From Lachnospiraceae bacterium V9D3004 (lineage in GTDB: Bacteria; Bacillota; Clostridia; Lachnospirales; Lachnospiraceae): DNA of 64,000 bases. The stretch is taken from the NCBI GenBank assembly GCA_000621985.1, contig JHWW01000008.1, forward strand, positions 62,001 through 126,000, written 5' to 3'. The notes beneath the pieces are model-generated. The model did not search any database, was not told the origin of the DNA, and was given only the letters and a program-made list of their open reading frames with translations. The position numbers were made by a program, and so were the translations under genes. Shown piece by piece: positions 1 through 64,000 of the stretch. Position 1 is the first letter of the stretch. Each line of letters starts with the position of its first letter.

Positions 1-1
1 A

Positions 2-3000
2 GATCACGTTATGGCTGACGGAACACAGCCTGTTACTCCGGTCATATACAAATTCGCGGACAAAATGATCAAGTTCCCCGATGAAAAAGGAGTGAATCCG
101 GATAAGAACGGAGAGATGAGAGAACAGATATTAGATCGTTTTGCAAAGGGTTACGCGGCATATGCCGGAACAGTGTATATGAGATACAATGATCAGTTTA
201 TCAAGCTTAATATCGCACAAAAACATATTGATCTGTATGTGGATATGTCCGGAGTGCCGGAGATTGTCAATGCCGGTGCAGAAGCGGAAAAATATTATTC
301 ACAAGAAGCTATAAGATCTTATCTCAACAGTGATGAAATGCCGACATTTGGAGAAGGGGTGAAGAAGGATCTTGATTATCTGGATGCAGGTAATATTGTG
401 GTGAGATATTGGGATGATAAAATAAACGGTTATGCTACAGGTTCACTTAAGATTGAAAAAGAGAGTGGTCTTGATCTTAAGAAGCCTTCGACAGGAAGTT
501 ACACATTCAAAAGAACAACGCCGTCGTGGCAGTATATAGAAGAAGGAGCTCCATACAGATATACGGTTAATGAGCATCTTGGAACAGATACTGTCATTAC
601 GGATCTGGGAATTAACAATGATATCACGACACCTGTTGAATTCAAAGACGAAGATGAGACTGTAAAAGCTGCCAGATTAAAAATGGCAGCAAGCATAGCT
701 GATTGTTATGAATGGAATAATTTCTCAAAGGAACTAACCGTCAGCAGCGGTGAACTGATGCCTTGTATGGTTGAGGCAGCAAAAGTTAACGGTGTGGAAG
801 CCGGTACGGTAGAAGAAATAAGTCCTGCCAAATATGCATATTATCCTGTTGGAACGAAGATCACTTTCGAAGCATATCCATACGAAGGTTATGAAGTGGA
901 TTACTGGGAATTGAACGGTAAGAAGGTTGAAGGAGAGACTTCGGGTACACTAAGAGTTACACAGACATCGGAAGGAACGAAGGTTGTAGTTCATTTTAAG
1001 CGCAGACCGATCGTTCTTACATATGACATGTCACCGAAGAATGCAACAGTTAACGGTAAGGCTGTCGAGAATAAGATTCAGATATCACCGGCTGTCAAGA
1101 ATGGTTCAGTTGTCACTTACGGCGCGAAGATCACGGCAGAGGCTCTTCCTGCGAAAGGATGGCATTTAAAAGAATGGGAATACCAGCCTGAGAAGCTTGC
1201 GGCGAGATTCGTTACGGATCCTGTATTCGAGTTTGAGATGCCTAACAAGAACGTGAGGCTGTATGCCAACTTCGAGAGAGACAGCTATAAGCTGACTCTT
1301 GCGGAAGGTCTTGCCGCATATGATGAAAAAGGTGCACAGATAAGCTCGGATGCTTATGTAACGGGAGATACGGTCGTGACAATAAAGAAGGCTCCCGGTT
1401 ATGAATTCTCGGGAACTCCTTCATTTACAACATCCGTTAAGACAACGGATAAGGACAGTGACGGTAAAACCTATACATTCGTAATGCTTGCGGATACTAC
1501 CGTAAGTGCCAATGTATATAAAGATGGATACAAGGTCACAATCGGTGAATGCGAGCACGGTGAGATAACAGTGACGGATCAGGATGGTAAGAAGGTTGAC
1601 TTAAGGCGGGATCTTGAAGGAGGTACAAAGCTTATTCTTACCGCGGTTCCGGACAGAGGATATAGAGTAAGCGGATGGAACGGCAAAGCAAGCAATAAAG
1701 ATATCTACAATCTGACTGTCGGTGAGAATATGACGGTTACCGCTTCATTTACCGAGAAGGCATACAAGGAAGTGGCGATAGGCTCCACACAGTACGGTGA
1801 TTACATATTCAGCGTTGACGGAGAGCGTGTCATCACAAAAGGCGGTAAAGTAAAAGTATATGAGGATGAGGTTGTAACCGTAGAGAACAAACCTCATGAT
1901 AATTATATGGTTGCCGGATGGAATATATATGAGCCTGATAAGGAAGGACATGACCTGAAGGTGACATACGTTGCAGACACTGAAACTTCAAGGACATTGG
2001 AATATTCCGACAATGTGAACAGACTTGCCGTGCAGCTTGTACCTGTAAATGTTATAAATGTGTCGGGACAGGTAGCAGCCGGAGAAGGCACTCTTTCCCT
2101 GTATTCAGACAACAACATTCTGGAAGCGTCAGATTATATCGGCATGAATACGGCTCTTACATGTGTTGCTTCTCCTAAGGAAGGATATGAAGTAAGCGGA
2201 TGGAGCGTTAATGGTAATACATTAACGAATACTACCGATTCCGTGCTTGTCCTGGATGATGTAAAAGATGATACAGTTGTAACGGTTTCGTTCAAAGCGG
2301 TTCAGGCAGCAGAAGGAAAATCAGTTACCATGGATGAAGAAACGGTTAACGGAACCGTATTCGTGAATACGAAACCGGGTATCAGCATTGATAAGGTACC
2401 GGCAGGAACGAAGGTATATCTGACTGCAGTTGCAAAGGACGGTTATGAGACGAAGAAGCTTGAAGTATTCAAAAAGACAGGCGGAGATAGTACAGAAGCC
2501 GTAACACTTGATAATGATATGGCATTCACAATGCCGGAAAATAATGTGATCGTAAAAGCTACCTTTAAGGAAATACTTCTGCATGATCATGTACTTGTGA
2601 TCGATAAAAAAGTGGAACCTACATGTACTGAGACCGGACTTACAAAAGGATCTCATTGCAGCGAATGCGGCGAAGTGATAGTTCCTCAGGAAGAGATTCC
2701 CGCTCTCGGACATATCCTTGTCACGGAACCCGGAGAAGGGGCAATCTGTGACAACGATGGAATTACCGAGAAGATAGAATGTGATGTATGCGGCGAAGTG
2801 ATCAAAGAACATGAAAAGATTCCTGCAAATGGACATAAGAATGTTGTGATTGAAGAAGCAAAACCTGCTACATTTACCGCGAACGGTTATACGGAAACAA
2901 AGATATGTAGTACATGCAGCAGAAAAGAAGGCGGAGACGTGATCTATCGGATCGATACGGTCGTTCTTGAAAATGATTCCTATACCTATGAAGGTAATGC

Positions 3001-3676
3001 GATAACACCGGCTGTTATTGCAAAAGACAGTGCAGGACAGACGATAGACAGCGAATTCTATACGGTGAGTTATTCGTCGAATAACAGTGCCGGAACCGGC
3101 AAAGCGATCGTGACGTTCAAAGATAAGTATTCCGGAATAAAGGAACTTGTCTTTACTATCAAGGCGGAAGGATCCGGCGAGAACAACAATAATCAGAACA
3201 ACAATAACCAGAATGGTAATGATCAGAACGGAACGACGCAGAACGGTACGACACAGAATGGAACTACGCAGAACGGTACGACGCAGAATGGAACTACGCA
3301 GAACAAAACGACGCAGAATGGAGCGACACAGAATGGAACGACTGGAAACAGCACCGGTCAGGATACGACCGTTCAGAATGAACAGGCGCTTACGAAAGTA
3401 ATATTTACATCTGTTAAGAACATTAAGACCAGAATTATTAACGTAAGCTATAAGGCAGTTACAGGAGCTAAGGGCTATCAGGTGCAGTATTCGATGGACA
3501 AGAAGTTCAAGAAGGGTGTAAAGACACTGAAAACTGCCGGTACAACTGTTAAAACAAAGAAGCTCAAAAAAGGAAAGACATACTATGTACGCGCCAGGGC
3601 ATGGAAGAAAGACGCTTCCGGAAATAGGGTATATGGTGCCTGGAGTAAGACAGCCAAGGTTAAGATAAAAAAGTAG
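2..3676 (+). CDS. Large secreted/surface repeat protein, 5' truncated by window edge
   Basis: The reading frame is open from base 2, and the first ATG (base 11) is not followed by a signal peptide, so the true start lies upstream of the window. Counting from base 11, residues about 250-860 hold repeated InlB-like B-repeat modules (patterns such as GYEVSGW and VTVSFK). About residues 861-980 hold three CxxC modules of the GSHCSECGEVI type. An MBG-like module follows, then an Asn/Gln/Thr-rich linker (about 1057-1120) and a C-terminal FnIII-like domain (about 1127-1221) ending in lysines. This build is typical of cell-surface or secreted proteins of Lachnospiraceae. It is probably involved in adhesion or matrix interaction, but the ligand is unknown. 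It lies 69 bp upstream of a second giant surface protein, so they may be co-transcribed. Confidence 0.75.
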   Translation, partial: DHVMADGTQPVTPVIYKFADKMIKFPDEKGVNPDKNGEMREQILDRFAKGYAAYAGTVYMRYNDQFIKLNIAQKHIDLYVDMSGVPEIVNAGAEAEKYYSQEAIRSYLNSDEMPTFGEGVKKDLDYLDAGNIVVRYWDDKINGYATGSLKIEKESGLDLKKPSTGSYTFKRTTPSWQYIEEGAPYRYTVNEHLGTDTVITDLGINNDITTPVEFKDEDETVKAARLKMAASIADCYEWNNFSKELTVSSGELMPCMVEAAKVNGVEAGTVEEISPAKYAYYPVGTKITFEAYPYEGYEVDYWELNGKKVEGETSGTLRVTQTSEGTKVVVHFKRRPIVLTYDMSPKNATVNGKAVENKIQISPAVKNGSVVTYGAKITAEALPAKGWHLKEWEYQPEKLAARFVTDPVFEFEMPNKNVRLYANFERDSYKLTLAEGLAAYDEKGAQISSDAYVTGDTVVTIKKAPGYEFSGTPSFTTSVKTTDKDSDGKTYTFVMLADTTVSANVYKDGYKVTIGECEHGEITVTDQDGKKVDLRRDLEGGTKLILTAVPDRGYRVSGWNGKASNKDIYNLTVGENMTVTASFTEKAYKEVAIGSTQYGDYIFSVDGERVITKGGKVKVYEDEVVTVENKPHDNYMVAGWNIYEPDKEGHDLKVTYVADTETSRTLEYSDNVNRLAVQLVPVNVINVSGQVAAGEGTLSLYSDNNILEASDYIGMNTALTCVASPKEGYEVSGWSVNGNTLTNTTDSVLVLDDVKDDTVVTVSFKAVQAAEGKSVTMDEETVNGTVFVNTKPGISIDKVPAGTKVYLTAVAKDGYETKKLEVFKKTGGDSTEAVTLDNDMAFTMPENNVIVKATFKEILLHDHVLVIDKKVEPTCTETGLTKGSHCSECGEVIVPQEEIPALGHILVTEPGEGAICDNDGITEKIECDVCGEVIKEHEKIPANGHKNVVIEEAKPATFTANGYTETKICSTCSRKEGGDVIYRIDTVVLENDSYTYEGNAITPAVIAKDSAGQTIDSEFYTVSYSSNNSAGTGKAIVTFKDKYSGIKELVFTIKAEGSGENNNNQNNNNQNGNDQNGTTQNGTTQNGTTQNGTTQNGTTQNKTTQNGATQNGTTGNSTGQDTTVQNEQALTKVIFTSVKNIKTRIINVSYKAVTGAKGYQVQYSMDKKFKKGVKTLKTAGTTVKTKKLKKGKTYYVRARAWKKDASGNRVYGAWSKTAKVKIKK
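3224..3343 (+). repeat. In-frame 15-bp minisatellite encoding NGTTQ repeats
   Basis: Eight consecutive 15-bp units encode NGTTQ or one-residue variants (NKTTQ, NGATQ, NGTTG) in the linker before the FnIII domain. The units differ mainly at third codon positions. Such arrays can change copy number by slippage and alter linker length without breaking the frame. Confidence 0.85.
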
Positions 3677-3745
3677 TGTAAAGAAAGCTGTGAAAAGACA
3701 GAGCCGAAGAAACAGGCTCAATGAAACTTAGAGGAGGAAAGACGT

Positions 3746-6700
3746 ATGAGGATTAGGAAACACGCCGGGAAAAAACTGTTGTCACTGTTAATGAGCGTTA
3801 CTTTGTTAGCAGGGCTCCTGCCGGCAAATAATGCCGGTGCGGAGCCTGCCACCGAGGGGGATACAGAGCATGCCACGGAAGTGATCATGGTGAATCTGGA
3901 TAAAGCAGAAGGAGCGAATAAGGTTCTGAAAGCAGGTAATGAAAGCCAGCCCGGAGCAAGCTTTGATCCTGATAAGGGAATACTGACTCTTACAAAAGGT
4001 GTTAGTGAGATCGCACAGGACGGTTACGTCTGGCTGTATGAATTCGATACAACGGCACACTATGAACAGTACGCTGCAATCTATGCGAAGGGCGATCTTA
4101 TAATTGAGATTGCAAATGAAGATGCAGACCCTATTGTATACGACGGAATTATATATAGGGGTGCAAATCCACCCTCATCGCCGTCAGCATACAGCATATA
4201 CGTTGACGGTAATCTTACAATACGTAATAAGGCCGGTAAAAATGGTGATGCTGCCTTTAAATCCACGGAAGAGGGTTCTGCTACAGGAGGTATATTCTGT
4301 AGTGGTAAGCTTACTGTTGAAGGTCAGACAGGCGGCAGCCTTAAGGTAGATACGATAGCCCGTAAAGCGAAGAATAATGGAAGCAATGGAATCTATGCGG
4401 GAAAAGGCATTGATGTAACGAATGCCACGATCACAAGTACCGGTGGAGAAGGGATCAATGGAAGCAAATCATACGGTATCTACGCGGGAGGGCCTGTAAA
4501 TGTAGGTAGCGGTGGCAAGATAAGCGCCACCGGAGGAAAAGTGGCAGATACATCATCCAGCGTAGGAATATTCGCAACAAATGATATTACAGTAGAATCC
4601 GGAGGAGAAATTGTAACAACAGGCGGCGTGGGAAGATACAGTTCAGGACTCGAGATGGTTCCCTATAAAGCTGAAGGTGAGACGGCTAATATAGTCGTTA
4701 ACGGAATTCTTAAGGCGCAGGGAACTGAAGGCTCAACGGACAGTGTGGGTATATCTTTTGGATCAAACAACATAGACATAATCGTAAATGATGGTGGTAA
4801 GGTAGAAGCGGCCGGTGGTATTACGGATGGTAAAAGCTATGGTATTATAAGCAGTCAGGGTAAGAATATCGGTATAACAGTAAATAACGGCGGCACCCTT
4901 AATGCATCCGGAGGAAAAGCAGAAAAAAATAAAGGAGAGAGTTACGGAATATATTTAAAAGACGGTAAGATAACTCTTAACGATGGCTCTGTTACAACGT
5001 CAATAAGTGATTATGCGACAAGGCTATCTGCCGGAGTGTATATATATAATGGAATTATGATAGATATAGCCGATAGAGCAGATTATACATTCGGATATGT
5101 CAATAAAGGAACAACGGGAAGTTATTACAATATATGTTATCAATATCTCCCCAGTGCTGTGCGCGAGCTGACATGTTATTTAATGGCAGAAGTTGATATG
5201 GGACTGTATCTGTATGAGACAAAAGACGGATATAAACTTGATCTTATGCGTAATCATAAGACAGAAACTGACTGGGGAATTGAGGATCATGAGCTCTATG
5301 AATATCTGACTTCATTAGACGAAGCTTTGTTAAGGGAATACTCTTTTGGAGCACCTGCAACCTTGAAGGAACTTCTTGGTGAGGATATGTATAATGTGCC
5401 TGAAGATATCGTGAATCGTTATGATATCTATGCATTAGACCGTATTGATGCAGTTAAGATACAAGAAGGTAAGCTGGATGCAGATAAGGCAGAGCTTCAT
5501 AAGCTTGGCGAAGCTTTCCATATGACAAAAGATATAGATTACAGTCTCTGTTTCATACCGAAGATGCGTGTAACCTATAAGAGTAACGGCACTGTGTTAG
5601 ATAATAACGACAGTATAGGCATAATGGCCGGAGAGGATACAGAGCTTGAGTATGAGACTGTTAAGAAAGTTTCGGCAGACGATATAACGGTTATGGCATT
5701 CACTGTAGATGATACTTCTAAGGACAGTGTAATTAAGGCACTTGCAAAAGGAAATGACAGTAAGACCGTTAAGATTGAAAATGATGCAAAGAACAACACA
5801 CTCACTGTATGTGGAGTGACTAAAGGAACAGGCTGTATTCTTGCAGTAAATGATGAGTCTCTTAACAGTTATCAGAACAAAGAGATCACTGCAGATGAAT
5901 TCATGCAGAAGGCAGGATGTCTGTTTGTTAATGTATCAGAAGCTAAGACTTATACGGTAAGTGCGAATGGCGGACGGTTCATTAAGAGTTACTTAGTGAG
6001 GCAGTTCAAGGAAGGATATCTTGCAGATTTTGCGGATATCTACGATAAGGGATATAAGACGTTGACCTTCAATGCCCCTGCTAAGTGTACATGGGGTGAA
6101 CTGTATGATTACATGAAGAAGGAACTTTTAACAAAGGGTTATAGTTTTGAATTTGATTATGTACCTTTCAGATACGGATATACCAGGGACGACTTATATT
6201 GTCTGCTTCCTCATGAAGGTTCACCTACCAAGTCCGAACCTTCATGGAAGCTTCGTTCAACAGACGCTGTACCTTCAGATTGTGATACGGTATATATTCC
6301 TTATGAGAAGTCCGGGGATTGTACGATGTATTTCTATAACACTGATATCTATGGCAAAGAAGCAACAATAGTCTGGGATGACGATATGCCATTTACAGTA
6401 TCCGGAAACAAGTATACAGCACCGAAATATTCCAGGTTTACCTTCCCGGAAGCAAAAAGGGATGGGTATGTATTCCTTGGCTGGAGAAGAAATGATTATG
6501 TAAACGGTATGCCTCTCATGAAAGCAGGTACTACGGGATTCGTTGACTCCTATGTCAGTTATCGACCGGTATTCGACAATACGATCGATCGCATTGATTT
6601 TGATGGTATCATTCCTGACGAGATCGAAGCAGGAGCAGAAGTAGGTTATTATACCTCACTTGGATATTATGGAGACGAAGAACTGACTATATATAATGAG

Positions 6701-9625
6701 CAGTTACATGAGAGCATGGAGATAGGAGCAGACGGAAACCCGGCAAGTCCGCAGGTTGAAACGATCGCTACGGACAGAGGACATGTATATTATCTTATGA
6801 TAAAGATTCATTGCTCCAGAATATTTGATCCTGATAAGACTGAAATATATATAAATGATAAGAGAGTCGGAGTAGAAGGAGACGGTATCAAGCTGTTTTA
6901 TCTTGAAGACAAGGAATGTTTCTATATAATTAAAAAATATACTGTTGGAAACGGCAGCCCTGACTATAATATAAGCTTTGATACTGCCGGCAAGGCAGAG
7001 CTTCCGGATTCTCTGAAGGGTATTGTATACAGTAATGGAGATACGCTCGAATATATCCTGGATGCTGAGGATGTCCGGACACTGTTCAACCTTACTTATA
7101 CAGAAAACGGTAAGACATATAAAGCACACTGGTATCCTAATAAGGCATTGCGTGCGGAAGAAGAGATATATAAGACAACTGCTTTGAATTACGGTGATAA
7201 CATAACTCTGTATGCTGACTGGGTGGAACAAAAGCAGATGACTTCCGTGGATATAAGTATACCTTTGCCTGCCCCGGGAACATATCTGAACAAGCCGTCC
7301 GATGATGATCCGAAGGGCGACGTGTTCGATTCATCATGGATGAGCGGTTCTAACGAAGAGATAAGTTGGAATTGTTATGATATAAGATATTATAATGATG
7401 GAAACTATTATCCGATAAAAGACAAGACTGAATTCATTCAGGGTAAGAAATATGAGGTCATTTTATCATTTACTGCGAATGAAAAAAATGGATATTCATT
7501 CGATGATATGGATCTTCCTATGGTCACCATAAATGGTAAACAGGCACAGTTAGAGCTATTTTCGACAGATGATGGATATGGTCATGTCGAAATATTGTAT
7601 GTTGCCATATTCGACTTCACACCGAAGTATAAGACATATTCACTGACATTAGACTATAATTATCCTGACGGTACAGTGTATACCCACACGATAACGGACA
7701 TTCCTTCTGGAACCGGGATTAAAGAGAGTGCCTTCGATCTCGGGGATGCTCTGTATATAGGGAATATGAGTTATGATGATTATCTTAAGCTTGCAGATGA
7801 ATATAATGATGATGGCAAGGAAGCTTTCTATGCAAAGCATAAGCGAATAGAGCCTAAGGAGATAAAAGGATACAGAGACGACGGTTATGGTCCTAAGAAG
7901 ACTTATAACAATATAAAGGAGCTTTATTCCGGTTATCTTGATGGTAAGAAGATAACGGAAGATACAATTCTCTATGTAACATGGCAAAAGGAACTTGATA
8001 GCGTTCATCTTAATAACATTAATACTCCGGTCTGCGGCACGTCTGTCGGGCAGTATAAAGAAGAAGAGGACTTTGGTATTGAGTTCGAGAATGGCGTGGA
8101 TAGCGGAGATTACAGTTGGATGAATGAGGATCACAGTGCTTATCTTGATGATGATCACGTATTTAAAGGTGGAGATAAGGTGTCGCTTCATATGCTGTTA
8201 GGTTTGGACGATGCGATGAATAAGGCAGCTTTATTTGACCGTTATATCACGAAAGATACTAAGGTAAGGTATAATGGAAAGGAATATTCGGCATCGGAAT
8301 TCGAAGACGATAATATGGAGATATATATTCCGATAACTGTAGAACACGCATATTCTTCAAGCGAAGGAACGTCAACGATCACTAATGAAGTTTTGGAAAC
8401 ATGTGAGACTGAAGGGTCATATGACGAGGTAAGATCGTTCACATGCATGCACTGTCATAAGAGTATTAGCGATACGATACATCATACAATACCTGCAAGA
8501 GGTCATGACCTCGCAAAGCACGTATTAACAGAGCCCGTGAATGGCATTACCACTTATTGGGAGTGCGAACGTTGTCACAAGCTCTTTGCAGATGATAAGG
8601 GTAATGATGAGATTAAGTTTCAGGCTACGGTAAGGAAAGCTCCCGAGGCAGTAAAAGGACTTGAGTTCAAATTCAGAATACTGTCGCTGATCAAGGCAGG
8701 ACAGGCAGAAAACGGAGAGATGTATTATGCTCTCGGAGATGACGACAAGACGGAACCGGATGAAAGCAGTTACAGCAAGATTATTCCTGAAGCAAGCGAT
8801 GCAGGCACTTACTATGTATGGTATATGGCCAAGGGCGAGGGTATGTATGGAAATTCTGATCCTAAGTGTATTACAGTTAAAATAGCTGAAATGGATATAA
8901 GCGATGCCGAGATAACATTCGAATCAGATGAACTTATATACAACGGACAGGAACAGGAGCCTGTAGTAACAGATGTATTATCACATCAGTATTCACTGAT
9001 CGAAGGTGAATCTTATGAGGTGGTATCAGGCAGTGTTGGTAGTGAAGTCGGTACTTATACTTATAAGATCAAGGGAATCGGTAACTGTACGGGAACGGCA
9101 AGTGCCACATGGAAGATCGTATCTCCGGGAACGATACCGACTTTTGATCCTGGTACAGAGCCTACGCCACCGGCAGGTAATCCTACAACTGCGCCATCCG
9201 GTACACCGTCCGGTAACGGTAATGACAACCAAACAACGCCGGGACAGAATGGTTCTTTGAATGGCAACGGTACAGGTGCAACACCGGGTCAGAACGGTTC
9301 ACAGAATGGAAGCGGCAGCAGTACAGATGCAGGATCAGATAAGAGTTCTTCGACTAAGAAGATCAAGATATCTAAGATCAAGGCCGGCAAGAAGGACAAA
9401 GAGCTTATTGTAAAGATTTCTGTAAAGGGTGTTACTATTAAGGTAAAGATCGGCAAGGATACATATAAGGCCAAGCTGGGGAAAAAAAAGAATTCATATA
9501 CATTTAAGCTTAAGAAGCCTCTGAAGAATAAGGCGGGGGTTGTTATTACCGTGACAAAGAAGGGGTACAAGAAGTTAAAACAGAAATATACATACAATAA
9601 GAAAAAGTTCAAGAAAGCAAAGTAA
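3746..9625 (+). CDS. Giant secreted surface protein (1959 aa)
   Basis: ATG follows a good ribosome site (GAGGAGGAAAG). The N-terminus is a classical signal peptide: a Lys/Arg-rich start, then LLSLLMSVTLLAGLLPA and Ala-rich cleavage residues near 30. Residues about 60-480 show repeated short G-I-Y-A-G and V-N-G-G-T turns resembling a right-handed beta-helix. Later parts contain InlB-like segments (GYVFLGWRRNDY), a CxxC module near residue 1570 (TCMHCHKSIS), an MBG-like module, a Pro/Thr/Asn/Gly linker (about 1805-1866) and a lysine-rich C-terminal domain. No LPxTG motif is seen. It is probably held in the wall through its basic C-terminal domain or released. It shares C-terminal style with the preceding protein. 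Function beyond surface attachment is unknown. Confidence 0.8.
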   Translation: MRIRKHAGKKLLSLLMSVTLLAGLLPANNAGAEPATEGDTEHATEVIMVNLDKAEGANKVLKAGNESQPGASFDPDKGILTLTKGVSEIAQDGYVWLYEFDTTAHYEQYAAIYAKGDLIIEIANEDADPIVYDGIIYRGANPPSSPSAYSIYVDGNLTIRNKAGKNGDAAFKSTEEGSATGGIFCSGKLTVEGQTGGSLKVDTIARKAKNNGSNGIYAGKGIDVTNATITSTGGEGINGSKSYGIYAGGPVNVGSGGKISATGGKVADTSSSVGIFATNDITVESGGEIVTTGGVGRYSSGLEMVPYKAEGETANIVVNGILKAQGTEGSTDSVGISFGSNNIDIIVNDGGKVEAAGGITDGKSYGIISSQGKNIGITVNNGGTLNASGGKAEKNKGESYGIYLKDGKITLNDGSVTTSISDYATRLSAGVYIYNGIMIDIADRADYTFGYVNKGTTGSYYNICYQYLPSAVRELTCYLMAEVDMGLYLYETKDGYKLDLMRNHKTETDWGIEDHELYEYLTSLDEALLREYSFGAPATLKELLGEDMYNVPEDIVNRYDIYALDRIDAVKIQEGKLDADKAELHKLGEAFHMTKDIDYSLCFIPKMRVTYKSNGTVLDNNDSIGIMAGEDTELEYETVKKVSADDITVMAFTVDDTSKDSVIKALAKGNDSKTVKIENDAKNNTLTVCGVTKGTGCILAVNDESLNSYQNKEITADEFMQKAGCLFVNVSEAKTYTVSANGGRFIKSYLVRQFKEGYLADFADIYDKGYKTLTFNAPAKCTWGELYDYMKKELLTKGYSFEFDYVPFRYGYTRDDLYCLLPHEGSPTKSEPSWKLRSTDAVPSDCDTVYIPYEKSGDCTMYFYNTDIYGKEATIVWDDDMPFTVSGNKYTAPKYSRFTFPEAKRDGYVFLGWRRNDYVNGMPLMKAGTTGFVDSYVSYRPVFDNTIDRIDFDGIIPDEIEAGAEVGYYTSLGYYGDEELTIYNEQLHESMEIGADGNPASPQVETIATDRGHVYYLMIKIHCSRIFDPDKTEIYINDKRVGVEGDGIKLFYLEDKECFYIIKKYTVGNGSPDYNISFDTAGKAELPDSLKGIVYSNGDTLEYILDAEDVRTLFNLTYTENGKTYKAHWYPNKALRAEEEIYKTTALNYGDNITLYADWVEQKQMTSVDISIPLPAPGTYLNKPSDDDPKGDVFDSSWMSGSNEEISWNCYDIRYYNDGNYYPIKDKTEFIQGKKYEVILSFTANEKNGYSFDDMDLPMVTINGKQAQLELFSTDDGYGHVEILYVAIFDFTPKYKTYSLTLDYNYPDGTVYTHTITDIPSGTGIKESAFDLGDALYIGNMSYDDYLKLADEYNDDGKEAFYAKHKRIEPKEIKGYRDDGYGPKKTYNNIKELYSGYLDGKKITEDTILYVTWQKELDSVHLNNINTPVCGTSVGQYKEEEDFGIEFENGVDSGDYSWMNEDHSAYLDDDHVFKGGDKVSLHMLLGLDDAMNKAALFDRYITKDTKVRYNGKEYSASEFEDDNMEIYIPITVEHAYSSSEGTSTITNEVLETCETEGSYDEVRSFTCMHCHKSISDTIHHTIPARGHDLAKHVLTEPVNGITTYWECERCHKLFADDKGNDEIKFQATVRKAPEAVKGLEFKFRILSLIKAGQAENGEMYYALGDDDKTEPDESSYSKIIPEASDAGTYYVWYMAKGEGMYGNSDPKCITVKIAEMDISDAEITFESDELIYNGQEQEPVVTDVLSHQYSLIEGESYEVVSGSVGSEVGTYTYKIKGIGNCTGTASATWKIVSPGTIPTFDPGTEPTPPAGNPTTAPSGTPSGNGNDNQTTPGQNGSLNGNGTGATPGQNGSQNGSGSSTDAGSDKSSSTKKIKISKIKAGKKDKELIVKISVKGVTIKVKIGKDTYKAKLGKKKNSYTFKLKKPLKNKAGVVITVTKKGYKKLKQKYTYNKKKFKKAK

Positions 9626-9722
9626 TAAGGCTTAACTTGTAATTTGATCACATTTGCGATACACTATATAGGGGTTAGTTTTTTAGAGAAACTCTCCTAA
9701 TATATGTTCCGGAGGAACCAGG

Positions 9723-10319
9723 TTGGAATATTACAGCAAAACCATTAATCATTTAATAGAGGAGCTGTCAAGGCTGCCGGGGCTCGGCGCCAAGACAGCG
9801 AGCCGTCTTGCATTTCACATAATCAATATGCCGAAAGAGCATGTGCACAGTCTTGCCGACGCAATGACCGAAGCAAGAGACAACGTGAGATACTGCAGTG
9901 AATGTCTTACAATAACAGACGAGGATATATGCCCGATATGCAAAAGCAATAAGCGTGATCATCGTAAGATCATGGTTGTTGAGGAATCAAAAGATCTGGC
10001 GGCTTACGAGAAGACCGGACAGTATGACGGAGTATATCATGTCCTGCATGGTGTCGTGAATCCTCAGCTGGGTATTACACCTGCAGACATCAGAGTGAAG
10101 GAACTTATCAAACGTCTCGAAAAAGACGTAGACGAAGTGATCATCGCTACCGGTTCCACCACCGAAGGAGAAGCAACTGCGATGATAATAAGCAAGTACA
10201 TTAAACCAAGCGGAATCAAGGTTACCCGTATCGCCAGCGGAGTTCCGGTGGGCGGGGACCTTGAATACGTGGATGAAGTTACTCTGCTTCGCGCACTTGA
10301 AGGCAGGGTAGAGATGTGA
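9723..10319 (+). CDS. recR: Recombination protein RecR
   Basis: This 198-aa protein matches RecR over its full length. It has the N-terminal helix-hairpin-helix (LSRLPGLGAKTASRLAFHI), a four-cysteine zinc finger (CSEC...CPIC, residues about 60-75) and a Toprim domain beginning IMVVEESKDL. RecR acts with RecO/RecF to load RecA on gapped DNA during recombinational repair. The start is TTG, chosen because GGAGGAACCAGG stands directly upstream and the HhH region follows at the expected distance. It is usually found behind dnaX and ybaB. Here those are absent and the gene follows a surface protein gene. Confidence 0.96.
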   Translation: MEYYSKTINHLIEELSRLPGLGAKTASRLAFHIINMPKEHVHSLADAMTEARDNVRYCSECLTITDEDICPICKSNKRDHRKIMVVEESKDLAAYEKTGQYDGVYHVLHGVVNPQLGITPADIRVKELIKRLEKDVDEVIIATGSTTEGEATAMIISKYIKPSGIKVTRIASGVPVGGDLEYVDEVTLLRALEGRVEM

Positions 10320-10357
10320 GCCGGTACGGTCTCACAACATGGAATTAAGGTGGTAAT

Positions 10358-11593
10358 ATGAAGAGATCTATAAAACATTTTCTGATCATAATGCTCATAC
10401 TGGTATTGGGTGGCGTCTGTACTGCAGGTACATTCGTTGCGCAGGCGAGGACGATAATCAATAACCCGCCGTATTATGACCAGAATCTCGGGTGTTATGT
10501 CCAGGTGACAACAGAGACATATACCGAGTATGACCAGTCGCTTAAGCTTAACCGTAATATGAAAAAGACTACTACGGTTTACTACAAATATGAAAATGAT
10601 ACTTATGTATTCATAAGTCAGAACGAGACGGAGGAGATATTGTCGTATGAGCCGGCTGTATCGGCTTCTCCTTCAGGTTCTGCAGGTCCTTCAGCCTCGG
10701 TATATCCGTATCCTACGTCTTCTGCGTGGCCAAGCGGATCGCCCAGACCAAGTGTGTCACCCAAGGCGTCTCCATCGGCAGTGCCCACGGCAACGCCGAT
10801 CCCTATTGACGATGATCCGCCGGAATTAACCGTGACGCGCAAGTCCGGCACTACAGCCAAGATAAAATGGGAACCCGTTGATAATGCCGACGGATATATA
10901 ATATACCGTTCCACCAAGGAGAACAAAAACTACTCCAAGATCAAAAAAGTAAAGGACAGTCTGAAAGTATCATTTACCGACAGCGGTCTTAAGAGCAGTA
11001 CAACTTATTATTATAAGATAAAGGGATATCAGAAGACTTCATACGGTAACAGATATACCGATATATCCGAACCGAAGCAGCTCACTACGATAGCTGTTAA
11101 GAAGCTGGTTGCCAAGCTTAGAAAGCTTCGCGCCCAGTACCCTGACGGAAAGTTCTGGAATCACACCGGATACACTGTGAGCAAAGGTCAGAGTGTAGAA
11201 GGATTCGTCACCAACCATCCGTGTAATCATAACGGAAAGATCATTGTTAACGGTAAGACGCTTGAGAATATAAGCTCAACCTGTAATTATTATCGTTATA
11301 CGGTAGACGGAAAAGCCGTTATGGGATATCAATGCGCGGGATTTGCCGCCATGATCAATGACAAGCTCTTCGGAAAGTCAGCTTTCAGATCCCACAACAG
11401 TTTCAGCAAAGCCAAAGTCGGGGATTGTGTAAGGTATCAGAACCAGCACTCGGCTGTTATCATCGAGAAGCATTCGAATTATGTGATCGTTGCCGAATGC
11501 AATTACGGTAACACCTGCCGTATAAAGTGGGGCAGGAAGATACTTAAGAGTAATCTGTCAGGCGCCGTGTATTATACGAAGAGGGCAGCTTAA
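10358..11593 (+). CDS. Secreted FnIII protein with C-terminal NlpC/P60- or CHAP-like domain
   Basis: Residues 1-30 form a signal peptide (KHFLIIMLILVLGG then an Ala site). A Pro/Ser-rich linker (about residues 95-150) is followed by an FnIII domain (about 151-245) and a C-terminal domain. That domain has a cysteine in YQCAGFAAMINDKLFG, a histidine in NQHSAVIIEK and a polar residue in AECNYGN, spaced as in NlpC/P60 or CHAP cysteine amidases. The likely role is peptidoglycan or peptide amide cleavage outside the cell. The family assignment is inferred from the Cys/His arrangement only, and the domain could be an inactive relative. It lies 39 bp after recR and 20 bp before the next gene, so these may be one transcript. 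Confidence 0.7.
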   Translation: MKRSIKHFLIIMLILVLGGVCTAGTFVAQARTIINNPPYYDQNLGCYVQVTTETYTEYDQSLKLNRNMKKTTTVYYKYENDTYVFISQNETEEILSYEPAVSASPSGSAGPSASVYPYPTSSAWPSGSPRPSVSPKASPSAVPTATPIPIDDDPPELTVTRKSGTTAKIKWEPVDNADGYIIYRSTKENKNYSKIKKVKDSLKVSFTDSGLKSSTTYYYKIKGYQKTSYGNRYTDISEPKQLTTIAVKKLVAKLRKLRAQYPDGKFWNHTGYTVSKGQSVEGFVTNHPCNHNGKIIVNGKTLENISSTCNYYRYTVDGKAVMGYQCAGFAAMINDKLFGKSAFRSHNSFSKAKVGDCVRYQNQHSAVIIEKHSNYVIVAECNYGNTCRIKWGRKILKSNLSGAVYYTKRAA

Positions 11594-11612
11594 CGATCCG
11601 GGAGGAATATAG

Positions 11613-12806
11613 TTGGGAACTCTTAATGAAAGAAGCGGGGAAAACCTGCTGGCAAAAGAAAAAACAAAGCACAGGATCAGGATAATAATCTATATCATCA
11701 TAGGTGTACTGATCATCGGATATATAGCATACTGGATATGGGACAGCATCCGTAACAAGGAATATCACACTTATACCGTTGAAGCTTCCTATGACAAAGT
11801 TGACGGCAACACAGTCGTGTATAAAAACTATGGAGATAATATACTCAAGTACAGCAGAGACGGCGCGATGGCAATGGATTCCGATGGTAATACTTTGTGG
11901 AACGGCAGCTTTGAGATGCAAAGTCCAATGGTGGATTGTTGCGATGACTTTGTTGCAATAGCGGATGAGAGCGGAAAAGAGATATATGTATTCAACGGAT
12001 CCGATTCGGGAACCAAGATAGACGTTCCTCTTCCTATAAAGAATATCAGAGTGGCATCCCAGGGAGTTGTAGCAGTGGTTCTCGAAGATGAACGTTCCAA
12101 TACGATCAATCTGTATGATCCTTATTCCAACACGGAGAAGCTTCTTGTTGAAGTGCCGACCAATGTCAAGACAGACGGATATCCCGTAGATATTGCGCTC
12201 TCGAGAGACGGACAGAGTCTTGTTACATCATATCTGTCAGTCGATAACGGAGTTACGGACAGCAAAGTATGTTTCTATAATTTTTCGGAAGTGGGTCAGG
12301 ATAAGAACCGGATAGTCGGAGGAAAGACCTACGATACTTCGATGGCTGTCAAACTTGAATTCATCGGTGACGATACACTGTGTGTATTTCTTGATAACGG
12401 ATTCGAAATATTTAAAAACATGAAACAGCCCGAAGAGATTCATTCGGAACATTTCGACAAAGAGATCAAGAGTGCCGTATACCAGAAAGGATATGTGGGT
12501 TACGTATTCGAACAGAGTGACGGTGAGAGCAGATACGATGTAAAACTGTACGACACATCGGGCGATGTGGTTCTTAATACCAGTCTTGATTATGAATATG
12601 AACGTGTATATATGGAAGAATCGGATCTCATATTCCTGTCGGAGAAGGATTGTCATATAATTAAGAAAAATGGCGTATGCAAGTTTGACGGCGTATTTGA
12701 CACCGGCGTGAAGTACCTGTTCGGAACAGGGAGCGGAGATACGTATTTCATGATAGATGATAAAATGATAAGAATGATCGAACTTAAGGAGGAAGAAAGA
12801 ACGTAG
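11613..12806 (+). CDS. Membrane-anchored beta-propeller-like protein (DUF5711-like)
   Basis: The start is TTG after GGGAGGAATATAG. Residues about 22-47 are one hydrophobic segment (IIIYIIIGVLIIGYIAYWIW), giving a short cytoplasmic tail and a large extracellular part. The rest is made of short beta-strand repeats with SxDG and NxYD turns (for example IALSRDGQSLVTSY), as in WD/PQQ-like beta-propellers, without catalytic motifs. From memory this resembles the Lachnospiraceae DUF5711 family. Its function is not known. Confidence 0.65.
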   Translation: MGTLNERSGENLLAKEKTKHRIRIIIYIIIGVLIIGYIAYWIWDSIRNKEYHTYTVEASYDKVDGNTVVYKNYGDNILKYSRDGAMAMDSDGNTLWNGSFEMQSPMVDCCDDFVAIADESGKEIYVFNGSDSGTKIDVPLPIKNIRVASQGVVAVVLEDERSNTINLYDPYSNTEKLLVEVPTNVKTDGYPVDIALSRDGQSLVTSYLSVDNGVTDSKVCFYNFSEVGQDKNRIVGGKTYDTSMAVKLEFIGDDTLCVFLDNGFEIFKNMKQPEEIHSEHFDKEIKSAVYQKGYVGYVFEQSDGESRYDVKLYDTSGDVVLNTSLDYEYERVYMEESDLIFLSEKDCHIIKKNGVCKFDGVFDTGVKYLFGTGSGDTYFMIDDKMIRMIELKEEERT

Positions 12807-12904
12807 CCAGGGATGAAACCTGATAGCGGTACAGCCGGATGATGAATGAACCGGTCAGTCCCACGCTGTGCAGGAATCGGGTGAATACCCGACAAAAAAA
12901 ATTC

Positions 12905-12933
12905 TTGACAACCATAATTCATAGCTTTATAAT
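12905..12933 (+). promoter_or_regulatory. Sigma-70 promoter of the rpsL-rpsG-fusA operon
   Basis: TTGACA (12905-12910) and TATAAT (12928-12933) both match consensus exactly, with a 17-bp spacer. Just downstream, GAGCG (12938-12942) can pair with CGCTC (12954-12958) around a T-rich loop, placing a leader hairpin at the very 5' end of the transcript. The rpsL ribosome site AGGAGGTG lies at about 12971-12978. Confidence 0.9.
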
Positions 12934-12985
12934 GAGTGAGCGTGCCTTTTGCGCGCTCAATTTTATATACAGGAGGTGAAAATTA

Positions 12986-13405
12986 ATGCCAACTTTTAAC
13001 CAATTAGTAAGAAAAGGTAGAAAGACAGTAGAGAAGAAATCAAATTCTCCTGCTCTTCAGTACAGCTACAATTCTCTTAACAAGAGAACAACCAACACAA
13101 GTTCTCCGCAGAAGAGAGGTGTGTGTACAGCAGTTAGAACAGCTACACCTAAGAAGCCTAACTCAGCTCTTAGAAAGACTGCCAGAGTACGTCTTTCAAA
13201 CGGAATCGAGGTTACCAGTTATATCCCAGGTGAGGGTCACAACCTTCAGGAGCACAGCGTTGTGCTTATCAGAGGTGGAAGAGTAAAGGACCTTCCCGGT
13301 ACACGTTATCACATCATCCGTGGTACGCTGGATACAGCAGGTGTTGCTAACAGAAAGCAGGCCCGCTCAAAGTACGGTGCTAAGAGACCGAAAGCCGCTA
13401 AGTAG
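12986..13405 (+). CDS. rpsL: 30S ribosomal protein S12
   Basis: The 139-aa product matches S12 throughout, including [18 protein letters not shown] around the decoding-site loop and [21 protein letters not shown]12 contacts the decoding centre of the small subunit. The residues at the classical streptomycin-resistance positions read as the usual lysines (KKPNSA and GRVKDLPG), suggesting a wild-type sensitive form. It is the first gene of a str operon driven by the consensus promoter just upstream. Confidence 0.98.
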
Positions 13406-13500
13406 TCACTAATTCAAGAAAGTACCGGATTAATTTTTGCCCTAAAATAGATCTGGTGCGGACACAGAATCGTGAGTACCTGTGAATTAATAAGGAGTAA

Positions 13501-13995
<495 letters not shown>

Positions 13996-14083
13996 GCATC
14001 AATAACTATGATGCGCTGTGAGACGTAGAAAGTGAGTCTTGCGGTTTGACTATTTTTTTGAGATATAAGGGAGGTTTTAATCC

Positions 14084-16201
14084 TTGGCTGGAAGGGAATA
14101 CCCGTTAGAGAGAACAAGGAATATCGGTATCATGGCTCATATCGATGCCGGTAAGACAACTCTTACGGAAAGAATATTATATTATACAGGTGTTAACTAT
14201 AAGATCGGTGATACACATGAAGGTACTGCTACCATGGACTGGATGGAGCAGGAGCAGGAAAGAGGTATCACTATAACTTCTGCTGCAACAACATGCCATT
14301 GGACACCGCAGGTACAGAATAAGGTACCTAACGGAGCACAGGAATATCGTATCAATATCATTGACACACCCGGACACGTTGACTTCACTGTAGAAGTTGA
14401 GCGTTCACTCCGTGTACTTGACGGAGCTGTTGGTGTATTCTGTGCAAAGGGTGGTGTTGAGCCGCAGTCAGAGAATGTATGGCGTCAGGCTGATACCTAT
14501 AACGTACCGAGAATGGCATTCATCAACAAGATGGATATTCTCGGAGCTGATTTCTATGGCGCAGTTGACCAGATCCGCGAGAGACTTGGTAAGAATGCGA
14601 TCATGCTTCAGCTTCCTATAGGTAAGGAAGATGATTTCAAGGGAATCATTGATCTGTTCGAGATGCAGGCTTACATCTATAATGATGAGAAGGGCGAAGA
14701 TATCTCGATCGTTGAGATCCCCGATGATATGAAAGATGATGCCGAGATGTATCGTGAAGAGCTTATCGAGAAGATCTGTGAGCTCGATGACGATCTGCTT
14801 GAAAAATACCTTGAAGGCGTTGAGCCTACTGAGAAAGAGCTTAAGGCTGCTCTCAGAAAAGGTACATGTAATTGTACTGCAATACCTGTTTGCTGCGGTA
14901 CAGCTTATCGTAACAAAGGTGTTCAGAAGCTTCTGGACGCAATCATCGAATATATGCCTGCACCGACGGACATCGAATCCATCAAGGGTGTGGATGATGA
15001 AGGAAATGAAGTAGTAAGACATTCATCCGATGAAGAGCCGTTCTCAGCGCTCGCATTCAAGATCATGGCTGACCCGTTTGTTGGTAAGCTTGCATTCTTC
15101 CGTGTATATTCGGGAACAATGAATTCAGGTTCATATGTTCTTAATGCAACGAAAGGCAAGAAGGAGCGTGTAGGTCGTATCCTTCAGATGCATGCTAACA
15201 AGAGGGAAGAGCTTCCAAAGGTTTATGCAGGAGATATCGCTGCAGCCGTTGGTTTCAAGAATACAACAACAGGTGATACAATCTGTGATGAACAGCATCC
15301 TGTTATTCTTGAGTCCATGGAGTTCCCGGAGCCTGTTATCGAGCTTGCTATCGAGCCTAAGACCAAGGACGGACAGCAGAAGATGGGCGAGGCACTTGCC
15401 AAGCTTGCTGAAGAAGATCCGACATTCCGTGCACATACCGACACAGAGACAGGTCAGACGATCATCGCCGGAATGGGTGAGCTTCATCTTGAGATCATCG
15501 TTGACCGTCTGCTTCGTGAATTCAAGGTAGAGGCTAATGTAGGTGCTCCTCAGGTTGCATACAAGGAGACATTTACGGAGAAAGTCGATGTCGAGAGCAA
15601 ATACGCAAAGCAGTCCGGTGGACGTGGACAGTATGGTCATTGTAAAGTTATATTTGAGCCTATGGATCCGAACGCTGAAGAGACATTCAAGTTCGAGTCA
15701 ACTGTAGTAGGTGGTAACATTCCTAAGGAATATATCCCGGCAGTCGGCGAAGGTATCGAGGAAGCTGCACAGGCTGGTATACTCGGTGGATTCCCGGTAC
15801 TCGGTGTTCATGCTACAGTATATGACGGATCATATCATGAAGTCGATTCATCAGAGATGGCATTCCATATCGCAGGTTCAATGGCATTCAAGGATGCAAT
15901 GAAGAAAGCTAACGCAGTTCTTCTTGAGCCTATCATGAGAGTTGAGGTTACAATGCCTGAGGATTACATGGGTGATGTAATCGGAGATATCAACTCAAGG
16001 CGCGGACGTATCGAAGGAATGGAAGATATCGGCGGTGGTAAGATGGTTAAGGCATATGTACCGCTTGCAGAGATGTTCGGATATTCAACAGATCTTCGTT
16101 CCAAGACACAGGGCCGTGGAAACTACTCAATGTTCTTCGATAAGTATGAGCAGGTTCCAAAGAGCGTTCAGGAGAAAGTACTTTCATCAAAGAATGCATA
16201 A
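14084..16201 (+). CDS. fusA: Translation elongation factor G
   Basis: The 705-aa EF-G has all GTPase motifs: G1 [10 protein letters not shown]2 [10 protein letters not shown]3 DTPGH and G4 NKMD. The domain IV/V signature (GGRGQYGHC, then the C-terminal [12 protein letters not shown]) is also present. It catalyses GTP-dependent translocation on the ribosome. The start is TTG behind GGGAGGTTTTAATCC, and ATG is absent near the conserved [20 protein letters not shown] start. It is the third gene of the str operon, and tuf follows after a 430-bp gap rather than directly. Confidence 0.98.
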
Positions 16202-16227
16202 ATAAATAATAAATATAAGATACTATC

Positions 16228-16510
16228 ACTACTATTCACGGCGCCCACAACCCACAGCCCATACACTTCGTGTATGCCGTAGGTGGCGCTCTGATGGATG
16301 TGGAGGCGGGAAGTAAAGGTATTATTACTACTATTCACGGCGCCCACAACCCACAGCCCATACACTTCGTGTATGCCGCTGCTTCGCAGCTCATGGCTGT
16401 GGGTGTGGGGGAGGTTCCTGCTTCACAGGAACCCCTTACACATAACGTCATACAGATTCTTACGTGCGAGCACGACGAATCTGTACGCCGCTACGTGTAC
16501 CGTGAATAGT
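16228..16510 (+). repeat. Hairpin-rich interspersed repeat between fusA and tuf
   Basis: This fills the 430-bp gap between fusA and tuf. A 52-bp segment occurs twice with no visible difference (16228-16279 and 16327-16378), offset 99 bp. Each copy contains the perfect hairpin CATACAC-TTC-GTGTATG. The outer ends are inverted: ACTATTCACGG (16231-16241) and CCGTGAATAGT (16500-16510). Inside are stems at 16345-16409 (about CCCACAACCCACAGCC against GGCTGTGGGTGTGGG), 16413-16433 and 16452-16484 (ACAGATTC against GAATCTGT). Short open frames here are byproducts of the palindromes. It looks like a MITE- or REP-like element, and a related copy lies at 63531-63598. Confidence 0.7.
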
Positions 16511-16534
16511 AACACAAGTTCTTACAAAAAATAC

Positions 16535-16563
16535 TTGAAATTCTGTACGGTATGAAATATAAT
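16535..16563 (+). promoter_or_regulatory. Sigma-70 promoter of tuf
   Basis: TTGAAA (16535-16540) and TATAAT (16558-16563) are separated by exactly 17 bp, about 70 bp before the tuf start. It lies just downstream of the interspersed repeat, which suggests tuf is transcribed independently of fusA in this genome. Confidence 0.8.
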
Positions 16564-16631
16564 AATTTCATATTTGGCAATAATATGAAGTTGCCAGTTT
16601 ATATGTAATGAAATATAAGGAGGAAGCTATA

Positions 16632-17837
16632 ATGGCAAAAGAAAAGTTCAACAGAACAAAACCGCATTGTAATATCGGTACAATTGGTCACGTTGACCAT
16701 GGTAAGACTACTCTTACTGCTGCTATTACCAAGGTTCTTACAGAGAGAGTTGCTGGTAACACAGCTACAGACTTCGAGAACATTGATAAGGCACCTGAAG
16801 AGAGAGAAAGAGGTATAACAATCTCTACAGCACACGTTGAGTATGAGACTGAGAAGCGTCACTATGCACACGTTGACTGCCCAGGACATGCTGACTACGT
16901 TAAGAACATGATCACAGGAGCTGCTCAGATGGATGGCGCTATCCTCGTTGTTGCAGCAACTGATGGTGTTATGGCTCAGACCAAGGAGCACATCCTTCTT
17001 GCTCGTCAGGTTGGTGTTCCTTATATTGTAGTATTTATTAACAAGTGCGACAGCCCTGATGTTGATGATGAGCTTATCGAGCTCGTTGAGATGGAAGTTC
17101 AGGAGAAACTTGAAGAGTATGATTTCAAAGGATGCCCGATCATCAAGGGATCAGCTCTTAAGGCTCTTGAAGATCCGACAGGAGAGTGGGCTGACAAGAT
17201 CATGGAACTCATGGATACAGTAGACAGCTACATTCCGGATCCGCAGCGTGATACAGATAAAGATTTCCTTATGCCTATCGAGGACGTATTCACTATCACA
17301 GGTCGTGGTACTGTTGCTACAGGCCGTGTTGAGAGAGGAACACTTCATCTTAACGAGCCTGTTGAGATCGTTGGTATCAAGGAAGAGAGCATGAGCTCAG
17401 TTGTAACAGGTATCGAGATGTTCCGTAAGATGCTCGACGAAGCACAGGCTGGTGATAACATCGGTGCACTTCTTCGTGGTATCAACAGAACTGATATCGA
17501 AAGAGGACAGGTACTTGCTAAGCCGGGTACAGTAACATGCCATAAGAAATTTACCGCTCAGGTTTACGTTCTTACTAAGGACGAGGGTGGACGTCATACT
17601 CCATTCGTAGCTAACTATCGTCCACAGTTCTATTTCAGAACAACAGACGTTACAGGTGTTATCAGTGACCTTAAGGACAATGATGGCAATCCTGCAGAGA
17701 TGTGTATGCCTGGTGATAACGTAGAGATCACTATCGAGCTTATTCATCCAATCGCTATGGATCAGGGTCTTACATTCGCTATCCGTGAGGGTGGACGTAC
17801 AGTAGGATCAGGACGTGTTGCAAGTATTATTGAGTAA
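16632..17837 (+). CDS. tuf: Translation elongation factor Tu
   Basis: EF-Tu starts [20 protein letters not shown] with G1 [20 protein letters not shown] and NKCD, and ends with the usual [14 protein letters not shown]. It delivers aminoacyl-tRNA to the ribosome as a GTP complex. The ATG at 16632 is chosen over an in-frame ATG at 16608 because AAGGAGG (about 16617-16623) is correctly placed for it and the family begins there. Codon choice is strongly biased, as expected for a highly expressed gene. Confidence 0.98.
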
Positions 17838-17858
17838 TCACGTTGACTTTTTTGTCAA

Positions 17859-17984
17859 GCGAACGAGAGAAATAATAAAATGCCCATGGCAAGCTAGCTT
17901 GCCAATGGGCATTTTTTATTGATCGAACGGACATTTGCAAAATGTCCGTGTGCGGATTGCCGAAGGCAAGCCGCTCTCGTTCGC
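17859..17984 (+). terminator. Compound terminator structure after tuf
   Basis: A strong intrinsic terminator lies at 17877-17917: AAAATGCCCA pairs with TGGGCATTTT around a perfect 16-bp palindrome (17888-17903), followed by T residues. A second hairpin GGACATTT/AAATGTCC follows at 17939-17957. Both are enclosed by an 11-bp perfect inverted repeat, GCGAACGAGAG (17859-17869) and CTCTCGTTCGC (17974-17984). From 17985 to 18131 I see nothing beyond A/T-rich spacer and the next ribosome site. Confidence 0.8.
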
Positions 17985-18131
17985 ACTTAATCCCAATTTA
18001 ATTATATTTACACAATTTTAATAATAAAACGATTCCAAAGAACGTTGTTATTCCATAAAAATGATGATAAAATCAAAAACAAAGAGGCTTTTCATAAACA
18101 GTAATATATAAAAAAATTAGGAGATTATAAT

Positions 18132-20891
18132 ATGAGAGTGCTTATAAGGAAAATACCAGGAATGATCATGGGTATTGCCATGCTTTTATCGCTTCTTCCT
18201 TCGGGAACGGCATATGTATCGGCAGCGGGAAATGCCCGGACACAGCTCAGTAATGACGAAGACATATCTTTGGGAGACCTGTTGAATTTACTTAACGGAG
18301 AGGAAGGAAATGACGACGATTATTCTCAGTATACAGATGATTGGAGCATCAGTGAACAGGTTTCAAACGTGAAATTGGACAAGACTGAATATTCCACAGG
18401 ATCGATGCAAACGATCAATATCTCGTATGATGTAGCGAAGATACCTTCGGAATACTGCGTGGATAGCTGGCAAAATATCTATTTTGCGATCGTAGACAGT
18501 TCTTTTTCGAATAACGGATATGATATTGACGACTTTAGTGAAAAGGGAGTACTTGTAAAGGAAGAAGTTCCCCTGACAAAGCTTAAGGCCGGTACTAATA
18601 CTGTTACTCTGAATGCCAGTTTCTCCAACAGAGGAACTTACTATCTTTTTGTTGCACAAAAAGGCATATATGTTACAGAACTTACCAAGATGCAGTTTAC
18701 CGTAAAAGCAATGACGGATCAAAGTGGTAATGTTATTAATACCAAAGCCTCTGTCAGACCGCAGTACACCGTTTATTCTGCTACACAGGCGGCTAATATG
18801 AAGATATTCTATAGTGTTGCCGACATCAGCAGTGATTATCAACTATATGTACGCAGGGGCTTATCCACAAACGGTTATACGAAAGATCAGAAGTACATCA
18901 TCGCTGATTTTATGTCAAATCAGAATGAATTGAAGCTTGAGCTGGGTAAGGAACAGAGCATTTCTCTGAATAAAACTGCAAAAGACTTTGAGAAACGCGG
19001 TGTATATACCGTTGTTCTCTACAATATGACAACCCAGAAAGAAGTGGGACAGGATATATTTTATGTAGTGGATGAAAAGTACCTTATCCAGCGTGACTCA
19101 TCAAAAATGAGTGCAGATGGAATAATACCGTTTTACTGTAATGCATCACTTCGTAATTTCAATATGGATAATAACGAAACCTACAGTTTTCAGGTAAGTT
19201 TCCCAATAAATTATAAGAAATATCTCGATGAAATAAAACGGATGTATTACAATAATGGACTTGATGAAAATTTAGATTACGGTTATTCGGATACAGACAG
19301 TTATGAAAATCTGTCCGGTGGTAATCCGTACTTAAACGATAATTATCAGGTATACATGACGGTAAAATATACTCCGGCAGGTTCAAAAGATACCCGTAAA
19401 CTGTTTGACAAGAAAATTACGGGTGTTTATAAGACACATACCGTGACTCTCAGTTCCGAAGAGATCCGTAAAGCGATCTATGAGACCGGCAGTAAAGACA
19501 TCTCCTATGCCGGCGTTGTAACTGTGGAATTCGACAATCAAACAAGTGATGCGGGTTATCAGGATATAGCAAATGAGGCCATAATCCGTTTTACGGAAAG
19601 CTTCAAGTTCGGTGTCTACAAAACAGAGTCGCTTACAAAGGTTTCATCTTCTCCATCAAAGGTTGAACTTGCATACGGAGAAATGGGAACTATCAAAGTC
19701 AATGATAAATTAGGCGGAAATATCTATGCAGATATTTACAAAGGAAGCAAAAAGATCAGAACCCTTAAGGGTTCCTGCGAGATCAACTCCGATGGAACCG
19801 CATCCGGTGAAGTTGATTGGGATCTGAAGGATGGCAACGGAAAATATGTCAAGAAAGGGAAATACACAGCCAAGGTTTATACGGTCAATGAATATACAGT
19901 ATTTAACGATGATGGAAGCGCTGGCAGTAAGAAAGTCACATCAAGTGTAAAATCAACTACAATTAAAGTTGTAAAACCGAAGCGAAAACTGACATTAAAG
20001 ACAAGCGTGTCCGGTATCTCGGGCGGCAATTCAGTGTATATTGAAAAACCTGTATTCGGTGTTGTTGTAAAAACGAGCATCGGAGCAAGCGTTAATATAT
20101 CCGTGAAGAATTCCAAAGGCGTTGTATTAAGGAATTGCAGTGCTCTCTGCAGGAGGGGACAAAGGAGTGTCAGTGTAGATCTTTCCGGCAAGAAACTGAA
20201 AGCCGGCAAATATAAGGTTATAGTAAAAGCAAAAACGCTTGATGGCAAGAAGAAAACCGCAAAAGGAACTTTCCATGTTGAAAAGATGCCGAAATCTTCG
20301 ATTTCGAACGCTTCAGTAAACCTGAACGGCGGAACCGGAAACGTATCATTTAAGATTTCCCAGTATGCTGATGTAAATGTTACGGTAAAATCAGGAAGTA
20401 CAGTCAAGCAGACTATCATAGATCATGCGTATTCAGCAGGCAATGTAAAGGCAACTTTCTCTTACGGAGGCTATGCACCGGGCAACTACAGTGTAGTCAT
20501 CAAAACTAAGAACAGCGGCGGAAGCAAAACCATTACAAAGAATTTCACAATAAAGGCTAAGCCGGTAGTCATAAACAAGCCTACTGCAAGCGGTCTCTCG
20601 GTACGTTTTCTGGCAGGAAAAGACGGTGATATGGTACAGGGCTCCTTCTACTACACCGGCAAAGATGCTAAAGTAGTTGTTGATATCATGTACAATGATA
20701 CTGAAGAGATAGTCTATACCTATCAGGGCAAGACAACGAAAGACAGCGGAACATTTACCTATACATGGGACGGATTCAAATCCAATGGATTCCGTTGCTG
20801 GACCGGTAATTATACCTACCGTGTGTATCTTGTCAACAGTGCTGGTATGACATCATACCTGAGGCAGAACTTCACTCTTGGCAAGGGATGA
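18132..20891 (+). CDS. Secreted multi-domain Ig-like surface protein (919 aa)
   Basis: ATG follows TTAGGAGATTATA. A signal peptide covers residues 1-33 (IMGIAMLLSLLPSG then AYVSAAG). The body is beta-rich with several Ig-like modules. Two have the FlgD-Ig pattern: WDLKDGNGKYVKKGKYTAKVY near residue 575 and TWDGFKSNGFRCWTGNYTYRVY near residue 885. Repeated LKAGKYKVIVK and YAPGNYSVVIK strands lie between them. No sorting signal or catalytic site is seen. It is probably a structural or adhesive surface protein, and its partner is unknown. Confidence 0.7.
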   Translation: MRVLIRKIPGMIMGIAMLLSLLPSGTAYVSAAGNARTQLSNDEDISLGDLLNLLNGEEGNDDDYSQYTDDWSISEQVSNVKLDKTEYSTGSMQTINISYDVAKIPSEYCVDSWQNIYFAIVDSSFSNNGYDIDDFSEKGVLVKEEVPLTKLKAGTNTVTLNASFSNRGTYYLFVAQKGIYVTELTKMQFTVKAMTDQSGNVINTKASVRPQYTVYSATQAANMKIFYSVADISSDYQLYVRRGLSTNGYTKDQKYIIADFMSNQNELKLELGKEQSISLNKTAKDFEKRGVYTVVLYNMTTQKEVGQDIFYVVDEKYLIQRDSSKMSADGIIPFYCNASLRNFNMDNNETYSFQVSFPINYKKYLDEIKRMYYNNGLDENLDYGYSDTDSYENLSGGNPYLNDNYQVYMTVKYTPAGSKDTRKLFDKKITGVYKTHTVTLSSEEIRKAIYETGSKDISYAGVVTVEFDNQTSDAGYQDIANEAIIRFTESFKFGVYKTESLTKVSSSPSKVELAYGEMGTIKVNDKLGGNIYADIYKGSKKIRTLKGSCEINSDGTASGEVDWDLKDGNGKYVKKGKYTAKVYTVNEYTVFNDDGSAGSKKVTSSVKSTTIKVVKPKRKLTLKTSVSGISGGNSVYIEKPVFGVVVKTSIGASVNISVKNSKGVVLRNCSALCRRGQRSVSVDLSGKKLKAGKYKVIVKAKTLDGKKKTAKGTFHVEKMPKSSISNASVNLNGGTGNVSFKISQYADVNVTVKSGSTVKQTIIDHAYSAGNVKATFSYGGYAPGNYSVVIKTKNSGGSKTITKNFTIKAKPVVINKPTASGLSVRFLAGKDGDMVQGSFYYTGKDAKVVVDIMYNDTEEIVYTYQGKTTKDSGTFTYTWDGFKSNGFRCWTGNYTYRVYLVNSAGMTSYLRQNFTLGKG

Positions 20892-20948
20892 TGATCATCA
20901 TTATTGGATTTACGGATAATTTTATCAATAATACTGAATAAAAAATAT

Positions 20949-20970
20949 CGGCGGTCATTTGACCGCCGAC
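20949..20970. terminator. Bidirectional intrinsic terminator
   Basis: A perfect 10-bp stem, TCGGCGGTCA/TGACCGCCGA, with a 2-nt loop is flanked by an A tract on the left and a T-rich stretch on the right. It therefore serves the surface protein gene on the left and the convergent GGDEF gene on the right. Confidence 0.85.
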
Positions 20971-20982
20971 AACTTTTTACCC

Positions 20983-22374
20983 TTACCTGTATTTCTTGTC
21001 CTTATGATTCTTATAATACTCGTTTTTATCCAGATACATATTTTCATCAGCGAAGCGCATTGAAGTACGGATATCTTCACCATTTTGGCCATAGTGATAT
21101 CCAAATGCAAAATGAACTCCGGTATCGATCATTTCGTTTACCTGTGCAAATTTGTCTTTGAGCTCGTCTTCTGCCAAACCGGTTATTATGATCATGAATT
21201 CATCCCCGCCGGCGCGATATACATCATAGCCATCAAAAATATTACGGAGAATAGATGAAGCATTACGCAGATATTGATCGCCGACATTGTGCCCCTGTTC
21301 ATCATTAATACGTTTAAGTCCGTTAAGATCTGCAAAAACAACCGCATACAGCTCCGGCAATTTTACGGTTCCTTCAGTTATTGCGTCAATCACCGTATTC
21401 ATTGCATTACGATTCTTACATTCGGTCAAAAGATCTGCATTACATAAATATTCAAGTCGATTCATCAACAGATAATTCGAGATTTCCGATGCGATAAAGG
21501 TAGTTGACAGTTCCAAGACTTCTTTTATCTTTACAACATTTTCCTTCACAAAATTTAACACCCATAGATAACCAAGTTTGTCTTTCTTATGTTTGAGAGG
21601 AAAAAGAATAATGCTGTCAATACCGAATCTTTCAAAAAGTGAGACGCATTTCGGATCGATATTATCTAACCATTTCCTGTCATTATCATCCTTAATGATC
21701 GCACATGAACTGTCGTTGATCATAGATACAAAAGAGTCTGCAATATCGGAAAACTCAGGTGAATAATATATATCTTCCGGATGAATAGTGCTCCCCGCTA
21801 CTGTTGATTTGCAGAAGTTATCATAACCGGAGCCGTCAGGTTTTGAAAGAAGGATACCGCAATGATCCGCACCGCTGATATCCCTGATATCTTCCATGAT
21901 CTCTTCAAAGATCTGACGATAATTATCTTTATTTGCATCTCCAAGCTTTATGCTGATCGCAAGTGCTGACGTAGCGGTATCCGCTGCCAGACTTGCCTGT
22001 TGTTCCGTATTCGCATATGGTGAGATGTCATACACATACAGACAATATCCAATATTTTCCACATCCGAATCGAGCGGCAGAAGGAACATATTAACCCACA
22101 GTCCCATCTTTTCCAGGTGCACATAGGTATGCAAAGGCTCGCCAAGACATGCGGAACGATACATAAAATCCTCAAAATTCTTATCCTGCGGCAGCGAATG
22201 ATAGTATGGAGAATTAGGCTCAAACTTTCGCCTAAATACATTTTCGGCATCGGTTATATGCGCCTGATTCGCTGCAACAACACATATATTCCCGTAACTG
22301 TCATCCGGATATTTCTCCACGGAGATCACACAGGCTCTGCTTTTATGACTTGCTACCAGTTGTTCATAATCCAT
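20983..22374 (-). CDS. GGDEF diguanylate cyclase with PAS/GAF-like sensor region
   Basis: The C-terminal ~165 residues form a GGDEF domain with the active-site loop intact (YRAGGDEFMIII), preceded by VVFADLNGLKRINDEQGHNVGDQYL. It should make cyclic di-GMP from two GTP. The inhibitory RxxD motif five residues before the loop is not present. Residues about 1-130 look PAS-like and about 150-310 look GAF-like, suggesting a cytoplasmic signal sensor. No membrane segments are seen. I place the start at the ATG giving MDYEQLVASH, preceded by GAAGGTG, rather than at a TTG 14 codons upstream with no ribosome site. The nearby flagellar and Tad genes are plausible c-di-GMP-controlled functions, but no direct link is visible. 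Confidence 0.85.
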   Translation of the reverse strand: MDYEQLVASHKSRACVISVEKYPDDSYGNICVVAANQAHITDAENVFRRKFEPNSPYYHSLPQDKNFEDFMYRSACLGEPLHTYVHLEKMGLWVNMFLLPLDSDVENIGYCLYVYDISPYANTEQQASLAADTATSALAISIKLGDANKDNYRQIFEEIMEDIRDISGADHCGILLSKPDGSGYDNFCKSTVAGSTIHPEDIYYSPEFSDIADSFVSMINDSSCAIIKDDNDRKWLDNIDPKCVSLFERFGIDSIILFPLKHKKDKLGYLWVLNFVKENVVKIKEVLELSTTFIASEISNYLLMNRLEYLCNADLLTECKNRNAMNTVIDAITEGTVKLPELYAVVFADLNGLKRINDEQGHNVGDQYLRNASSILRNIFDGYDVYRAGGDEFMIIITGLAEDELKDKFAQVNEMIDTGVHFAFGYHYGQNGEDIRTSMRFADENMYLDKNEYYKNHKDKKYR

Positions 22375-22468
22375 ACTTGACACCTTCAATCCAATGAATT
22401 TGTTGTGGGTCTGCAATATCTTAAGAAGTTCGTATCAACTAATTTAAATATAGCACAAAAGGAAAAAA

Positions 22469-22840
22469 TTGTATATAATAAAAGGTTCTGTACTTGATGC
22501 GGAATATGATATATTTAATAAGACTTAACCGATAGAATCAGATTTTGACAAAAAGGAACACTATGAGATGATTCATGAAGCTTTTGCGGATATGATGAAA
22601 AGCAAGTGGGGGCAGCATCGGGTATGTAAATTGCCTGAGGAGAAGATTTAGTCTGTAGTTTTGAATTTATCCAAAGCTTGTCCTAATGCAGTGAAATTAC
22701 AACACCTTCTACGAAGGAGATTGCTTGGTGTTAATTCCAGTTGGTATATTAAGCTTGGGCGTATTAAGCAGAAGGGAATACTTATAAAATATCTGGATGA
22801 TTATGAAAAAGCAAAAGAGTGGATGTTACCCTTACTGTAA
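22469..22840 (+). pseudogene. Decayed gene remnant with two in-frame stops
   Basis: One frame (TTG at 22469 after AAAGGAAAAAA, to TAA at 22838) reads as a normal-looking protein with only two internal stops, near 22526 and 22649. Segments include EHYEMIHEAFADMMKSKWG and YLDDYEKAKEWMLPLL. Such continuity suggests a recently inactivated small gene of about 120 codons. I do not recognise the family. Its end overlaps the 3' end of the ABC permease gene by 9 bp. This accounts for most of the gap 22375-22831. Confidence 0.45.
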
Positions 22841-23617
22841 ATCCTTCCTTGTATATCCCAGATATGCAGCTACGATGCCGGCAGTGCATAAGACCATTCC
22901 TATTACTACTTTGCCCCATTCAAGGCAGCCGTTATTAACGATGTCGGCGCCTTCGGCGTAGCCGAACGGTGTGATGAACTTCAGGAATTCGGCGTCTTCC
23001 GTGATATTGGCGATGATGTTAAGAAAATACATTATGGCAGCGATTCCAAGACCGATACCGAGGCTTCCTTTTCTAAGGAAAGCAGAGAGTCCGAAACATA
23101 TTCCCGCTATCTCGATCTGAAGCAGGTAGAATGCAAGATGGAGCAGGGCAAAATCTGTCCATGCGATGTCTTCTCCGATCGCAAGTATTGAGATCATTGA
23201 GAAAGCGTAGACCAGAAGATTAAGAACAGATATCTGGATAAATATGGAAATAAGCTTTTCAGTTATGATCTGTACTCGTGTGACAGGATGTGATAACAGG
23301 AATTCCGCTGTGTGGTTTTGTTCTTCTTTACATAATATGCCGATTCCGCAAAGAGCCGCAAAGAACGCGCCGCCAAGCCCGAGAGTGTTGCCGCATTCGG
23401 TAACATAGTAGCCTGTCAGTGTTCCGAAGTTTAACTTGTCCATGCCAAAAGCGCTTGAAAATGATCCCATGGAAGAAAATGAATCGCTTAACTCACTCAT
23501 CTGATCCTTCATTTCAGGGTAGATAAGTACACAAATGGCCAGCATGAGTCCAAGTATCCATGTCCATATGATGAAAGTTACAGAGCTCTGTTTCAGTTCG
23601 TGCTTAACTATAGTCAT
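22832..23617 (-). CDS. ABC-2 type transporter permease
   Basis: This 261-aa protein has about six hydrophobic segments (for example TFIIWTWILGLMLAICVLIY at the N-terminus and VVIGMVLCTAGIVAAYLGY at the C-terminus). It also has the central CGIGILCKEEQNHTAEFLLS...HPVTR loop common in ABC-2 permeases. It should form the membrane channel for the ATPase encoded just upstream: its start overlaps the last base of the ATPase gene, so the two are translationally coupled. The substrate is unknown. Related pairs export antimicrobials or lipids. Confidence 0.85.
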   Translation of the reverse strand: MTIVKHELKQSSVTFIIWTWILGLMLAICVLIYPEMKDQMSELSDSFSSMGSFSSAFGMDKLNFGTLTGYYVTECGNTLGLGGAFFAALCGIGILCKEEQNHTAEFLLSHPVTRVQIITEKLISIFIQISVLNLLVYAFSMISILAIGEDIAWTDFALLHLAFYLLQIEIAGICFGLSAFLRKGSLGIGLGIAAIMYFLNIIANITEDAEFLKFITPFGYAEGADIVNNGCLEWGKVVIGMVLCTAGIVAAYLGYTRKDLQ

Positions 23618-24537
23618 TATATATCACCGTCCTTTTCGTAATAATGCATGAATATCTCTTCTAGATCCGGTTCGGATATGTTTAGATCGGTGATATCTCC
23701 ATCGGATAGTCTGTTAAGCAGCAGATTGATGTCACCGTTATACAGGAAGGTGGTTGTACAGGGTATAGCAGAACTGCATGATTCAGAGATTACGTCTGAA
23801 CCGCCTGTAACTTTCAGATCCTTGATCCCTTCAAGTCCACTAAGATCAACGTTTCCGGTTATGGATATCTTCTTGGCGTTGCTTTTTGACAGCGCTTCGA
23901 TATTGTCACAGGCGATTATCTCGCCTTCTCTTATTACGGCTGCTCTTGTACAGTTATTTTGAACTTCGGATAATATGTGGCTTGAAAAAAGTATCGTAGT
24001 ACCTTTTTTGTTGCGCTCTCTAAGTATATTGAAGAATTCATGCTGCATAAGGGGATCAAGTCCGCCAGTGGGTTCATCAAGGATAAGAAGCGACGGATTG
24101 CTTTGCAGCGCGCAGACTATCGCGAGTTTTTTCTTGTTACCGAAAGAAAGCTGATTAACACGTTTGGATGTATCAAGCTGCAGGCGGTCACAGAGGATAT
24201 CTGCTTCTTTACTGCAATTCATTTTTCTTAGGTTTGCAGAGAATTTTATAACATCTTTTACCTTCATTCCATTATAGAAAAATGCTTCGGACGGAAGATA
24301 GCCTGTATCCTGTAAGATGGATTTATTCTCTTTTATGATATCTTTGCCGAACACTTCGGCACTGCCTGAAGTGGGCGAGATAAAACCGAGAAGGGTACGT
24401 ATTGTCGTGGATTTGCCGGCACCGTTCGGTCCGATGAATCCGAAGAATTCTCCTTTTTCTACAGACAGATTCATGTTTGTTATACCAAGAGACTTTCCGT
24501 AATACTTTGTGAGGTCATGAGTAGTGATTATATCCAT
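23617..24537 (-). CDS. ABC transporter ATP-binding protein
   Basis: The protein has Walker A GPNGAGKST, a degenerate signature LSFGNKKKLA, Walker B LLILDEPTGGLDP and the H-loop SSHILSE, plus a C-terminal tail of about 100 residues typical of drug/bacteriocin exporters. It powers the adjacent ABC-2 permease. I start at the ATG giving MDIITTHDLTKYYG because GGGAAAGGAG stands at the right distance. The longer frame (to 24579) has no ribosome site. Confidence 0.9.
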   Translation of the reverse strand: MDIITTHDLTKYYGKSLGITNMNLSVEKGEFFGFIGPNGAGKSTTIRTLLGFISPTSGSAEVFGKDIIKENKSILQDTGYLPSEAFFYNGMKVKDVIKFSANLRKMNCSKEADILCDRLQLDTSKRVNQLSFGNKKKLAIVCALQSNPSLLILDEPTGGLDPLMQHEFFNILRERNKKGTTILFSSHILSEVQNNCTRAAVIREGEIIACDNIEALSKSNAKKISITGNVDLSGLEGIKDLKVTGGSDVISESCSSAIPCTTTFLYNGDINLLLNRLSDGDITDLNISEPDLEEIFMHYYEKDGDI

Positions 24538-24605
24538 GAAAATGACTCCTTTCCCGAGACGCTGAACAGTTAATATCATTATACTTAAGATATCAATATA
24601 TGTAA

Positions 24606-24690
24606 ATATCCTCTGGATTATGACAGATGCGAAATGACAGATGCGAAGCAGATGGCTTGTAATAATACAAGTCTGTTACGCAGAGGATAT
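24606..24690. repeat. Stem-closed intergenic structure with tandem 14-bp repeat
   Basis: In the gap between the divergent ABC and FliK-like genes, ATATCCTCTG (24606-24615) and CAGAGGATAT (24681-24690) form a perfect inverted repeat. They enclose two adjacent copies of ATGACAGATGCGAA (24620-24633, 24634-24647) and a hairpin CTTGTA-ATAA-TACAAG (24656-24671). No T tract follows, so it is not an obvious terminator. The rest of the gap shows no clear promoter. Confidence 0.5.
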
Positions 24691-24824
24691 GTGAATTGCT
24701 AACAGGGATTTACTTAACGGAGCTTAATTAATATATCACTCGGGGGTTATGTGTGCACCAAACACTGCCGATATAATGTGTAGCAAAATATTGTCTTATA
24801 TAATGACAGATGGGAGAATCTAAT

Positions 24825-27800
24825 ATGAAGATAACGGGACGCAGTTCAGAGGTAAATGTGCGTATGGCACCTTCTGATGCGGGTTCCGGCGTGAGATCCC
24901 TTGGAAATAAAGGAGATATTATCGAGGGGATTGTCCGTAAGGTTTCAGATAAGGTTTCCATCGACTTTAATGGTAAAGAGATCAACTTTTCCAAAAAAAC
25001 AGTATCGGATGCCAGGGAAGGCAGTTCTATCAAATTTCAAATCATGGATGTGTCAGATGACCGTATTGTATTAAAGGCTTTGGGAAGCCCGGAAAATGCT
25101 GTTAATGGGAATAAAGTATCCAATTTTCAGCTGGAAACGGGTCAGACAGTCACCGGCGCAGGTAACCAGACATCAGTATTATACAGTTCGCTCGGGACAG
25201 ATGAGGCAGGAGGACAGGGTAATTCTGCAGATCAGTCACAAGAGAGCGATTCCGACGAAGAATATTCCAACGTAGCGAATATAACAGCGGATGATATAAG
25301 ATCGGCAGCAGATCTTTGCGATGAGCTTGAAGAATATAATCTTGAAGCTTTTGACAGATTGCTTGAAGCTATCAAGAATAATAAAATGTTTGAGATGGCG
25401 GCAATAGAAGGTCAGCATGAGAAGGCGGAAGCGTTAAGGAAGACAATCGAGAAGACAGTGATCAAGAATAAGCTTCCGGACGGAGTAAGCAAAGCTCTTG
25501 CGGAATATTTCGTGAGATATGATATACCCGTTACGAAAGAAAAGCTTGAGCAGATAGGGATCGCTTACAATCAGGCCGACAGAATTGAGAACATTGATGA
25601 TAAAACTATCAAATATATGCTTCAGTCTGAATATCAGATAACTATATCAAATCTGTATAACGCATCATATATGGGAAGCAGTGTAGCAGTTGATCAGAAT
25701 ATGGATCAGGCGGTGTATGAGGAATTAAAACCACAGATTGAGGGTATCTTAAAGGCCTCCGGGTATGAAGCGAGTAATGAAAATATGGCAAGAGCGCGGT
25801 GGATGATCGCCAATGACATACCGGTCAATAAAGAAAACCTCGATCGTCAGAATATTCTGCTTGAATTAAGCGGGAACGGAATTGACAGGGATGAACTGAC
25901 AAAGAAGATAATGGAGAGTGTGGCCGAGTCGGTCGATCCTGCAAAAGCAATGTTATCCGATCCCGAAAATGACAGGATAAGACAAGCAGTAGCGGATTTT
26001 AAGAATATGGACGCCGATGTTGTTGATACGGTTGTAAATGAAGGAAGAAAGCTGTGTCTTGAATCACTGAGGAAGGCATCCAAAGATGCGGAAGTTTACG
26101 GAAGGGATGCCACAGGCAGTGAAAATGGAGCAGTAGTCGACACATCAGCGACAGCAATGACAGCAGGTATCGCATCAGGAAGCAAAGGAAGCGGATCAGG
26201 TTCGGATTCCTACGGAGGCAGGGGTTATGACAGAAGAAGAGAAGAGCAGCCTGTTGATATAAGAGTCGTAACCGCAAGAAGGCAGCTTGAAGAGATCAGA
26301 CTCAAGATGACGATTGAAGGTGCGAGAGCGCTGTCGGCCGGAGGAATGGACATAGACACTTCAGAGCTTGAAGACATAGTCGAAGGCTTAAGGCAGATAG
26401 AACGTGAGAACATACAGAATTCATTTGCTGCGAGAGGAATTACGGTAACGGACGAAGAGGCAGAGCTCATTACACAGACAATGGATTCGAGAAGAACCAT
26501 TGCCGAAGCTCCCGCATATACTCTTGGAATGACAAGACAGCTTGACATTGCAGGAGACGGAACGCTTACCACATATACGGAAGTCGCAAGAAATGAAACC
26601 GTTCTCGCAAAAAGAGCCGGAGAAGCATATGAGACGCTGATGACGGCACCAAGAAGCGATATGGGTGATTCTATACAGAAAGCTTTCGTGAATGTGGACA
26701 GCCTTATAGAAGAGACGGGACTTGAAGTTAATGAAGCGAATCAGCGTATAGTAAAGATCCTTGCTCAGAATAATATGGAGATAAGCTCCGATAACATACA
26801 GCTCATGCAGAATTATGACGCGAAGATGCAGTATATGCTTAAAGGTCTGACACCCGAGACTACATTTGAGCTTATACAAAGCGGTAATAATCCATTGACA
26901 ATGTCACTTGATGAGCTTAACATGGTAATAGCAGAGATAAGCGAGAATATGAACAGAGAGCGGAAAGATGAGGGCGAGAGCAGTTACAGCAGATTCCTTT
27001 GGAAGCTTGAAAAAGAAGACCGCATAACCGAAGAAGAGAGAGAATCCTATATCGGTATATGCAGACTTGTAAGGCATATCACTAAAAATGATACCGCAGC
27101 CCTCGGCGCAGTCGTAAAATCAGGAAGAAAGTTAAGCTTAAGAAACCTGATGACGGAAGTAAGAAGCAGACGAGATTCCGGGATGGATGAGAAGATAGAT
27201 GACTCTTACGGCGGCAGAGATTCACGCGTGATCTCGGATATAGACAAACAGATAGGCAGGGCATTTGAAGCACAGAACACTCCCGGTGCTTCGGATAATG
27301 AGGTATCAGCCGGAACGGGAATTGATATAACTCATGAGACCTATACCGGTGACAGGATATATGAAGCATTATCACCGTCATCACTGTATGATATATCAGG
27401 CGGTAATATCGAGAACATAATGGATATGTCTCTTGATGAACTTGCCGATAACCTTGAAAAGTCTCAAAATGCTGATAACAGTGTTGAATATGAATATTAT
27501 GATCATATTGCAAAAGAGATATCAGAGAGCGTTCGGGATAAGGATGCGATGGAATTCATCAAAGCATTTGACATGGAACCGACATTGTTCAATCTGAATG
27601 CTGCAAGGCAGATGATGAGTACGGGTCAGACAGTATTAGCCGATATGTTCGGAATGTACCGGTATTCGGATAGGAGTTACAGTGAGGAAGCCATCTCGGA
27701 ATACGAAGAATCGGTGGAAGGTCTTGTAGACGCTCTTGAAGATGAAGAGACTATGCAGGTACAGACCGAGAGGGTGACGGCGGCAGCAAAGAAGCTTCTT

Positions 27801-28310
27801 GGTGAGACAGAGAACGGTATCATCCGTAACGATGATCTTGATACATTAAGACTCATGAATACCGGGATCAGATTCAACAGGCTTATGTCAGACAGAAGAT
27901 CATATGAGATTCCGATCGTGACCGAATCGGGTATAACCAATATCAATCTCACGCTTGTGAGAGCAGAGAACGAACAAAGCGCTGTTAACATAAGACTCAA
28001 TTCAGAGATATACGGTAACATCAGCATCGATTATACGATACACGGAGACAGACTTCAGGGACTGATACTTACGGAGAATAACGCCGACGGTATCGAAGGG
28101 CTCTATGAAGATGTCGAAGAGGCGGCATCCGAATGCGGATATAAGGTAGTGTCGGTCAACAGAGGAATACATAACGTAAGAGGCGCATATGAACCGGGCA
28201 CAAGGTATCGCAGGCGGAATACGGAAACGGAAGGCGTAAGCAGAGCGGATACCGCGGATATGTACCGGTTGTCAAAGAATATCATACATCGCATAGCAGG
28301 ACGGCTGTGA
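24825..28310 (+). CDS. FliK-like / DUF6240-like protein of the flagellar region (1161 aa)
   Basis: Residues about 25-85 resemble the N-terminal beta module of clostridial FliK-like proteins (GDIIEGIVRKVSDKVSIDF, then IKFQIMDVSDDRIVLKAL). The middle is a long, acidic, helix-rich region with repeated EEA/NIPVNKENLD-type helices and coiled-coil character. Residues about 1030-1120 resemble a hook-length-control C-terminal fold (EIPIVTESGITNINLTLVRA, then IDYTIHGDRLQGLIL). There is no signal peptide. I infer a role in flagellar assembly from the fold likeness and from flagellin following by 200 bp. I choose the ATG at 24825 because GGGAGA is 7 bp upstream. The earlier ATG at 24810 lacks a ribosome site. 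Confidence 0.6.
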   Translation: MKITGRSSEVNVRMAPSDAGSGVRSLGNKGDIIEGIVRKVSDKVSIDFNGKEINFSKKTVSDAREGSSIKFQIMDVSDDRIVLKALGSPENAVNGNKVSNFQLETGQTVTGAGNQTSVLYSSLGTDEAGGQGNSADQSQESDSDEEYSNVANITADDIRSAADLCDELEEYNLEAFDRLLEAIKNNKMFEMAAIEGQHEKAEALRKTIEKTVIKNKLPDGVSKALAEYFVRYDIPVTKEKLEQIGIAYNQADRIENIDDKTIKYMLQSEYQITISNLYNASYMGSSVAVDQNMDQAVYEELKPQIEGILKASGYEASNENMARARWMIANDIPVNKENLDRQNILLELSGNGIDRDELTKKIMESVAESVDPAKAMLSDPENDRIRQAVADFKNMDADVVDTVVNEGRKLCLESLRKASKDAEVYGRDATGSENGAVVDTSATAMTAGIASGSKGSGSGSDSYGGRGYDRRREEQPVDIRVVTARRQLEEIRLKMTIEGARALSAGGMDIDTSELEDIVEGLRQIERENIQNSFAARGITVTDEEAELITQTMDSRRTIAEAPAYTLGMTRQLDIAGDGTLTTYTEVARNETVLAKRAGEAYETLMTAPRSDMGDSIQKAFVNVDSLIEETGLEVNEANQRIVKILAQNNMEISSDNIQLMQNYDAKMQYMLKGLTPETTFELIQSGNNPLTMSLDELNMVIAEISENMNRERKDEGESSYSRFLWKLEKEDRITEEERESYIGICRLVRHITKNDTAALGAVVKSGRKLSLRNLMTEVRSRRDSGMDEKIDDSYGGRDSRVISDIDKQIGRAFEAQNTPGASDNEVSAGTGIDITHETYTGDRIYEALSPSSLYDISGGNIENIMDMSLDELADNLEKSQNADNSVEYEYYDHIAKEISESVRDKDAMEFIKAFDMEPTLFNLNAARQMMSTGQTVLADMFGMYRYSDRSYSEEAISEYEESVEGLVDALEDEETMQVQTERVTAAAKKLLGETENGIIRNDDLDTLRLMNTGIRFNRLMSDRRSYEIPIVTESGITNINLTLVRAENEQSAVNIRLNSEIYGNISIDYTIHGDRLQGLILTENNADGIEGLYEDVEEAASECGYKVVSVNRGIHNVRGAYEPGTRYRRRNTETEGVSRADTADMYRLSKNIIHRIAGRL

Positions 28311-28507
28311 GGGTGACAGTGTATTACATCTTAAGATGCGTCTTGGATCAGATGATGTAATAACATATAAAAATGTATACAATGACTAACTGATCAAACC
28401 AATAATATATCATATATTTAATTGGTAAACAGATAATTGCTAAATAAGCAAACAATCAATATATAAATGCAAATAATATACAAAAAAAACCGAAAGGACG
28501 TGGACTT

Positions 28508-29983
28508 ATGAAAATAAATCATAACGTATCAGCAATATCAACAAATACACATCTTGCATCAGTAAATGACAGATTGTCGGCAAGTCTGGAGAGATTAAGC
28601 TCCGGTTACAGGATCAACAAGGCAGCGGATGACTCTGCGGGAATGGCAATATCCCAAAAGATGAAATCACAGATAAGAGGTCTTGAGCAGGCATCAAGAA
28701 ATGCGGCTGACGGAATATCACTTATCCAGACAACAGAAGGTGCTCTTAACGAGGCAGAGGCTATCCTTCAGAGAATGAGAGAACTGTCTGTTCAGGCAGC
28801 AAACGATACCAATACGATCGAAGACAGAAAGTCTATCCAGAAAGAGATCGATCAGCTTATGGATGAGATCAATCGTATATCCGATACAACGGAATTCAAT
28901 ACCAAGAGACTTCTTGACGGAAGCTGTGAGAGAAAGACATTTTCAAATAATACCAAGGTTAATATAATATCCATCTCCGACGAGGTTGATATTAAGGATT
29001 ACAAGATAAAAGTAACTTCGTTCGGAACCCGTACCGAGCTTAAGGCATCCGGATTCCAGAGTTTCTACGAAGGCGGAACAGCTATAACAGAGGAGCAGGC
29101 AGGTATCATTAATGTTAACGGTGAGGATATCGCCATTGAAGAAGGAGATACTCCGGAAGCCGTATATGAGAAGATCAGGGAAAAATGTGACGACCTTAAT
29201 ATTGATTTCAGAAAGAACGGAAAGTTCGTTGCCGGAAAATACGGAAAAGACGTATCAATAGACATATATTGCAACAACGGAACGCTTGCTTCATTATTCG
29301 GAATCACTGAAGCAGAGCTTCAGAGCCAGATGGTATATGATTCGGTTACCGGAAAATATCTCCCCAACGGAAAAGATGCAACAGTTGAGCTTGTAAACGG
29401 ATTCAGTTCGACCGTTACACATAAGATATCAGGTAATGACGTATTCGTAACCGACAGAGATGGATTCCAGATGAAGATCAATCTGTCTCTTCCGAAGAAG
29501 AAGACCGGACTTGATACATATGATGAAGACGTTGACGACGAGACACAGAACGTTGAGACCGATGCTACACTTATGGTACTTGATGCCGGACATATCGCTC
29601 TTCAGATCGGTGCAAATGAAGGACAGACCGTAAAAGTAAGTCTTCCTGAAGTATCAACTACCACTCTTGGAATAGATTCACTTAACGTATGTACCGCAGA
29701 TGGTGCGGGAGAGGCTGTATCAATGCTTGATGATGCAATAGCAATGGTATCTGATGTAAGAGCAAAACTCGGTGCATATCAGAACAGACTTGATTCGGCG
29801 ATCCGAAGCCTTGACACATCATCATCGAACCTTACCGAGGCAGAATCACGAATCGAGGATGTTGATATGGCTGAAGAGATGACGACTCTTACACAGCTTC
29901 AGGTATTGTCACAGGCAGGAACAGCCATGTTATCGGAGGCTAACAACAAACCGCAGATGATACTTTCACTGCTTCAGTCATAA
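28508..29983 (+). CDS. fliC: Flagellin
   Basis: The conserved flagellin N-terminus (MKINHNVSAISTNTHL, then LSSGYRINKAADDSAGMAIS) and C-terminus (EDVDMAEEMTTLTQLQVLSQ and ending MILSLLQS) form the D0/D1 core. Residues about 170-400 are a variable surface region including a flagellin-IN-like module (GIINVNGEDIAIEEGDTPE). It is the filament subunit. At 491 aa it is longer than the roughly 270-aa minimal flagellins. ATG follows GAAAGGACG. The 197-bp upstream gap holds an imperfect hairpin from TATTACATC (28322) to GATGTAATA (28354) that may end the preceding transcript. Confidence 0.95.
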   Translation: MKINHNVSAISTNTHLASVNDRLSASLERLSSGYRINKAADDSAGMAISQKMKSQIRGLEQASRNAADGISLIQTTEGALNEAEAILQRMRELSVQAANDTNTIEDRKSIQKEIDQLMDEINRISDTTEFNTKRLLDGSCERKTFSNNTKVNIISISDEVDIKDYKIKVTSFGTRTELKASGFQSFYEGGTAITEEQAGIINVNGEDIAIEEGDTPEAVYEKIREKCDDLNIDFRKNGKFVAGKYGKDVSIDIYCNNGTLASLFGITEAELQSQMVYDSVTGKYLPNGKDATVELVNGFSSTVTHKISGNDVFVTDRDGFQMKINLSLPKKKTGLDTYDEDVDDETQNVETDATLMVLDAGHIALQIGANEGQTVKVSLPEVSTTTLGIDSLNVCTADGAGEAVSMLDDAIAMVSDVRAKLGAYQNRLDSAIRSLDTSSSNLTEAESRIEDVDMAEEMTTLTQLQVLSQAGTAMLSEANNKPQMILSLLQS

Positions 29984-30009
29984 TTAGCGAATCCGGGGAG
30001 GAATGATTC

Positions 30010-30489
30010 ATGACAGATGAGGATATTCAGGCGTTTTCAAAGAGGGTAACACAGGCAAACCAGTCGGAGCTTACTGTTATCACGTACGAGATAGTATTAC
30101 ATTATATTGATGATGCTATAGAAGCTATCGATAATAATGATACTGCTAATTACAGGATATATATCTCAAAGGCCAGAGAATTTTTGAGAGAACTTATGTC
30201 AGCGCTCGTATTTACAAGTACAACATCATTTAATCTCTTAAAAATATATTCATTCTTTCATAAGCAGCTGATCACGGCTGAATATGATATGGATAAAGAG
30301 AAACCCGAAACAGTCAAGAAGCTTATGAATAAGCTTCTTGATGCATTCCGTGAGGTTGCCGAAAAGGATTCTTCACCTGCCGTGATGATGAATACACAGC
30401 AGGTATATGCAGGGCTCACTTACGGAAAAGGATACCTAAATGAAACTATGCTTGATGAAGGACTGACGGGACGCGGATTCAGGGCGTGA
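30010..30489 (+). CDS. fliS: Flagellar export chaperone FliS
   Basis: This 159-aa helical protein has the FliS pattern: SELTVITYEIVLHYIDDAIEA, then YRIYISKAREFLRELMSAL, and a C-terminal extension of about 25 residues. FliS binds the flagellin C-terminus and prevents premature polymerisation before secretion. It lies 26 bp after the flagellin gene with GGGGAGGAATGATTC upstream, as expected for a coupled flagellin-chaperone pair. Confidence 0.85.
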   Translation: MTDEDIQAFSKRVTQANQSELTVITYEIVLHYIDDAIEAIDNNDTANYRIYISKAREFLRELMSALVFTSTTSFNLLKIYSFFHKQLITAEYDMDKEKPETVKKLMNKLLDAFREVAEKDSSPAVMMNTQQVYAGLTYGKGYLNETMLDEGLTGRGFRA

Positions 30490-30512
30490 TCTTATAAACG
30501 GAGGAATAATTC

Positions 30513-32003
30513 ATGGGATATTCATGGAAGAGAGCAGCAGGAGTACTTATGCCGATAAGCAGTCTTTTTTCACCATACGGTATCGGAACTCTCGGTGATG
30601 CAGCATATGATTTTGCGGAATGGCTTGTCAGAGCAGGTCAGACCTACTGGCAGGTACTTCCTGTCGGACCTACCGGACTCGGTGACAGTCCGTACCAGTC
30701 ATTCTCTGCATTTGCGGGTAATCCGTATTTTATTGACCTCGACACTCTTATAAAAGAAGGATTGATCGAAAAAAAAGATGTGAAAGGCATCAAATGGGGG
30801 ATCACAGATGATGCGACTGATTACGGACTTATATATATGAACCGCTTCAAGGTCCTCAAGAAAGCTTATTCTTCAAGCAGTCATAAGAATACTTCAAAAT
30901 ATACAAAATTCTGTAAAGAACAGGCATTCTGGCTTGAAGATTATGCATTATTCATGGCGTTAAAGGAACATTTTGACAACAGATCGTGGCTGGACTGGGA
31001 TAAGGATATAAGATTCCGCGAAAAAGCCGCGATCGACAGATATAAGAAGCTTCTGAAAGATGATATTGATTTTTGGAAGTTCTGTCAGTACAAATTCTAC
31101 GAACAATGGCGTGCCCTTAAAAAATACGTTAACGGTCTCGGAATCAGTATAATAGGTGATATCCCGCTTTATATGTCGCTTGATTCGGCAGATGTGTGGG
31201 CAAACAACCATCTGTTCAAAATGAACGAAGAGCGCAGACCGACACACGTAGCGGGAGTTCCTCCGGATTGCTTCTCGGAAGACGGCCAGCTCTGGGGTAA
31301 TCCGATATATGACTGGGAGAAGATGAAAGAAGAAGATTACGGCTGGTGGAGACGCAGAATAGAAGCATGCGAGCAATTGTATGACATAATAAGAATAGAT
31401 CATTTTATCGGTATTGTGAGGTATTATGAAATCCGTGCAGGCAGGAAGGATGCAAAGATCGGAAGATGGCGTAAAGGTCCCGGAGCAGAGCTTACGAATC
31501 TCATTCAGGAGATCTCAAAGGATTCCGGAATCATAGCAGAGGATCTTGGTGTTATCGTTCCCAAGGTAAGGAAACTTATCGACAGAATGGGCTGGCCCGG
31601 AATGAAGATACTTGAATTTGCATTTGACGGTAATGCAGATAATGAATATCTGCCTCATAATTACAGCTGCAGCAATTATGTACTCTATGGCGGAACCCAT
31701 GACAATGATACGATAAGAGGATATGTCGATAAGCTTTCCGATAAGGAGTTAAAGCAGATATATGCTTACCTTAATGTCACATCGGTTGAAGATATTCCGT
31801 CTGCAATGATAAGGTGCGGATATGCAAGTACCGCCACAACAGCGATCTTCCAGATGCAGGATATACTGGGACTCGGTACCAACGCCAGAATGAATGAACC
31901 TGCCACAGTGGGACGCAACTGGAGATGGCGACTAACAAAAGAACAGTTCAAACAGGCAGATGCCAGATGGCTTAAGAAACTTGCCGCAACATATGGAAGA
32001 TAG
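30513..32003 (+). CDS. malQ: 4-alpha-glucanotransferase (amylomaltase)
   Basis: The 496-aa GH77 enzyme has the family start (RAAGVLMPISSLFSPYGIGTLG), WQVLPVGPTGLGDSPYQS, and the catalytic residues: the Asp in IIRIDHFIGIVRYYEI, the Glu in GIIAEDLG and the Asp in GGTHDNDT. It transfers maltosyl units between alpha-1,4-glucans and works in glycogen or maltodextrin use. It lies 23 bp after fliS, so it is probably on the flagellin transcript, which is an unusual pairing. An intrinsic terminator follows. Confidence 0.95.
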   Translation: MGYSWKRAAGVLMPISSLFSPYGIGTLGDAAYDFAEWLVRAGQTYWQVLPVGPTGLGDSPYQSFSAFAGNPYFIDLDTLIKEGLIEKKDVKGIKWGITDDATDYGLIYMNRFKVLKKAYSSSSHKNTSKYTKFCKEQAFWLEDYALFMALKEHFDNRSWLDWDKDIRFREKAAIDRYKKLLKDDIDFWKFCQYKFYEQWRALKKYVNGLGISIIGDIPLYMSLDSADVWANNHLFKMNEERRPTHVAGVPPDCFSEDGQLWGNPIYDWEKMKEEDYGWWRRRIEACEQLYDIIRIDHFIGIVRYYEIRAGRKDAKIGRWRKGPGAELTNLIQEISKDSGIIAEDLGVIVPKVRKLIDRMGWPGMKILEFAFDGNADNEYLPHNYSCSNYVLYGGTHDNDTIRGYVDKLSDKELKQIYAYLNVTSVEDIPSAMIRCGYASTATTAIFQMQDILGLGTNARMNEPATVGRNWRWRLTKEQFKQADARWLKKLAATYGR

Positions 32004-32060
32004 AAGACATAATTATTACAATTTTTCAACACATAATATACACAATTTATCGTTAAACTT

Positions 32061-32098
32061 AAACCATTCAGACTTGGAGCGCTGAATGGTTTTTTTTT
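32061..32098 (+). terminator. Intrinsic terminator after malQ
   Basis: AAACCATTCAG (32061-32071) pairs perfectly with CTGAATGGTTT (32082-32092), and eight or more T residues follow. Confidence 0.9.
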
Positions 32099-32135
32099 AG
32101 GGCAACATGTGAAAGGAATGAAGGGGGGGATCACC

Positions 32136-34733
32136 ATGAAGAAGAATATAAGATCATTAATGAGTGGAATGCTGATGCTGAGTATGGTTGTATTCTACAC
32201 ACCTGTTACCGCGGGGGCAGCTGATGTGACAGAATCAGCCGGTCATACGGATATACTCGGGTACACGGAAACTCTCATTAACAATACAACATATACGGAA
32301 GGCACTTCGGTTAAGGACACATATCCGGATGCGGTATATCTTACATTCTCGGATGGCGGGATCACTTCCGAAGGAGGAACTTCAGGTTGTACAATAAATG
32401 GGACAGCACTCGAGATTACCTCCGATGGTACATATGTTGTAAGCGGTGAATGTTCAAACGGAAGTATAGAGATCAAAAAGGAACTTAAAGTGACGCTTGT
32501 ACTTAACGGTCTTACCCTTACCGAACCCGATGAGGGAAGCTGTCCTATATGGAGCAAGTCAGACAGTACGCTTAATCTTGTTGTGGCAGAAGGCACAACG
32601 AATACTCTTACCGACGCATCACATGACGGCAATAAACCCAAGTCATGTATCAATGCGGGCGGCGATCTTAACATCTCGGGAAGCGGGACTTTGACCGTTA
32701 ACGGTAATAATAAGAACGGTGTCAAAGCTGACGGAAGTATCACAGGCAGTGACGCAACTATTATTATCAAGACGGTAGGAAACGGTTTGGCGGCAGATAA
32801 CAAACTTACCATAACAAGCGGTACATACAAGATCACCGATGGAAATGATGGTATCAAAGCAGAGCCTGAGACAACCGATAATTCGGAGGATGGCTATATC
32901 GAGATAAAAGGCGGAACATTTGAGATAGATTCATCAGAAGACGGCATTCAGGCAGAGGCTAACGTGACCATAACAGGCGGCACATTTAATATCAAGACCG
33001 GCGGCGGTCACACAAAGACAATATCTTCGTCGGATAAGACAAGTTATAAAGCTGTCAAGGCTGCAAAATATATCACGGTATACGACGGTGATTTCACGAT
33101 CGATTCCGCAGATGATGCTTTCCATTCGGATGAGTACGTATATCTTATAGGCGGAACATACAACATATCAACCGGTGATGACGGCGCACATGCCAATACT
33201 TCTCTTATTGTAGGAGAGGAAAACGGCAAAGATTCGGATCTTGTGATCAATATAAATGATGCGTATGAAGGACTTGAAGCCGGAACGGTGTATATCTATT
33301 CGGGATATGTTAAAATATCGGCTTCCGATGATGGAATTAACGCAGCAGGCGGTTCTGACGGATCCAACAACGAAGGACCGGGAGGCTTTAATCCGGGCGG
33401 CGGAGGCGGTTTCGGCCCCGGAGGCGGAAGACCGGGAATGAATGGCGGTGGAACCAATCCATCCCAGTCATCATCGGATTATTCGATAAATGTATCCGGC
33501 GGAACGATATATCTGGATGTTGAAGGCGATGGTTATGACAGTAACGGTGATATCAACATATCGGGCGGCACCAATATAATCTGGGGCGCTGCATCGAACG
33601 GAAGAACTGCGGATAACTCGGCTCTTGACTGGGGCGACTGGGGAAGTTCCTGTACGATAAGCGGAGGAACGGTATTTGCGGCAGGTTCAAGAGTGATGGC
33701 AGAGGCACCTTCTACATCCGGCTCCTGCAAATGCATCACGATATCCGGAACAACGAGAAATAAGGGCGAAGCCATCAATATAGTAGACGGAAGCGGCAAT
33801 GCGCTGTTCTCAACATACGCGGTCAAAGCGATAAACCATGTAATATATGCATCTACTGCTCTTACAACGTCAAACGGTTCATTGTCTAATGTAACCGACG
33901 AACTTCTTCTTGAGGACGGAGCAGTGAAGCCGGACAGTTCGTCAGGGAACTCTTCTGAAGGAACGGACAGTGGTGGAGATAACATAAACGATGATAATAA
34001 CAATAACACCGAAGGTAATGACACTGATAATAACGGTACGGGAACAAATGATGGTAAAGATGGTAACGGCAGCGGTAACACAGGTAACAGTAACGGCGGC
34101 AACGGTAGTAGTAATGTCGGTAATAGCGGTAACGTAGGCGACGGTAGCAGTAATGCCGGCAATGGTAACGCAGGCAGCAGTGATTCCGGTGCGGCAGTTG
34201 TTTCGGGAAGCACGTCGAATACTTCAGCAGGGACAGGTAATTCAACTTCCGGCAATACCGGTACAGGAAACACGACAGGAAGCACCGCAGATACGTCGGC
34301 TGCTTCGGATTCCTCCGATACAAAAACCGTGACGGTAAAAGGTGTTACGTATACTGTATCCGGAAAAACAGCTGTCATAAGCAAGGCAAAAAAGAGTGTT
34401 AAGAATGTAACGATACCAAAATCCATAACCATTGACGGCGTAAGATATAAAGTAACCGGGATAAAAAACAATGCATTTGCCGGTTGTAAGAAACTTGAAT
34501 CCGTAATAATCGGTGCAAATGTAAAGTCAGTCGGAAAGAATGCCTTTAAAGGATGTAAGGCACTGAAGAAAATTGTGTTCAAGGGAAGCAAAGTTCCGGA
34601 TATAGGAACCAATGCATTCAAGGATATAAATAAGAACGCAGTATTTACAGTCAATCAAAAGGCAAAAACCGGATATAAGAAGAAATTGTTCAAGAATTCA
34701 GCAGGTTACACAAAGACTTGGAAAATTAAGTAA
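32136..34733 (+). CDS. Secreted Cthe_2159-like beta-helix protein with C-terminal leucine-rich repeats
   Basis: A signal peptide spans about residues 1-30 (LMSGMLMLSMVVFYTPV then Ala-rich). About residues 35-600 carry repeated GGT(F/Y)xI and DDGIxAE turns (TITSGTYKITDGNDGIKAE, then SEDGIQAEANVTITGGTF), matching the calcium-dependent beta-helix of Cthe_2159, which binds cellulose or pectin. A Gly-rich insert lies near residue 420 and a long Asn/Gly/Ser linker about 605-725. The last 130 residues are BspA-type repeats (AFAGCKKLESVIIG, AFKGCKALKKIVF). It is probably a plant-polysaccharide-binding surface protein. I start at the ATG behind AAGGGGGGGATCACC, not at an earlier one without a ribosome site. 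Confidence 0.75.
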   Translation: MKKNIRSLMSGMLMLSMVVFYTPVTAGAADVTESAGHTDILGYTETLINNTTYTEGTSVKDTYPDAVYLTFSDGGITSEGGTSGCTINGTALEITSDGTYVVSGECSNGSIEIKKELKVTLVLNGLTLTEPDEGSCPIWSKSDSTLNLVVAEGTTNTLTDASHDGNKPKSCINAGGDLNISGSGTLTVNGNNKNGVKADGSITGSDATIIIKTVGNGLAADNKLTITSGTYKITDGNDGIKAEPETTDNSEDGYIEIKGGTFEIDSSEDGIQAEANVTITGGTFNIKTGGGHTKTISSSDKTSYKAVKAAKYITVYDGDFTIDSADDAFHSDEYVYLIGGTYNISTGDDGAHANTSLIVGEENGKDSDLVININDAYEGLEAGTVYIYSGYVKISASDDGINAAGGSDGSNNEGPGGFNPGGGGGFGPGGGRPGMNGGGTNPSQSSSDYSINVSGGTIYLDVEGDGYDSNGDINISGGTNIIWGAASNGRTADNSALDWGDWGSSCTISGGTVFAAGSRVMAEAPSTSGSCKCITISGTTRNKGEAINIVDGSGNALFSTYAVKAINHVIYASTALTTSNGSLSNVTDELLLEDGAVKPDSSSGNSSEGTDSGGDNINDDNNNNTEGNDTDNNGTGTNDGKDGNGSGNTGNSNGGNGSSNVGNSGNVGDGSSNAGNGNAGSSDSGAAVVSGSTSNTSAGTGNSTSGNTGTGNTTGSTADTSAASDSSDTKTVTVKGVTYTVSGKTAVISKAKKSVKNVTIPKSITIDGVRYKVTGIKNNAFAGCKKLESVIIGANVKSVGKNAFKGCKALKKIVFKGSKVPDIGTNAFKDINKNAVFTVNQKAKTGYKKKLFKNSAGYTKTWKIK

Positions 34734-34744
34734 GAAATTTTAAA

Positions 34745-34807
34745 AAGTGTTGTGCAAAATGTACAAAAAACTATATGAAAGTTTGTGTATATTTTTGTAC
34801 AACACTT
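34745..34807. repeat. Long inverted repeat abutting the Tad promoter
   Basis: AAGTGTTGTGCAAAA (34745-34759) pairs with TTTTGTACAACACTT (34793-34807) with a single mismatch. Inner complementary stretches (ACAAA and TTTGT) allow a longer hairpin. It lies 11 bp after the stop of the preceding gene and ends 1 bp before the -35 box of the Tad promoter. It could be a terminator without a clean T tract, or an operator or protein-binding site for that promoter. Confidence 0.6.
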
Positions 34808-35387
34808 ATTGACTTTTATGGGGATTTGTGATATTATTGTCTTACACAACAAGCAGAAAGGAAGTGAGTATATATTTATCAGATGTTGTCTGACCGGGAT
34901 CCTGGTTATGGCAGCATTGGGGGATTGTACCGGACGTATTGTAAATAACTGGATAATAATAACCGGCTGGTGCGAGGGCTTATTATTTTCATTATATTAC
35001 AGAGGACCGTCAGGTATGTTAATATGGTTAACAAGTGTAGTCATTACCATTGCAGCATTATTCATATTATTCAGGTTAAAGATGCTCGGAGCGGGAGATA
35101 TCAAGCTCCTGTCAGTGATCAGTGGGTTTATGGGAATTAATGTCGCTTTAAGAAGTTTTATTGCGGCGGTAATAGTCGGTAGTATTCTATCAATTATCAA
35201 ATGTATCCGTTACGGATATCTGATCGATCGTTTGTCTTATTTCAGGCAATATATCTCAGAATTAATTATGACCGGAGATCTTAAACCTTATTATGTGAAA
35301 AGCAGAGATGGTGATACGGTTGTTATCCCCTTCAGTGCAGCGATAACTGTAGGATTTCAGGTGGTTGATGTATTTTGGAGAGGTTAG
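34785..35387 (+). CDS. Type IV prepilin peptidase (TadV/A24 family), start uncertain
   Basis: This is a membrane aspartic peptidase. The two catalytic Asp are in MAALGDCTGRIVNNW and the GxGD motif KMLGAGDIKLL, with about five hydrophobic segments around them. It removes the leader of Flp-type prepilins. The coordinates give the longest ATG frame, but the promoter lies inside it. The only good ribosome site (AAAGGAAG, 34857-34864) is followed in frame by ATA at 34872, where a family-sized protein would begin. Either a non-standard start is used or an ATG has mutated. The 3' end overlaps the longest frame of the next gene, but the preferred next start is 33 bp away. Confidence 0.75.
   Translation: MYIFVQHLLTFMGICDIIVLHNKQKGSEYIFIRCCLTGILVMAALGDCTGRIVNNWIIITGWCEGLLFSLYYRGPSGMLIWLTSVVITIAALFILFRLKMLGAGDIKLLSVISGFMGINVALRSFIAAVIVGSILSIIKCIRYGYLIDRLSYFRQYISELIMTGDLKPYYVKSRDGDTVVIPFSAAITVGFQVVDVFWRG
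34809..34837 (+). promoter_or_regulatory. Sigma-70 promoter of the Tad pilus operon
   Basis: TTGACT (34809-34814) and TATTAT (34832-34837) are separated by 17 bp, with TG one base before the -10 box. Transcription would start near 34844, placing the transcript start downstream of the two upstream ATG codons of the prepilin peptidase frame. Confidence 0.7.
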
Positions 35388-35419
35388 TTATAACTAACCT
35401 ACTTGAACGAGGAGGTTCT

Positions 35420-36370
35420 ATGGGAAGAGGGAAAATAGCGTTATTTACGCAGGATGAAAGGTATGCGGGTGCATTTTCGGAATTCTGCGGGAAGAATGAG
35501 AGGGAAAGGATCACTGTAAAAACCTATACCAATATTGAGAGTCTTGAGAACTGTCTGGCGAATGAGCGCATAGATCTGCTTCTTACTGAATTGACACCGG
35601 CGGAACTGGGGATAAATGTGTCTGCGGAGCATGTTGTTTTGTTGACGGAAGACCGTTATATCGATAATGATGATTATCCCGTTATATATAAGTTTCAGCG
35701 AATGGACGGGATATTGAAAGAGATGTACAGAGAGTTATCTGATGATTCAAGACTGGCAGATCGTAATATTAAAGCAGGAAACCGTGAACCTGATATTATA
35801 GGTTGTTATTCTCCCTGTTATGAAGAAGCAAGAGAGCAGTATGCAAGAGTTCTTGCAGAGAGAAAAGGAAAAGAAGGCAGGACATTATTTTTCAATTTTG
35901 CAATGTTCACAGCTTTCGATAACGAGGGTGAAGAAGGCTTAAGCGAACTACTGTATTATGTCAGCGGTGATGACGGGGCGTTGGGTTATAAGCTTCCTAC
36001 ACTGGTCAAGTATATATCGGGCTACGAGTCTGTGCCGGGAGTGAAGAATTATCTGGACCTGTGTGATCTTGACAGCAGTGTTGTGAAGAAGCTTTTTGAC
36101 AGGCTTAAGGGTTTGTCGGAATATAAGACGATCATTGTTGATATCGGTCTGGTCGGAGATATAGCCGAAAGTATCATGGATTATTGCAGAGAGTTATATA
36201 TGCCTTTGCCTGTTGATGCCGATAACAGGCGGGTCGACCATATGAGAGCAGATTATATCAACGGTCTTGGGGAAGGCACCATGGGAAGGATCAGGGAATG
36301 CAGACTTCCCGGATGGTGGCGTGACAGACCTGAGCGAAGAATCAAGTGGGTAAGTGAACAATATGCTTAG
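35420..36370 (+). CDS. TadZ/CpaE-like pilus assembly protein
   Basis: The protein is 316 aa from the ATG after GAGGAGGTTCT. The first ~110 residues look like a degenerate receiver domain (GKIALFTQDERYAGAF). The rest resembles a MinD/ParA-like fold lacking a clear Walker A (TLFFNFAMFTAF in its place, then YKTIIVDIGLVGD). TadZ/CpaE proteins place the Tad machine at its site in the cell. The assignment rests mainly on position, directly before the TadA ATPase gene, with the two overlapping slightly. An in-frame start at 35375 overlapping the previous gene lacks the better ribosome site. Confidence 0.6.
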   Translation: MGRGKIALFTQDERYAGAFSEFCGKNERERITVKTYTNIESLENCLANERIDLLLTELTPAELGINVSAEHVVLLTEDRYIDNDDYPVIYKFQRMDGILKEMYRELSDDSRLADRNIKAGNREPDIIGCYSPCYEEAREQYARVLAERKGKEGRTLFFNFAMFTAFDNEGEEGLSELLYYVSGDDGALGYKLPTLVKYISGYESVPGVKNYLDLCDLDSSVVKKLFDRLKGLSEYKTIIVDIGLVGDIAESIMDYCRELYMPLPVDADNRRVDHMRADYINGLGEGTMGRIRECRLPGWWRDRPERRIKWVSEQYA

Positions 36371-37514
36371 CAGTGATATCAAAGAAAGAATAAGGAATGC
36401 ACTTCTTGAAGAAAATGAATTCGGCGAGATCTGTGACGACAGGGAGATATTGAATTCCATCGACAGACACATAGCGGCGCTTCCGGGTTATATTCCGGTT
36501 AATGAGAAGATAAAGCTCAAGAATGATATATATAATTCTCTGAGAAAGTTTGACATATTGTCTGATCTTCTTGAAGATGACTCAATAAACGATATTATGA
36601 TCAACGGTGCAGGTAATATATTCGTTGAACGCGGCGGTTTTATGGAGAGATATTCCGGGTCGTTTGAAAGCAGCAGAAAGCTTGAAGACATCGTGCAGAC
36701 CATTGTTGCCGGACATAACAGAATAGTGAATGAGTCAAGTCCCATAGTGGATGTAAGATTGCAGGACGGATCCAGGGTTAACATAATTCTTCCGCCGATC
36801 GCGATAGAAGGACCGGTTGTCACCATAAGGAAATTTCCAAAGATGGATTTTACGATGGAAAAATATATAAGGCTCGGTACTATTACGAGGGAAGCGGCAG
36901 AATATATGAAGTGGCTTGTAGTTAACAAATACAGCGTTCTTGTATCGGGCGGTACGGGATCCGGAAAAACAACATTTCTTAATGTGCTGTCTAATTATAT
37001 TCCATCAGATGAGAGAGTTATAACCATAGAAGATTCTGCGGAACTCAGACTTCAGAATGTTGATAATCTTGTGAGACTTGAGACAAGGAATGCCAATATC
37101 GAAGGAGATAATGAGATTGATATCAGAAGTCTTATAAAGGCGAGTCTTAGAATGAGGCCTGACAGGATAATCGTAGGTGAAGTAAGAGGCAGGGAAGCTG
37201 TTGATATGCTTCAGGCTATGAATACAGGTCATAGGGGTAGTTTGTCAACGTGTCATGCGAATTCGGCAGCTGATATGATCACAAGACTCGAAACACTTGT
37301 ATTGATTGAGAATGCGATATCCCTACAGGCGGTGAGAAGACAGATAAGCGCGGCGATAGATGTGATAATCCACCTTGACAGGATGCCTGATAAGTCAAGA
37401 AAAGTTAAGGAGATCGTTCGGGTTACGGGTGATGAAAGCGATATAATTCTGGAACCGTTATTTGTGCTCGGAGAAGATGGTATTTTGAAAAAAGTATCAG
37501 ACAGTGTTGATTGA
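36363..37514 (+). CDS. tadA: Tad pilus secretion ATPase TadA/CpaF
   Basis: This is a type II/IV secretion ATPase. It has an N-terminal domain with INDIMINGAGNIFVERGG, Walker A VSGGTGSGKTT (about residues 195-205), an Asp box near RVITIEDSAELRL, Walker B RPDRIIVGEVRGREAVD and a His box TGHRGSLSTCHANS. It powers Flp pilus assembly. A GTG at 36354 is possible, but I prefer the ATG at 36363, 8 bp after GGGTAAG. It overlaps the upstream gene and is followed by the platform gene with a 4-bp overlap, indicating a single operon. Confidence 0.93.
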   Translation: MLSSDIKERIRNALLEENEFGEICDDREILNSIDRHIAALPGYIPVNEKIKLKNDIYNSLRKFDILSDLLEDDSINDIMINGAGNIFVERGGFMERYSGSFESSRKLEDIVQTIVAGHNRIVNESSPIVDVRLQDGSRVNIILPPIAIEGPVVTIRKFPKMDFTMEKYIRLGTITREAAEYMKWLVVNKYSVLVSGGTGSGKTTFLNVLSNYIPSDERVITIEDSAELRLQNVDNLVRLETRNANIEGDNEIDIRSLIKASLRMRPDRIIVGEVRGREAVDMLQAMNTGHRGSLSTCHANSAADMITRLETLVLIENAISLQAVRRQISAAIDVIIHLDRMPDKSRKVKEIVRVTGDESDIILEPLFVLGEDGILKKVSDSVD

Positions 37515-39109
37515 AGGCGGTGATGCTTATCAGTAAAAAGAGTAAATCATCTTATAATGTATTCAGACCGAAAAAAAACGATATCTTAAAGATTGCGATA
37601 TTGTCTTTGCTGATCGATATGATCATCCTATATCTGTTCTATAAAAATATTATAATATGTATAATAACATATCCTCTGTGTTTTCTGTTTGTATTCAGGG
37701 CGTACGGCAAAAGTAAGGTAGCGAAGAGAAAGAGAATATTCGAAGGAGAATTCGAAGAGTTCTTAAGTTGTATATCATCACTTCTTGCGACGGGTTATTC
37801 ACTCGAGAATACAATTCACGAATCAGTAAAAGAGATGGGATTATTATATGAAAAAGACACGGATATAATGCGTGAGATCGCAAAGATGAGACATGGTCTT
37901 AAGATGAATATTCCGGTTGAGAAGTTATTCAAAGACATGGCAATTGAAGCGGATATTGACGACATTACAACGTTTGCCGAGATGGCAGCTATAACAAAAA
38001 GAAGCGGTGGAGATCTGATATCTATAGTTAAACAGACTTTGGAAGTGATCCATGGAAAAAGAGAAGTGTACAATGAGATCAACACAATGATAGCCGCAAA
38101 AAAATTCGAGAACAGGATATTGAATCTTATGCCTGTGATAATGCTTGTTTTTTTGTCTGTATTTTCGGTGGGATATCTGGACGTTCTGTATAATAATCCG
38201 GCAGGAATCGGTGTGATGACTATCGGACTTGCGATATATGCAGGGTCATGGGTGATCGGTAGCAGAATAATGAATATTGATTCTTACTCATCCCGTATAA
38301 AAGAAAAAAAGATCAGAGACGGAAAGAAAGATTATTCCGGAGATATTAAAGAAGACAGAATATACAGGCTGTTTAAAAAGTTTGGCTTCAAAGAAAAAAT
38401 CGATGTTTTATTTCATGATCTCGGAAGAATATATCCTTCGGAAAAAACCAGGATCATCAGTCTTATATGGTGGAAAGATGTATGCAAAAACACATTGACG
38501 GGATCTGCCGCGGGAATGCTGATAATAATATTATGTGCTGTATTTAACAGTGAAAATCTGCCTTATATTATCATGGTTTCTTTAGTAATATCATTCGGTA
38601 TTCCTTACTATTACGTAGGTAACATTAAAAAGCAGATCAAAAAAAGAGATGAGCAGATGATAATGGATTATCCGGACTGTATTAACAGATTCATATTGCT
38701 TCTTGGAACCGGGATCAATATGAGAAGCGCATGGGAAAGAATTTGTGCCGATTACAGAAAAAAAAGAAGCAGGGGCGGAGGGATTCATTATGTGTATGAA
38801 GAGATGTTATATTCCGCAGCAGAGATGAAAAACGGTATCCCCGAAGCAGAAGCATATGAAAGATTCGGAAGAAGGATAAAGTTGCTGCCATACATGAAAC
38901 TCAGTGCAATGCTGGGGCAGAATCTCAAAAAAGGAAACAGGAGAATGATAGAACAGCTTCATCTGACGTCAATAGATGCACTGGTTCACAGGCGTGAGAC
39001 CATGAAAAGACTCGGAGAAGAAGCTTCATCAAAACTCCTTTTGCCGATGATGCTGCAATTTATTCTGATATTGCTGATCGTAATGTATCCGGCGATCCGA
39101 ACGTTGTAA
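37511..39109 (+). CDS. Fused TadB-TadC inner-membrane platform protein
   Basis: The 532-aa protein holds two type II secretion F-like domains. The first is about residues 85-225 (EGEFEEFLSCISSLLATGYS, then FAEMAAITKRSGGDLISI). The second is about 385-525 (MIMDYPDCINRFILLLGTG, then MKLSAMLGQNLKKGNRRMIE). Each is flanked by hydrophobic segments. TadB and TadC are normally separate and together form the platform for pilin extraction. Here one chain has both. The listed start is TTG overlapping the tadA stop. An ATG at 37523 is also possible, although AAGGCGG lies very close to it. Confidence 0.82.
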   Translation: MKAVMLISKKSKSSYNVFRPKKNDILKIAILSLLIDMIILYLFYKNIIICIITYPLCFLFVFRAYGKSKVAKRKRIFEGEFEEFLSCISSLLATGYSLENTIHESVKEMGLLYEKDTDIMREIAKMRHGLKMNIPVEKLFKDMAIEADIDDITTFAEMAAITKRSGGDLISIVKQTLEVIHGKREVYNEINTMIAAKKFENRILNLMPVIMLVFLSVFSVGYLDVLYNNPAGIGVMTIGLAIYAGSWVIGSRIMNIDSYSSRIKEKKIRDGKKDYSGDIKEDRIYRLFKKFGFKEKIDVLFHDLGRIYPSEKTRIISLIWWKDVCKNTLTGSAAGMLIIILCAVFNSENLPYIIMVSLVISFGIPYYYVGNIKKQIKKRDEQMIMDYPDCINRFILLLGTGINMRSAWERICADYRKKRSRGGGIHYVYEEMLYSAAEMKNGIPEAEAYERFGRRIKLLPYMKLSAMLGQNLKKGNRRMIEQLHLTSIDALVHRRETMKRLGEEASSKLLLPMMLQFILILLIVMYPAIRTL

Positions 39110-39216
39110 AATTAAGATTTTCTTATGAATTCCAAACGTTTCCATGGGGTTTAAAAGTTACAGTTTGAAAAAAGGATATAAAAACAAGAAAAGACAACAT
39201 ACAGGAGGGTGAAAAA

Positions 39217-39330
39217 ATGTCAGAGAAAAATAAAATTTTAAAAGAATTCTGGAGTGAAGAATCCGGAATAGGAGTGGTTGAGATAATACTTATTTTGGTC
39301 AAGAAGTACTTTATCTCTTATTCATTATAG
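39217..39330 (+). pseudogene. 5' part of the flp (type IVb pilin) gene, interrupted
   Basis: ATG follows AGGAGGGTGAAAAA. The first 28 codons encode a Flp1-type prepilin start: a short basic leader, EESGIG around the cleavage site, then VVEIILILV, the beginning of the hydrophobic helix. At 39299 the frame passes into mobile-element DNA and stops after nine foreign codons (37 aa total). The missing 33 codons lie 18 kb away at 57365. Such a product has only part of its transmembrane helix and should not assemble. Confidence 0.9.
39292..39299. repeat. Left attachment core (attL octamer)
   Basis: ATTTTGGT matches the octamer at the right junction. It encodes part of the pilin helix (I-L-V). The decamer TAGAATCTGT appears 28 bp inside this end (39328-39337) and 45 bp inside the right end (57301-57310), both in the same orientation, a candidate recombinase arm site. 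Confidence 0.8.
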
Positions 39331-39416
39331 AATCTGTAGAAAGAATATATCTATATGTCTGTATCATATCCATCCTATCAATCAATATATCAGTATCAAT
39401 AAGAAGGGGGTCTTTA

Positions 39417-39734
39417 ATGTTTACCTATAAAGAGTTACATCTCATTGATAAAGGTTATTTCAAGGTACTTAGGTATCCTGTAGAGGATAACTTCATTGAG
39501 TTTCAAAGTAAAAATACAAAGGATTCATGGATCATTCAAAAGAGGAATCCTGCTTATTCAGAATATCCCATCATCCTATATCATAAACATCCAGGTCAGA
39601 AATACTATCATAGGCATTGGCAGTGTTACAACGTATCACAATGCATCAGATCCATTAAATCCCATGATGAATATTCCCTTTTAAGGAAGTGGAATGAACG
39701 TTTTATTAGACGTCCTAAATATAAGTGTGTGTAG
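39417..39734 (+). CDS. Small orphan protein at element left end (105 aa)
   Basis: ATG follows AAGAAGGGGGTCTTTA, a good ribosome site. The product is basic and aromatic-rich (HKHPGQKYYHRHWQCYN, then FIRRPKYKCV) without membrane segments or a known motif. It runs opposite to the recombinase operon, converging with the ParR-like gene, and lies about 120 bp inside the left end. I do not recognise it. Position suggests a gene belonging to the element, perhaps DNA-binding given its charge. Confidence 0.5.
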   Translation: MFTYKELHLIDKGYFKVLRYPVEDNFIEFQSKNTKDSWIIQKRNPAYSEYPIILYHKHPGQKYYHRHWQCYNVSQCIRSIKSHDEYSLLRKWNERFIRRPKYKCV

Positions 39735-39772
39735 GGCTTTTATTTCTTAAATTCATGTTTTTTGCTCCTTTA

Positions 39773-40126
39773 TTAAAACGATAGTATATCAGCCATTACA
39801 TCACTGATATTTTCATCTGTAGTAGGTTCAGGTGCATCCCATGTTTCGGGACCGGAGGAAACATAAGAAGAAGGATTAGCCTCTGTAGTTCCCGAGACAA
39901 TGGTGATATTTCCACCGAGCTTAGCTACGATTTTGTCTGCTAGTTCATCAAGTGGCAGTTCGTTTGAGGAATGGTTGTTATGACGCTCTGCAAGTTCATA
40001 CAGAGCTGTCACAACCATTTCATTAGCACTGCTAAAGCCATATTCGGCAAAGTTAGAAATTGCCTTTATTGCCACCTGATCTTTGTGTGTATCATAGAAT
40101 CTGATGGTTTTGGCAAAGGATTTCAT
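39773..40126 (-). CDS. ParR-like DNA-binding partition protein (117 aa)
   Basis: The N-terminal ~50 residues (SFAKTIRFYDTHKDQVAIKA, then SSANEMVVTALYELAERH) fit a ribbon-helix-helix fold as in ParR adaptors. The C-terminal half is acidic and low-complexity, which suits contact with the ParM filament end. Its ATG overlaps the stop of the ParM-like gene (TAATG) with GGAGGA just upstream, so the pair is coupled. Assignment is by position and fold likeness. Confidence 0.65.
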   Translation of the reverse strand: MKSFAKTIRFYDTHKDQVAIKAISNFAEYGFSSANEMVVTALYELAERHNNHSSNELPLDELADKIVAKLGGNITIVSGTTEANPSSYVSSGPETWDAPEPTTDENISDVMADILSF

Positions 40127-41043
40127 TACTTTAGTCCTCCGTTTCTTATCTGATAGCGAATAAGGTCTTCATAGCCTTTCGCGTTAATGTGAACATCATC
40201 AATTACAGTAGCCTTTGGATATTTCTCAGCATCAAGGAAGTTCTTAATGATTGTGGAACCTCCACCGATAAAGATAAGCTGAGTTGTATCAAGGTTGAAC
40301 TGTAAAGCACGAAGCTGTCCCATAATGTCTTCCACGTAGGTTTTAAGGTCGTTCTGAATGACTGTAAGATACTTAGGTGGAAGATCAACGCTTGAACCGG
40401 TAATCATTACATCCTTAAGTAAGATTTCATCTGCTTCACCGTTAAACTGCTCTCTTAGGTGTTCATTGATTTTGTGCATACATGTAATGGTTCCAAGAGA
40501 AAGGCTCTTGCAGTTACCAGCATCAGCTTTTCTCTCACGGATAGGCATGATATCAATCGTCCAACTTCCAATGTCGATAACAACAGCAAGTCTGCTGAAT
40601 TTGTTGATATAGTTCACGATTCCGGCATAGCCCTGTGGATATACATTTACACTTAAAAGGTTGATGCTATAGGTTACATCTTCATACTTGAAAACAAGTT
40701 TACGATTGCGCTTGTAGTAATCAAGCATAGGTTCTTTTTCGGCTCCCATACGTGTAAGTGGTACACCTACACCAAGATGGATGTCAGCCTGAGTCATGCC
40801 CTGCATCTTAAGTTCTTCTGCGATAGCAGCTTCGGTAAGAACAAGCATGTCCTCGTTATTCATTTTAGATTCCTGAATGGTAATCTTAGGATTGCCAACT
40901 GAATAGAATCCCTCATTTGTCTCAACCACCATGCTTGAAATAGGTGGCTTTGTGGAATGCTTAATCACTCCACTAGAAAATACTTTGTGTGATGTCTTTG
41001 TGTTACCAAATCCAACGTCTACTCCAATAATTAATTCACTCAT
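40126..41043 (-). CDS. parM: ParM/StbA-like actin-family segregation ATPase
   Basis: The 305-aa actin-like protein has phosphate-1 (IIGVDVGFGNTKTS), phosphate-2 (LAVVIDIGSWTIDIM) and adenosine (LIFIGGGSTIIKNF) motifs. ParM filaments push plasmid copies apart when capped by ParR bound to parC. Such genes are typical of plasmids, and here the gene lies on an integrated element, between the TnpC-like and ParR-like genes. The start ATG follows GAGAGGAATTAAAC. No replication gene accompanies it. Confidence 0.85.
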   Translation of the reverse strand: MSELIIGVDVGFGNTKTSHKVFSSGVIKHSTKPPISSMVVETNEGFYSVGNPKITIQESKMNNEDMLVLTEAAIAEELKMQGMTQADIHLGVGVPLTRMGAEKEPMLDYYKRNRKLVFKYEDVTYSINLLSVNVYPQGYAGIVNYINKFSRLAVVIDIGSWTIDIMPIRERKADAGNCKSLSLGTITCMHKINEHLREQFNGEADEILLKDVMITGSSVDLPPKYLTVIQNDLKTYVEDIMGQLRALQFNLDTTQLIFIGGGSTIIKNFLDAEKYPKATVIDDVHINAKGYEDLIRYQIRNGGLK

Positions 41044-41061
41044 GTTTAATTCCTCTCTTTC

Positions 41062-41439
41062 TTATAAATTGTTAACTAGGTCAAATTCTGAAGAGCTTTT
41101 CTTTTTAAGCTCAGCAGTTAATGTTTCAATGTTCTTTTCTAAAGAAATAATCTTTAGCTTTAGTAACTCGTTTTCTCGTCTGGTAGCTTTTAGAAGAGAC
41201 TCTTCTTTTCTGTTAATAAAGACTTTTCCGATTTGTAAGGTGATAGCATTTGTAAGTGCTTCGTGAACATCTTTATTTTTGTAGAAGTAGTCTCTAGAAA
41301 AGCCAGTGCGTCTTACAAGTTCTGCGACAGTGACTTTTTCGCCATCCTCAACCATTTCTGAAATTGTGGTAAGGGAAAGGTTTAGCATAGCTTCAGATCT
41401 GTCGTGATTGCTTTTTACCATGTTTGTGTAGTTTGCCAT
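41062..41439 (-). CDS. TnpC-like (DUF6262-like) transposition accessory protein
   Basis: This 125-aa protein has an N-terminal helix-turn-helix (TVAELVRRTGFSRDYFYKN, about residues 37-55) and a C-terminal coiled coil (KATRRENELLKLKIISLEKN). Size, layout and position directly after the last recombinase match Tn554 TnpC, which influences insertion orientation and efficiency. Its ATG overlaps the stop of the recombinase (TAATG), 9 bp after AAAGGAGG. A TTG three codons earlier sits inside the ribosome-site spacer and is rejected. Confidence 0.75.
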   Translation of the reverse strand: MANYTNMVKSNHDRSEAMLNLSLTTISEMVEDGEKVTVAELVRRTGFSRDYFYKNKDVHEALTNAITLQIGKVFINRKEESLLKATRRENELLKLKIISLEKNIETLTAELKKKSSSEFDLVNNL

Positions 41440-43328
41440 TAGTTCCAACCTCCTTTGTATTTATTAATGGTTTTGTCCTTTTCTTCTCTAAGTTTTTTAG
41501 TGCCTTCAGCAAGGACTTTACTTGTCATTCTGCGGTAGTGCTTAACAGATGAAGTATTGGCATGTCCAAGTAATTTGGCGATAATAGAATCATCAAGTCC
41601 CATATCACAAAGTCTTTTTCCATAAGTCTTTCTGAAAAGATGAGTACTTACAGTAAAGAGTTCTCCGTGGTCATCACGTAAGTCGTTTTCAATAATCATG
41701 CACTGTACTCGGTAATACATTGCTCCATAGGTCATAGGCTTATCAGGATTATTGTCGTCAACAAAGATATAATCTTTTGGACCGTAATGTGATGTTGTGT
41801 AAGCGATGGCGCTTTCAATAAGGTTTTTAATGTCATCGTTAATAGGCTTTCGATAACTTCTGTTAACCTTGGCCTGGTGAATGGTGATGTATAAGTGTCC
41901 GTTTTCATCTTCTCTAATACAATCCGTTCTTAAGGTAAGTGTCTCAGAGATTCTGCAACCTAAGATTTCATGAAGAATCATTAATCGTCCGGTCTGAGAA
42001 TCTAGAGTTTTAAATCCTCTATTTAAAGTTTCAAGCTCGCTATCCGTATAAAATCGAAAGACTGGAATATTGTTCTTTGGAATATCTTCAGGGAAGAATA
42101 ATTTCGTAAGAGAATATTCATCTATTACAAGACCTATGGTGGCTAATATAATCTTTAGAGATATAAGCTCTGAGCGATAGTTCTTGCGTCTAGTATCTTC
42201 CGTATTTAGGTAAATCAAGTAAGATTCAATTACCTCTCGATCAATTTCGGCAAAGGATTCTATTTGTGGGTAATCCCTTGCAAGATATTCGGTGAAAACA
42301 TTAATTACATGTACATCATTTACTGCTGTTCTTGCAGAAACTTCCTTGAGACGAAAGAGAATAGCTTTCTTTGTTTCAGCTTTCATTTTGTCTTGAAGGA
42401 TGTTCTCAAAATTGATGCTGGCAATTGTGTTAACTGGAGGAAGCCTGACGGGAAAATCAAGCCTATCCAATACCCATATATCATCCTCAAAATGGAATAA
42501 TCCGTCATCATAGGTAAAGTAAGAAAGGATGGTCTTTAGGTACTTAAAAAACGGATGTATCTTTGTTTCCGGATGTAACTTGTTTCTCTTATTACTGGTA
42601 ATGGTCAAAGGTATCTGATGCTTCATAGCCCAAATTTTATATTTTCTAATACAGCTATCTTTGTCTAAGTCATATAAAGACTTGATGGATGGATAGGTAT
42701 CACATAAAAAGTCTGCTATATGTCCAAAGCAACGTCTTTCATTGGTAATACTGGTAAATGATAATTCCTTTCCTCTTGCAGTAATGAATTCTCGAAATTC
42801 TTCTATTAAGGAGGACGGTAATACATTAAGGTTGAAGAAGTACTCTGGATGATAATGTGCGGAGGATTGCTTCTTCTTTGGAACGTCTTTGTAGCAGTCA
42901 AGGTCTCTATAGAAGATGAAATTGTCCTTAGGTAAGCAATAAAAATGTGCTTGGCTTATGTAACGAATAGCAGGATGCAAGACAAAACCATCAATCTGCT
43001 TTCTTCTAGGATTAATATTTTTGTCATGGAGAAAGCCAATCATTCTTGCAGTAGCTGATTCAACATCAAGGTCTAACATAGATTCAAGATCCGGATAACA
43101 GGTGGATATGAATTCAGCAAAGAGCATGTAGCTTCTACGGTCTATGTAAAGACTTAAAAAGGTTAGTGTGTTCCCTCGCTCTAAGATAAAAGGAGCTAAC
43201 TGCTCTTGGAGAGAAAGCGTTGGAAGTAGGCTTAAATCAAAGCCATACTCCGGTTTGTAGTAGTCGGATTTTAAGTCTTTTTTCGTTAGGTGCTTATAGC
43301 TGTTAAATTCTTTAAATTTTAGTTCCAT
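41439..43328 (-). CDS. Tyrosine recombinase 3 of the trio (629 aa, TnpB-sized)
   Basis: The C-terminal catalytic domain shows the first Arg in EILGCRISETLTL, HLFRKTYGKRL (His-x-x-Arg), LLGHANTSS and the nucleophile Tyr in VKHYRRM. The long N-terminal ~390 residues contain two similar segments about 145 residues apart (KSDYYKPEYGFDLSLLPTLS and QSSAHYHPEYFFNLNVLPSS), an internal duplication. It would cut and rejoin DNA together with the two upstream recombinases. Its ATG overlaps the end of the previous gene by 10 bp with AAGGAGG upstream. Confidence 0.88.
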   Translation of the reverse strand: MELKFKEFNSYKHLTKKDLKSDYYKPEYGFDLSLLPTLSLQEQLAPFILERGNTLTFLSLYIDRRSYMLFAEFISTCYPDLESMLDLDVESATARMIGFLHDKNINPRRKQIDGFVLHPAIRYISQAHFYCLPKDNFIFYRDLDCYKDVPKKKQSSAHYHPEYFFNLNVLPSSLIEEFREFITARGKELSFTSITNERRCFGHIADFLCDTYPSIKSLYDLDKDSCIRKYKIWAMKHQIPLTITSNKRNKLHPETKIHPFFKYLKTILSYFTYDDGLFHFEDDIWVLDRLDFPVRLPPVNTIASINFENILQDKMKAETKKAILFRLKEVSARTAVNDVHVINVFTEYLARDYPQIESFAEIDREVIESYLIYLNTEDTRRKNYRSELISLKIILATIGLVIDEYSLTKLFFPEDIPKNNIPVFRFYTDSELETLNRGFKTLDSQTGRLMILHEILGCRISETLTLRTDCIREDENGHLYITIHQAKVNRSYRKPINDDIKNLIESAIAYTTSHYGPKDYIFVDDNNPDKPMTYGAMYYRVQCMIIENDLRDDHGELFTVSTHLFRKTYGKRLCDMGLDDSIIAKLLGHANTSSVKHYRRMTSKVLAEGTKKLREEKDKTINKYKGGWN

Positions 43329-45235
43329 TGAATGTCCTCCTTATTTTTGGTAGCGAAGTATTCTTCGTTTAATTTGTCTATCTTATTTGGTAGATGGTCG
43401 ATGTAGTGCTTGGTCATGTCTTCGCTAGAGTGTCCTAAGTATTCTCTGATGCACTGAATATTGGCGCCATCGTTGTAAAGCTCCGTGGCAAGTGTGTGTC
43501 TGTAGCCATGGGGTTTGAACTTATAGGTTTCAGATATTCCATACTTGTCAAAGAGAATATTCATCTGCTTTCTGAAGGTTCCGGAGCGGTAAGGCCCAGT
43601 GGTATGTGGAGCCTTAAAAACATATTCATCTGGAGCGATATTGTTTCGTTTGATGTATTCTGTCATCAGGTCGTAAAGTTCTGTTGGTATAGGGATTCGC
43701 TTTTCTCTTTTGGCTTTGTTCTGATAGATCAAAAACCAAGCGGTTGAGCCATCAAAGAGGTAAGCATTTCCTTTTATTGCGCAGACTTCATTTACTCGAA
43801 TACCTAAACACCAAAGATTTAAAAACATTAATCGAAGCTCCTCAGGGAAGTATCCCAGTACCTCGAAAACTTTCCTTTGATCTTCCTTTGAAACGGAAAT
43901 GTCGTTGTGTTTGTAAACCTCAAATCCTCTGTATTTTTCAAAGTGAAATCTAAGAGGCTGTATACATTCTTTTGCTTCTAAGTAGTAAATGAATTTAGAA
44001 ATCTCACCTAGGTGCGAATTTATAGTTGCAACACGGACATCTTTTCTTTGCAAGTAATTGATGTAGTTTTCAAGGTCTGCCTTTGTAAGCTTAGTAAGGT
44101 AAATGCCATTTTCATCGAAGTAGAAAAGCATTCGCTTTACATTGTTGTAAATCATGTAAATAGATGTAATTGAAAGTCTCTGAGAAAGACCAAGTAGGTA
44201 TTTCATGTAGTCTTTCAGTAAATCAAGGTTTTCTGTTATTTCAACATCATCAAAGTAGAATGCTTCACGTGGATTTGAAGGATTTACTCTTCCTTCTGTA
44301 AAGGAAAAGCGCTCTAAAAACCAAGCGGATGCATCCCAATCAATTGATGGTGCATTTAAAAATGTAAACTTTCGTATTCGCTTAAATGCAGCTCTAGAAC
44401 ATGTGGTGCTCTTTATTGGTAATGTATTTAAGTACTCTATAAATCCTTCTACTTCAGCATTTGTAACCTTTGAAATATCATCAATTTCATGCTCAACACA
44501 GTATTTGTATAAGTACCAAAGCGGAGTAATACGATTCTGAAGAAGCATATGTGTAGTTACTTTGTCTCCGTCTTCAAGGTCGTATTTTAGTAATGCAAAT
44601 ACCTGACGCTTTAAAACCTCAGATACATTGAGCGAAAAATCAAAGAAAAGTGGTTCCTTTACCTGCGTATACTCAAACTGCTTTGCAATTGCGATGTTTG
44701 GATGATATGTAAGGTAAATAAGCTTGTTCTCATAACGAAGTACATGTGGATGTAAATCATTCATTGACTGCTCAATGGCATATAGTTTTGCTCTATCGAT
44801 GATCTTTATATATTCGATTCGCTTTGCTACAAAGGTGTTTGATATGTAGCGTTCAAACTCTACTCTGTCGATTGCATCAATATCAGCTAAGTTGGTGATG
44901 TTTCGTAATGCAAGGAAGAACTCCAGCTTGTTTCGCTTGGCTCTGTCCTTGATGACTTCTTTTAACTCAGGAAAAGACTTTCCTCTTAAGCGGATTATCA
45001 TTTCAAGAGCTGATGCAAAGTGAGCTTTCTGTGTGTCTGTAATTGTTGTGCAAGTCAAAACCATGTTGTAGAAATCAATTGCAGTATCAAGGTCTACGTC
45101 ATCTAAGGAAGTTATTCTTCGGCTTAGTAAGAAGCCCTCAATTAAATCAATACCGGTGGCTTCTTTGTATCCAGTGCTAATGATTTCCTCATGGACGTAA
45201 GAATATTCAATTTGAGCAATTTTCAGTGCGCCCAT
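43319..45235 (-). CDS. Tyrosine recombinase 2 of the trio (638 aa, TnpB-like)
   Basis: The catalytic residues are in LGIRVNEVCAI (Arg), HGYRHTLATELY (His-x-x-Arg), REYLGHSSEDM (His) and TKHYIDHL (Tyr). A SAM-like core-binding domain precedes them (about residues 345-440). The length is close to Tn554 TnpB (about 630 aa). The start ATG is 8 bp from AAAGGAG. It is separated from recombinase 1 by a 143-bp spacer that can form a closed stem structure. Confidence 0.88.
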   Translation of the reverse strand: MGALKIAQIEYSYVHEEIISTGYKEATGIDLIEGFLLSRRITSLDDVDLDTAIDFYNMVLTCTTITDTQKAHFASALEMIIRLRGKSFPELKEVIKDRAKRNKLEFFLALRNITNLADIDAIDRVEFERYISNTFVAKRIEYIKIIDRAKLYAIEQSMNDLHPHVLRYENKLIYLTYHPNIAIAKQFEYTQVKEPLFFDFSLNVSEVLKRQVFALLKYDLEDGDKVTTHMLLQNRITPLWYLYKYCVEHEIDDISKVTNAEVEGFIEYLNTLPIKSTTCSRAAFKRIRKFTFLNAPSIDWDASAWFLERFSFTEGRVNPSNPREAFYFDDVEITENLDLLKDYMKYLLGLSQRLSITSIYMIYNNVKRMLFYFDENGIYLTKLTKADLENYINYLQRKDVRVATINSHLGEISKFIYYLEAKECIQPLRFHFEKYRGFEVYKHNDISVSKEDQRKVFEVLGYFPEELRLMFLNLWCLGIRVNEVCAIKGNAYLFDGSTAWFLIYQNKAKREKRIPIPTELYDLMTEYIKRNNIAPDEYVFKAPHTTGPYRSGTFRKQMNILFDKYGISETYKFKPHGYRHTLATELYNDGANIQCIREYLGHSSEDMTKHYIDHLPNKIDKLNEEYFATKNKEDIQWN

Positions 45236-45264
45236 AAGGCAATCTCCTTTCGTGTAATGTTTTT

Positions 45265-45384
45265 CTTTAGGATGCTTAGCTACTACTCTTGGCTGTAAGA
45301 GAATCTGTCAAGCCGGGGTCAAAATATCAGTAGGTAGGCTTTACAGATGAGCGAAAGCCATATCATAAGTGCGGCATCCTAAAG
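45265..45384 (-). other. Stem-closed structured spacer between recombinases 1 and 2
   Basis: CTTTAGGATGC (45265-45275) and GCATCCTAAAG (45374-45384) are perfect 11-bp complements enclosing 98 nt. Inside lie hairpins CTCTT-GGCTGT-AAGAG (45286-45301) and GGCTTT/AAAGCC (45337-45359). As RNA on the minus strand this makes a three-stem shape starting at the last codons of recombinase 1. It may be an attenuator, an RNA-processing site or a DNA site. No T tract follows the closing stem. Confidence 0.55.
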
Positions 45385-46491
45385 GAAGTCGTTAATGTCG
45401 ACAAACTTCATAGATTCAACGAAGTAGTTGTCGTTTGCTTCGGCAAGCTCGTCATCTTCAACATTTAAGTAGGCTTCTGTAGTAGCAATGTTTTTGTGCC
45501 CTAAAGAGGTTGAAATCTGTGCCATGTCCCAACCAGCTTTTCTTCGCTCGTTAGCAAAGTAGTGTCTAAGCATGTGGGAATGTCCGCTAATACCACATCG
45601 CTTTTCGAGTCTTTCAAATAGGGAATTTACTCCACTTAAGGTAAGGGGCTTTCCCTTGGAAGGACCGCTTTCAGAAACAAATAGGTAATCTGTGTTTTTG
45701 CGAAGCTCGGTCGTATCAGTTAAATAAATCATGAGAAGATCAAAGGTGGAGTTAGAAATCCTTGCTCCACGTTCTTCTGCATATTTCGCATAAGCTCCGT
45801 TTGGGTTTGTTTCTCTGTAGCGAACAAATACTTTCTTATTTTCAAAATCAATGTCTGTCGTATATTTAATTCCTAAGATTTCACCGATTCGAAAACCGGT
45901 TTCTTCTAAAAGAAGAAGTAAAAGTTTGTCTCTTTTGGTTCGAGCAGATGAAATCAAAGTGTGTAAGTCATCTTCTGTAATACTCTTTGCATGATGTTCT
46001 TCTCTGGGAAGATAACCATGAAAAGTCTTTACTGTCTTTGCATACCGAAGTCCAATGGAGTTGGTATATACAAAGGTGGAATCTCTAAGTACCTTAAGTG
46101 CAGTGCCGTTGTCATATTCGAGGATTACGAAATCGTAAAAATCGAAGATGCTTCTTAAGTAGTCGTTTGCTGTATTGTTGTCAGGACATTTGCCTGATGT
46201 AGTGTGTCTACCAGCTCTTATAAAGTGTAGGTAGCTTGTGAAATGCTCCTGCTGTTCAAAAGCGGAAAGCTCTAGCACTTTGTTAACGGTAAGCTTGTTG
46301 TCTTCAAGGTAGTTAAGATACCAGGTAAGTTTTAAAGCTATGTTCTTTAAAGTCTTTTTCTTTCTGCCAAGATTCTTTTTGTATTTCAGATACTTGGTAG
46401 GAAGAGGAACAATTGAGTTGTTGGAAGTGTCGCGGATGATAAAGTACACGATTGTTCCATTAGAAACTGAATCAACGATGTATCTGTTCAA
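45379..46491 (-). CDS. Tyrosine recombinase 1 of the trio (370 aa, TnpA-like)
   Basis: The core-binding domain (about residues 40-160) is followed by the catalytic domain with Arg in ETGFRIGEILGI, SHMLRHYFANERRK (His-x-x-Arg), SLGHKNIATTEAYLNV (His and Tyr nucleophile). The length matches Tn554 TnpA (about 361 aa), and it leads the recombinase operon as TnpA does. The start is TTG, 9 bp after GGGAGG. An ATG is not available near the conserved start. Confidence 0.88.
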   Translation of the reverse strand: MNRYIVDSVSNGTIVYFIIRDTSNNSIVPLPTKYLKYKKNLGRKKKTLKNIALKLTWYLNYLEDNKLTVNKVLELSAFEQQEHFTSYLHFIRAGRHTTSGKCPDNNTANDYLRSIFDFYDFVILEYDNGTALKVLRDSTFVYTNSIGLRYAKTVKTFHGYLPREEHHAKSITEDDLHTLISSARTKRDKLLLLLLEETGFRIGEILGIKYTTDIDFENKKVFVRYRETNPNGAYAKYAEERGARISNSTFDLLMIYLTDTTELRKNTDYLFVSESGPSKGKPLTLSGVNSLFERLEKRCGISGHSHMLRHYFANERRKAGWDMAQISTSLGHKNIATTEAYLNVEDDELAEANDNYFVESMKFVDINDFL

Positions 46492-46531
46492 TCCGCACCA
46501 CCTCCCTTCTCAATCATTTGCGAATCAGAAC

Positions 46532-46765
46532 CTACGCTGATAAGTCATCTTCTGTGAATGGCTCATATCTTTTGCTTAAATCAACGCGCTTAATCATATG
46601 GACTGTTTTGTAGACATAGCCAAAATCCATGAGATCTAAGTAAAACTGGCCGTTTTCTTCTTTTGTGACGAAGCCATATTCATCAGCAATGGCATTCATT
46701 TCATCCATTGATAATTTGGTAAGCTCGCAAAACTGCTTTGGTGTAACCCAAATGTGTCTAAGCAT
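46532..46765 (-). CDS. Small excisionase-like protein (77 aa)
   Basis: ATG follows a perfect AAAGGAGG at 7-8 bp. The sequence begins LRHIWVTPKQFCELTKLSMD, which could be a winged-helix/MerR-like DNA-binding start as in excisionases, followed by an aromatic-rich tail. It lies 40 bp upstream of the recombinase trio in the same direction. A recombination directionality factor is plausible from size and place, but no family match is certain. Confidence 0.6.
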   Translation of the reverse strand: MLRHIWVTPKQFCELTKLSMDEMNAIADEYGFVTKEENGQFYLDLMDFGYVYKTVHMIKRVDLSKRYEPFTEDDLSA

Positions 46766-47370
46766 ATGTGTGTCCTCCTTTCTAAAATTTGTATGTAAAC
46801 TCCGGTTGGAGTTGATACCAAAAGTTCTTAAGTGATATCACCTATGGATATCATGGAAGAAGTGGTAAGTGTGGATGCTGTATCAGGTAAGCATTTATAA
46901 GTGACTGCATCCGATTTAGTTCTTATCCCTCTACCTTATATTTGGACCGAGTCAGGACTGATTACTAAAAAACTCGTGTAAATTTTTAAAATAAATTTCA
47001 AAAAATATATGGGCTTATGCCCTTTCATAAAACATATAGGACGGTTCCTATATGAATCTGCAGAAATTTATCCCTCTATATACATTTGGGGGTCTAAATC
47101 GCTCATTACTAAACTGAAGCAAAAGTTTTTATAAAATGATAGTAAAGTTATAATCTAACCATCACTTTATCTATATTATACACAGAAAATACAGTAAAGC
47201 AAGATAAAATTATAATTTTATAATCATAAAATGATAGTTGGAGGATTATAAAATGATAATAGAGTATTGGAATATATTGGAAATACAAGAAAAGTATATT
47301 CAGATTATAATTTTAAAAAGACAAATATATCATTTTATGGTATGATTGGATTTGAATGGAGGATTATGCC
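46766..47370. promoter_or_regulatory. 605-bp divergent regulatory region with four copies of an 11-bp motif
   Basis: No gene is seen between the small excisionase-like gene and the HTH gene. ATAAAATGATA occurs at 47131-47141, 47226-47236 and 47248-47258, and inverted at 47328-47338, the last ending 33 bp before the HTH start. Other structure includes the perfect hairpin CATATAGGA-CGGT-TCCTATATG (47033-47054), GGGC-TTAT-GCCC (47011-47022) and paired GATATC words (46834, 46847). The motif set looks like operators for the adjacent HTH protein. Confidence 0.6.
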
Positions 47371-48105
47371 ATGAGACGAAATGTAGATCCAGATTATGAG
47401 TTTGATAAAGACAGATTTGCAGAAGTACTTAAAGCTGCAATAGGCGACAGATCATATTCCGCCTTTGGAAAAGAAGCAGATATCAGTTTTGGATACATCA
47501 GTAAGTATATAAATAAAAAGTGTGATGTATCACCAACTGTTCAGACGCTTAAGAAGATGGCAAAGGTAGCGAAGGTGACGTATTCAGAGTTGTTAGAAGC
47601 AGCTGGATATGATTCAAATAAATATGATGAAGATGATATTAGTGCGACTATGGTTAATAGCGAGTGGTCACCAATGAATACACTTCTTCCAACGCTTTGT
47701 AGAACAGGTTTTAAGTGGCAGTTTGTAAGTAATGGAACAGCTGGGGCACCGCTTTGTGCAAAAATTGAGGGCGCACCATTCGAAAGCTGGTATTTCATTC
47801 CAGTAACAAAGGATAACGTAACGAAAGAAGATATCCTTGGTATTCTTGGAAGTAAAGAAGCAGAGGTTATCAGTTCGAATTCAAAGGTGACATTCCTCAC
47901 AGCAAACGAGAATGTCTATAACCAGATGAAGGATATAGAGGTAAACCTAATTTCTCTAAGAATATCCGTAGCTCTTGTAAATAAGAATGATGGCTTGATT
48001 GGAGAAGAAAGTTACTTAAAAACTAGTGTAGAGCTTTCTGATAAGGACAGGGTGTACGTATTAACGGACAGGGATACTGTTATGATAACCCCGTTATGGT
48101 TATAA
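47371..48105 (+). CDS. XRE-like HTH regulator with unknown C-terminal domain
   Basis: Counting from the ATG at 47371 (8 bp after GGAGG), residues about 12-75 form a Cro/CI-type helix-turn-helix (SAFGKEADISFGYISKYINK). Residues about 85-244 are an unrecognised alpha/beta domain (KWQFVSNGTAGAPLCAKIEG, ending VMITPLWL). It likely controls the element's divergent operons, including the restriction genes downstream. The four-fold 11-bp motif upstream points to autoregulation. An ATG at 47356 overlaps the ribosome site and is unlikely. Confidence 0.75.
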   Translation: MRRNVDPDYEFDKDRFAEVLKAAIGDRSYSAFGKEADISFGYISKYINKKCDVSPTVQTLKKMAKVAKVTYSELLEAAGYDSNKYDEDDISATMVNSEWSPMNTLLPTLCRTGFKWQFVSNGTAGAPLCAKIEGAPFESWYFIPVTKDNVTKEDILGILGSKEAEVISSNSKVTFLTANENVYNQMKDIEVNLISLRISVALVNKNDGLIGEESYLKTSVELSDKDRVYVLTDRDTVMITPLWL

Positions 48106-48133
48106 GCGCATAAAAAGAAATGTGGAAGTATAC

Positions 48134-48367
48134 ATGATTAAGAAAAAAAGATATCAAATCACAGGTAGATATGAAGAATGTGATTTGTGGACGGATAGTT
48201 TAGATGATGTAAAAAAAGAATGCGTATATCAATACTTAAAGCATAAAAAGAATATTATGTGCTGGGAACATATTGATGGGAAAGTGGCATTTATGGATAT
48301 GAGTGATTCTGTACTAGAGGAAATAAGTGGTACAGAACTGACTAAAGAAAATAATAACAAGAGGTAA
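48134..48367 (+). CDS. Small orphan protein before the restriction operon (77 aa)
   Basis: ATG follows GTGGAAG at 5-6 bp. The product is charged and soluble (IKKKRYQITGRYEECDLWTD), with no recognised motif. It lies between the HTH gene (28 bp) and the first methyltransferase (7 bp), so it is co-transcribed with both. It could be a controller or accessory of the restriction system, which is inference from place only. Confidence 0.5.
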   Translation: MIKKKRYQITGRYEECDLWTDSLDDVKKECVYQYLKHKKNIMCWEHIDGKVAFMDMSDSVLEEISGTELTKENNNKR

Positions 48368-48374
48368 GATAAAA

Positions 48375-49460
48375 ATGAAAGAGACGAAATTCACATGTTT
48401 AGATTTATTTTCAGGAGCTGGTGGATTGTCGAGAGGATTTTATGATGCAGGTTATGATGTTGTGTTGGGAGTAGATTTTGACGAAGCAGCACTTGAAACT
48501 TTTAAGGCAAATCATGGGAATGCAGAGGCAATGAAGCTTGATCTATTTGATCATGCAAATATAGATGTGATTGTAAATTTTTTAGAGGAAAAAGATATTA
48601 AACTTGACGTATTAGTAGGAGGACCACCTTGTCAGGGGTTTTCAATAGCTGGGCCTAGAAACATGGATGATAAAAGAAATTCACTTTATACAGCAATGGT
48701 TAAACTTGCAGATAGAGTAAAGCCACAAGCTGTTGTTTTGGAAAACGTTCCAGGAATGTTGCAGACTAATGGTGGAATTGGTGCCAAAAGAGTCGTAGAA
48801 GATTTTGCAAAAATAGGATATAAGATGATTCCTAAACTGTTATATGCGCCAGATTATGGTTTGCCGCAGATGAGAAAGAGAGTTTTTTTCGTAGGCTTAA
48901 GAGGAAAAGAGAAAGAATTTATATTTCCAGCAGGAACAGTTGATAAGGAGCATTATATAACTTGCGAAGAGGCAATTGGTGACCTACCATCCTTGCAAAC
49001 AGAGAATGGAGAAATAATATATGGAGAAGAGGAGCAAGAATATATAACAGAGCCATTGAATCCTTATCAGAAGAAGATGAGGAAAAATTCGAAAGTAGTA
49101 AGAAACCATATAGGAAGTATTCCGATAGAAAAAACAAAAAAAATGATATCTATGGTTCCGGAAGGAAAAAATTATAAATCGCTTCCAGAAGAGTACAGAG
49201 GTTTATATAAATATCATGAGGCATTAACACGTTATCATAGTAAGAAACCCTCAAATACAATTAATACGGGACACAGATCACATTTTCACTATAAATGGAA
49301 TAGAATACCTACAGTTAGAGAAAGTGCAAGACTTCAAAGTTTTCCGGATGATTTTATTTTTTATGGGAATAAATCACAGCAATATCGTCAGGTTGGAAAT
49401 GCTGTTCCACCTATGCTTGGAGAAGTGGTTGCGAAAGAACTTAAAAAATATCTAGATTAA
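48375..49460 (+). CDS. C5-cytosine DNA methyltransferase, first of two
   Basis: The 361-aa enzyme has the expected motifs in order: I (CLDLFSGAGGLSRGF), IV with catalytic Cys (VGGPPCQGFSIAG), VI (LENVPGML), VIII (MRKRVFFVG), and IX/X (SARLQSFPDDF, QVGNAVPP). It methylates cytosine at C5 in a site set by the region between VIII and IX, which cannot be read from sequence. With the next three genes it forms a restriction-modification operon in which two methyltransferases would protect the two strands of an asymmetric site, as in LlaJI. Confidence 0.93.
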   Translation: MKETKFTCLDLFSGAGGLSRGFYDAGYDVVLGVDFDEAALETFKANHGNAEAMKLDLFDHANIDVIVNFLEEKDIKLDVLVGGPPCQGFSIAGPRNMDDKRNSLYTAMVKLADRVKPQAVVLENVPGMLQTNGGIGAKRVVEDFAKIGYKMIPKLLYAPDYGLPQMRKRVFFVGLRGKEKEFIFPAGTVDKEHYITCEEAIGDLPSLQTENGEIIYGEEEQEYITEPLNPYQKKMRKNSKVVRNHIGSIPIEKTKKMISMVPEGKNYKSLPEEYRGLYKYHEALTRYHSKKPSNTINTGHRSHFHYKWNRIPTVRESARLQSFPDDFIFYGNKSQQYRQVGNAVPPMLGEVVAKELKKYLD

Positions 49461-49475
49461 TTGGAGATGTCTTAA

Positions 49476-50684
49476 ATGATAAAAGTTATTGATTTGTTTG
49501 CTGGCTGTGGTGGTTTGACAGAAGGCTTTATGCAAACTGGAAAATTTAAAGAGGTTGCGGCGGTGGAATGGCTTGTTCCGCAAGTTAATACTCTTAGGAA
49601 TAGATTGAAAACAAAATGGAATGAAAAAGATGCCGATGATAGGGTGATGCATTTCGATATTCAACGAGAAGATGAATTGTTTAAGGGATGGGATGATCCT
49701 GAATTTGGACATGGAAAGGGATTGGATTATTTTGTTAATGAAGAATCGGGAATAGATATGATTATCGGAGGTCCACCTTGTCAAGCGTATTCAGTTGCTG
49801 GACGAGTTCGTGATGAACAAGGAATGAAGGAAGATTATAGAAACTATTTGTTTGAGCATTATCTGAGTGTAGTAAACAGATATAAGCCTAAGTTTTTTAT
49901 CTTTGAAAACGTTCCGGGAATTTTAAGTGCTGCTCCGTCTGGTACTCCAATTACTGAATTGATAAAAGAAGGGTTTGAGAGTATTGGATATGAAATATTA
50001 GATGATTTAAAGCTGGCTCAAGTTAATGCGGCCGATTATGGAGTGCCTCAAAATAGAAATAGGGTTATTATATTGGGCATTAACAAGAATAAAGTTCCGA
50101 AATATAAAAAAGTGCTTGATGATTTTTATAAGGTTATTTTGCCAAAATACAAATGGGATCATGTGGTTACGGTTAGAGAAGCGATAGGTGATTTACCAAA
50201 ATGTAAACCGTACTTTGATGAGGAACATCACGCGAAGCGAAAATCACACGAAACACCGGAGTGCGATATATCAATGCATATTCCGCGATATAGTAATTTG
50301 CGTGATATGGACACTTTTAGAATTCTTGAAGAAGATATTGCTAGTGGTGAACGAAAATATGATAGTAAAGCAATCAGTAAATTGTATGAAGAAAAGGTGG
50401 GTTCAAAATCTCCGATTCATAGGTATCATGTTCTTGAACCTGATGAGCCTAGTACAACAATAATTGCTCATTTATATAAAGATGGAAATAGGTTTATTCA
50501 TTATGATGAGACACAACAGCGCACAATTACACCTAGAGAGGCGGCACGCTTGCAATCGTTTCCAGATGATTTTGAATTCTTAGGAAGTAGAGGAAATGCC
50601 TATCAGATGATAGGAAATGCCGTTCCACCGTTGTTGGCGAATGCAATAGCAAAAGCGATATTAGAATTATGGAAGGAGGCATAG
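49476..50684 (+). CDS. C5-cytosine DNA methyltransferase, second of two
   Basis: The 402-aa enzyme has motifs I (VIDLFAGCGGLTEGF), IV (IGGPPCQAYSVAG), VI (FENVPGIL), VIII (PQNRNRVIILG), IX (EAARLQSFPDDF) and X (MIGNAVPPLLANAIAKAI). Its variable region differs clearly from the first enzyme, consistent with a different strand or site. It starts 15 bp after the first methyltransferase and ends 3 bp before the McrB-like gene. Confidence 0.93.
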   Translation: MIKVIDLFAGCGGLTEGFMQTGKFKEVAAVEWLVPQVNTLRNRLKTKWNEKDADDRVMHFDIQREDELFKGWDDPEFGHGKGLDYFVNEESGIDMIIGGPPCQAYSVAGRVRDEQGMKEDYRNYLFEHYLSVVNRYKPKFFIFENVPGILSAAPSGTPITELIKEGFESIGYEILDDLKLAQVNAADYGVPQNRNRVIILGINKNKVPKYKKVLDDFYKVILPKYKWDHVVTVREAIGDLPKCKPYFDEEHHAKRKSHETPECDISMHIPRYSNLRDMDTFRILEEDIASGERKYDSKAISKLYEEKVGSKSPIHRYHVLEPDEPSTTIIAHLYKDGNRFIHYDETQQRTITPREAARLQSFPDDFEFLGSRGNAYQMIGNAVPPLLANAIAKAILELWKEA

Positions 50685-50687
50685 GTT

Positions 50688-53129
50688 TTGTTTCACTATC
50701 TATTTACAAATGATTTAAGAATTACAAGATTAAATGAAGCATTGGTTGAAGCTGGAACATGTTTTAAAAATGGCACTGTTCCAAGTGCTACTGAGGACAA
50801 AAACGCAAATAACAATATGAACACGTTAGGATTTTATTTTAATTTGACGAGAGATAGCAATTGCGCTATTGCTTCGTCAAACGGAGATATAAGACGTGTT
50901 GTTTTGAATTTTATCAAGAAATTCCAGTTCCCAAACCCTCGTACAAGTGCATCATATAATGATGCTATTAGAGATGGCATAACAATTGCACCAATGAGAT
51001 TAATACTTCAGACTTTATATATGATGGGGATGATGGATCCTGAAAATGCATATTTGTCACGTAGGGAAATTGCAGATTATATATTTTTTAATGAGGAAAT
51101 AGCTAAAACCATAACTCCAGATACTGCAAGTTTGGCAAGAAAAATATTGGATTCTAGAGTTGATGATGTAATTTATGATATTGAAGATGATTTGAAACTG
51201 AATGCAAAAGGCTGTTATTGGAAGCAGTGCAAACGTCAGGTTAGAGAAATGGTTAAGACACTGGTGTGGGCAGGATGTGTAGTTGAGAATGAAGATTCGA
51301 CAATAAGAATACGTCATAATGATCTTACTATGGAGAACAAAGCGGATCTGTTTGAAATCATCACATATTCGGGATTCTGGAAAACAGATGATGACAGTGA
51401 TTTTAATAAGATAAAGCAATCGTATCAAAAGTATATGGATATTTCAAAAGAGGATGTATTGGAACAAGGGAAGGCATCAAAAGCAGATGTCTTATCGCCT
51501 GAATGGTTTAGGGAAAAAGCAAAGTTATTAGAAGGATTCGACGAAAAAGTAAAACCATTATATACAGACTTTAGTGAACGATATAGCCCGGAGAAGTTAG
51601 CAAAACTTGATGGTTTAGATGTATTGTCTACAATTTTTTTGAATCCATATAATAAAAAAAGTATGTGTTATGAGATGGAATATGACAAAGATAATAGACA
51701 TTTCTTTGGAAGTATAAAGTCAGGTACCGCATATAAGTATGGCTTGCATTACAGTAAAGCAAATAAATCTTGGGCAACAGGAACGCATGTGAATCCAGAA
51801 TTTCTAAGTGAAGCTGATGCAATTGAGTTAGGCGAAGAAATTAGAGATTATTTGGTGAAAGGAGCGGCCGTTCTAAAAAAATATGGGGAGTTAAAAAGTT
51901 CGCAAGACTTTGATAATGCATATGAAGAATTGGTAAATGTTACAGCTGGTTATATTAATAAGATATGGTTTTTAAAATATTATCATATGATGTTTCCAGA
52001 TTTGTTTCCTCCAATTTATAGTTCGGATGCACAGAACACTACATTAAAGGTTATTGGAAAAACTGCTAAAGATAATAATCCATTTTCTAGACTAAGCGAA
52101 ATGGAAGAGTTTGTTAATGAGTGTGGCATTTCAAATGCTTTATTTAATCATATTATATGGTTTTATGCAGTGAGTGAAAATACGGATAATGAGGAGGAAA
52201 AGCCAGAAATGAAGAATTGTCTAAATATAATCAGGGAGCCAAGAGACAATAAATTACATCCATTAAACTTCATAGTATATGGCGCGCCAGGGACAGGAAA
52301 AACGTATTCGATGGCAGAATATGCATTATCAATAGTTGACAATGTGACTATTGAAACATTTAGGGCAGATCATAAAAGAAGAGTGGACGTTATAAAGCGA
52401 TACAACGAGCTGATAAAAGAAGGACAAGTTGTCTTTACTACTTTCCATCAGAACTATGGTTATGAAGAATTCATACAAGGATTACGTCCAGATAAAGAAA
52501 GCGATAGTTTATCTTTCACAGTGGTGGATGGCGTATTTAAAACAATTGCAGATACTGCATTAAATGATATGTCTGGGAAAAACTATGTGATTATTATTGA
52601 TGAGATAAATCGTGCAAATATTTCAAAGGTATTTGGCGAATTAATTACGTTGATAGAAGAAGATAAGAGATGGGGCGAGATTAATCAAACATGCGCGACA
52701 TTACAGTCCGGGGATGTTTTTGCGGTTCCAAATAATTTGTATATCGTTGGAACAATGAATTCTGCGGATAAATCGATTTCTCTAATTGATGCGGCATTAC
52801 GTCGCCGATTCGATTTTATCGAACAGAAACCAGACGCTTCATTGGTTGGAGATGCATTGCTAAAATCTTTCTTGTTGAATCTTAATAATATTCTTGTTGA
52901 GGAGTTGGATAGTACAGACTTATTGGTGGGACATTCATATTTCATTAATAAAAACGAGCAAGATTTGTGTGGAATATTGAATAATAATATAATCCCATTG
53001 CTGTACGAGTATTTTTACGATAATCGTAAAAAGGTTGCAAGTGTTTTGGTGAAGGCAATAAAAGAATCAGGAGCAAAAGTAGAACTAGTAGATGAAAAAG
53101 TCGGAAGACTAAAGGTAAAGGATGAGTGA
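50688..53129 (+). CDS. McrB-like AAA+ restriction subunit (R1.LlaJI type)
   Basis: The 813-aa protein starts at TTG, 9 bp after AAGGAGG. The C-terminal AAA+ motor has Walker A VYGAPGTGKTYS (about residues 528-539), Walker B VIIIDEINRANISKVFGE (about 635-652) and the McrB-type sensor/arginine region NSADKSISLIDAALRRRFDF. The ~500 N-terminal residues are unlike the McrB methyl-reader and probably bind the target site, as in R1.LlaJI. The protein should hydrolyse nucleotide and translocate on DNA to activate the McrC-like nuclease. Its end overlaps the next gene by 8 bp. Confidence 0.85.
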   Translation: MFHYLFTNDLRITRLNEALVEAGTCFKNGTVPSATEDKNANNNMNTLGFYFNLTRDSNCAIASSNGDIRRVVLNFIKKFQFPNPRTSASYNDAIRDGITIAPMRLILQTLYMMGMMDPENAYLSRREIADYIFFNEEIAKTITPDTASLARKILDSRVDDVIYDIEDDLKLNAKGCYWKQCKRQVREMVKTLVWAGCVVENEDSTIRIRHNDLTMENKADLFEIITYSGFWKTDDDSDFNKIKQSYQKYMDISKEDVLEQGKASKADVLSPEWFREKAKLLEGFDEKVKPLYTDFSERYSPEKLAKLDGLDVLSTIFLNPYNKKSMCYEMEYDKDNRHFFGSIKSGTAYKYGLHYSKANKSWATGTHVNPEFLSEADAIELGEEIRDYLVKGAAVLKKYGELKSSQDFDNAYEELVNVTAGYINKIWFLKYYHMMFPDLFPPIYSSDAQNTTLKVIGKTAKDNNPFSRLSEMEEFVNECGISNALFNHIIWFYAVSENTDNEEEKPEMKNCLNIIREPRDNKLHPLNFIVYGAPGTGKTYSMAEYALSIVDNVTIETFRADHKRRVDVIKRYNELIKEGQVVFTTFHQNYGYEEFIQGLRPDKESDSLSFTVVDGVFKTIADTALNDMSGKNYVIIIDEINRANISKVFGELITLIEEDKRWGEINQTCATLQSGDVFAVPNNLYIVGTMNSADKSISLIDAALRRRFDFIEQKPDASLVGDALLKSFLLNLNNILVEELDSTDLLVGHSYFINKNEQDLCGILNNNIIPLLYEYFYDNRKKVASVLVKAIKESGAKVELVDEKVGRLKVKDE

Positions 53130-54630
53130 TATGGTTCTTGACAGGTATGAGTATAGCAAAATTTCAAATGCAAAATTGCCTGTTTCTTGGCAAAGTCAGT
53201 CATCATTAGAAGAACTGTCTGATTTTCTACAGCAGAATTGGGAGCAACGATCGGTTTTTTATGAAGACGGCGAAGTAAAAAGTCAGCAACAGTTCATAGA
53301 TTTTCTTGGGGCTGGCGGTATACGTACGAAAAAGTATATAGGAACTATCGTGTTTAAGGGCGAGCAACTTAATATATATCCTAGAGTGTTTAGTACGGAA
53401 AAAGACGATCATGATACGGACGAACTAACACAAAAGCATATGATGCTTAATTTAGTTAAGTGGATAGAATACTGTAATAAACTAAATTACCCGTTTATTA
53501 ACATTTCTAGTGAATTGGATGATTCAGAGAATTTAAAGGAACTTTTTATTACTTTATATATTGGTTACGTACGAACTGCTATAGAAAGAGGACTTTATTA
53601 TCGCTATGTTGATGAAACGGAAGATTGTTCAAGTATAAAAGGAAAGTTTGATATAAAGGATTATCTGATATCAAAAATTCCGGAGGGAAGGGCAGATAAG
53701 TTTAGCTGTACGTATTCTAAGTTTGAATTTGATAATAAAGTCAATCAAATTATTAAGTGTACGTGTAAATTACTTATTAACATGACGACAAAAAGAAACC
53801 AAAAGGTATTGAGAACAATCTTAACACGTTTAAATGAGGTTTCTGATGTTAAATGTACACCAAATGATTGTAATGGTATTCGCTTGAGTAAGATGCATAG
53901 GCATTATGACATTATTATTAGCATGAGCAAAATGTTTCTGCTTAATAAGGTGACAAATTATTCAGTGGACTCTAATGAGTCATTTTGCTTTTTGTTTCCT
54001 ACAGATATTTTATTTGAAGGATTTATTGGTGGCTTTATAAAAGAGGTTTTAGCACAATACGGAGGCAAGGTAACGCTTCAGGAAAGTAGGATGAGTCTTG
54101 TAGAAAAGATTATCTATAAAGGTAAAACAAGTGGAGCGGCTTTCAAAATGAGGCATGATATTCTTGCGGAATATGCAGATAGGATTTTTGTTTTAGACAC
54201 AAAATACAAGGAAATGTCAAGATTTGAAGATAACCCAGAGTATGAGGAAACTATCAATAAGGAAGCGCATCAAAGTGATCTGTACCAAGTGCTGGAATAT
54301 GCAAGAAAACGTGATATTGAAGACGTTTATCTATTATATCCGATGTATAGATATGAAGAAAAGGAAATGGAATTTCCTATAGCTGTCAGTGAAAGTCCTT
54401 CCGGTGATATAAATGTTCACTTTATAAGATTACCTTTTATATATGAGGAAAATCAGGAAGAAAAAACAAACAGTCAATTGACAGAAGTAATAGAAAGCAT
54501 ATTTGAAGTGGATTACATGGTTAATCTTAATAATGGAGAAAGTGTTTTGGTTCAAAGCGAGTCTGCAAATAGTGAACAAAACAAACGTGTTTATGGTTCG
54601 ATGACAAAGAAAATGTATGGGGAAGAATAA
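53122..54630 (+). CDS. McrC-like restriction endonuclease subunit (R2.LlaJI type)
   Basis: The 502-aa McrC family protein has an N-terminal beta-rich McrB-contact region (TKKYIGTIVFKGEQLNIYPR). A PD-(D/E)xK nuclease core lies near residues 335-365 (HDILAEYADRIFVLDTKYKE, with D, D and K in the expected pattern). It cuts DNA when driven by the McrB-like partner. Its start lies within the end of that gene (ATGAGTGAT), showing coupled translation. The last ~60 residues are acidic and may be variable. A bidirectional terminator follows immediately. Confidence 0.87.
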   Translation: MSDMVLDRYEYSKISNAKLPVSWQSQSSLEELSDFLQQNWEQRSVFYEDGEVKSQQQFIDFLGAGGIRTKKYIGTIVFKGEQLNIYPRVFSTEKDDHDTDELTQKHMMLNLVKWIEYCNKLNYPFINISSELDDSENLKELFITLYIGYVRTAIERGLYYRYVDETEDCSSIKGKFDIKDYLISKIPEGRADKFSCTYSKFEFDNKVNQIIKCTCKLLINMTTKRNQKVLRTILTRLNEVSDVKCTPNDCNGIRLSKMHRHYDIIISMSKMFLLNKVTNYSVDSNESFCFLFPTDILFEGFIGGFIKEVLAQYGGKVTLQESRMSLVEKIIYKGKTSGAAFKMRHDILAEYADRIFVLDTKYKEMSRFEDNPEYEETINKEAHQSDLYQVLEYARKRDIEDVYLLYPMYRYEEKEMEFPIAVSESPSGDINVHFIRLPFIYEENQEEKTNSQLTEVIESIFEVDYMVNLNNGESVLVQSESANSEQNKRVYGSMTKKMYGEE

Positions 54631-54631
54631 G

Positions 54632-54669
54632 AAAAAATGGCCTGGGCGATTAAGCCCAAGCCATTTTTT
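54632..54669. terminator. Bidirectional terminator between McrC and relaxase genes
   Basis: An A-rich arm (54632-54647) pairs with a T-ending arm (54654-54669) through TGGC.TGGGC/GCCCA.GCCA with one mismatch, flanked by A and T runs. It serves the convergent mcrC-like and mobA-like genes. Confidence 0.88.
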
Positions 54670-56264
54670 TATCTTCTGCGACCGCGTCTTACAATGTTGT
54701 GGTCAATCGGCTGACAGCCATGAGATTCTTCCAAGGATTTCATTGTGGAAGGTACATTACTAAGCATCTTATCCGCGGTGGCAAGTGCGGTTGTGAAGCT
54801 GTCTGCTACTTCTTCTTTTGTTAACTCAAATTCATTTGAAGTCAAAGCTCTTAGCATATCGACTTCTTTTTCTGGGCGGAAAGTGTTCCGCTTAGACTGA
54901 GCCAATGCAAGAATCATAGGGGAAGTTGACTTGATTAACTCGGAAAGTTCATCAAGCAGTCTATATTCGTCCTGATATTCAAGAGTTATCTGCTTATCAA
55001 TCCACGAATCCGTTCCCTGAGATGGAAGGTACTGAGTTCTAAGTGTGTGATCGATTGCGGCAATTCTAGTGCGGATATCTTCAATATGCTCTGCCACCCT
55101 ATCTGCTTCTGATTCAAGAGTATTGCTCTTTAGTCCACTTCCGAAACCGAAAGACCTAAGCTGTTCAAGGCAGTGACTAAAGGTTTCGCGGAGCTTTTTA
55201 CCCCAGTCAACGATTCCTCTAGTTCGTTTCGCTGTTTCATCAACTCTTCGGTCAAGTCTCTCAACTGCCCATTCTCCGTAAGAGCCGTTTCCAGGCTTTC
55301 CTCCAACTGTGCTATTCTTTTCTGCTGACGTTCTATGGTCTGCATCTGGGTTAGAGTATTCTTCTGTAGCTTCTCGTACTGTTTTTTCCAATACTTTGCG
55401 TTCTCGTTTTCCTTCGTCTGTGATAGCAGTCCGCTCTGCCTGAACTGTTCTGTTTCTGTTAAAAGCATCTTCTAAAACCTCCTTTGATAATTCGATACTA
55501 TATGTTTCTGCTAAGTTCTTATCTCTAAAAGATTTGCCGGATTCGATATGTGTAAAGGTGATGTACTTCCTATTATCTTCCCACTTTACTTCATATCCGT
55601 ACGTTTCCATCTGTGAGATAAATTCTTCTTTGCTTGGTGCAGTAGTCATACAAGCAAGTACTGCACTGATGCAATCTGTTTTTAAACTCTTCTTTCCATC
55701 AGTAGTCATAAGACGATAATCTCTCTTATCGTAGGAACGGATAGTTCCTTCTTCGATATCAGATCCATCAAAGTGTTTTCCTTTGACACAGACAGATAAG
55801 CCATGAGCTTCACAGATTTCATCATTAATCTTTTTCATCTGTTTAAAGTCTGATTTGGACAGATGAACTTTACTTCCGTCAATGCTGTTTACGGAATTTA
55901 CCACTACATGGCAGTGACAATGATCGGAGTCGATGTGGCTCGCAAGAGCACAAGTAAATCCGGGGAAACATCGTTCTGCCCATTCTTTACCAACAAGTAA
56001 AGTCTCTTCTGGAGTTATCTTTTCATCTGGATGAAAGGATATGACGAAGTGCTTATACTGTCGTCCTCCAGTCTTATTCCAAAATTTTTTTATTTCTTTG
56101 AACTGCTGATACACAAGATCGGCAGTAACCTTTTCTTCAAAATAATCTCCGGTTACAAGCTTAAGTTCTTCAGTGACTTTCTTATCTTTGTAGATATAGT
56201 CAAGGGTGTTGCTTAATGCTGCTGAAGATTTAGCTCTCGTATTAATAGCTTTAACGACTGACAT
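54669..56264 (-). CDS. MOBP-type relaxase (MobA/VirD2-like)
   Basis: The 531-aa relaxase domain occupies residues 1-250. It has an N-terminal region with candidate catalytic Tyr in NTLDYIYKDK and the metal-binding histidine cluster ASHIDSDHCHCHVVVNSVN (about 106-124). It nicks oriT and leads the strand into a recipient through a helper's secretion system. The C-terminal half is charged and helical. ATG is 9 bp after AAAGGAGG and overlaps the end of mobC by 52 bp. A second gene is nested in another frame within this one (55130-55468). Confidence 0.9.
   Translation of the reverse strand: MSVVKAINTRAKSSAALSNTLDYIYKDKKVTEELKLVTGDYFEEKVTADLVYQQFKEIKKFWNKTGGRQYKHFVISFHPDEKITPEETLLVGKEWAERCFPGFTCALASHIDSDHCHCHVVVNSVNSIDGSKVHLSKSDFKQMKKINDEICEAHGLSVCVKGKHFDGSDIEEGTIRSYDKRDYRLMTTDGKKSLKTDCISAVLACMTTAPSKEEFISQMETYGYEVKWEDNRKYITFTHIESGKSFRDKNLAETYSIELSKEVLEDAFNRNRTVQAERTAITDEGKRERKVLEKTVREATEEYSNPDADHRTSAEKNSTVGGKPGNGSYGEWAVERLDRRVDETAKRTRGIVDWGKKLRETFSHCLEQLRSFGFGSGLKSNTLESEADRVAEHIEDIRTRIAAIDHTLRTQYLPSQGTDSWIDKQITLEYQDEYRLLDELSELIKSTSPMILALAQSKRNTFRPEKEVDMLRALTSNEFELTKEEVADSFTTALATADKMLSNVPSTMKSLEESHGCQPIDHNIVRRGRRR
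55130..55468 (-). CDS. Coiled-coil protein nested out of frame inside the relaxase gene (112 aa)
   Basis: The ATG (55466-55468) is preceded 9 bp upstream by a perfect AAAGGAGG (55478-55485) that lies within relaxase coding DNA. The product is almost entirely heptad-like (KYWKKQYEKLQKNTLTQMQT, then LEESLETALTENGQLRDLTE). The layout recalls ColE1-type plasmids, where mbeB and mbeD lie inside mbeA and encode small helical relaxosome helpers. The strong ribosome site and natural coiled-coil pattern argue for a real gene rather than a shadow frame. Confidence 0.7.
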   Translation of the reverse strand: MLLTETEQFRQSGLLSQTKENENAKYWKKQYEKLQKNTLTQMQTIERQQKRIAQLEESLETALTENGQLRDLTEELMKQRNELEESLTGVKSSAKPLVTALNSLGLSVSEVD

Positions 56265-56617
56265 AGTGGCAATACCTCCTTTCCGGTTTCATGTACATCG
56301 TTTGCAAGTTCCTTGAGTTCATTTTCATTGGCTGGCTGATTATATGTATTTGCAATCTTAGCCATCTGGTTACAATTGATGCCAATACCTTTGAACTGAT
56401 TTAAAAGTTCCGTAAGCTCGGACAAGAGCTTCGGGATATCTTTTAAAGCTTCTGGATTGGCAAGCGTTGCTCCTAGTGTTGCGTTGATAAGGTAGGTCTG
56501 TTTATTCAGACCGGATTCTGTTACAAGTTTGGTTAACTTTCGATACTCTTCATCGTTCATATAGAAGTTAACCTGATGATTTCTTGTTCTGTTCTTTTTT
56601 GCAGTTTTTGTTCCCAT
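56213..56617 (-). CDS. mobC: MobC-like relaxosome accessory protein
   Basis: The 134-aa protein has a ribbon-helix-helix start (RNHQVNFYMNDEEYRKLTKL) and the MobC signature region (LNQFKGIGINCNQMAKIANT). It binds near oriT and helps the relaxase open the strands. The ATG at 56617 is chosen since AAAGGAG sits at the right distance. An ATG three codons upstream touches the ribosome site. It overlaps the relaxase start by 52 bp, so both are one operon. Confidence 0.85.
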   Translation of the reverse strand: MGTKTAKKNRTRNHQVNFYMNDEEYRKLTKLVTESGLNKQTYLINATLGATLANPEALKDIPKLLSELTELLNQFKGIGINCNQMAKIANTYNQPANENELKELANDVHETGKEVLPLCQSLKLLIRELNLQQH

Positions 56618-57355
56618 GTGTATCATCTCCTTTCAAAATTGTGCGGAACAAATCGATTACAAATGATTGGATTGATAGGATGGAAACATTCCATTTGTGA
56701 GCGACCGGGTTATCCAAAAGGGGCGGAGCTCCTTTGGCGGGATGCAAGGGCAGAGCCCTTAATTCTCTTAGTAGGGAATGGGATAAAACCGATGGGACAG
56801 TTTTCTGACTGTTATTAGGTCGGTTTTTCGTCCATTACCGGATAAGAGGATGTGCTCTAGGGGACGGGGGAATGAAAGTCCCCAGTGGGTTCCAAGGGCT
56901 AGCCCTGGCAAGCTACCGAAGTGAAACGAGGGTACCACGCGACTAGGAACGATAGTGACTAGTCAAAGTGGGTAGCTTGCCTATTATTCTGAAAATATAT
57001 ACAGGGCTGCAGATAATCTGCTGTGTAAATGCCCTGTGAGTAACAAATCAGAATAATGGTGGATTGGTAGGCCGCTGTATTCCTTGGATAAGTGGAATTG
57101 GCACACGGATGTGTAGTCAAATTCCGCTGATAATTTCATTAAGCGGACTACATGTCGCAATCTCCAGTTGGATGAATATGATTATTAGAAAGACCAATGT
57201 TGCTGATATCAGTTAGATATCTTTAGGTGATATCAGTTAGATATCAGCAGAGTTTCTTTGGCTTGAACAGAGTTCTTAAATAGATATTTGATATACACTG
57301 TAGAATCTGTGCGAGTGCTTTTCTTTCTTTACTTCCCTGGGGGACAGGGTAATTA
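56618..57355. other. 738-bp non-coding right end: probable oriT, dense in hairpins
   Basis: No convincing gene is seen. Perfect or near-perfect stems follow one another: AAGGGC/GCCCTT (about 56747-56761), AAAACCGA/TCGGTTTT with inner ACAGT/ACTGT (about 56786-56827), GGGGAC/GTCCCC (about 56859-56883), AGGGCTAGCCCT (56895-56906), GGCAAGCTACC/GGTAGCTTGCC (56907-56917, 56971-56981) enclosing GACTAG/CTAGTC, ATTATTCTGA/TCAGAATAAT (56983-57057) enclosing ACAGGGC/GCCCTGT and GCAGAT/ATCTGC, and TCCGCT/AGCGGA near 57122-57145. Lying directly upstream of mobC, it probably contains oriT. The nested folds could also be a structured RNA. Confidence 0.55.
57204..57245. repeat. Two 18-bp direct repeats near the right end
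   Basis: TGATATCAGTTAGATATC occurs at 57204-57221 and 57228-57245. Each unit is itself symmetric (GATATC on both sides of AGTTA). Placed about 110 bp from the right junction, they may be recombinase arm sites or a parC-like site for the ParR-like protein. Confidence 0.6.
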
Positions 57356-57363
57356 ATTTTGGT
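57356..57363. repeat. Right attachment core (attR octamer)
   Basis: ATTTTGGT, matching the left copy at 39292-39299. Recombination between the two would restore the pilin gene exactly. Confidence 0.8.
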
Positions 57364-57466
57364 TCTTATTGCTTTGGTACTGATCTTTAAAGATAAGATC
57401 ACAGGTATCGTGGATAATGCCATGAACAGTATTGATAAAAACAGCGAGGAAATCATAGGTGATTAG
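57356..57466 (+). pseudogene. 3' part of the flp (type IVb pilin) gene, interrupted
   Basis: From the octamer the frame reads ILVLIALVLIFKDKITGIVD and runs to TAG at 57464, which is the rest of a Flp1-type pilin helix and tail. It joins in frame with the piece at 39217. An in-frame TAA lies just before the octamer in element DNA, so it is not reached by readthrough. A TTG at 57359 behind an element-derived GGGGGACAGGG could allow weak translation. Its stop overlaps the next gene's GTG start (GTGATTAG). Confidence 0.9.
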
Positions 57467-59561
57467 TTTTATTAAGAAAAATATCAGTAATATTCGAGAG
57501 GAAAATGCAGATAAAGGAAGCGTTTCCGTATATATAATAATGATTTTTTCTGTGGTTTGTATTCTGATCGCGGGTTTAATGGCTTTATCCGGATATCAGG
57601 CTGAAAAAACCAATGCTTTGCTGTCATTGGATATAGCTGTGGAATCCGCTTTCAGTAAATATTTCAGACCGCTGACCGATAATTACGGAATGTATTATTA
57701 TATCTCATCCGACGATGAAGCACTTGACGCCGATATCATGACTTATTTTGTCAAGAACCAGGAAGGAATATCAAAAATGTTAAGTATTATTCCGTCATAT
57801 CTTGATGTATACGAAACAAAATATGCCCTTGATGATGAGGCGGAAAATGTCAGAACGCAGATGAAAAATGTGATAAAAGATACGCTTGCCGAAGATGCGA
57901 TCAATTCGCTAATATCCACTTTCAAAGGAATAGAAAAAAACAATACGGATAATAATAAAGAACTGGATTCTTTCGGTAATGAGGTGGACAAAGCAGAGGC
58001 AGAGGCCAAAAAAGAGGAAGATATGCTTAAACTTCTTAAAGCGGTTGAGGGAATAACCGTGTCGGGAGGAAAGATAAACTGCAGTGATTATTATGCAAAG
58101 AGCGGACTGATAGGAGAAGTGACTTCTTCCAATGCCGGAATTGATTCGATGAAAGTCTGGGAAAAAGTAAAAACTCACTCCTGGGACATGACTGAATATA
58201 TTATTTCCTTAAATAAAAAAGCAAAAAAAGGAATTGATGGGAAAAAAGTATCTTATTCTGTCCGGAAAGCAAAAGAATGGCAGCATAAAGTAAATAATAT
58301 TCTTGAAAAAACAAAAGAGGCACGTAAGCTCGCATCAGGTATAAAAGGAATTAAAAATGCAATATGCGATGTTAACAGTGTCGGATTAAAGCTTGCCGAA
58401 AACGAATCAATCCTTAATGAACTGTTGGAATTAGGGAATATCAGTACGCCTCAAAGTACGGAAGACTGGGAGAATGTGTATTCAAAAACCAGTCAATGCA
58501 TCGAAATGCTTGAAAGTTATCATGTAAAAGATATCAACTTTGATTACAGTACGATCAATCTGAAAAAAGCAGATGATCCGACTAAAAATGCAGGTGGGAA
58601 TATTAATGATATGCTCTCATTTCTTATAGGAGATTCCCAAAAAATATCGGAAAAGCAAGCTGCGGAATCGGGAATATATGAAAAAATTGCCGAGGAAGAA
58701 AACAAAAAAGAAAAGGGATCAACAAAAGAGAAAGGTAAAACGAACAATAAAAATACTGAATCCGATCAGCTTGATTTTTCGGAAGTATCCGGAGTAGACA
58801 GTCTTTTAAAAAGATGTAAGGGAGAAGAGGATGATGAAGAAAAAAACGATGAGGCCATGACCAATATATACGTTAATCTGTATATAGAAAAGCTGTTGAA
58901 GGAATATGAATGCAAAGAAAAGAAGAATAAAAACAAAGACAAAGATAAGATAAAGCATGTTCTTGATTATGAAAAAGAATATATCATCAATGCGGGATTA
59001 TCCGACAGAGAAAATCTGAAAGCCGTAGCTAATCGAATTCTGTTCATCAGGACGGGAACCTCTCTTGTATATCTTGTATGTAACAGCGAGGCCCGTAATA
59101 TGGCTTATGCAACTGCGGCATGTCTTGTGGGATTCACCGGACTTGATGCACTTGTAAGATGTGTACAGTACATGATCCTTGCAGCATGGGCGTATGAAGA
59201 TGCCTGCGTTGACACCGGTGCGGTATTGGCAGGGCACACAATACCGGTCGTCAAAAAAAGCGGGAATCTTAATATCAGATATGAAGAAATGCTTTTATTC
59301 AGTAAAGAATATGTTCAAAAAAAGATCAATTCATATAAAGAAAGTAAAGGTATGTCATATAAAGATTATATACGATTGTTCATAATGATAATGCCTTTAA
59401 GAAAGACCGTATACAGATGCATGGATGTAATACAATTAAATATGAAGCAGAATTACGACCGAATGTTTTCATTTCAAAGGGCGATATACGGAGCGGATAT
59501 AAGACTTACATGTGACAAACCGTTTTTCACCGTGACCGAAAGCGGATACAGCTACAGATAG
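57459..59561 (+). CDS. Large Tad-locus membrane-anchored protein (DUF5702-like, 700 aa)
   Basis: The start is GTG, overlapping the pilin stop, with GAGGAAA upstream. The N-terminal ~20 residues are followed by one transmembrane segment (VYIIMIFSVVCILIAGLMAL) with a TadE/TadG-like look (DKGSVSVY before it). The extracellular part is helical and rich in Lys/Glu (coiled-coil near residues 395-530). It probably has a minor pilin or pilus-associated role. Before the insertion it was translationally coupled to the pilin. Now it depends on whatever reads through or starts at the element's right end. Confidence 0.65.
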   Translation: MISFIKKNISNIREENADKGSVSVYIIMIFSVVCILIAGLMALSGYQAEKTNALLSLDIAVESAFSKYFRPLTDNYGMYYYISSDDEALDADIMTYFVKNQEGISKMLSIIPSYLDVYETKYALDDEAENVRTQMKNVIKDTLAEDAINSLISTFKGIEKNNTDNNKELDSFGNEVDKAEAEAKKEEDMLKLLKAVEGITVSGGKINCSDYYAKSGLIGEVTSSNAGIDSMKVWEKVKTHSWDMTEYIISLNKKAKKGIDGKKVSYSVRKAKEWQHKVNNILEKTKEARKLASGIKGIKNAICDVNSVGLKLAENESILNELLELGNISTPQSTEDWENVYSKTSQCIEMLESYHVKDINFDYSTINLKKADDPTKNAGGNINDMLSFLIGDSQKISEKQAAESGIYEKIAEEENKKEKGSTKEKGKTNNKNTESDQLDFSEVSGVDSLLKRCKGEEDDEEKNDEAMTNIYVNLYIEKLLKEYECKEKKNKNKDKDKIKHVLDYEKEYIINAGLSDRENLKAVANRILFIRTGTSLVYLVCNSEARNMAYATAACLVGFTGLDALVRCVQYMILAAWAYEDACVDTGAVLAGHTIPVVKKSGNLNIRYEEMLLFSKEYVQKKINSYKESKGMSYKDYIRLFIMIMPLRKTVYRCMDVIQLNMKQNYDRMFSFQRAIYGADIRLTCDKPFFTVTESGYSYR

Positions 59562-59805
59562 TTTTCCGGGCACATGTGAGCAGGGACATAGAATAATCGA
59601 AAAAGACCTTTATCAAAAACTAAAAAAAAATATAAAACAAACGGAGTATCCATATGGAACAACCATGATTTCAATCAGCAATTCAGCCATAGAGATCAGG
59701 AGTCCCTGCTTACATGTGCCCGGAAGAAGTACTTGTTTTAAATATTATTTACGGAATTTGAGAATTCAGCAGTACAGAAAAAACAGTTTGAAAGGGAACT
59801 TTTTA

Positions 59806-60468
59806 TTGAACGTGAAAGATGAGAATAATAATGTTGAAAAAAACAGAATAAAAAAGGCCTCACTGACAGTGGAAGCGTCATTGATATGCCCGATATTTAT
59901 ATTCGTCACATTGTCGCTCATATATATAATAATGTGGTTTTTGGGGGCGGTTTCCCTAAGGACGGATATGACGAAAAATGCCAGGACTCTGTCTGCCTCG
60001 GCGGCTATAGCCGTTAATGAAAAAAAGGCGGATGAGGTAAAAGATATAATATTATTTGAGAGATGTAATGTGGGATATCTGCCTGTAAAAACCAATCATA
60101 AAGTTGTGATGAGACCGTTCGTCGGGGTGAGCAGTATCGACAGCGGAAAAAATGATCCGATAGTATATATCACCCCTAACGGAACGGTTTATCATACAAA
60201 CAGAACATGCAGTTACATCAAAGTATCCGTAAATAAAATTCATGCCGATGATATACCTTATAAGCGCAATAACTCGGGAGAAAAATATAAACCCTGTGAG
60301 ATATGCTGCAAAAAAAATGACAGCTTAAAAGAAGTATATATCACAAAATACGGAAACAGATATCATTATTCCTTAGCATGCAAAAGTCTGTATCATGACG
60401 TTATCTCAATCAGATTATCAGAAGTAAAACACATGAGAAAATGCAGCAAGTGCAGTAAATCTCTGTGA
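59806..60468 (+). CDS. TadE-like pseudopilin with two C-terminal Cys/His modules
   Basis: The hydrophobic signature KKASLTVEASLICPIFIFV is the TadE/TadF pseudopilin start. After it come two related modules, each with VYIT, G, YH and cysteines (TPNGTVYHTNRTCSYI... CEIC and TKYGNRYHYSLACKSL... CSKC). These resemble small metal-binding domains found on secreted proteins. It is likely processed by the locus prepilin peptidase and incorporated in the pilus machine. The start is uncertain: the frame is open from 59665, but the TTG at 59806, 9 bp after AAAGGG, fits the family size better. Confidence 0.65.
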   Translation: MNVKDENNNVEKNRIKKASLTVEASLICPIFIFVTLSLIYIIMWFLGAVSLRTDMTKNARTLSASAAIAVNEKKADEVKDIILFERCNVGYLPVKTNHKVVMRPFVGVSSIDSGKNDPIVYITPNGTVYHTNRTCSYIKVSVNKIHADDIPYKRNNSGEKYKPCEICCKKNDSLKEVYITKYGNRYHYSLACKSLYHDVISIRLSEVKHMRKCSKCSKSL

Positions 60469-60569
60469 CGAATGAACCGGGTATACGGAAAGTGGCAGGG
60501 ATAACCGGAACATAAGCTTTATTTAATAACTGAAAAGTGAGACTTAAAAAGAGGAACAGGACAAACAAT

Positions 60570-61016
60570 ATGGTAATAATTGGTAATTTTATTGCAGGTA
60601 TAGTACTGGCTTTATGTACATTTCAGGATATCAAGAGCAGAAGTATCAATGTTCTTATTCCGGCATGTGCTTCGGCAATAATGCTTTTGTTAAAGATAAT
60701 CAGGGCAGGTAATATTGAGATGGATGTGCTGATAAGCATGCTTCCGGGACTGATAATGATCGCAACGGCGTGTATTTTAAAAGGACGTGTCGGATACGGT
60801 GATGGAATCGTGCTGGTATGTGTTTGTATATGCACCGGTATGTACAGAGGGATCATTGCTTTATCAATCAGTTTTATTCTTTTATGGCTCGTATGTCTTG
60901 TGGCATTATCATCAGGCAGAAAAATACAAAAGAATACTTCGGTTCCATATATCCCTTTTGTTTTGGGCGGGTGGCTTGCAACAATTATATCAGTGGATGT
61001 CACGGGGTGGTTATAG
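60570..61016 (+). CDS. Second prepilin peptidase (A24/TadV-like)
   Basis: This small membrane aspartic peptidase has Asp in LCTFQDIKSRSINVL, the motif GRVGYGDGIVL and four to five hydrophobic segments. It would cleave prepilin leaders. It is the second such enzyme in this locus. The ATG at 60570 (MVIIGNFIAGIVLAL) is preferred for the membrane-start context. A GTG at 60537 is possible. Confidence 0.8.
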   Translation: MVIIGNFIAGIVLALCTFQDIKSRSINVLIPACASAIMLLLKIIRAGNIEMDVLISMLPGLIMIATACILKGRVGYGDGIVLVCVCICTGMYRGIIALSISFILLWLVCLVALSSGRKIQKNTSVPYIPFVLGGWLATIISVDVTGWL

Positions 61017-61019
61017 ATT

Positions 61020-61457
61020 ATGAGAATTCTTCTAAGTAAAAAAATGTACAGGAAAAAGGCGTCAATAACTGTTGAAGCTGTCTTTATTGTACCTATAGTA
61101 CTGATGATAACGATGACACTGATCTTTGCGGTAATGTCGGCTCATGATAGAGGAATTATATACATGGAACTGGCAAGGTATACGGAAGATATCTGCTTTA
61201 ATTGCAATACTTTGCCCGAAGAGGATAACCCCGATACGACCGATATTAATAAAAGACTTCTGTTGTATACGATAAAGGAAGCAACAGGGAAAAAAGAAGG
61301 AAGTTCACTTCATGTTACGGCATATGCCGACAGCAGGATTCGAAAACTTCTTGTATTTGACAGTATCTCGACGTTGTCATCATACAGTGTGGACATAAAG
61401 GGAAAGAAGAATAACATCTGTAAAAAAGTAAGAAAGGAATTGAAATTAATTGAGTGA
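61020..61457 (+). CDS. TadE-like pseudopilin (145 aa)
   Basis: The N-terminus YRKKASITVEAVFIVPIVLM is the TadE pattern (Glu-containing cleavage region then a hydrophobic helix). The rest is a short extracellular domain with cysteines in DICFNCNTL. It lies 3 bp after the second prepilin peptidase and overlaps the next gene, so it is within the same operon. It is likely a minor pilin of the Flp system. Confidence 0.75.
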   Translation: MRILLSKKMYRKKASITVEAVFIVPIVLMITMTLIFAVMSAHDRGIIYMELARYTEDICFNCNTLPEEDNPDTTDINKRLLLYTIKEATGKKEGSSLHVTAYADSRIRKLLVFDSISTLSSYSVDIKGKKNNICKKVRKELKLIE

Positions 61458-61917
61458 TTATATTACTTTATCGGAATATTTTGAGTATACAAGACCTTCT
61501 GTAAAAATTCTTGTTAATCTGTACTCAGCGATTATCAGATGCATTGAAGAAGGCGAGGCCGATTACGCCTTATTCCACATGGAATATATACAGTATGATC
61601 CCTCTCTCGGTAAGTTCAGATTTGCGGTGACTAAAAGTGCAGGCGATGTAAATTATAAAATAATGAGATTCTTTGAGGATATAATCAGAGCATTAAAATA
61701 TGCCGGAGAACCAGAAAAAAAATTTGCGGAAGAATTCAGAGAATTATACGATAAAAAAGGATGTGTGGCTTGTAAGAATCTGCTTGAAGAATACAAAAAG
61801 AGAATTGGGAGATCACACAAAGTCGTAACCATGTATAATGCGATATATGTCTGTATTCTTATTCTGATAACGGTATCATATTATTCGGTATACGGGATAA
61901 GGTTTTTCACAGATTGA
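61450..61917 (+). CDS. Tail-anchored protein ending the Tad operon (155 aa)
   Basis: The start is TTG after AAAGGAA, overlapping the previous stop. A soluble helical N-terminal ~125 residues (FEYTRPSVKILVNLYSAI) is followed by one C-terminal hydrophobic helix (AIYVCILILITVSYYSVY). I do not recognise the family. Position suggests a last component or regulator of the Tad system. It converges with the RACo-like gene, overlapping it by 11 bp. Confidence 0.6.
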   Translation: MSDYITLSEYFEYTRPSVKILVNLYSAIIRCIEEGEADYALFHMEYIQYDPSLGKFRFAVTKSAGDVNYKIMRFFEDIIRALKYAGEPEKKFAEEFRELYDKKGCVACKNLLEEYKKRIGRSHKVVTMYNAIYVCILILITVSYYSVYGIRFFTD

Positions 61918-63493
61918 TATTCTTTAAAAATATATCATTGAATTCAGGAAGGTTGTTAAGCTCAAGTTCCTGACAACGATCCAGGATATCCCGGAAGGAA
62001 GATTCGGCGTTATCGTCAAGTGCTGCGAGAAGAGCGCCCTTAAGAGAGGTGTTGCCGGATATGAATATCTTTTGTCCGTCGCTGTTCCATTCTTCAGGTA
62101 ATATATGAAGCGTACGAAGATGATCGATATCTATTGAACTGCCAAAGCTTCCGGATATGAATATATTTTTTATATCAGTGGTGGTAAGACCGGAATGACT
62201 TATCAGAAGCTCTATGCCTGTTCTTATGGCAGCTATGGCAAGCTGCAGTTTGCGAATATCATCCTGTGTTATGGATATATTAACATGCGGTGTTGAAGCG
62301 ACAGTAATATGATCACCGTAATCTTCTGCGATCGTTCCGTAAGAATCAATTACTTCAAGCCTGAATAATTCCGACAAAAGAGATATTATTCCGCTGCCGC
62401 ATATTCCAATGGGATGTCTGCCTGCAACGGTTCTGTAATTGATCAAAAGAGAACCATCATTTTTCTTGCGCAGACTGATATTATCGATAGCACCGGCTAC
62501 GCAGGGAACACCGCAACTTATGCCTGAAGCTTCGAATGCGGGACCGGCAGCTGCAGAAGTGCAGAGTAATCGCCCGGAAGCACCGAGTACCATCTCTGCA
62601 TTGGTACCGAGATCAAGAAGAATATACGGGTCGTCAGGCATACATATATTGTCTTTTGCATATTGTCTGAGACTGAATAATCCGGATATAATATCACCGC
62701 CTATAAAAGCGGAAAACGAAGGTATGATCAACACTTTGCAGTTAAGATCTTTAAGAAAATCGTAGTGAACACTCTGCCTGCTGATTATATCGCTGAATCT
62801 GACATTTGGAAAGCTTGTCTGTGAGGTCTTAAAAGGATATGCGCACATTCCGGAGCAGTCAAGACCCATGAGAAGATGCTGCATGGTAGAATTGGCTCCG
62901 ATTGTGATAAGTTTTATATCGTCCGGGTCAATGTGACTTTTTTGAGCGAGTTTACCGATGGAACCGGTTATATCCGAACGAAGCATGCTGCATAGTTTTG
63001 TAAGACCGCCTTCGGAAGCTTTTTGCAGTCTTGTGATAACATCAGCGCCTTCTTTAACGGTGGAATTATAGAAAGTATCTTCAGCCGTAATATCGGATGA
63101 AGAATCTGTAATACATACGGATATGGATGTTGAACCGATATCGATGGCGCAGACATAATCAGGTTTGGATGAAGGAGTTGTGCGTTCTGTAACATTGTTA
63201 ATAATCCTGAAAGAGTCAGGCATGGAATCATCACCCGAAGCAGGCAGCTTGATCAGTGAAGAGTCGGGGATTGTAACTGTGATATCAGCATGTGGGATGT
63301 AAGAGCAGGCTTTAACCGGTGCGGTTTCGTCATTGATGTATACCGTACATTTTCCGCAGATTCCTCTGCCGCCACAGGCGGAATTGACGACAATGCCGTG
63401 CCTGTCCAATATATTGGACAAGGTGTCGGTGTTGTCTGCTTCGCAATATATATCAGATGAATGATGTGTACATATAACGGTTATTCGATGCAT
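61907..63493 (-). CDS. RACo-like 2Fe-2S/ASKHA protein (DUF4445 family)
   Basis: Residues about 1-85 are a plant-type ferredoxin domain with the cluster cysteines in SACGGRGICGKCTVY and a later Cys (VKACSY). An ASKHA ATPase-like domain follows (YVCAIDIGSTSISVCITD, then YILLDLGTNAEMVLGA and NIFISGSFGSS). Relatives reductively activate corrinoid methyltransferase proteins at ATP cost. No corrinoid protein or methyltransferase is encoded in this window. The ATG at 63493, 7 bp after CAGGG, is chosen over an ATG 12 codons upstream. Confidence 0.85.
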   Translation of the reverse strand: MHRITVICTHHSSDIYCEADNTDTLSNILDRHGIVVNSACGGRGICGKCTVYINDETAPVKACSYIPHADITVTIPDSSLIKLPASGDDSMPDSFRIINNVTERTTPSSKPDYVCAIDIGSTSISVCITDSSSDITAEDTFYNSTVKEGADVITRLQKASEGGLTKLCSMLRSDITGSIGKLAQKSHIDPDDIKLITIGANSTMQHLLMGLDCSGMCAYPFKTSQTSFPNVRFSDIISRQSVHYDFLKDLNCKVLIIPSFSAFIGGDIISGLFSLRQYAKDNICMPDDPYILLDLGTNAEMVLGASGRLLCTSAAAGPAFEASGISCGVPCVAGAIDNISLRKKNDGSLLINYRTVAGRHPIGICGSGIISLLSELFRLEVIDSYGTIAEDYGDHITVASTPHVNISITQDDIRKLQLAIAAIRTGIELLISHSGLTTTDIKNIFISGSFGSSIDIDHLRTLHILPEEWNSDGQKIFISGNTSLKGALLAALDDNAESSFRDILDRCQELELNNLPEFNDIFLKNINL

Positions 63494-63530
63494 ATAAATA
63501 CCCTGCCTTTTACGTCCATTCGTGGTCAAT

Positions 63531-63598
63531 CAAGCCTGCTTCTTACGAGCAAGCTCGACGAATCAGTCTTGCCTGCCCACTTCGCTGTGAACAGTAAC
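63531..63598. repeat. Second copy (partial) of the interspersed repeat
   Basis: The stretch shares CTTACG, then GACGAATC and, about 20 bp later, GTGAACAGTAAC with the right half of the element at 16441-16513 (GACGAATC ... GTGAATAGTAAC). It has an internal CGAGC-AA-GCTCG hairpin. It lies upstream of the RACo-like gene and of the partial gene at the window end. Confidence 0.55.
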
Positions 63599-63716
63599 TC
63601 TTTTATATCATCATACCCCCGCATTTGCAAAGTTGCAATACCTTCTAAATATTGATATAATGAGTTTTATCAGAGCGTCATGAAATACACGAACAGGGAA
63701 AGCAGGGGCATATGGT

Positions 63717-64000
63717 TTGAAAGATATATATAATCATCTGCTGAGTAATTTTCATTCTTCGGGATACGGTATTGCCCATATTAATACGGAGATTGGGAAG
63801 ATCGTATCATTTTACGGATACAGTAACAGTGAATTGTATATAATCATGCTTGCAGACAGCGACAGCGGGATTACTGCGAATATTATGGCGGTGGCTGTTG
63901 ATACGGTAAGAAACCGTCTTTTGAAAGATGACGTATTCCGGGTTAATGTACTGCAGATCGTGATCCGGAATGATAACAGGGATGTTAATGATATTGTAAG
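63717..64000 (+). CDS. N-terminal part of an unidentified protein, cut by window edge
   Basis: The start is TTG, 8 bp after AGGGG. The ~94 visible residues (DIYNHLLSNFHSSGYGIAHI, then VDTVRNRLLKDDVFRVNVLQ) show no membrane segment. The pattern loosely recalls the cytoplasmic N-terminal domain of Lachnospiraceae rhomboid proteases, but the membrane part would lie outside the window, so this is only a guess. Confidence 0.5.
   Translation, partial: MKDIYNHLLSNFHSSGYGIAHINTEIGKIVSFYGYSNSELYIIMLADSDSGITANIMAVAVDTVRNRLLKDDVFRVNVLQIVIRNDNRDVNDIV

Follow-up and report, generated by a model that had tools for sequence, protein, structure and literature searches.

The locus described here raises the question whether a 112-codon open reading frame (ORF) lying within a relaxase gene of Lachnospiraceae bacterium V9D3004 is a gene in its own right and, if so, which role its product may have in the transfer of the surrounding element. 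The window, to which the positions in Table 1 refer, is a stretch of 64,000 nucleotides from contig JHWW01000008.1. A preliminary description of it had pointed to a perfect Shine-Dalgarno sequence 9 bp ahead of the frame, which was confirmed when coordinates and spacing were re-read. The nested ORF starts with ATG, is closed by a stop codon after 112 codons and locates entirely to the relaxase ORF, whereby its start coincides with relaxase codon 265 and its ribosome site is formed by the K and E codons (AAG GAG) of the relaxase motif SKE[VGA].

Table 1. Features of the mobilisation module and of the surrounding element, in positions of the window.
Feature	Position	Strand	Basis or remark
Nested gene, 112-aa soluble coiled-coil protein	55130..55468	-	+1 frame of relaxase; MobB/MbeD-like by position
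Shine-Dalgarno AAAGGAGG of nested gene	55478..55485	-	9 nt spacing to ATG
Relaxase, MOBP, HUH motif HIDSDHCHCHVVVN, 531 aa	54669..56264	-	Pfam PF03432 (Relaxase), E=1.1e-31
mobC-like ribbon-helix-helix accessory gene	56213..56626	-	NikA-like 1.4e-11, MobC_2 7.5e-11; overlaps relaxase start by 52 nt
Relaxase Shine-Dalgarno (AAAGGAGG), inside mobC 3' end	56275..56282	-	read from the sequence
Candidate oriT, perfect 11-bp inverted repeat GGCAAGCTACC/GGTAGCTTGCC, conserved intergenic stretch	56907..56981		putative assignment
Conserved block, mob module to right end of element	54632..57390		elements of differing cargo share 93-97% DNA identity here
Three tyrosine recombinases (45379-46491, 43319-45235, 41439-43328)	41439..46491	-	presumably move the element
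DUF6262 (TnpC-like) small protein, after recombinase trio	41062..41448	-	PF19776, 8e-32

The openness of the nested frame is modest evidence and does not suffice by itself, as a second frame open over the same length was obtained in 185 of 10,000 synonymous-codon shuffles of the relaxase (1.9%). The content of helix-forming residues is ordinary as well, being reached by 22.7% of shuffles. The arrangement of the hydrophobic residues is another matter: their power at period 3.5 amounts to 9.4, against means of 1.0 for residue shuffles and 1.15 for codon shuffles, and this value was reached in none of 2000 residue shuffles and none of 3000 codon shuffles. The coiled coil is hence not a by-product of relaxase coding. 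AlphaFold2, run with eight family members, predicted one helix spanning residues 2-103 with a mean pLDDT of 91, and together with the heptad power this bears out the continuous coiled coil proposed earlier. The accompanying statement that chance overlap rarely gives both a ribosome site and a heptad pattern stood in part, the heptad pattern being far above chance and the openness being a weak argument when taken alone.

Comparison of homologous relaxases, which the preliminary description had proposed as a check, revealed coding constraint in the second frame. Within a gap-free alignment of seven relaxases of 91-100% identity (window, L022-L027), synonymous divergence of the relaxase (pS) was 0.25 before the overlap, 0.038 within and 0.28 after it, a strong reduction of the kind anticipated. 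Read in the coil frame, dN/dS was 0.25 within the overlap as compared to 3.1 and 1.5 outside, with the third frame, serving as control, giving 2.8 within the overlap, and the relaxase's own dN/dS being about 1 there; within the overlap, the coil frame is under tighter constraint than the relaxase frame. Third-position variation was found at 9/113 positions in the overlap versus 166/418 outside (Fisher p=4e-12), and within the overlap the window clade varies most at coil codon position 3 (20/113 versus 17/226, p=0.005). The loss of synonymous change repeats in independent groups, decreasing in the overlap from 0.32 to 0.08 in L037-L041 and from 0.58 to 0.19 in L042/L044; it is weaker in L048/L049 (0.32 to 0.27). 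Inside the overlap of L037-L041 no clear codon phase of the variation was found.

These data bear on three explanations which do without an independently translated coil protein. That relaxase amino-acid and codon make-up alone opened the second frame and made it helix-like, as the shuffles for openness and helix content alone would allow, is already refuted by the roughly sevenfold drop of synonymous divergence, the constrained coil frame and the heptad shuffles, and the start and ribosome site retained across deep divergence likewise speak against it. An RNA structure or a DNA site, e.g., a second oriT-like or regulatory site, could lower synonymous change in a manner that would look similar at first, so that no protein would have to be assumed; however, the constraint coincides with the 112-codon ORF, and as variation in the overlap of the window clade follows the coil codon phase, the constraint is not frame-blind. 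With a coil-frame dN/dS of 0.25 in addition, this explanation was considered barely credible. Only marginally better placed, and still very improbable, is a programmed frameshift, by which the frame would provide an alternative relaxase C-terminus and yield a fused relaxase-coil product. The +1 frame and the start directly behind the catalytic domain would suit such a fusion, but relatives keep a canonical ribosome site at proper distance from an ATG (GTG in pCD-METRO), and in the window clade the nested frame is open from relaxase codon 264 with the ATG at codon 265, hence a single open codon upstream leaves no room for a slippage site. Judged by this comparative sequence evidence, which settles the point, the 112-codon frame is a genuine overlapping protein-coding gene.

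The same arrangement extends well beyond the closest relatives. Among relaxases of at least about 34% identity with the region on the contig (L002-L004, L022-L028, L036-L051), all copies covering the region possess a +1 ORF at relaxase codon 264/265, or at the equivalent codon in truncated copies, preceded by the ribosome site AAGGAG(G) or AAGGGG; second frame and ribosome site are thus both kept down to this level of divergence. Here, the K and E codons at the ribosome site are AAG and GAG (GGG in L042/L044), compared to a usage of 44% for AAG and 29% for GAG in these genes. The neighbourhood of mobC, relaxase and nested coil is conserved. A class-wide search extended the pattern to about ten further Clostridia relaxases, whose +1 ORFs begin at relaxase codon 249-260 behind a ribosome site: in those of 445-485 aa (L068, L070, L071, L073, L077, L082-L086) the ORFs are fully nested and 127-176 aa long, in L067 the ORF overruns the relaxase stop, and all of them, L067 included, possess a C-terminal membrane segment by hydropathy. 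The nested gene is absent from relaxases of about 312-353 aa which have no C-terminal extension, from the pTRACA73 relaxase and from the Fusobacterium relaxase L063, where a gene is found directly downstream instead. In a copy from Eubacterium ruminantium (L028, 3009-4170) the relaxase is 5'-truncated and carries two in-frame stops in the overlap with the coil frame intact, which is suggestive and possibly reflects recent decay alone.

Searches with the coil protein itself returned no match in plasmids or phages and no relatives among viral contigs; beyond the close clade, weak coiled-coil matches only were obtained, and the same holds true for Pfam, NCBIfam and PHROGs, whose weak coil matches were not used as evidence. 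In most relaxases of 363-464 aa the overlapping ORF continues beyond the relaxase stop into terminal membrane segments, with L042 (205 aa, no membrane segment) as an exception, and several of these ORFs match Pfam DUF6040 (PF19506) with E-values down to 6e-31, the start of the DUF6040 model falling close to the relaxase stop or past it. No membrane segment is present in the window form or in L036 (129 aa), and the window protein gave no DUF6040 match over the Pfam gathering score. Its length of 112 aa is fixed in all near relatives and dN/dS after the stop is 1.5, both of which speak against a sequencing error or hidden continuation. A profile of the coil compared with the membrane-bearing relatives yielded an hhalign probability of 3.9%, i.e., no significant similarity; since sequence similarity is undetectable, the link to these relatives rests on position, frame and type of fold. 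The shared N-terminal letters MNLKD/MSMKD/MLLTE were not taken to indicate homology, the relaxase frame itself being conserved there.

Annotation had been expected to drop such a gene, and the records agree with this. In C. difficile pCD-METRO the DUF6040 gene is annotated from 1994 onwards; the open frame, together with its ribosome site, extends upstream as far as relaxase codon 264. At a staphylococcal DUF334 locus, annotation places the gene start at 1717, whereas the match to the pC221 protein begins at 1501. DUF6040 and DUF334 genes are thus annotated with trimmed 5' ends (L061, 1661-2695; L122, 1501-2172), their likely starts lying inside the relaxase. The overlapping ORF of a Waltera plasmid is missing from its gene table, which is incomplete by its own description. 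Two DUF6040 genes were also observed to lie behind, and overlap, MOBQ / MobA-MobL relaxases (L123, 417-2325; L120, 964-3370), and therefore the layout would have arisen in, or moved between, more than one relaxase family. In the open-access literature no paper was found that names DUF6040, nor one that mentions DUF334 together with mobilisation.

The element which carries the module was characterised as well. The stretch 39773-46491 comprises the recombinase trio, the DUF6262 gene, a gene for an actin-like ParM (Alp7A type) and a small ParR-like gene; it is 96-99% identical between elements with differing cargo and, by its gene content, is a Tn554-like core with an added partition pair. The cargo (47356-54630) consists of two C5-cytosine methylases and McrB/McrC-like genes, and as relatives show only distant methylase matches, at other places, the defence cargo appears to be exchanged. 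A Flp (Tad) pilin-like gene is split by the element at membrane-helix codons (39215-39300 and 57340-57464; EIILILV... on the left, LIALVLIFKDKITGIV... on the right). Similar pilin C-terminal codons border the right end in all six relatives (L022-L027) and in the distant L036, and the left ends of L125 and L126 match; judged by these junctions, the element family is site-specific and breaks a pilin gene. For mobC, the second ATG (GAAAGGAGATGATACACATG; 56617-56626) is the probable start, because the first one sits directly on the ribosome site. No conjugation machinery was seen in the element. A coupling protein and another relaxase are encoded in a separate region of the genome (contig C6), which could serve as helper.

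With respect to function, we favour, at a probability of roughly 0.78, the reading that the nested gene is genuine, would be translated from the mobC-relaxase mRNA via its own internal ribosome site and encodes a soluble, probably oligomeric coiled-coil accessory protein of mobilisation. The coil would bind the relaxase or the relaxosome, as suggested by pC221 MobB and ColE1 MbeB/MbeD, and would aid relaxosome assembly or present the relaxosome to the coupling protein of a helper conjugative element; relaxosome assembly or docking, with co-translation of coil and relaxase, is its most likely role. As the membrane segment of its relatives is absent, the site of action of the coil may be the cytoplasm, or it may rely on a partner, and nesting would couple its supply to that of the relaxase. 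An unlikely, though the best surviving, alternative is that the gene is real and its product has another role, namely that of an exclusion, regulatory or inhibitory protein which, e.g., titrates the relaxase or blocks the entry of like elements. This would be in line with the annotation of ColE1 MbeD (77 aa, nested, +1, no membrane segment) as "mobilization/exclusion protein" and with the lack of the membrane segment typical of MobB-like relatives; against it stands that, within the mobC-relaxase operon, the gene occupies the place of MobB/MbeB directly behind the catalytic domain, and no exclusion partner gene was seen.

We lean slightly towards a more general picture, in which a nested coil at a fixed relaxase point (behind the catalytic domain, +1, own ribosome site) would be the usual layout of long Clostridia MOBP relaxases, largely missed or 5'-trimmed in annotation, with the 112-aa form of the window as a distinct branch which lost, or never had, the anchor and docks the relaxosome otherwise. 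The choice of conjugation machineries open to a mobilisable element depends in part on accessory transfer proteins. Were nested genes general in Clostridia, a whole class of transfer helpers would be missing from databases, and DUF6040 and DUF334 would represent C-terminal membrane portions of proteins with an N-terminal portion encoded inside the relaxase gene. The locus furthermore provides clear-cut examples of gene overlap where constraint is tighter on the nested frame than on its host, and since the start can be abolished by one silent base change, the function of the coil is open to direct testing.

Known systems place the gene as follows. DUF6040 proteins of Clostridia plasmids and elements (e.g., pCD-METRO) share with it the coil N-terminus inside the relaxase, at the same codon and with the same ribosome site, but continue past the relaxase stop into a long C-terminal membrane domain which the window protein does not have. 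The nested ORFs of the 445-485-aa Clostridia MOBP relaxases are likewise fully nested in the +1 frame behind their own ribosome site, and differ by their C-terminal membrane segment and by the lack of obvious (unscored) sequence similarity. In S. aureus pC221 the overlapping DUF334 gene (PF03904), known as mobB alongside mobA and mobC, starts at relaxase codon 233 in the +1 frame behind AAAGGGG. It is reportedly needed, by genetic evidence, for mobilisation. The window gene resembles it in position (MOBP relaxase, overlapping mobC upstream in a mobC-mobA operon, start just behind the catalytic domain, +1 frame), in having a ribosome site and in the charged helical N-terminal part. pC221 MobB comprises 223 aa and extends past the relaxase stop with membrane segments and DUF334, whereas the window protein sequence contains no C-terminal membrane segment and no Pfam match to DUF334, and blastp between both gave E=16. 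As the title of Parker & Meyer 2007 states, the type IV transport signals of the R1162 relaxase require the small protein MobB. In RSF1010/R1162, mobB is nested in mobA, and the host relaxase belongs to another family (MOBQ).

ColE1, named in the preliminary description, proved an apt comparison: mbeB and mbeD are both fully nested in the MOBP relaxase MbeA in the same +1 frame, behind the sites GAAAGGAG/GAAGGAG, with mbeB starting at about codon 229 of mbeA. ColE1 possesses two nested genes versus one in the window, and MbeB contains a membrane segment; neither MbeB nor MbeD was found among the best 25 Pfam/NCBIfam matches listed for the window protein, up to E=1. The suggested Firmicute counterpart agrees in position and frame, though as such it is not new, pC221 mobB already being one. 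What is new is a form contained wholly in the relaxase gene and devoid of a membrane segment, together with the evidence for trimming or omission of such genes by annotation. In architecture, the window protein is matched most closely by ColE1 MbeD, a 77-aa coil encoded in the same +1 frame and likewise lacking a membrane segment.
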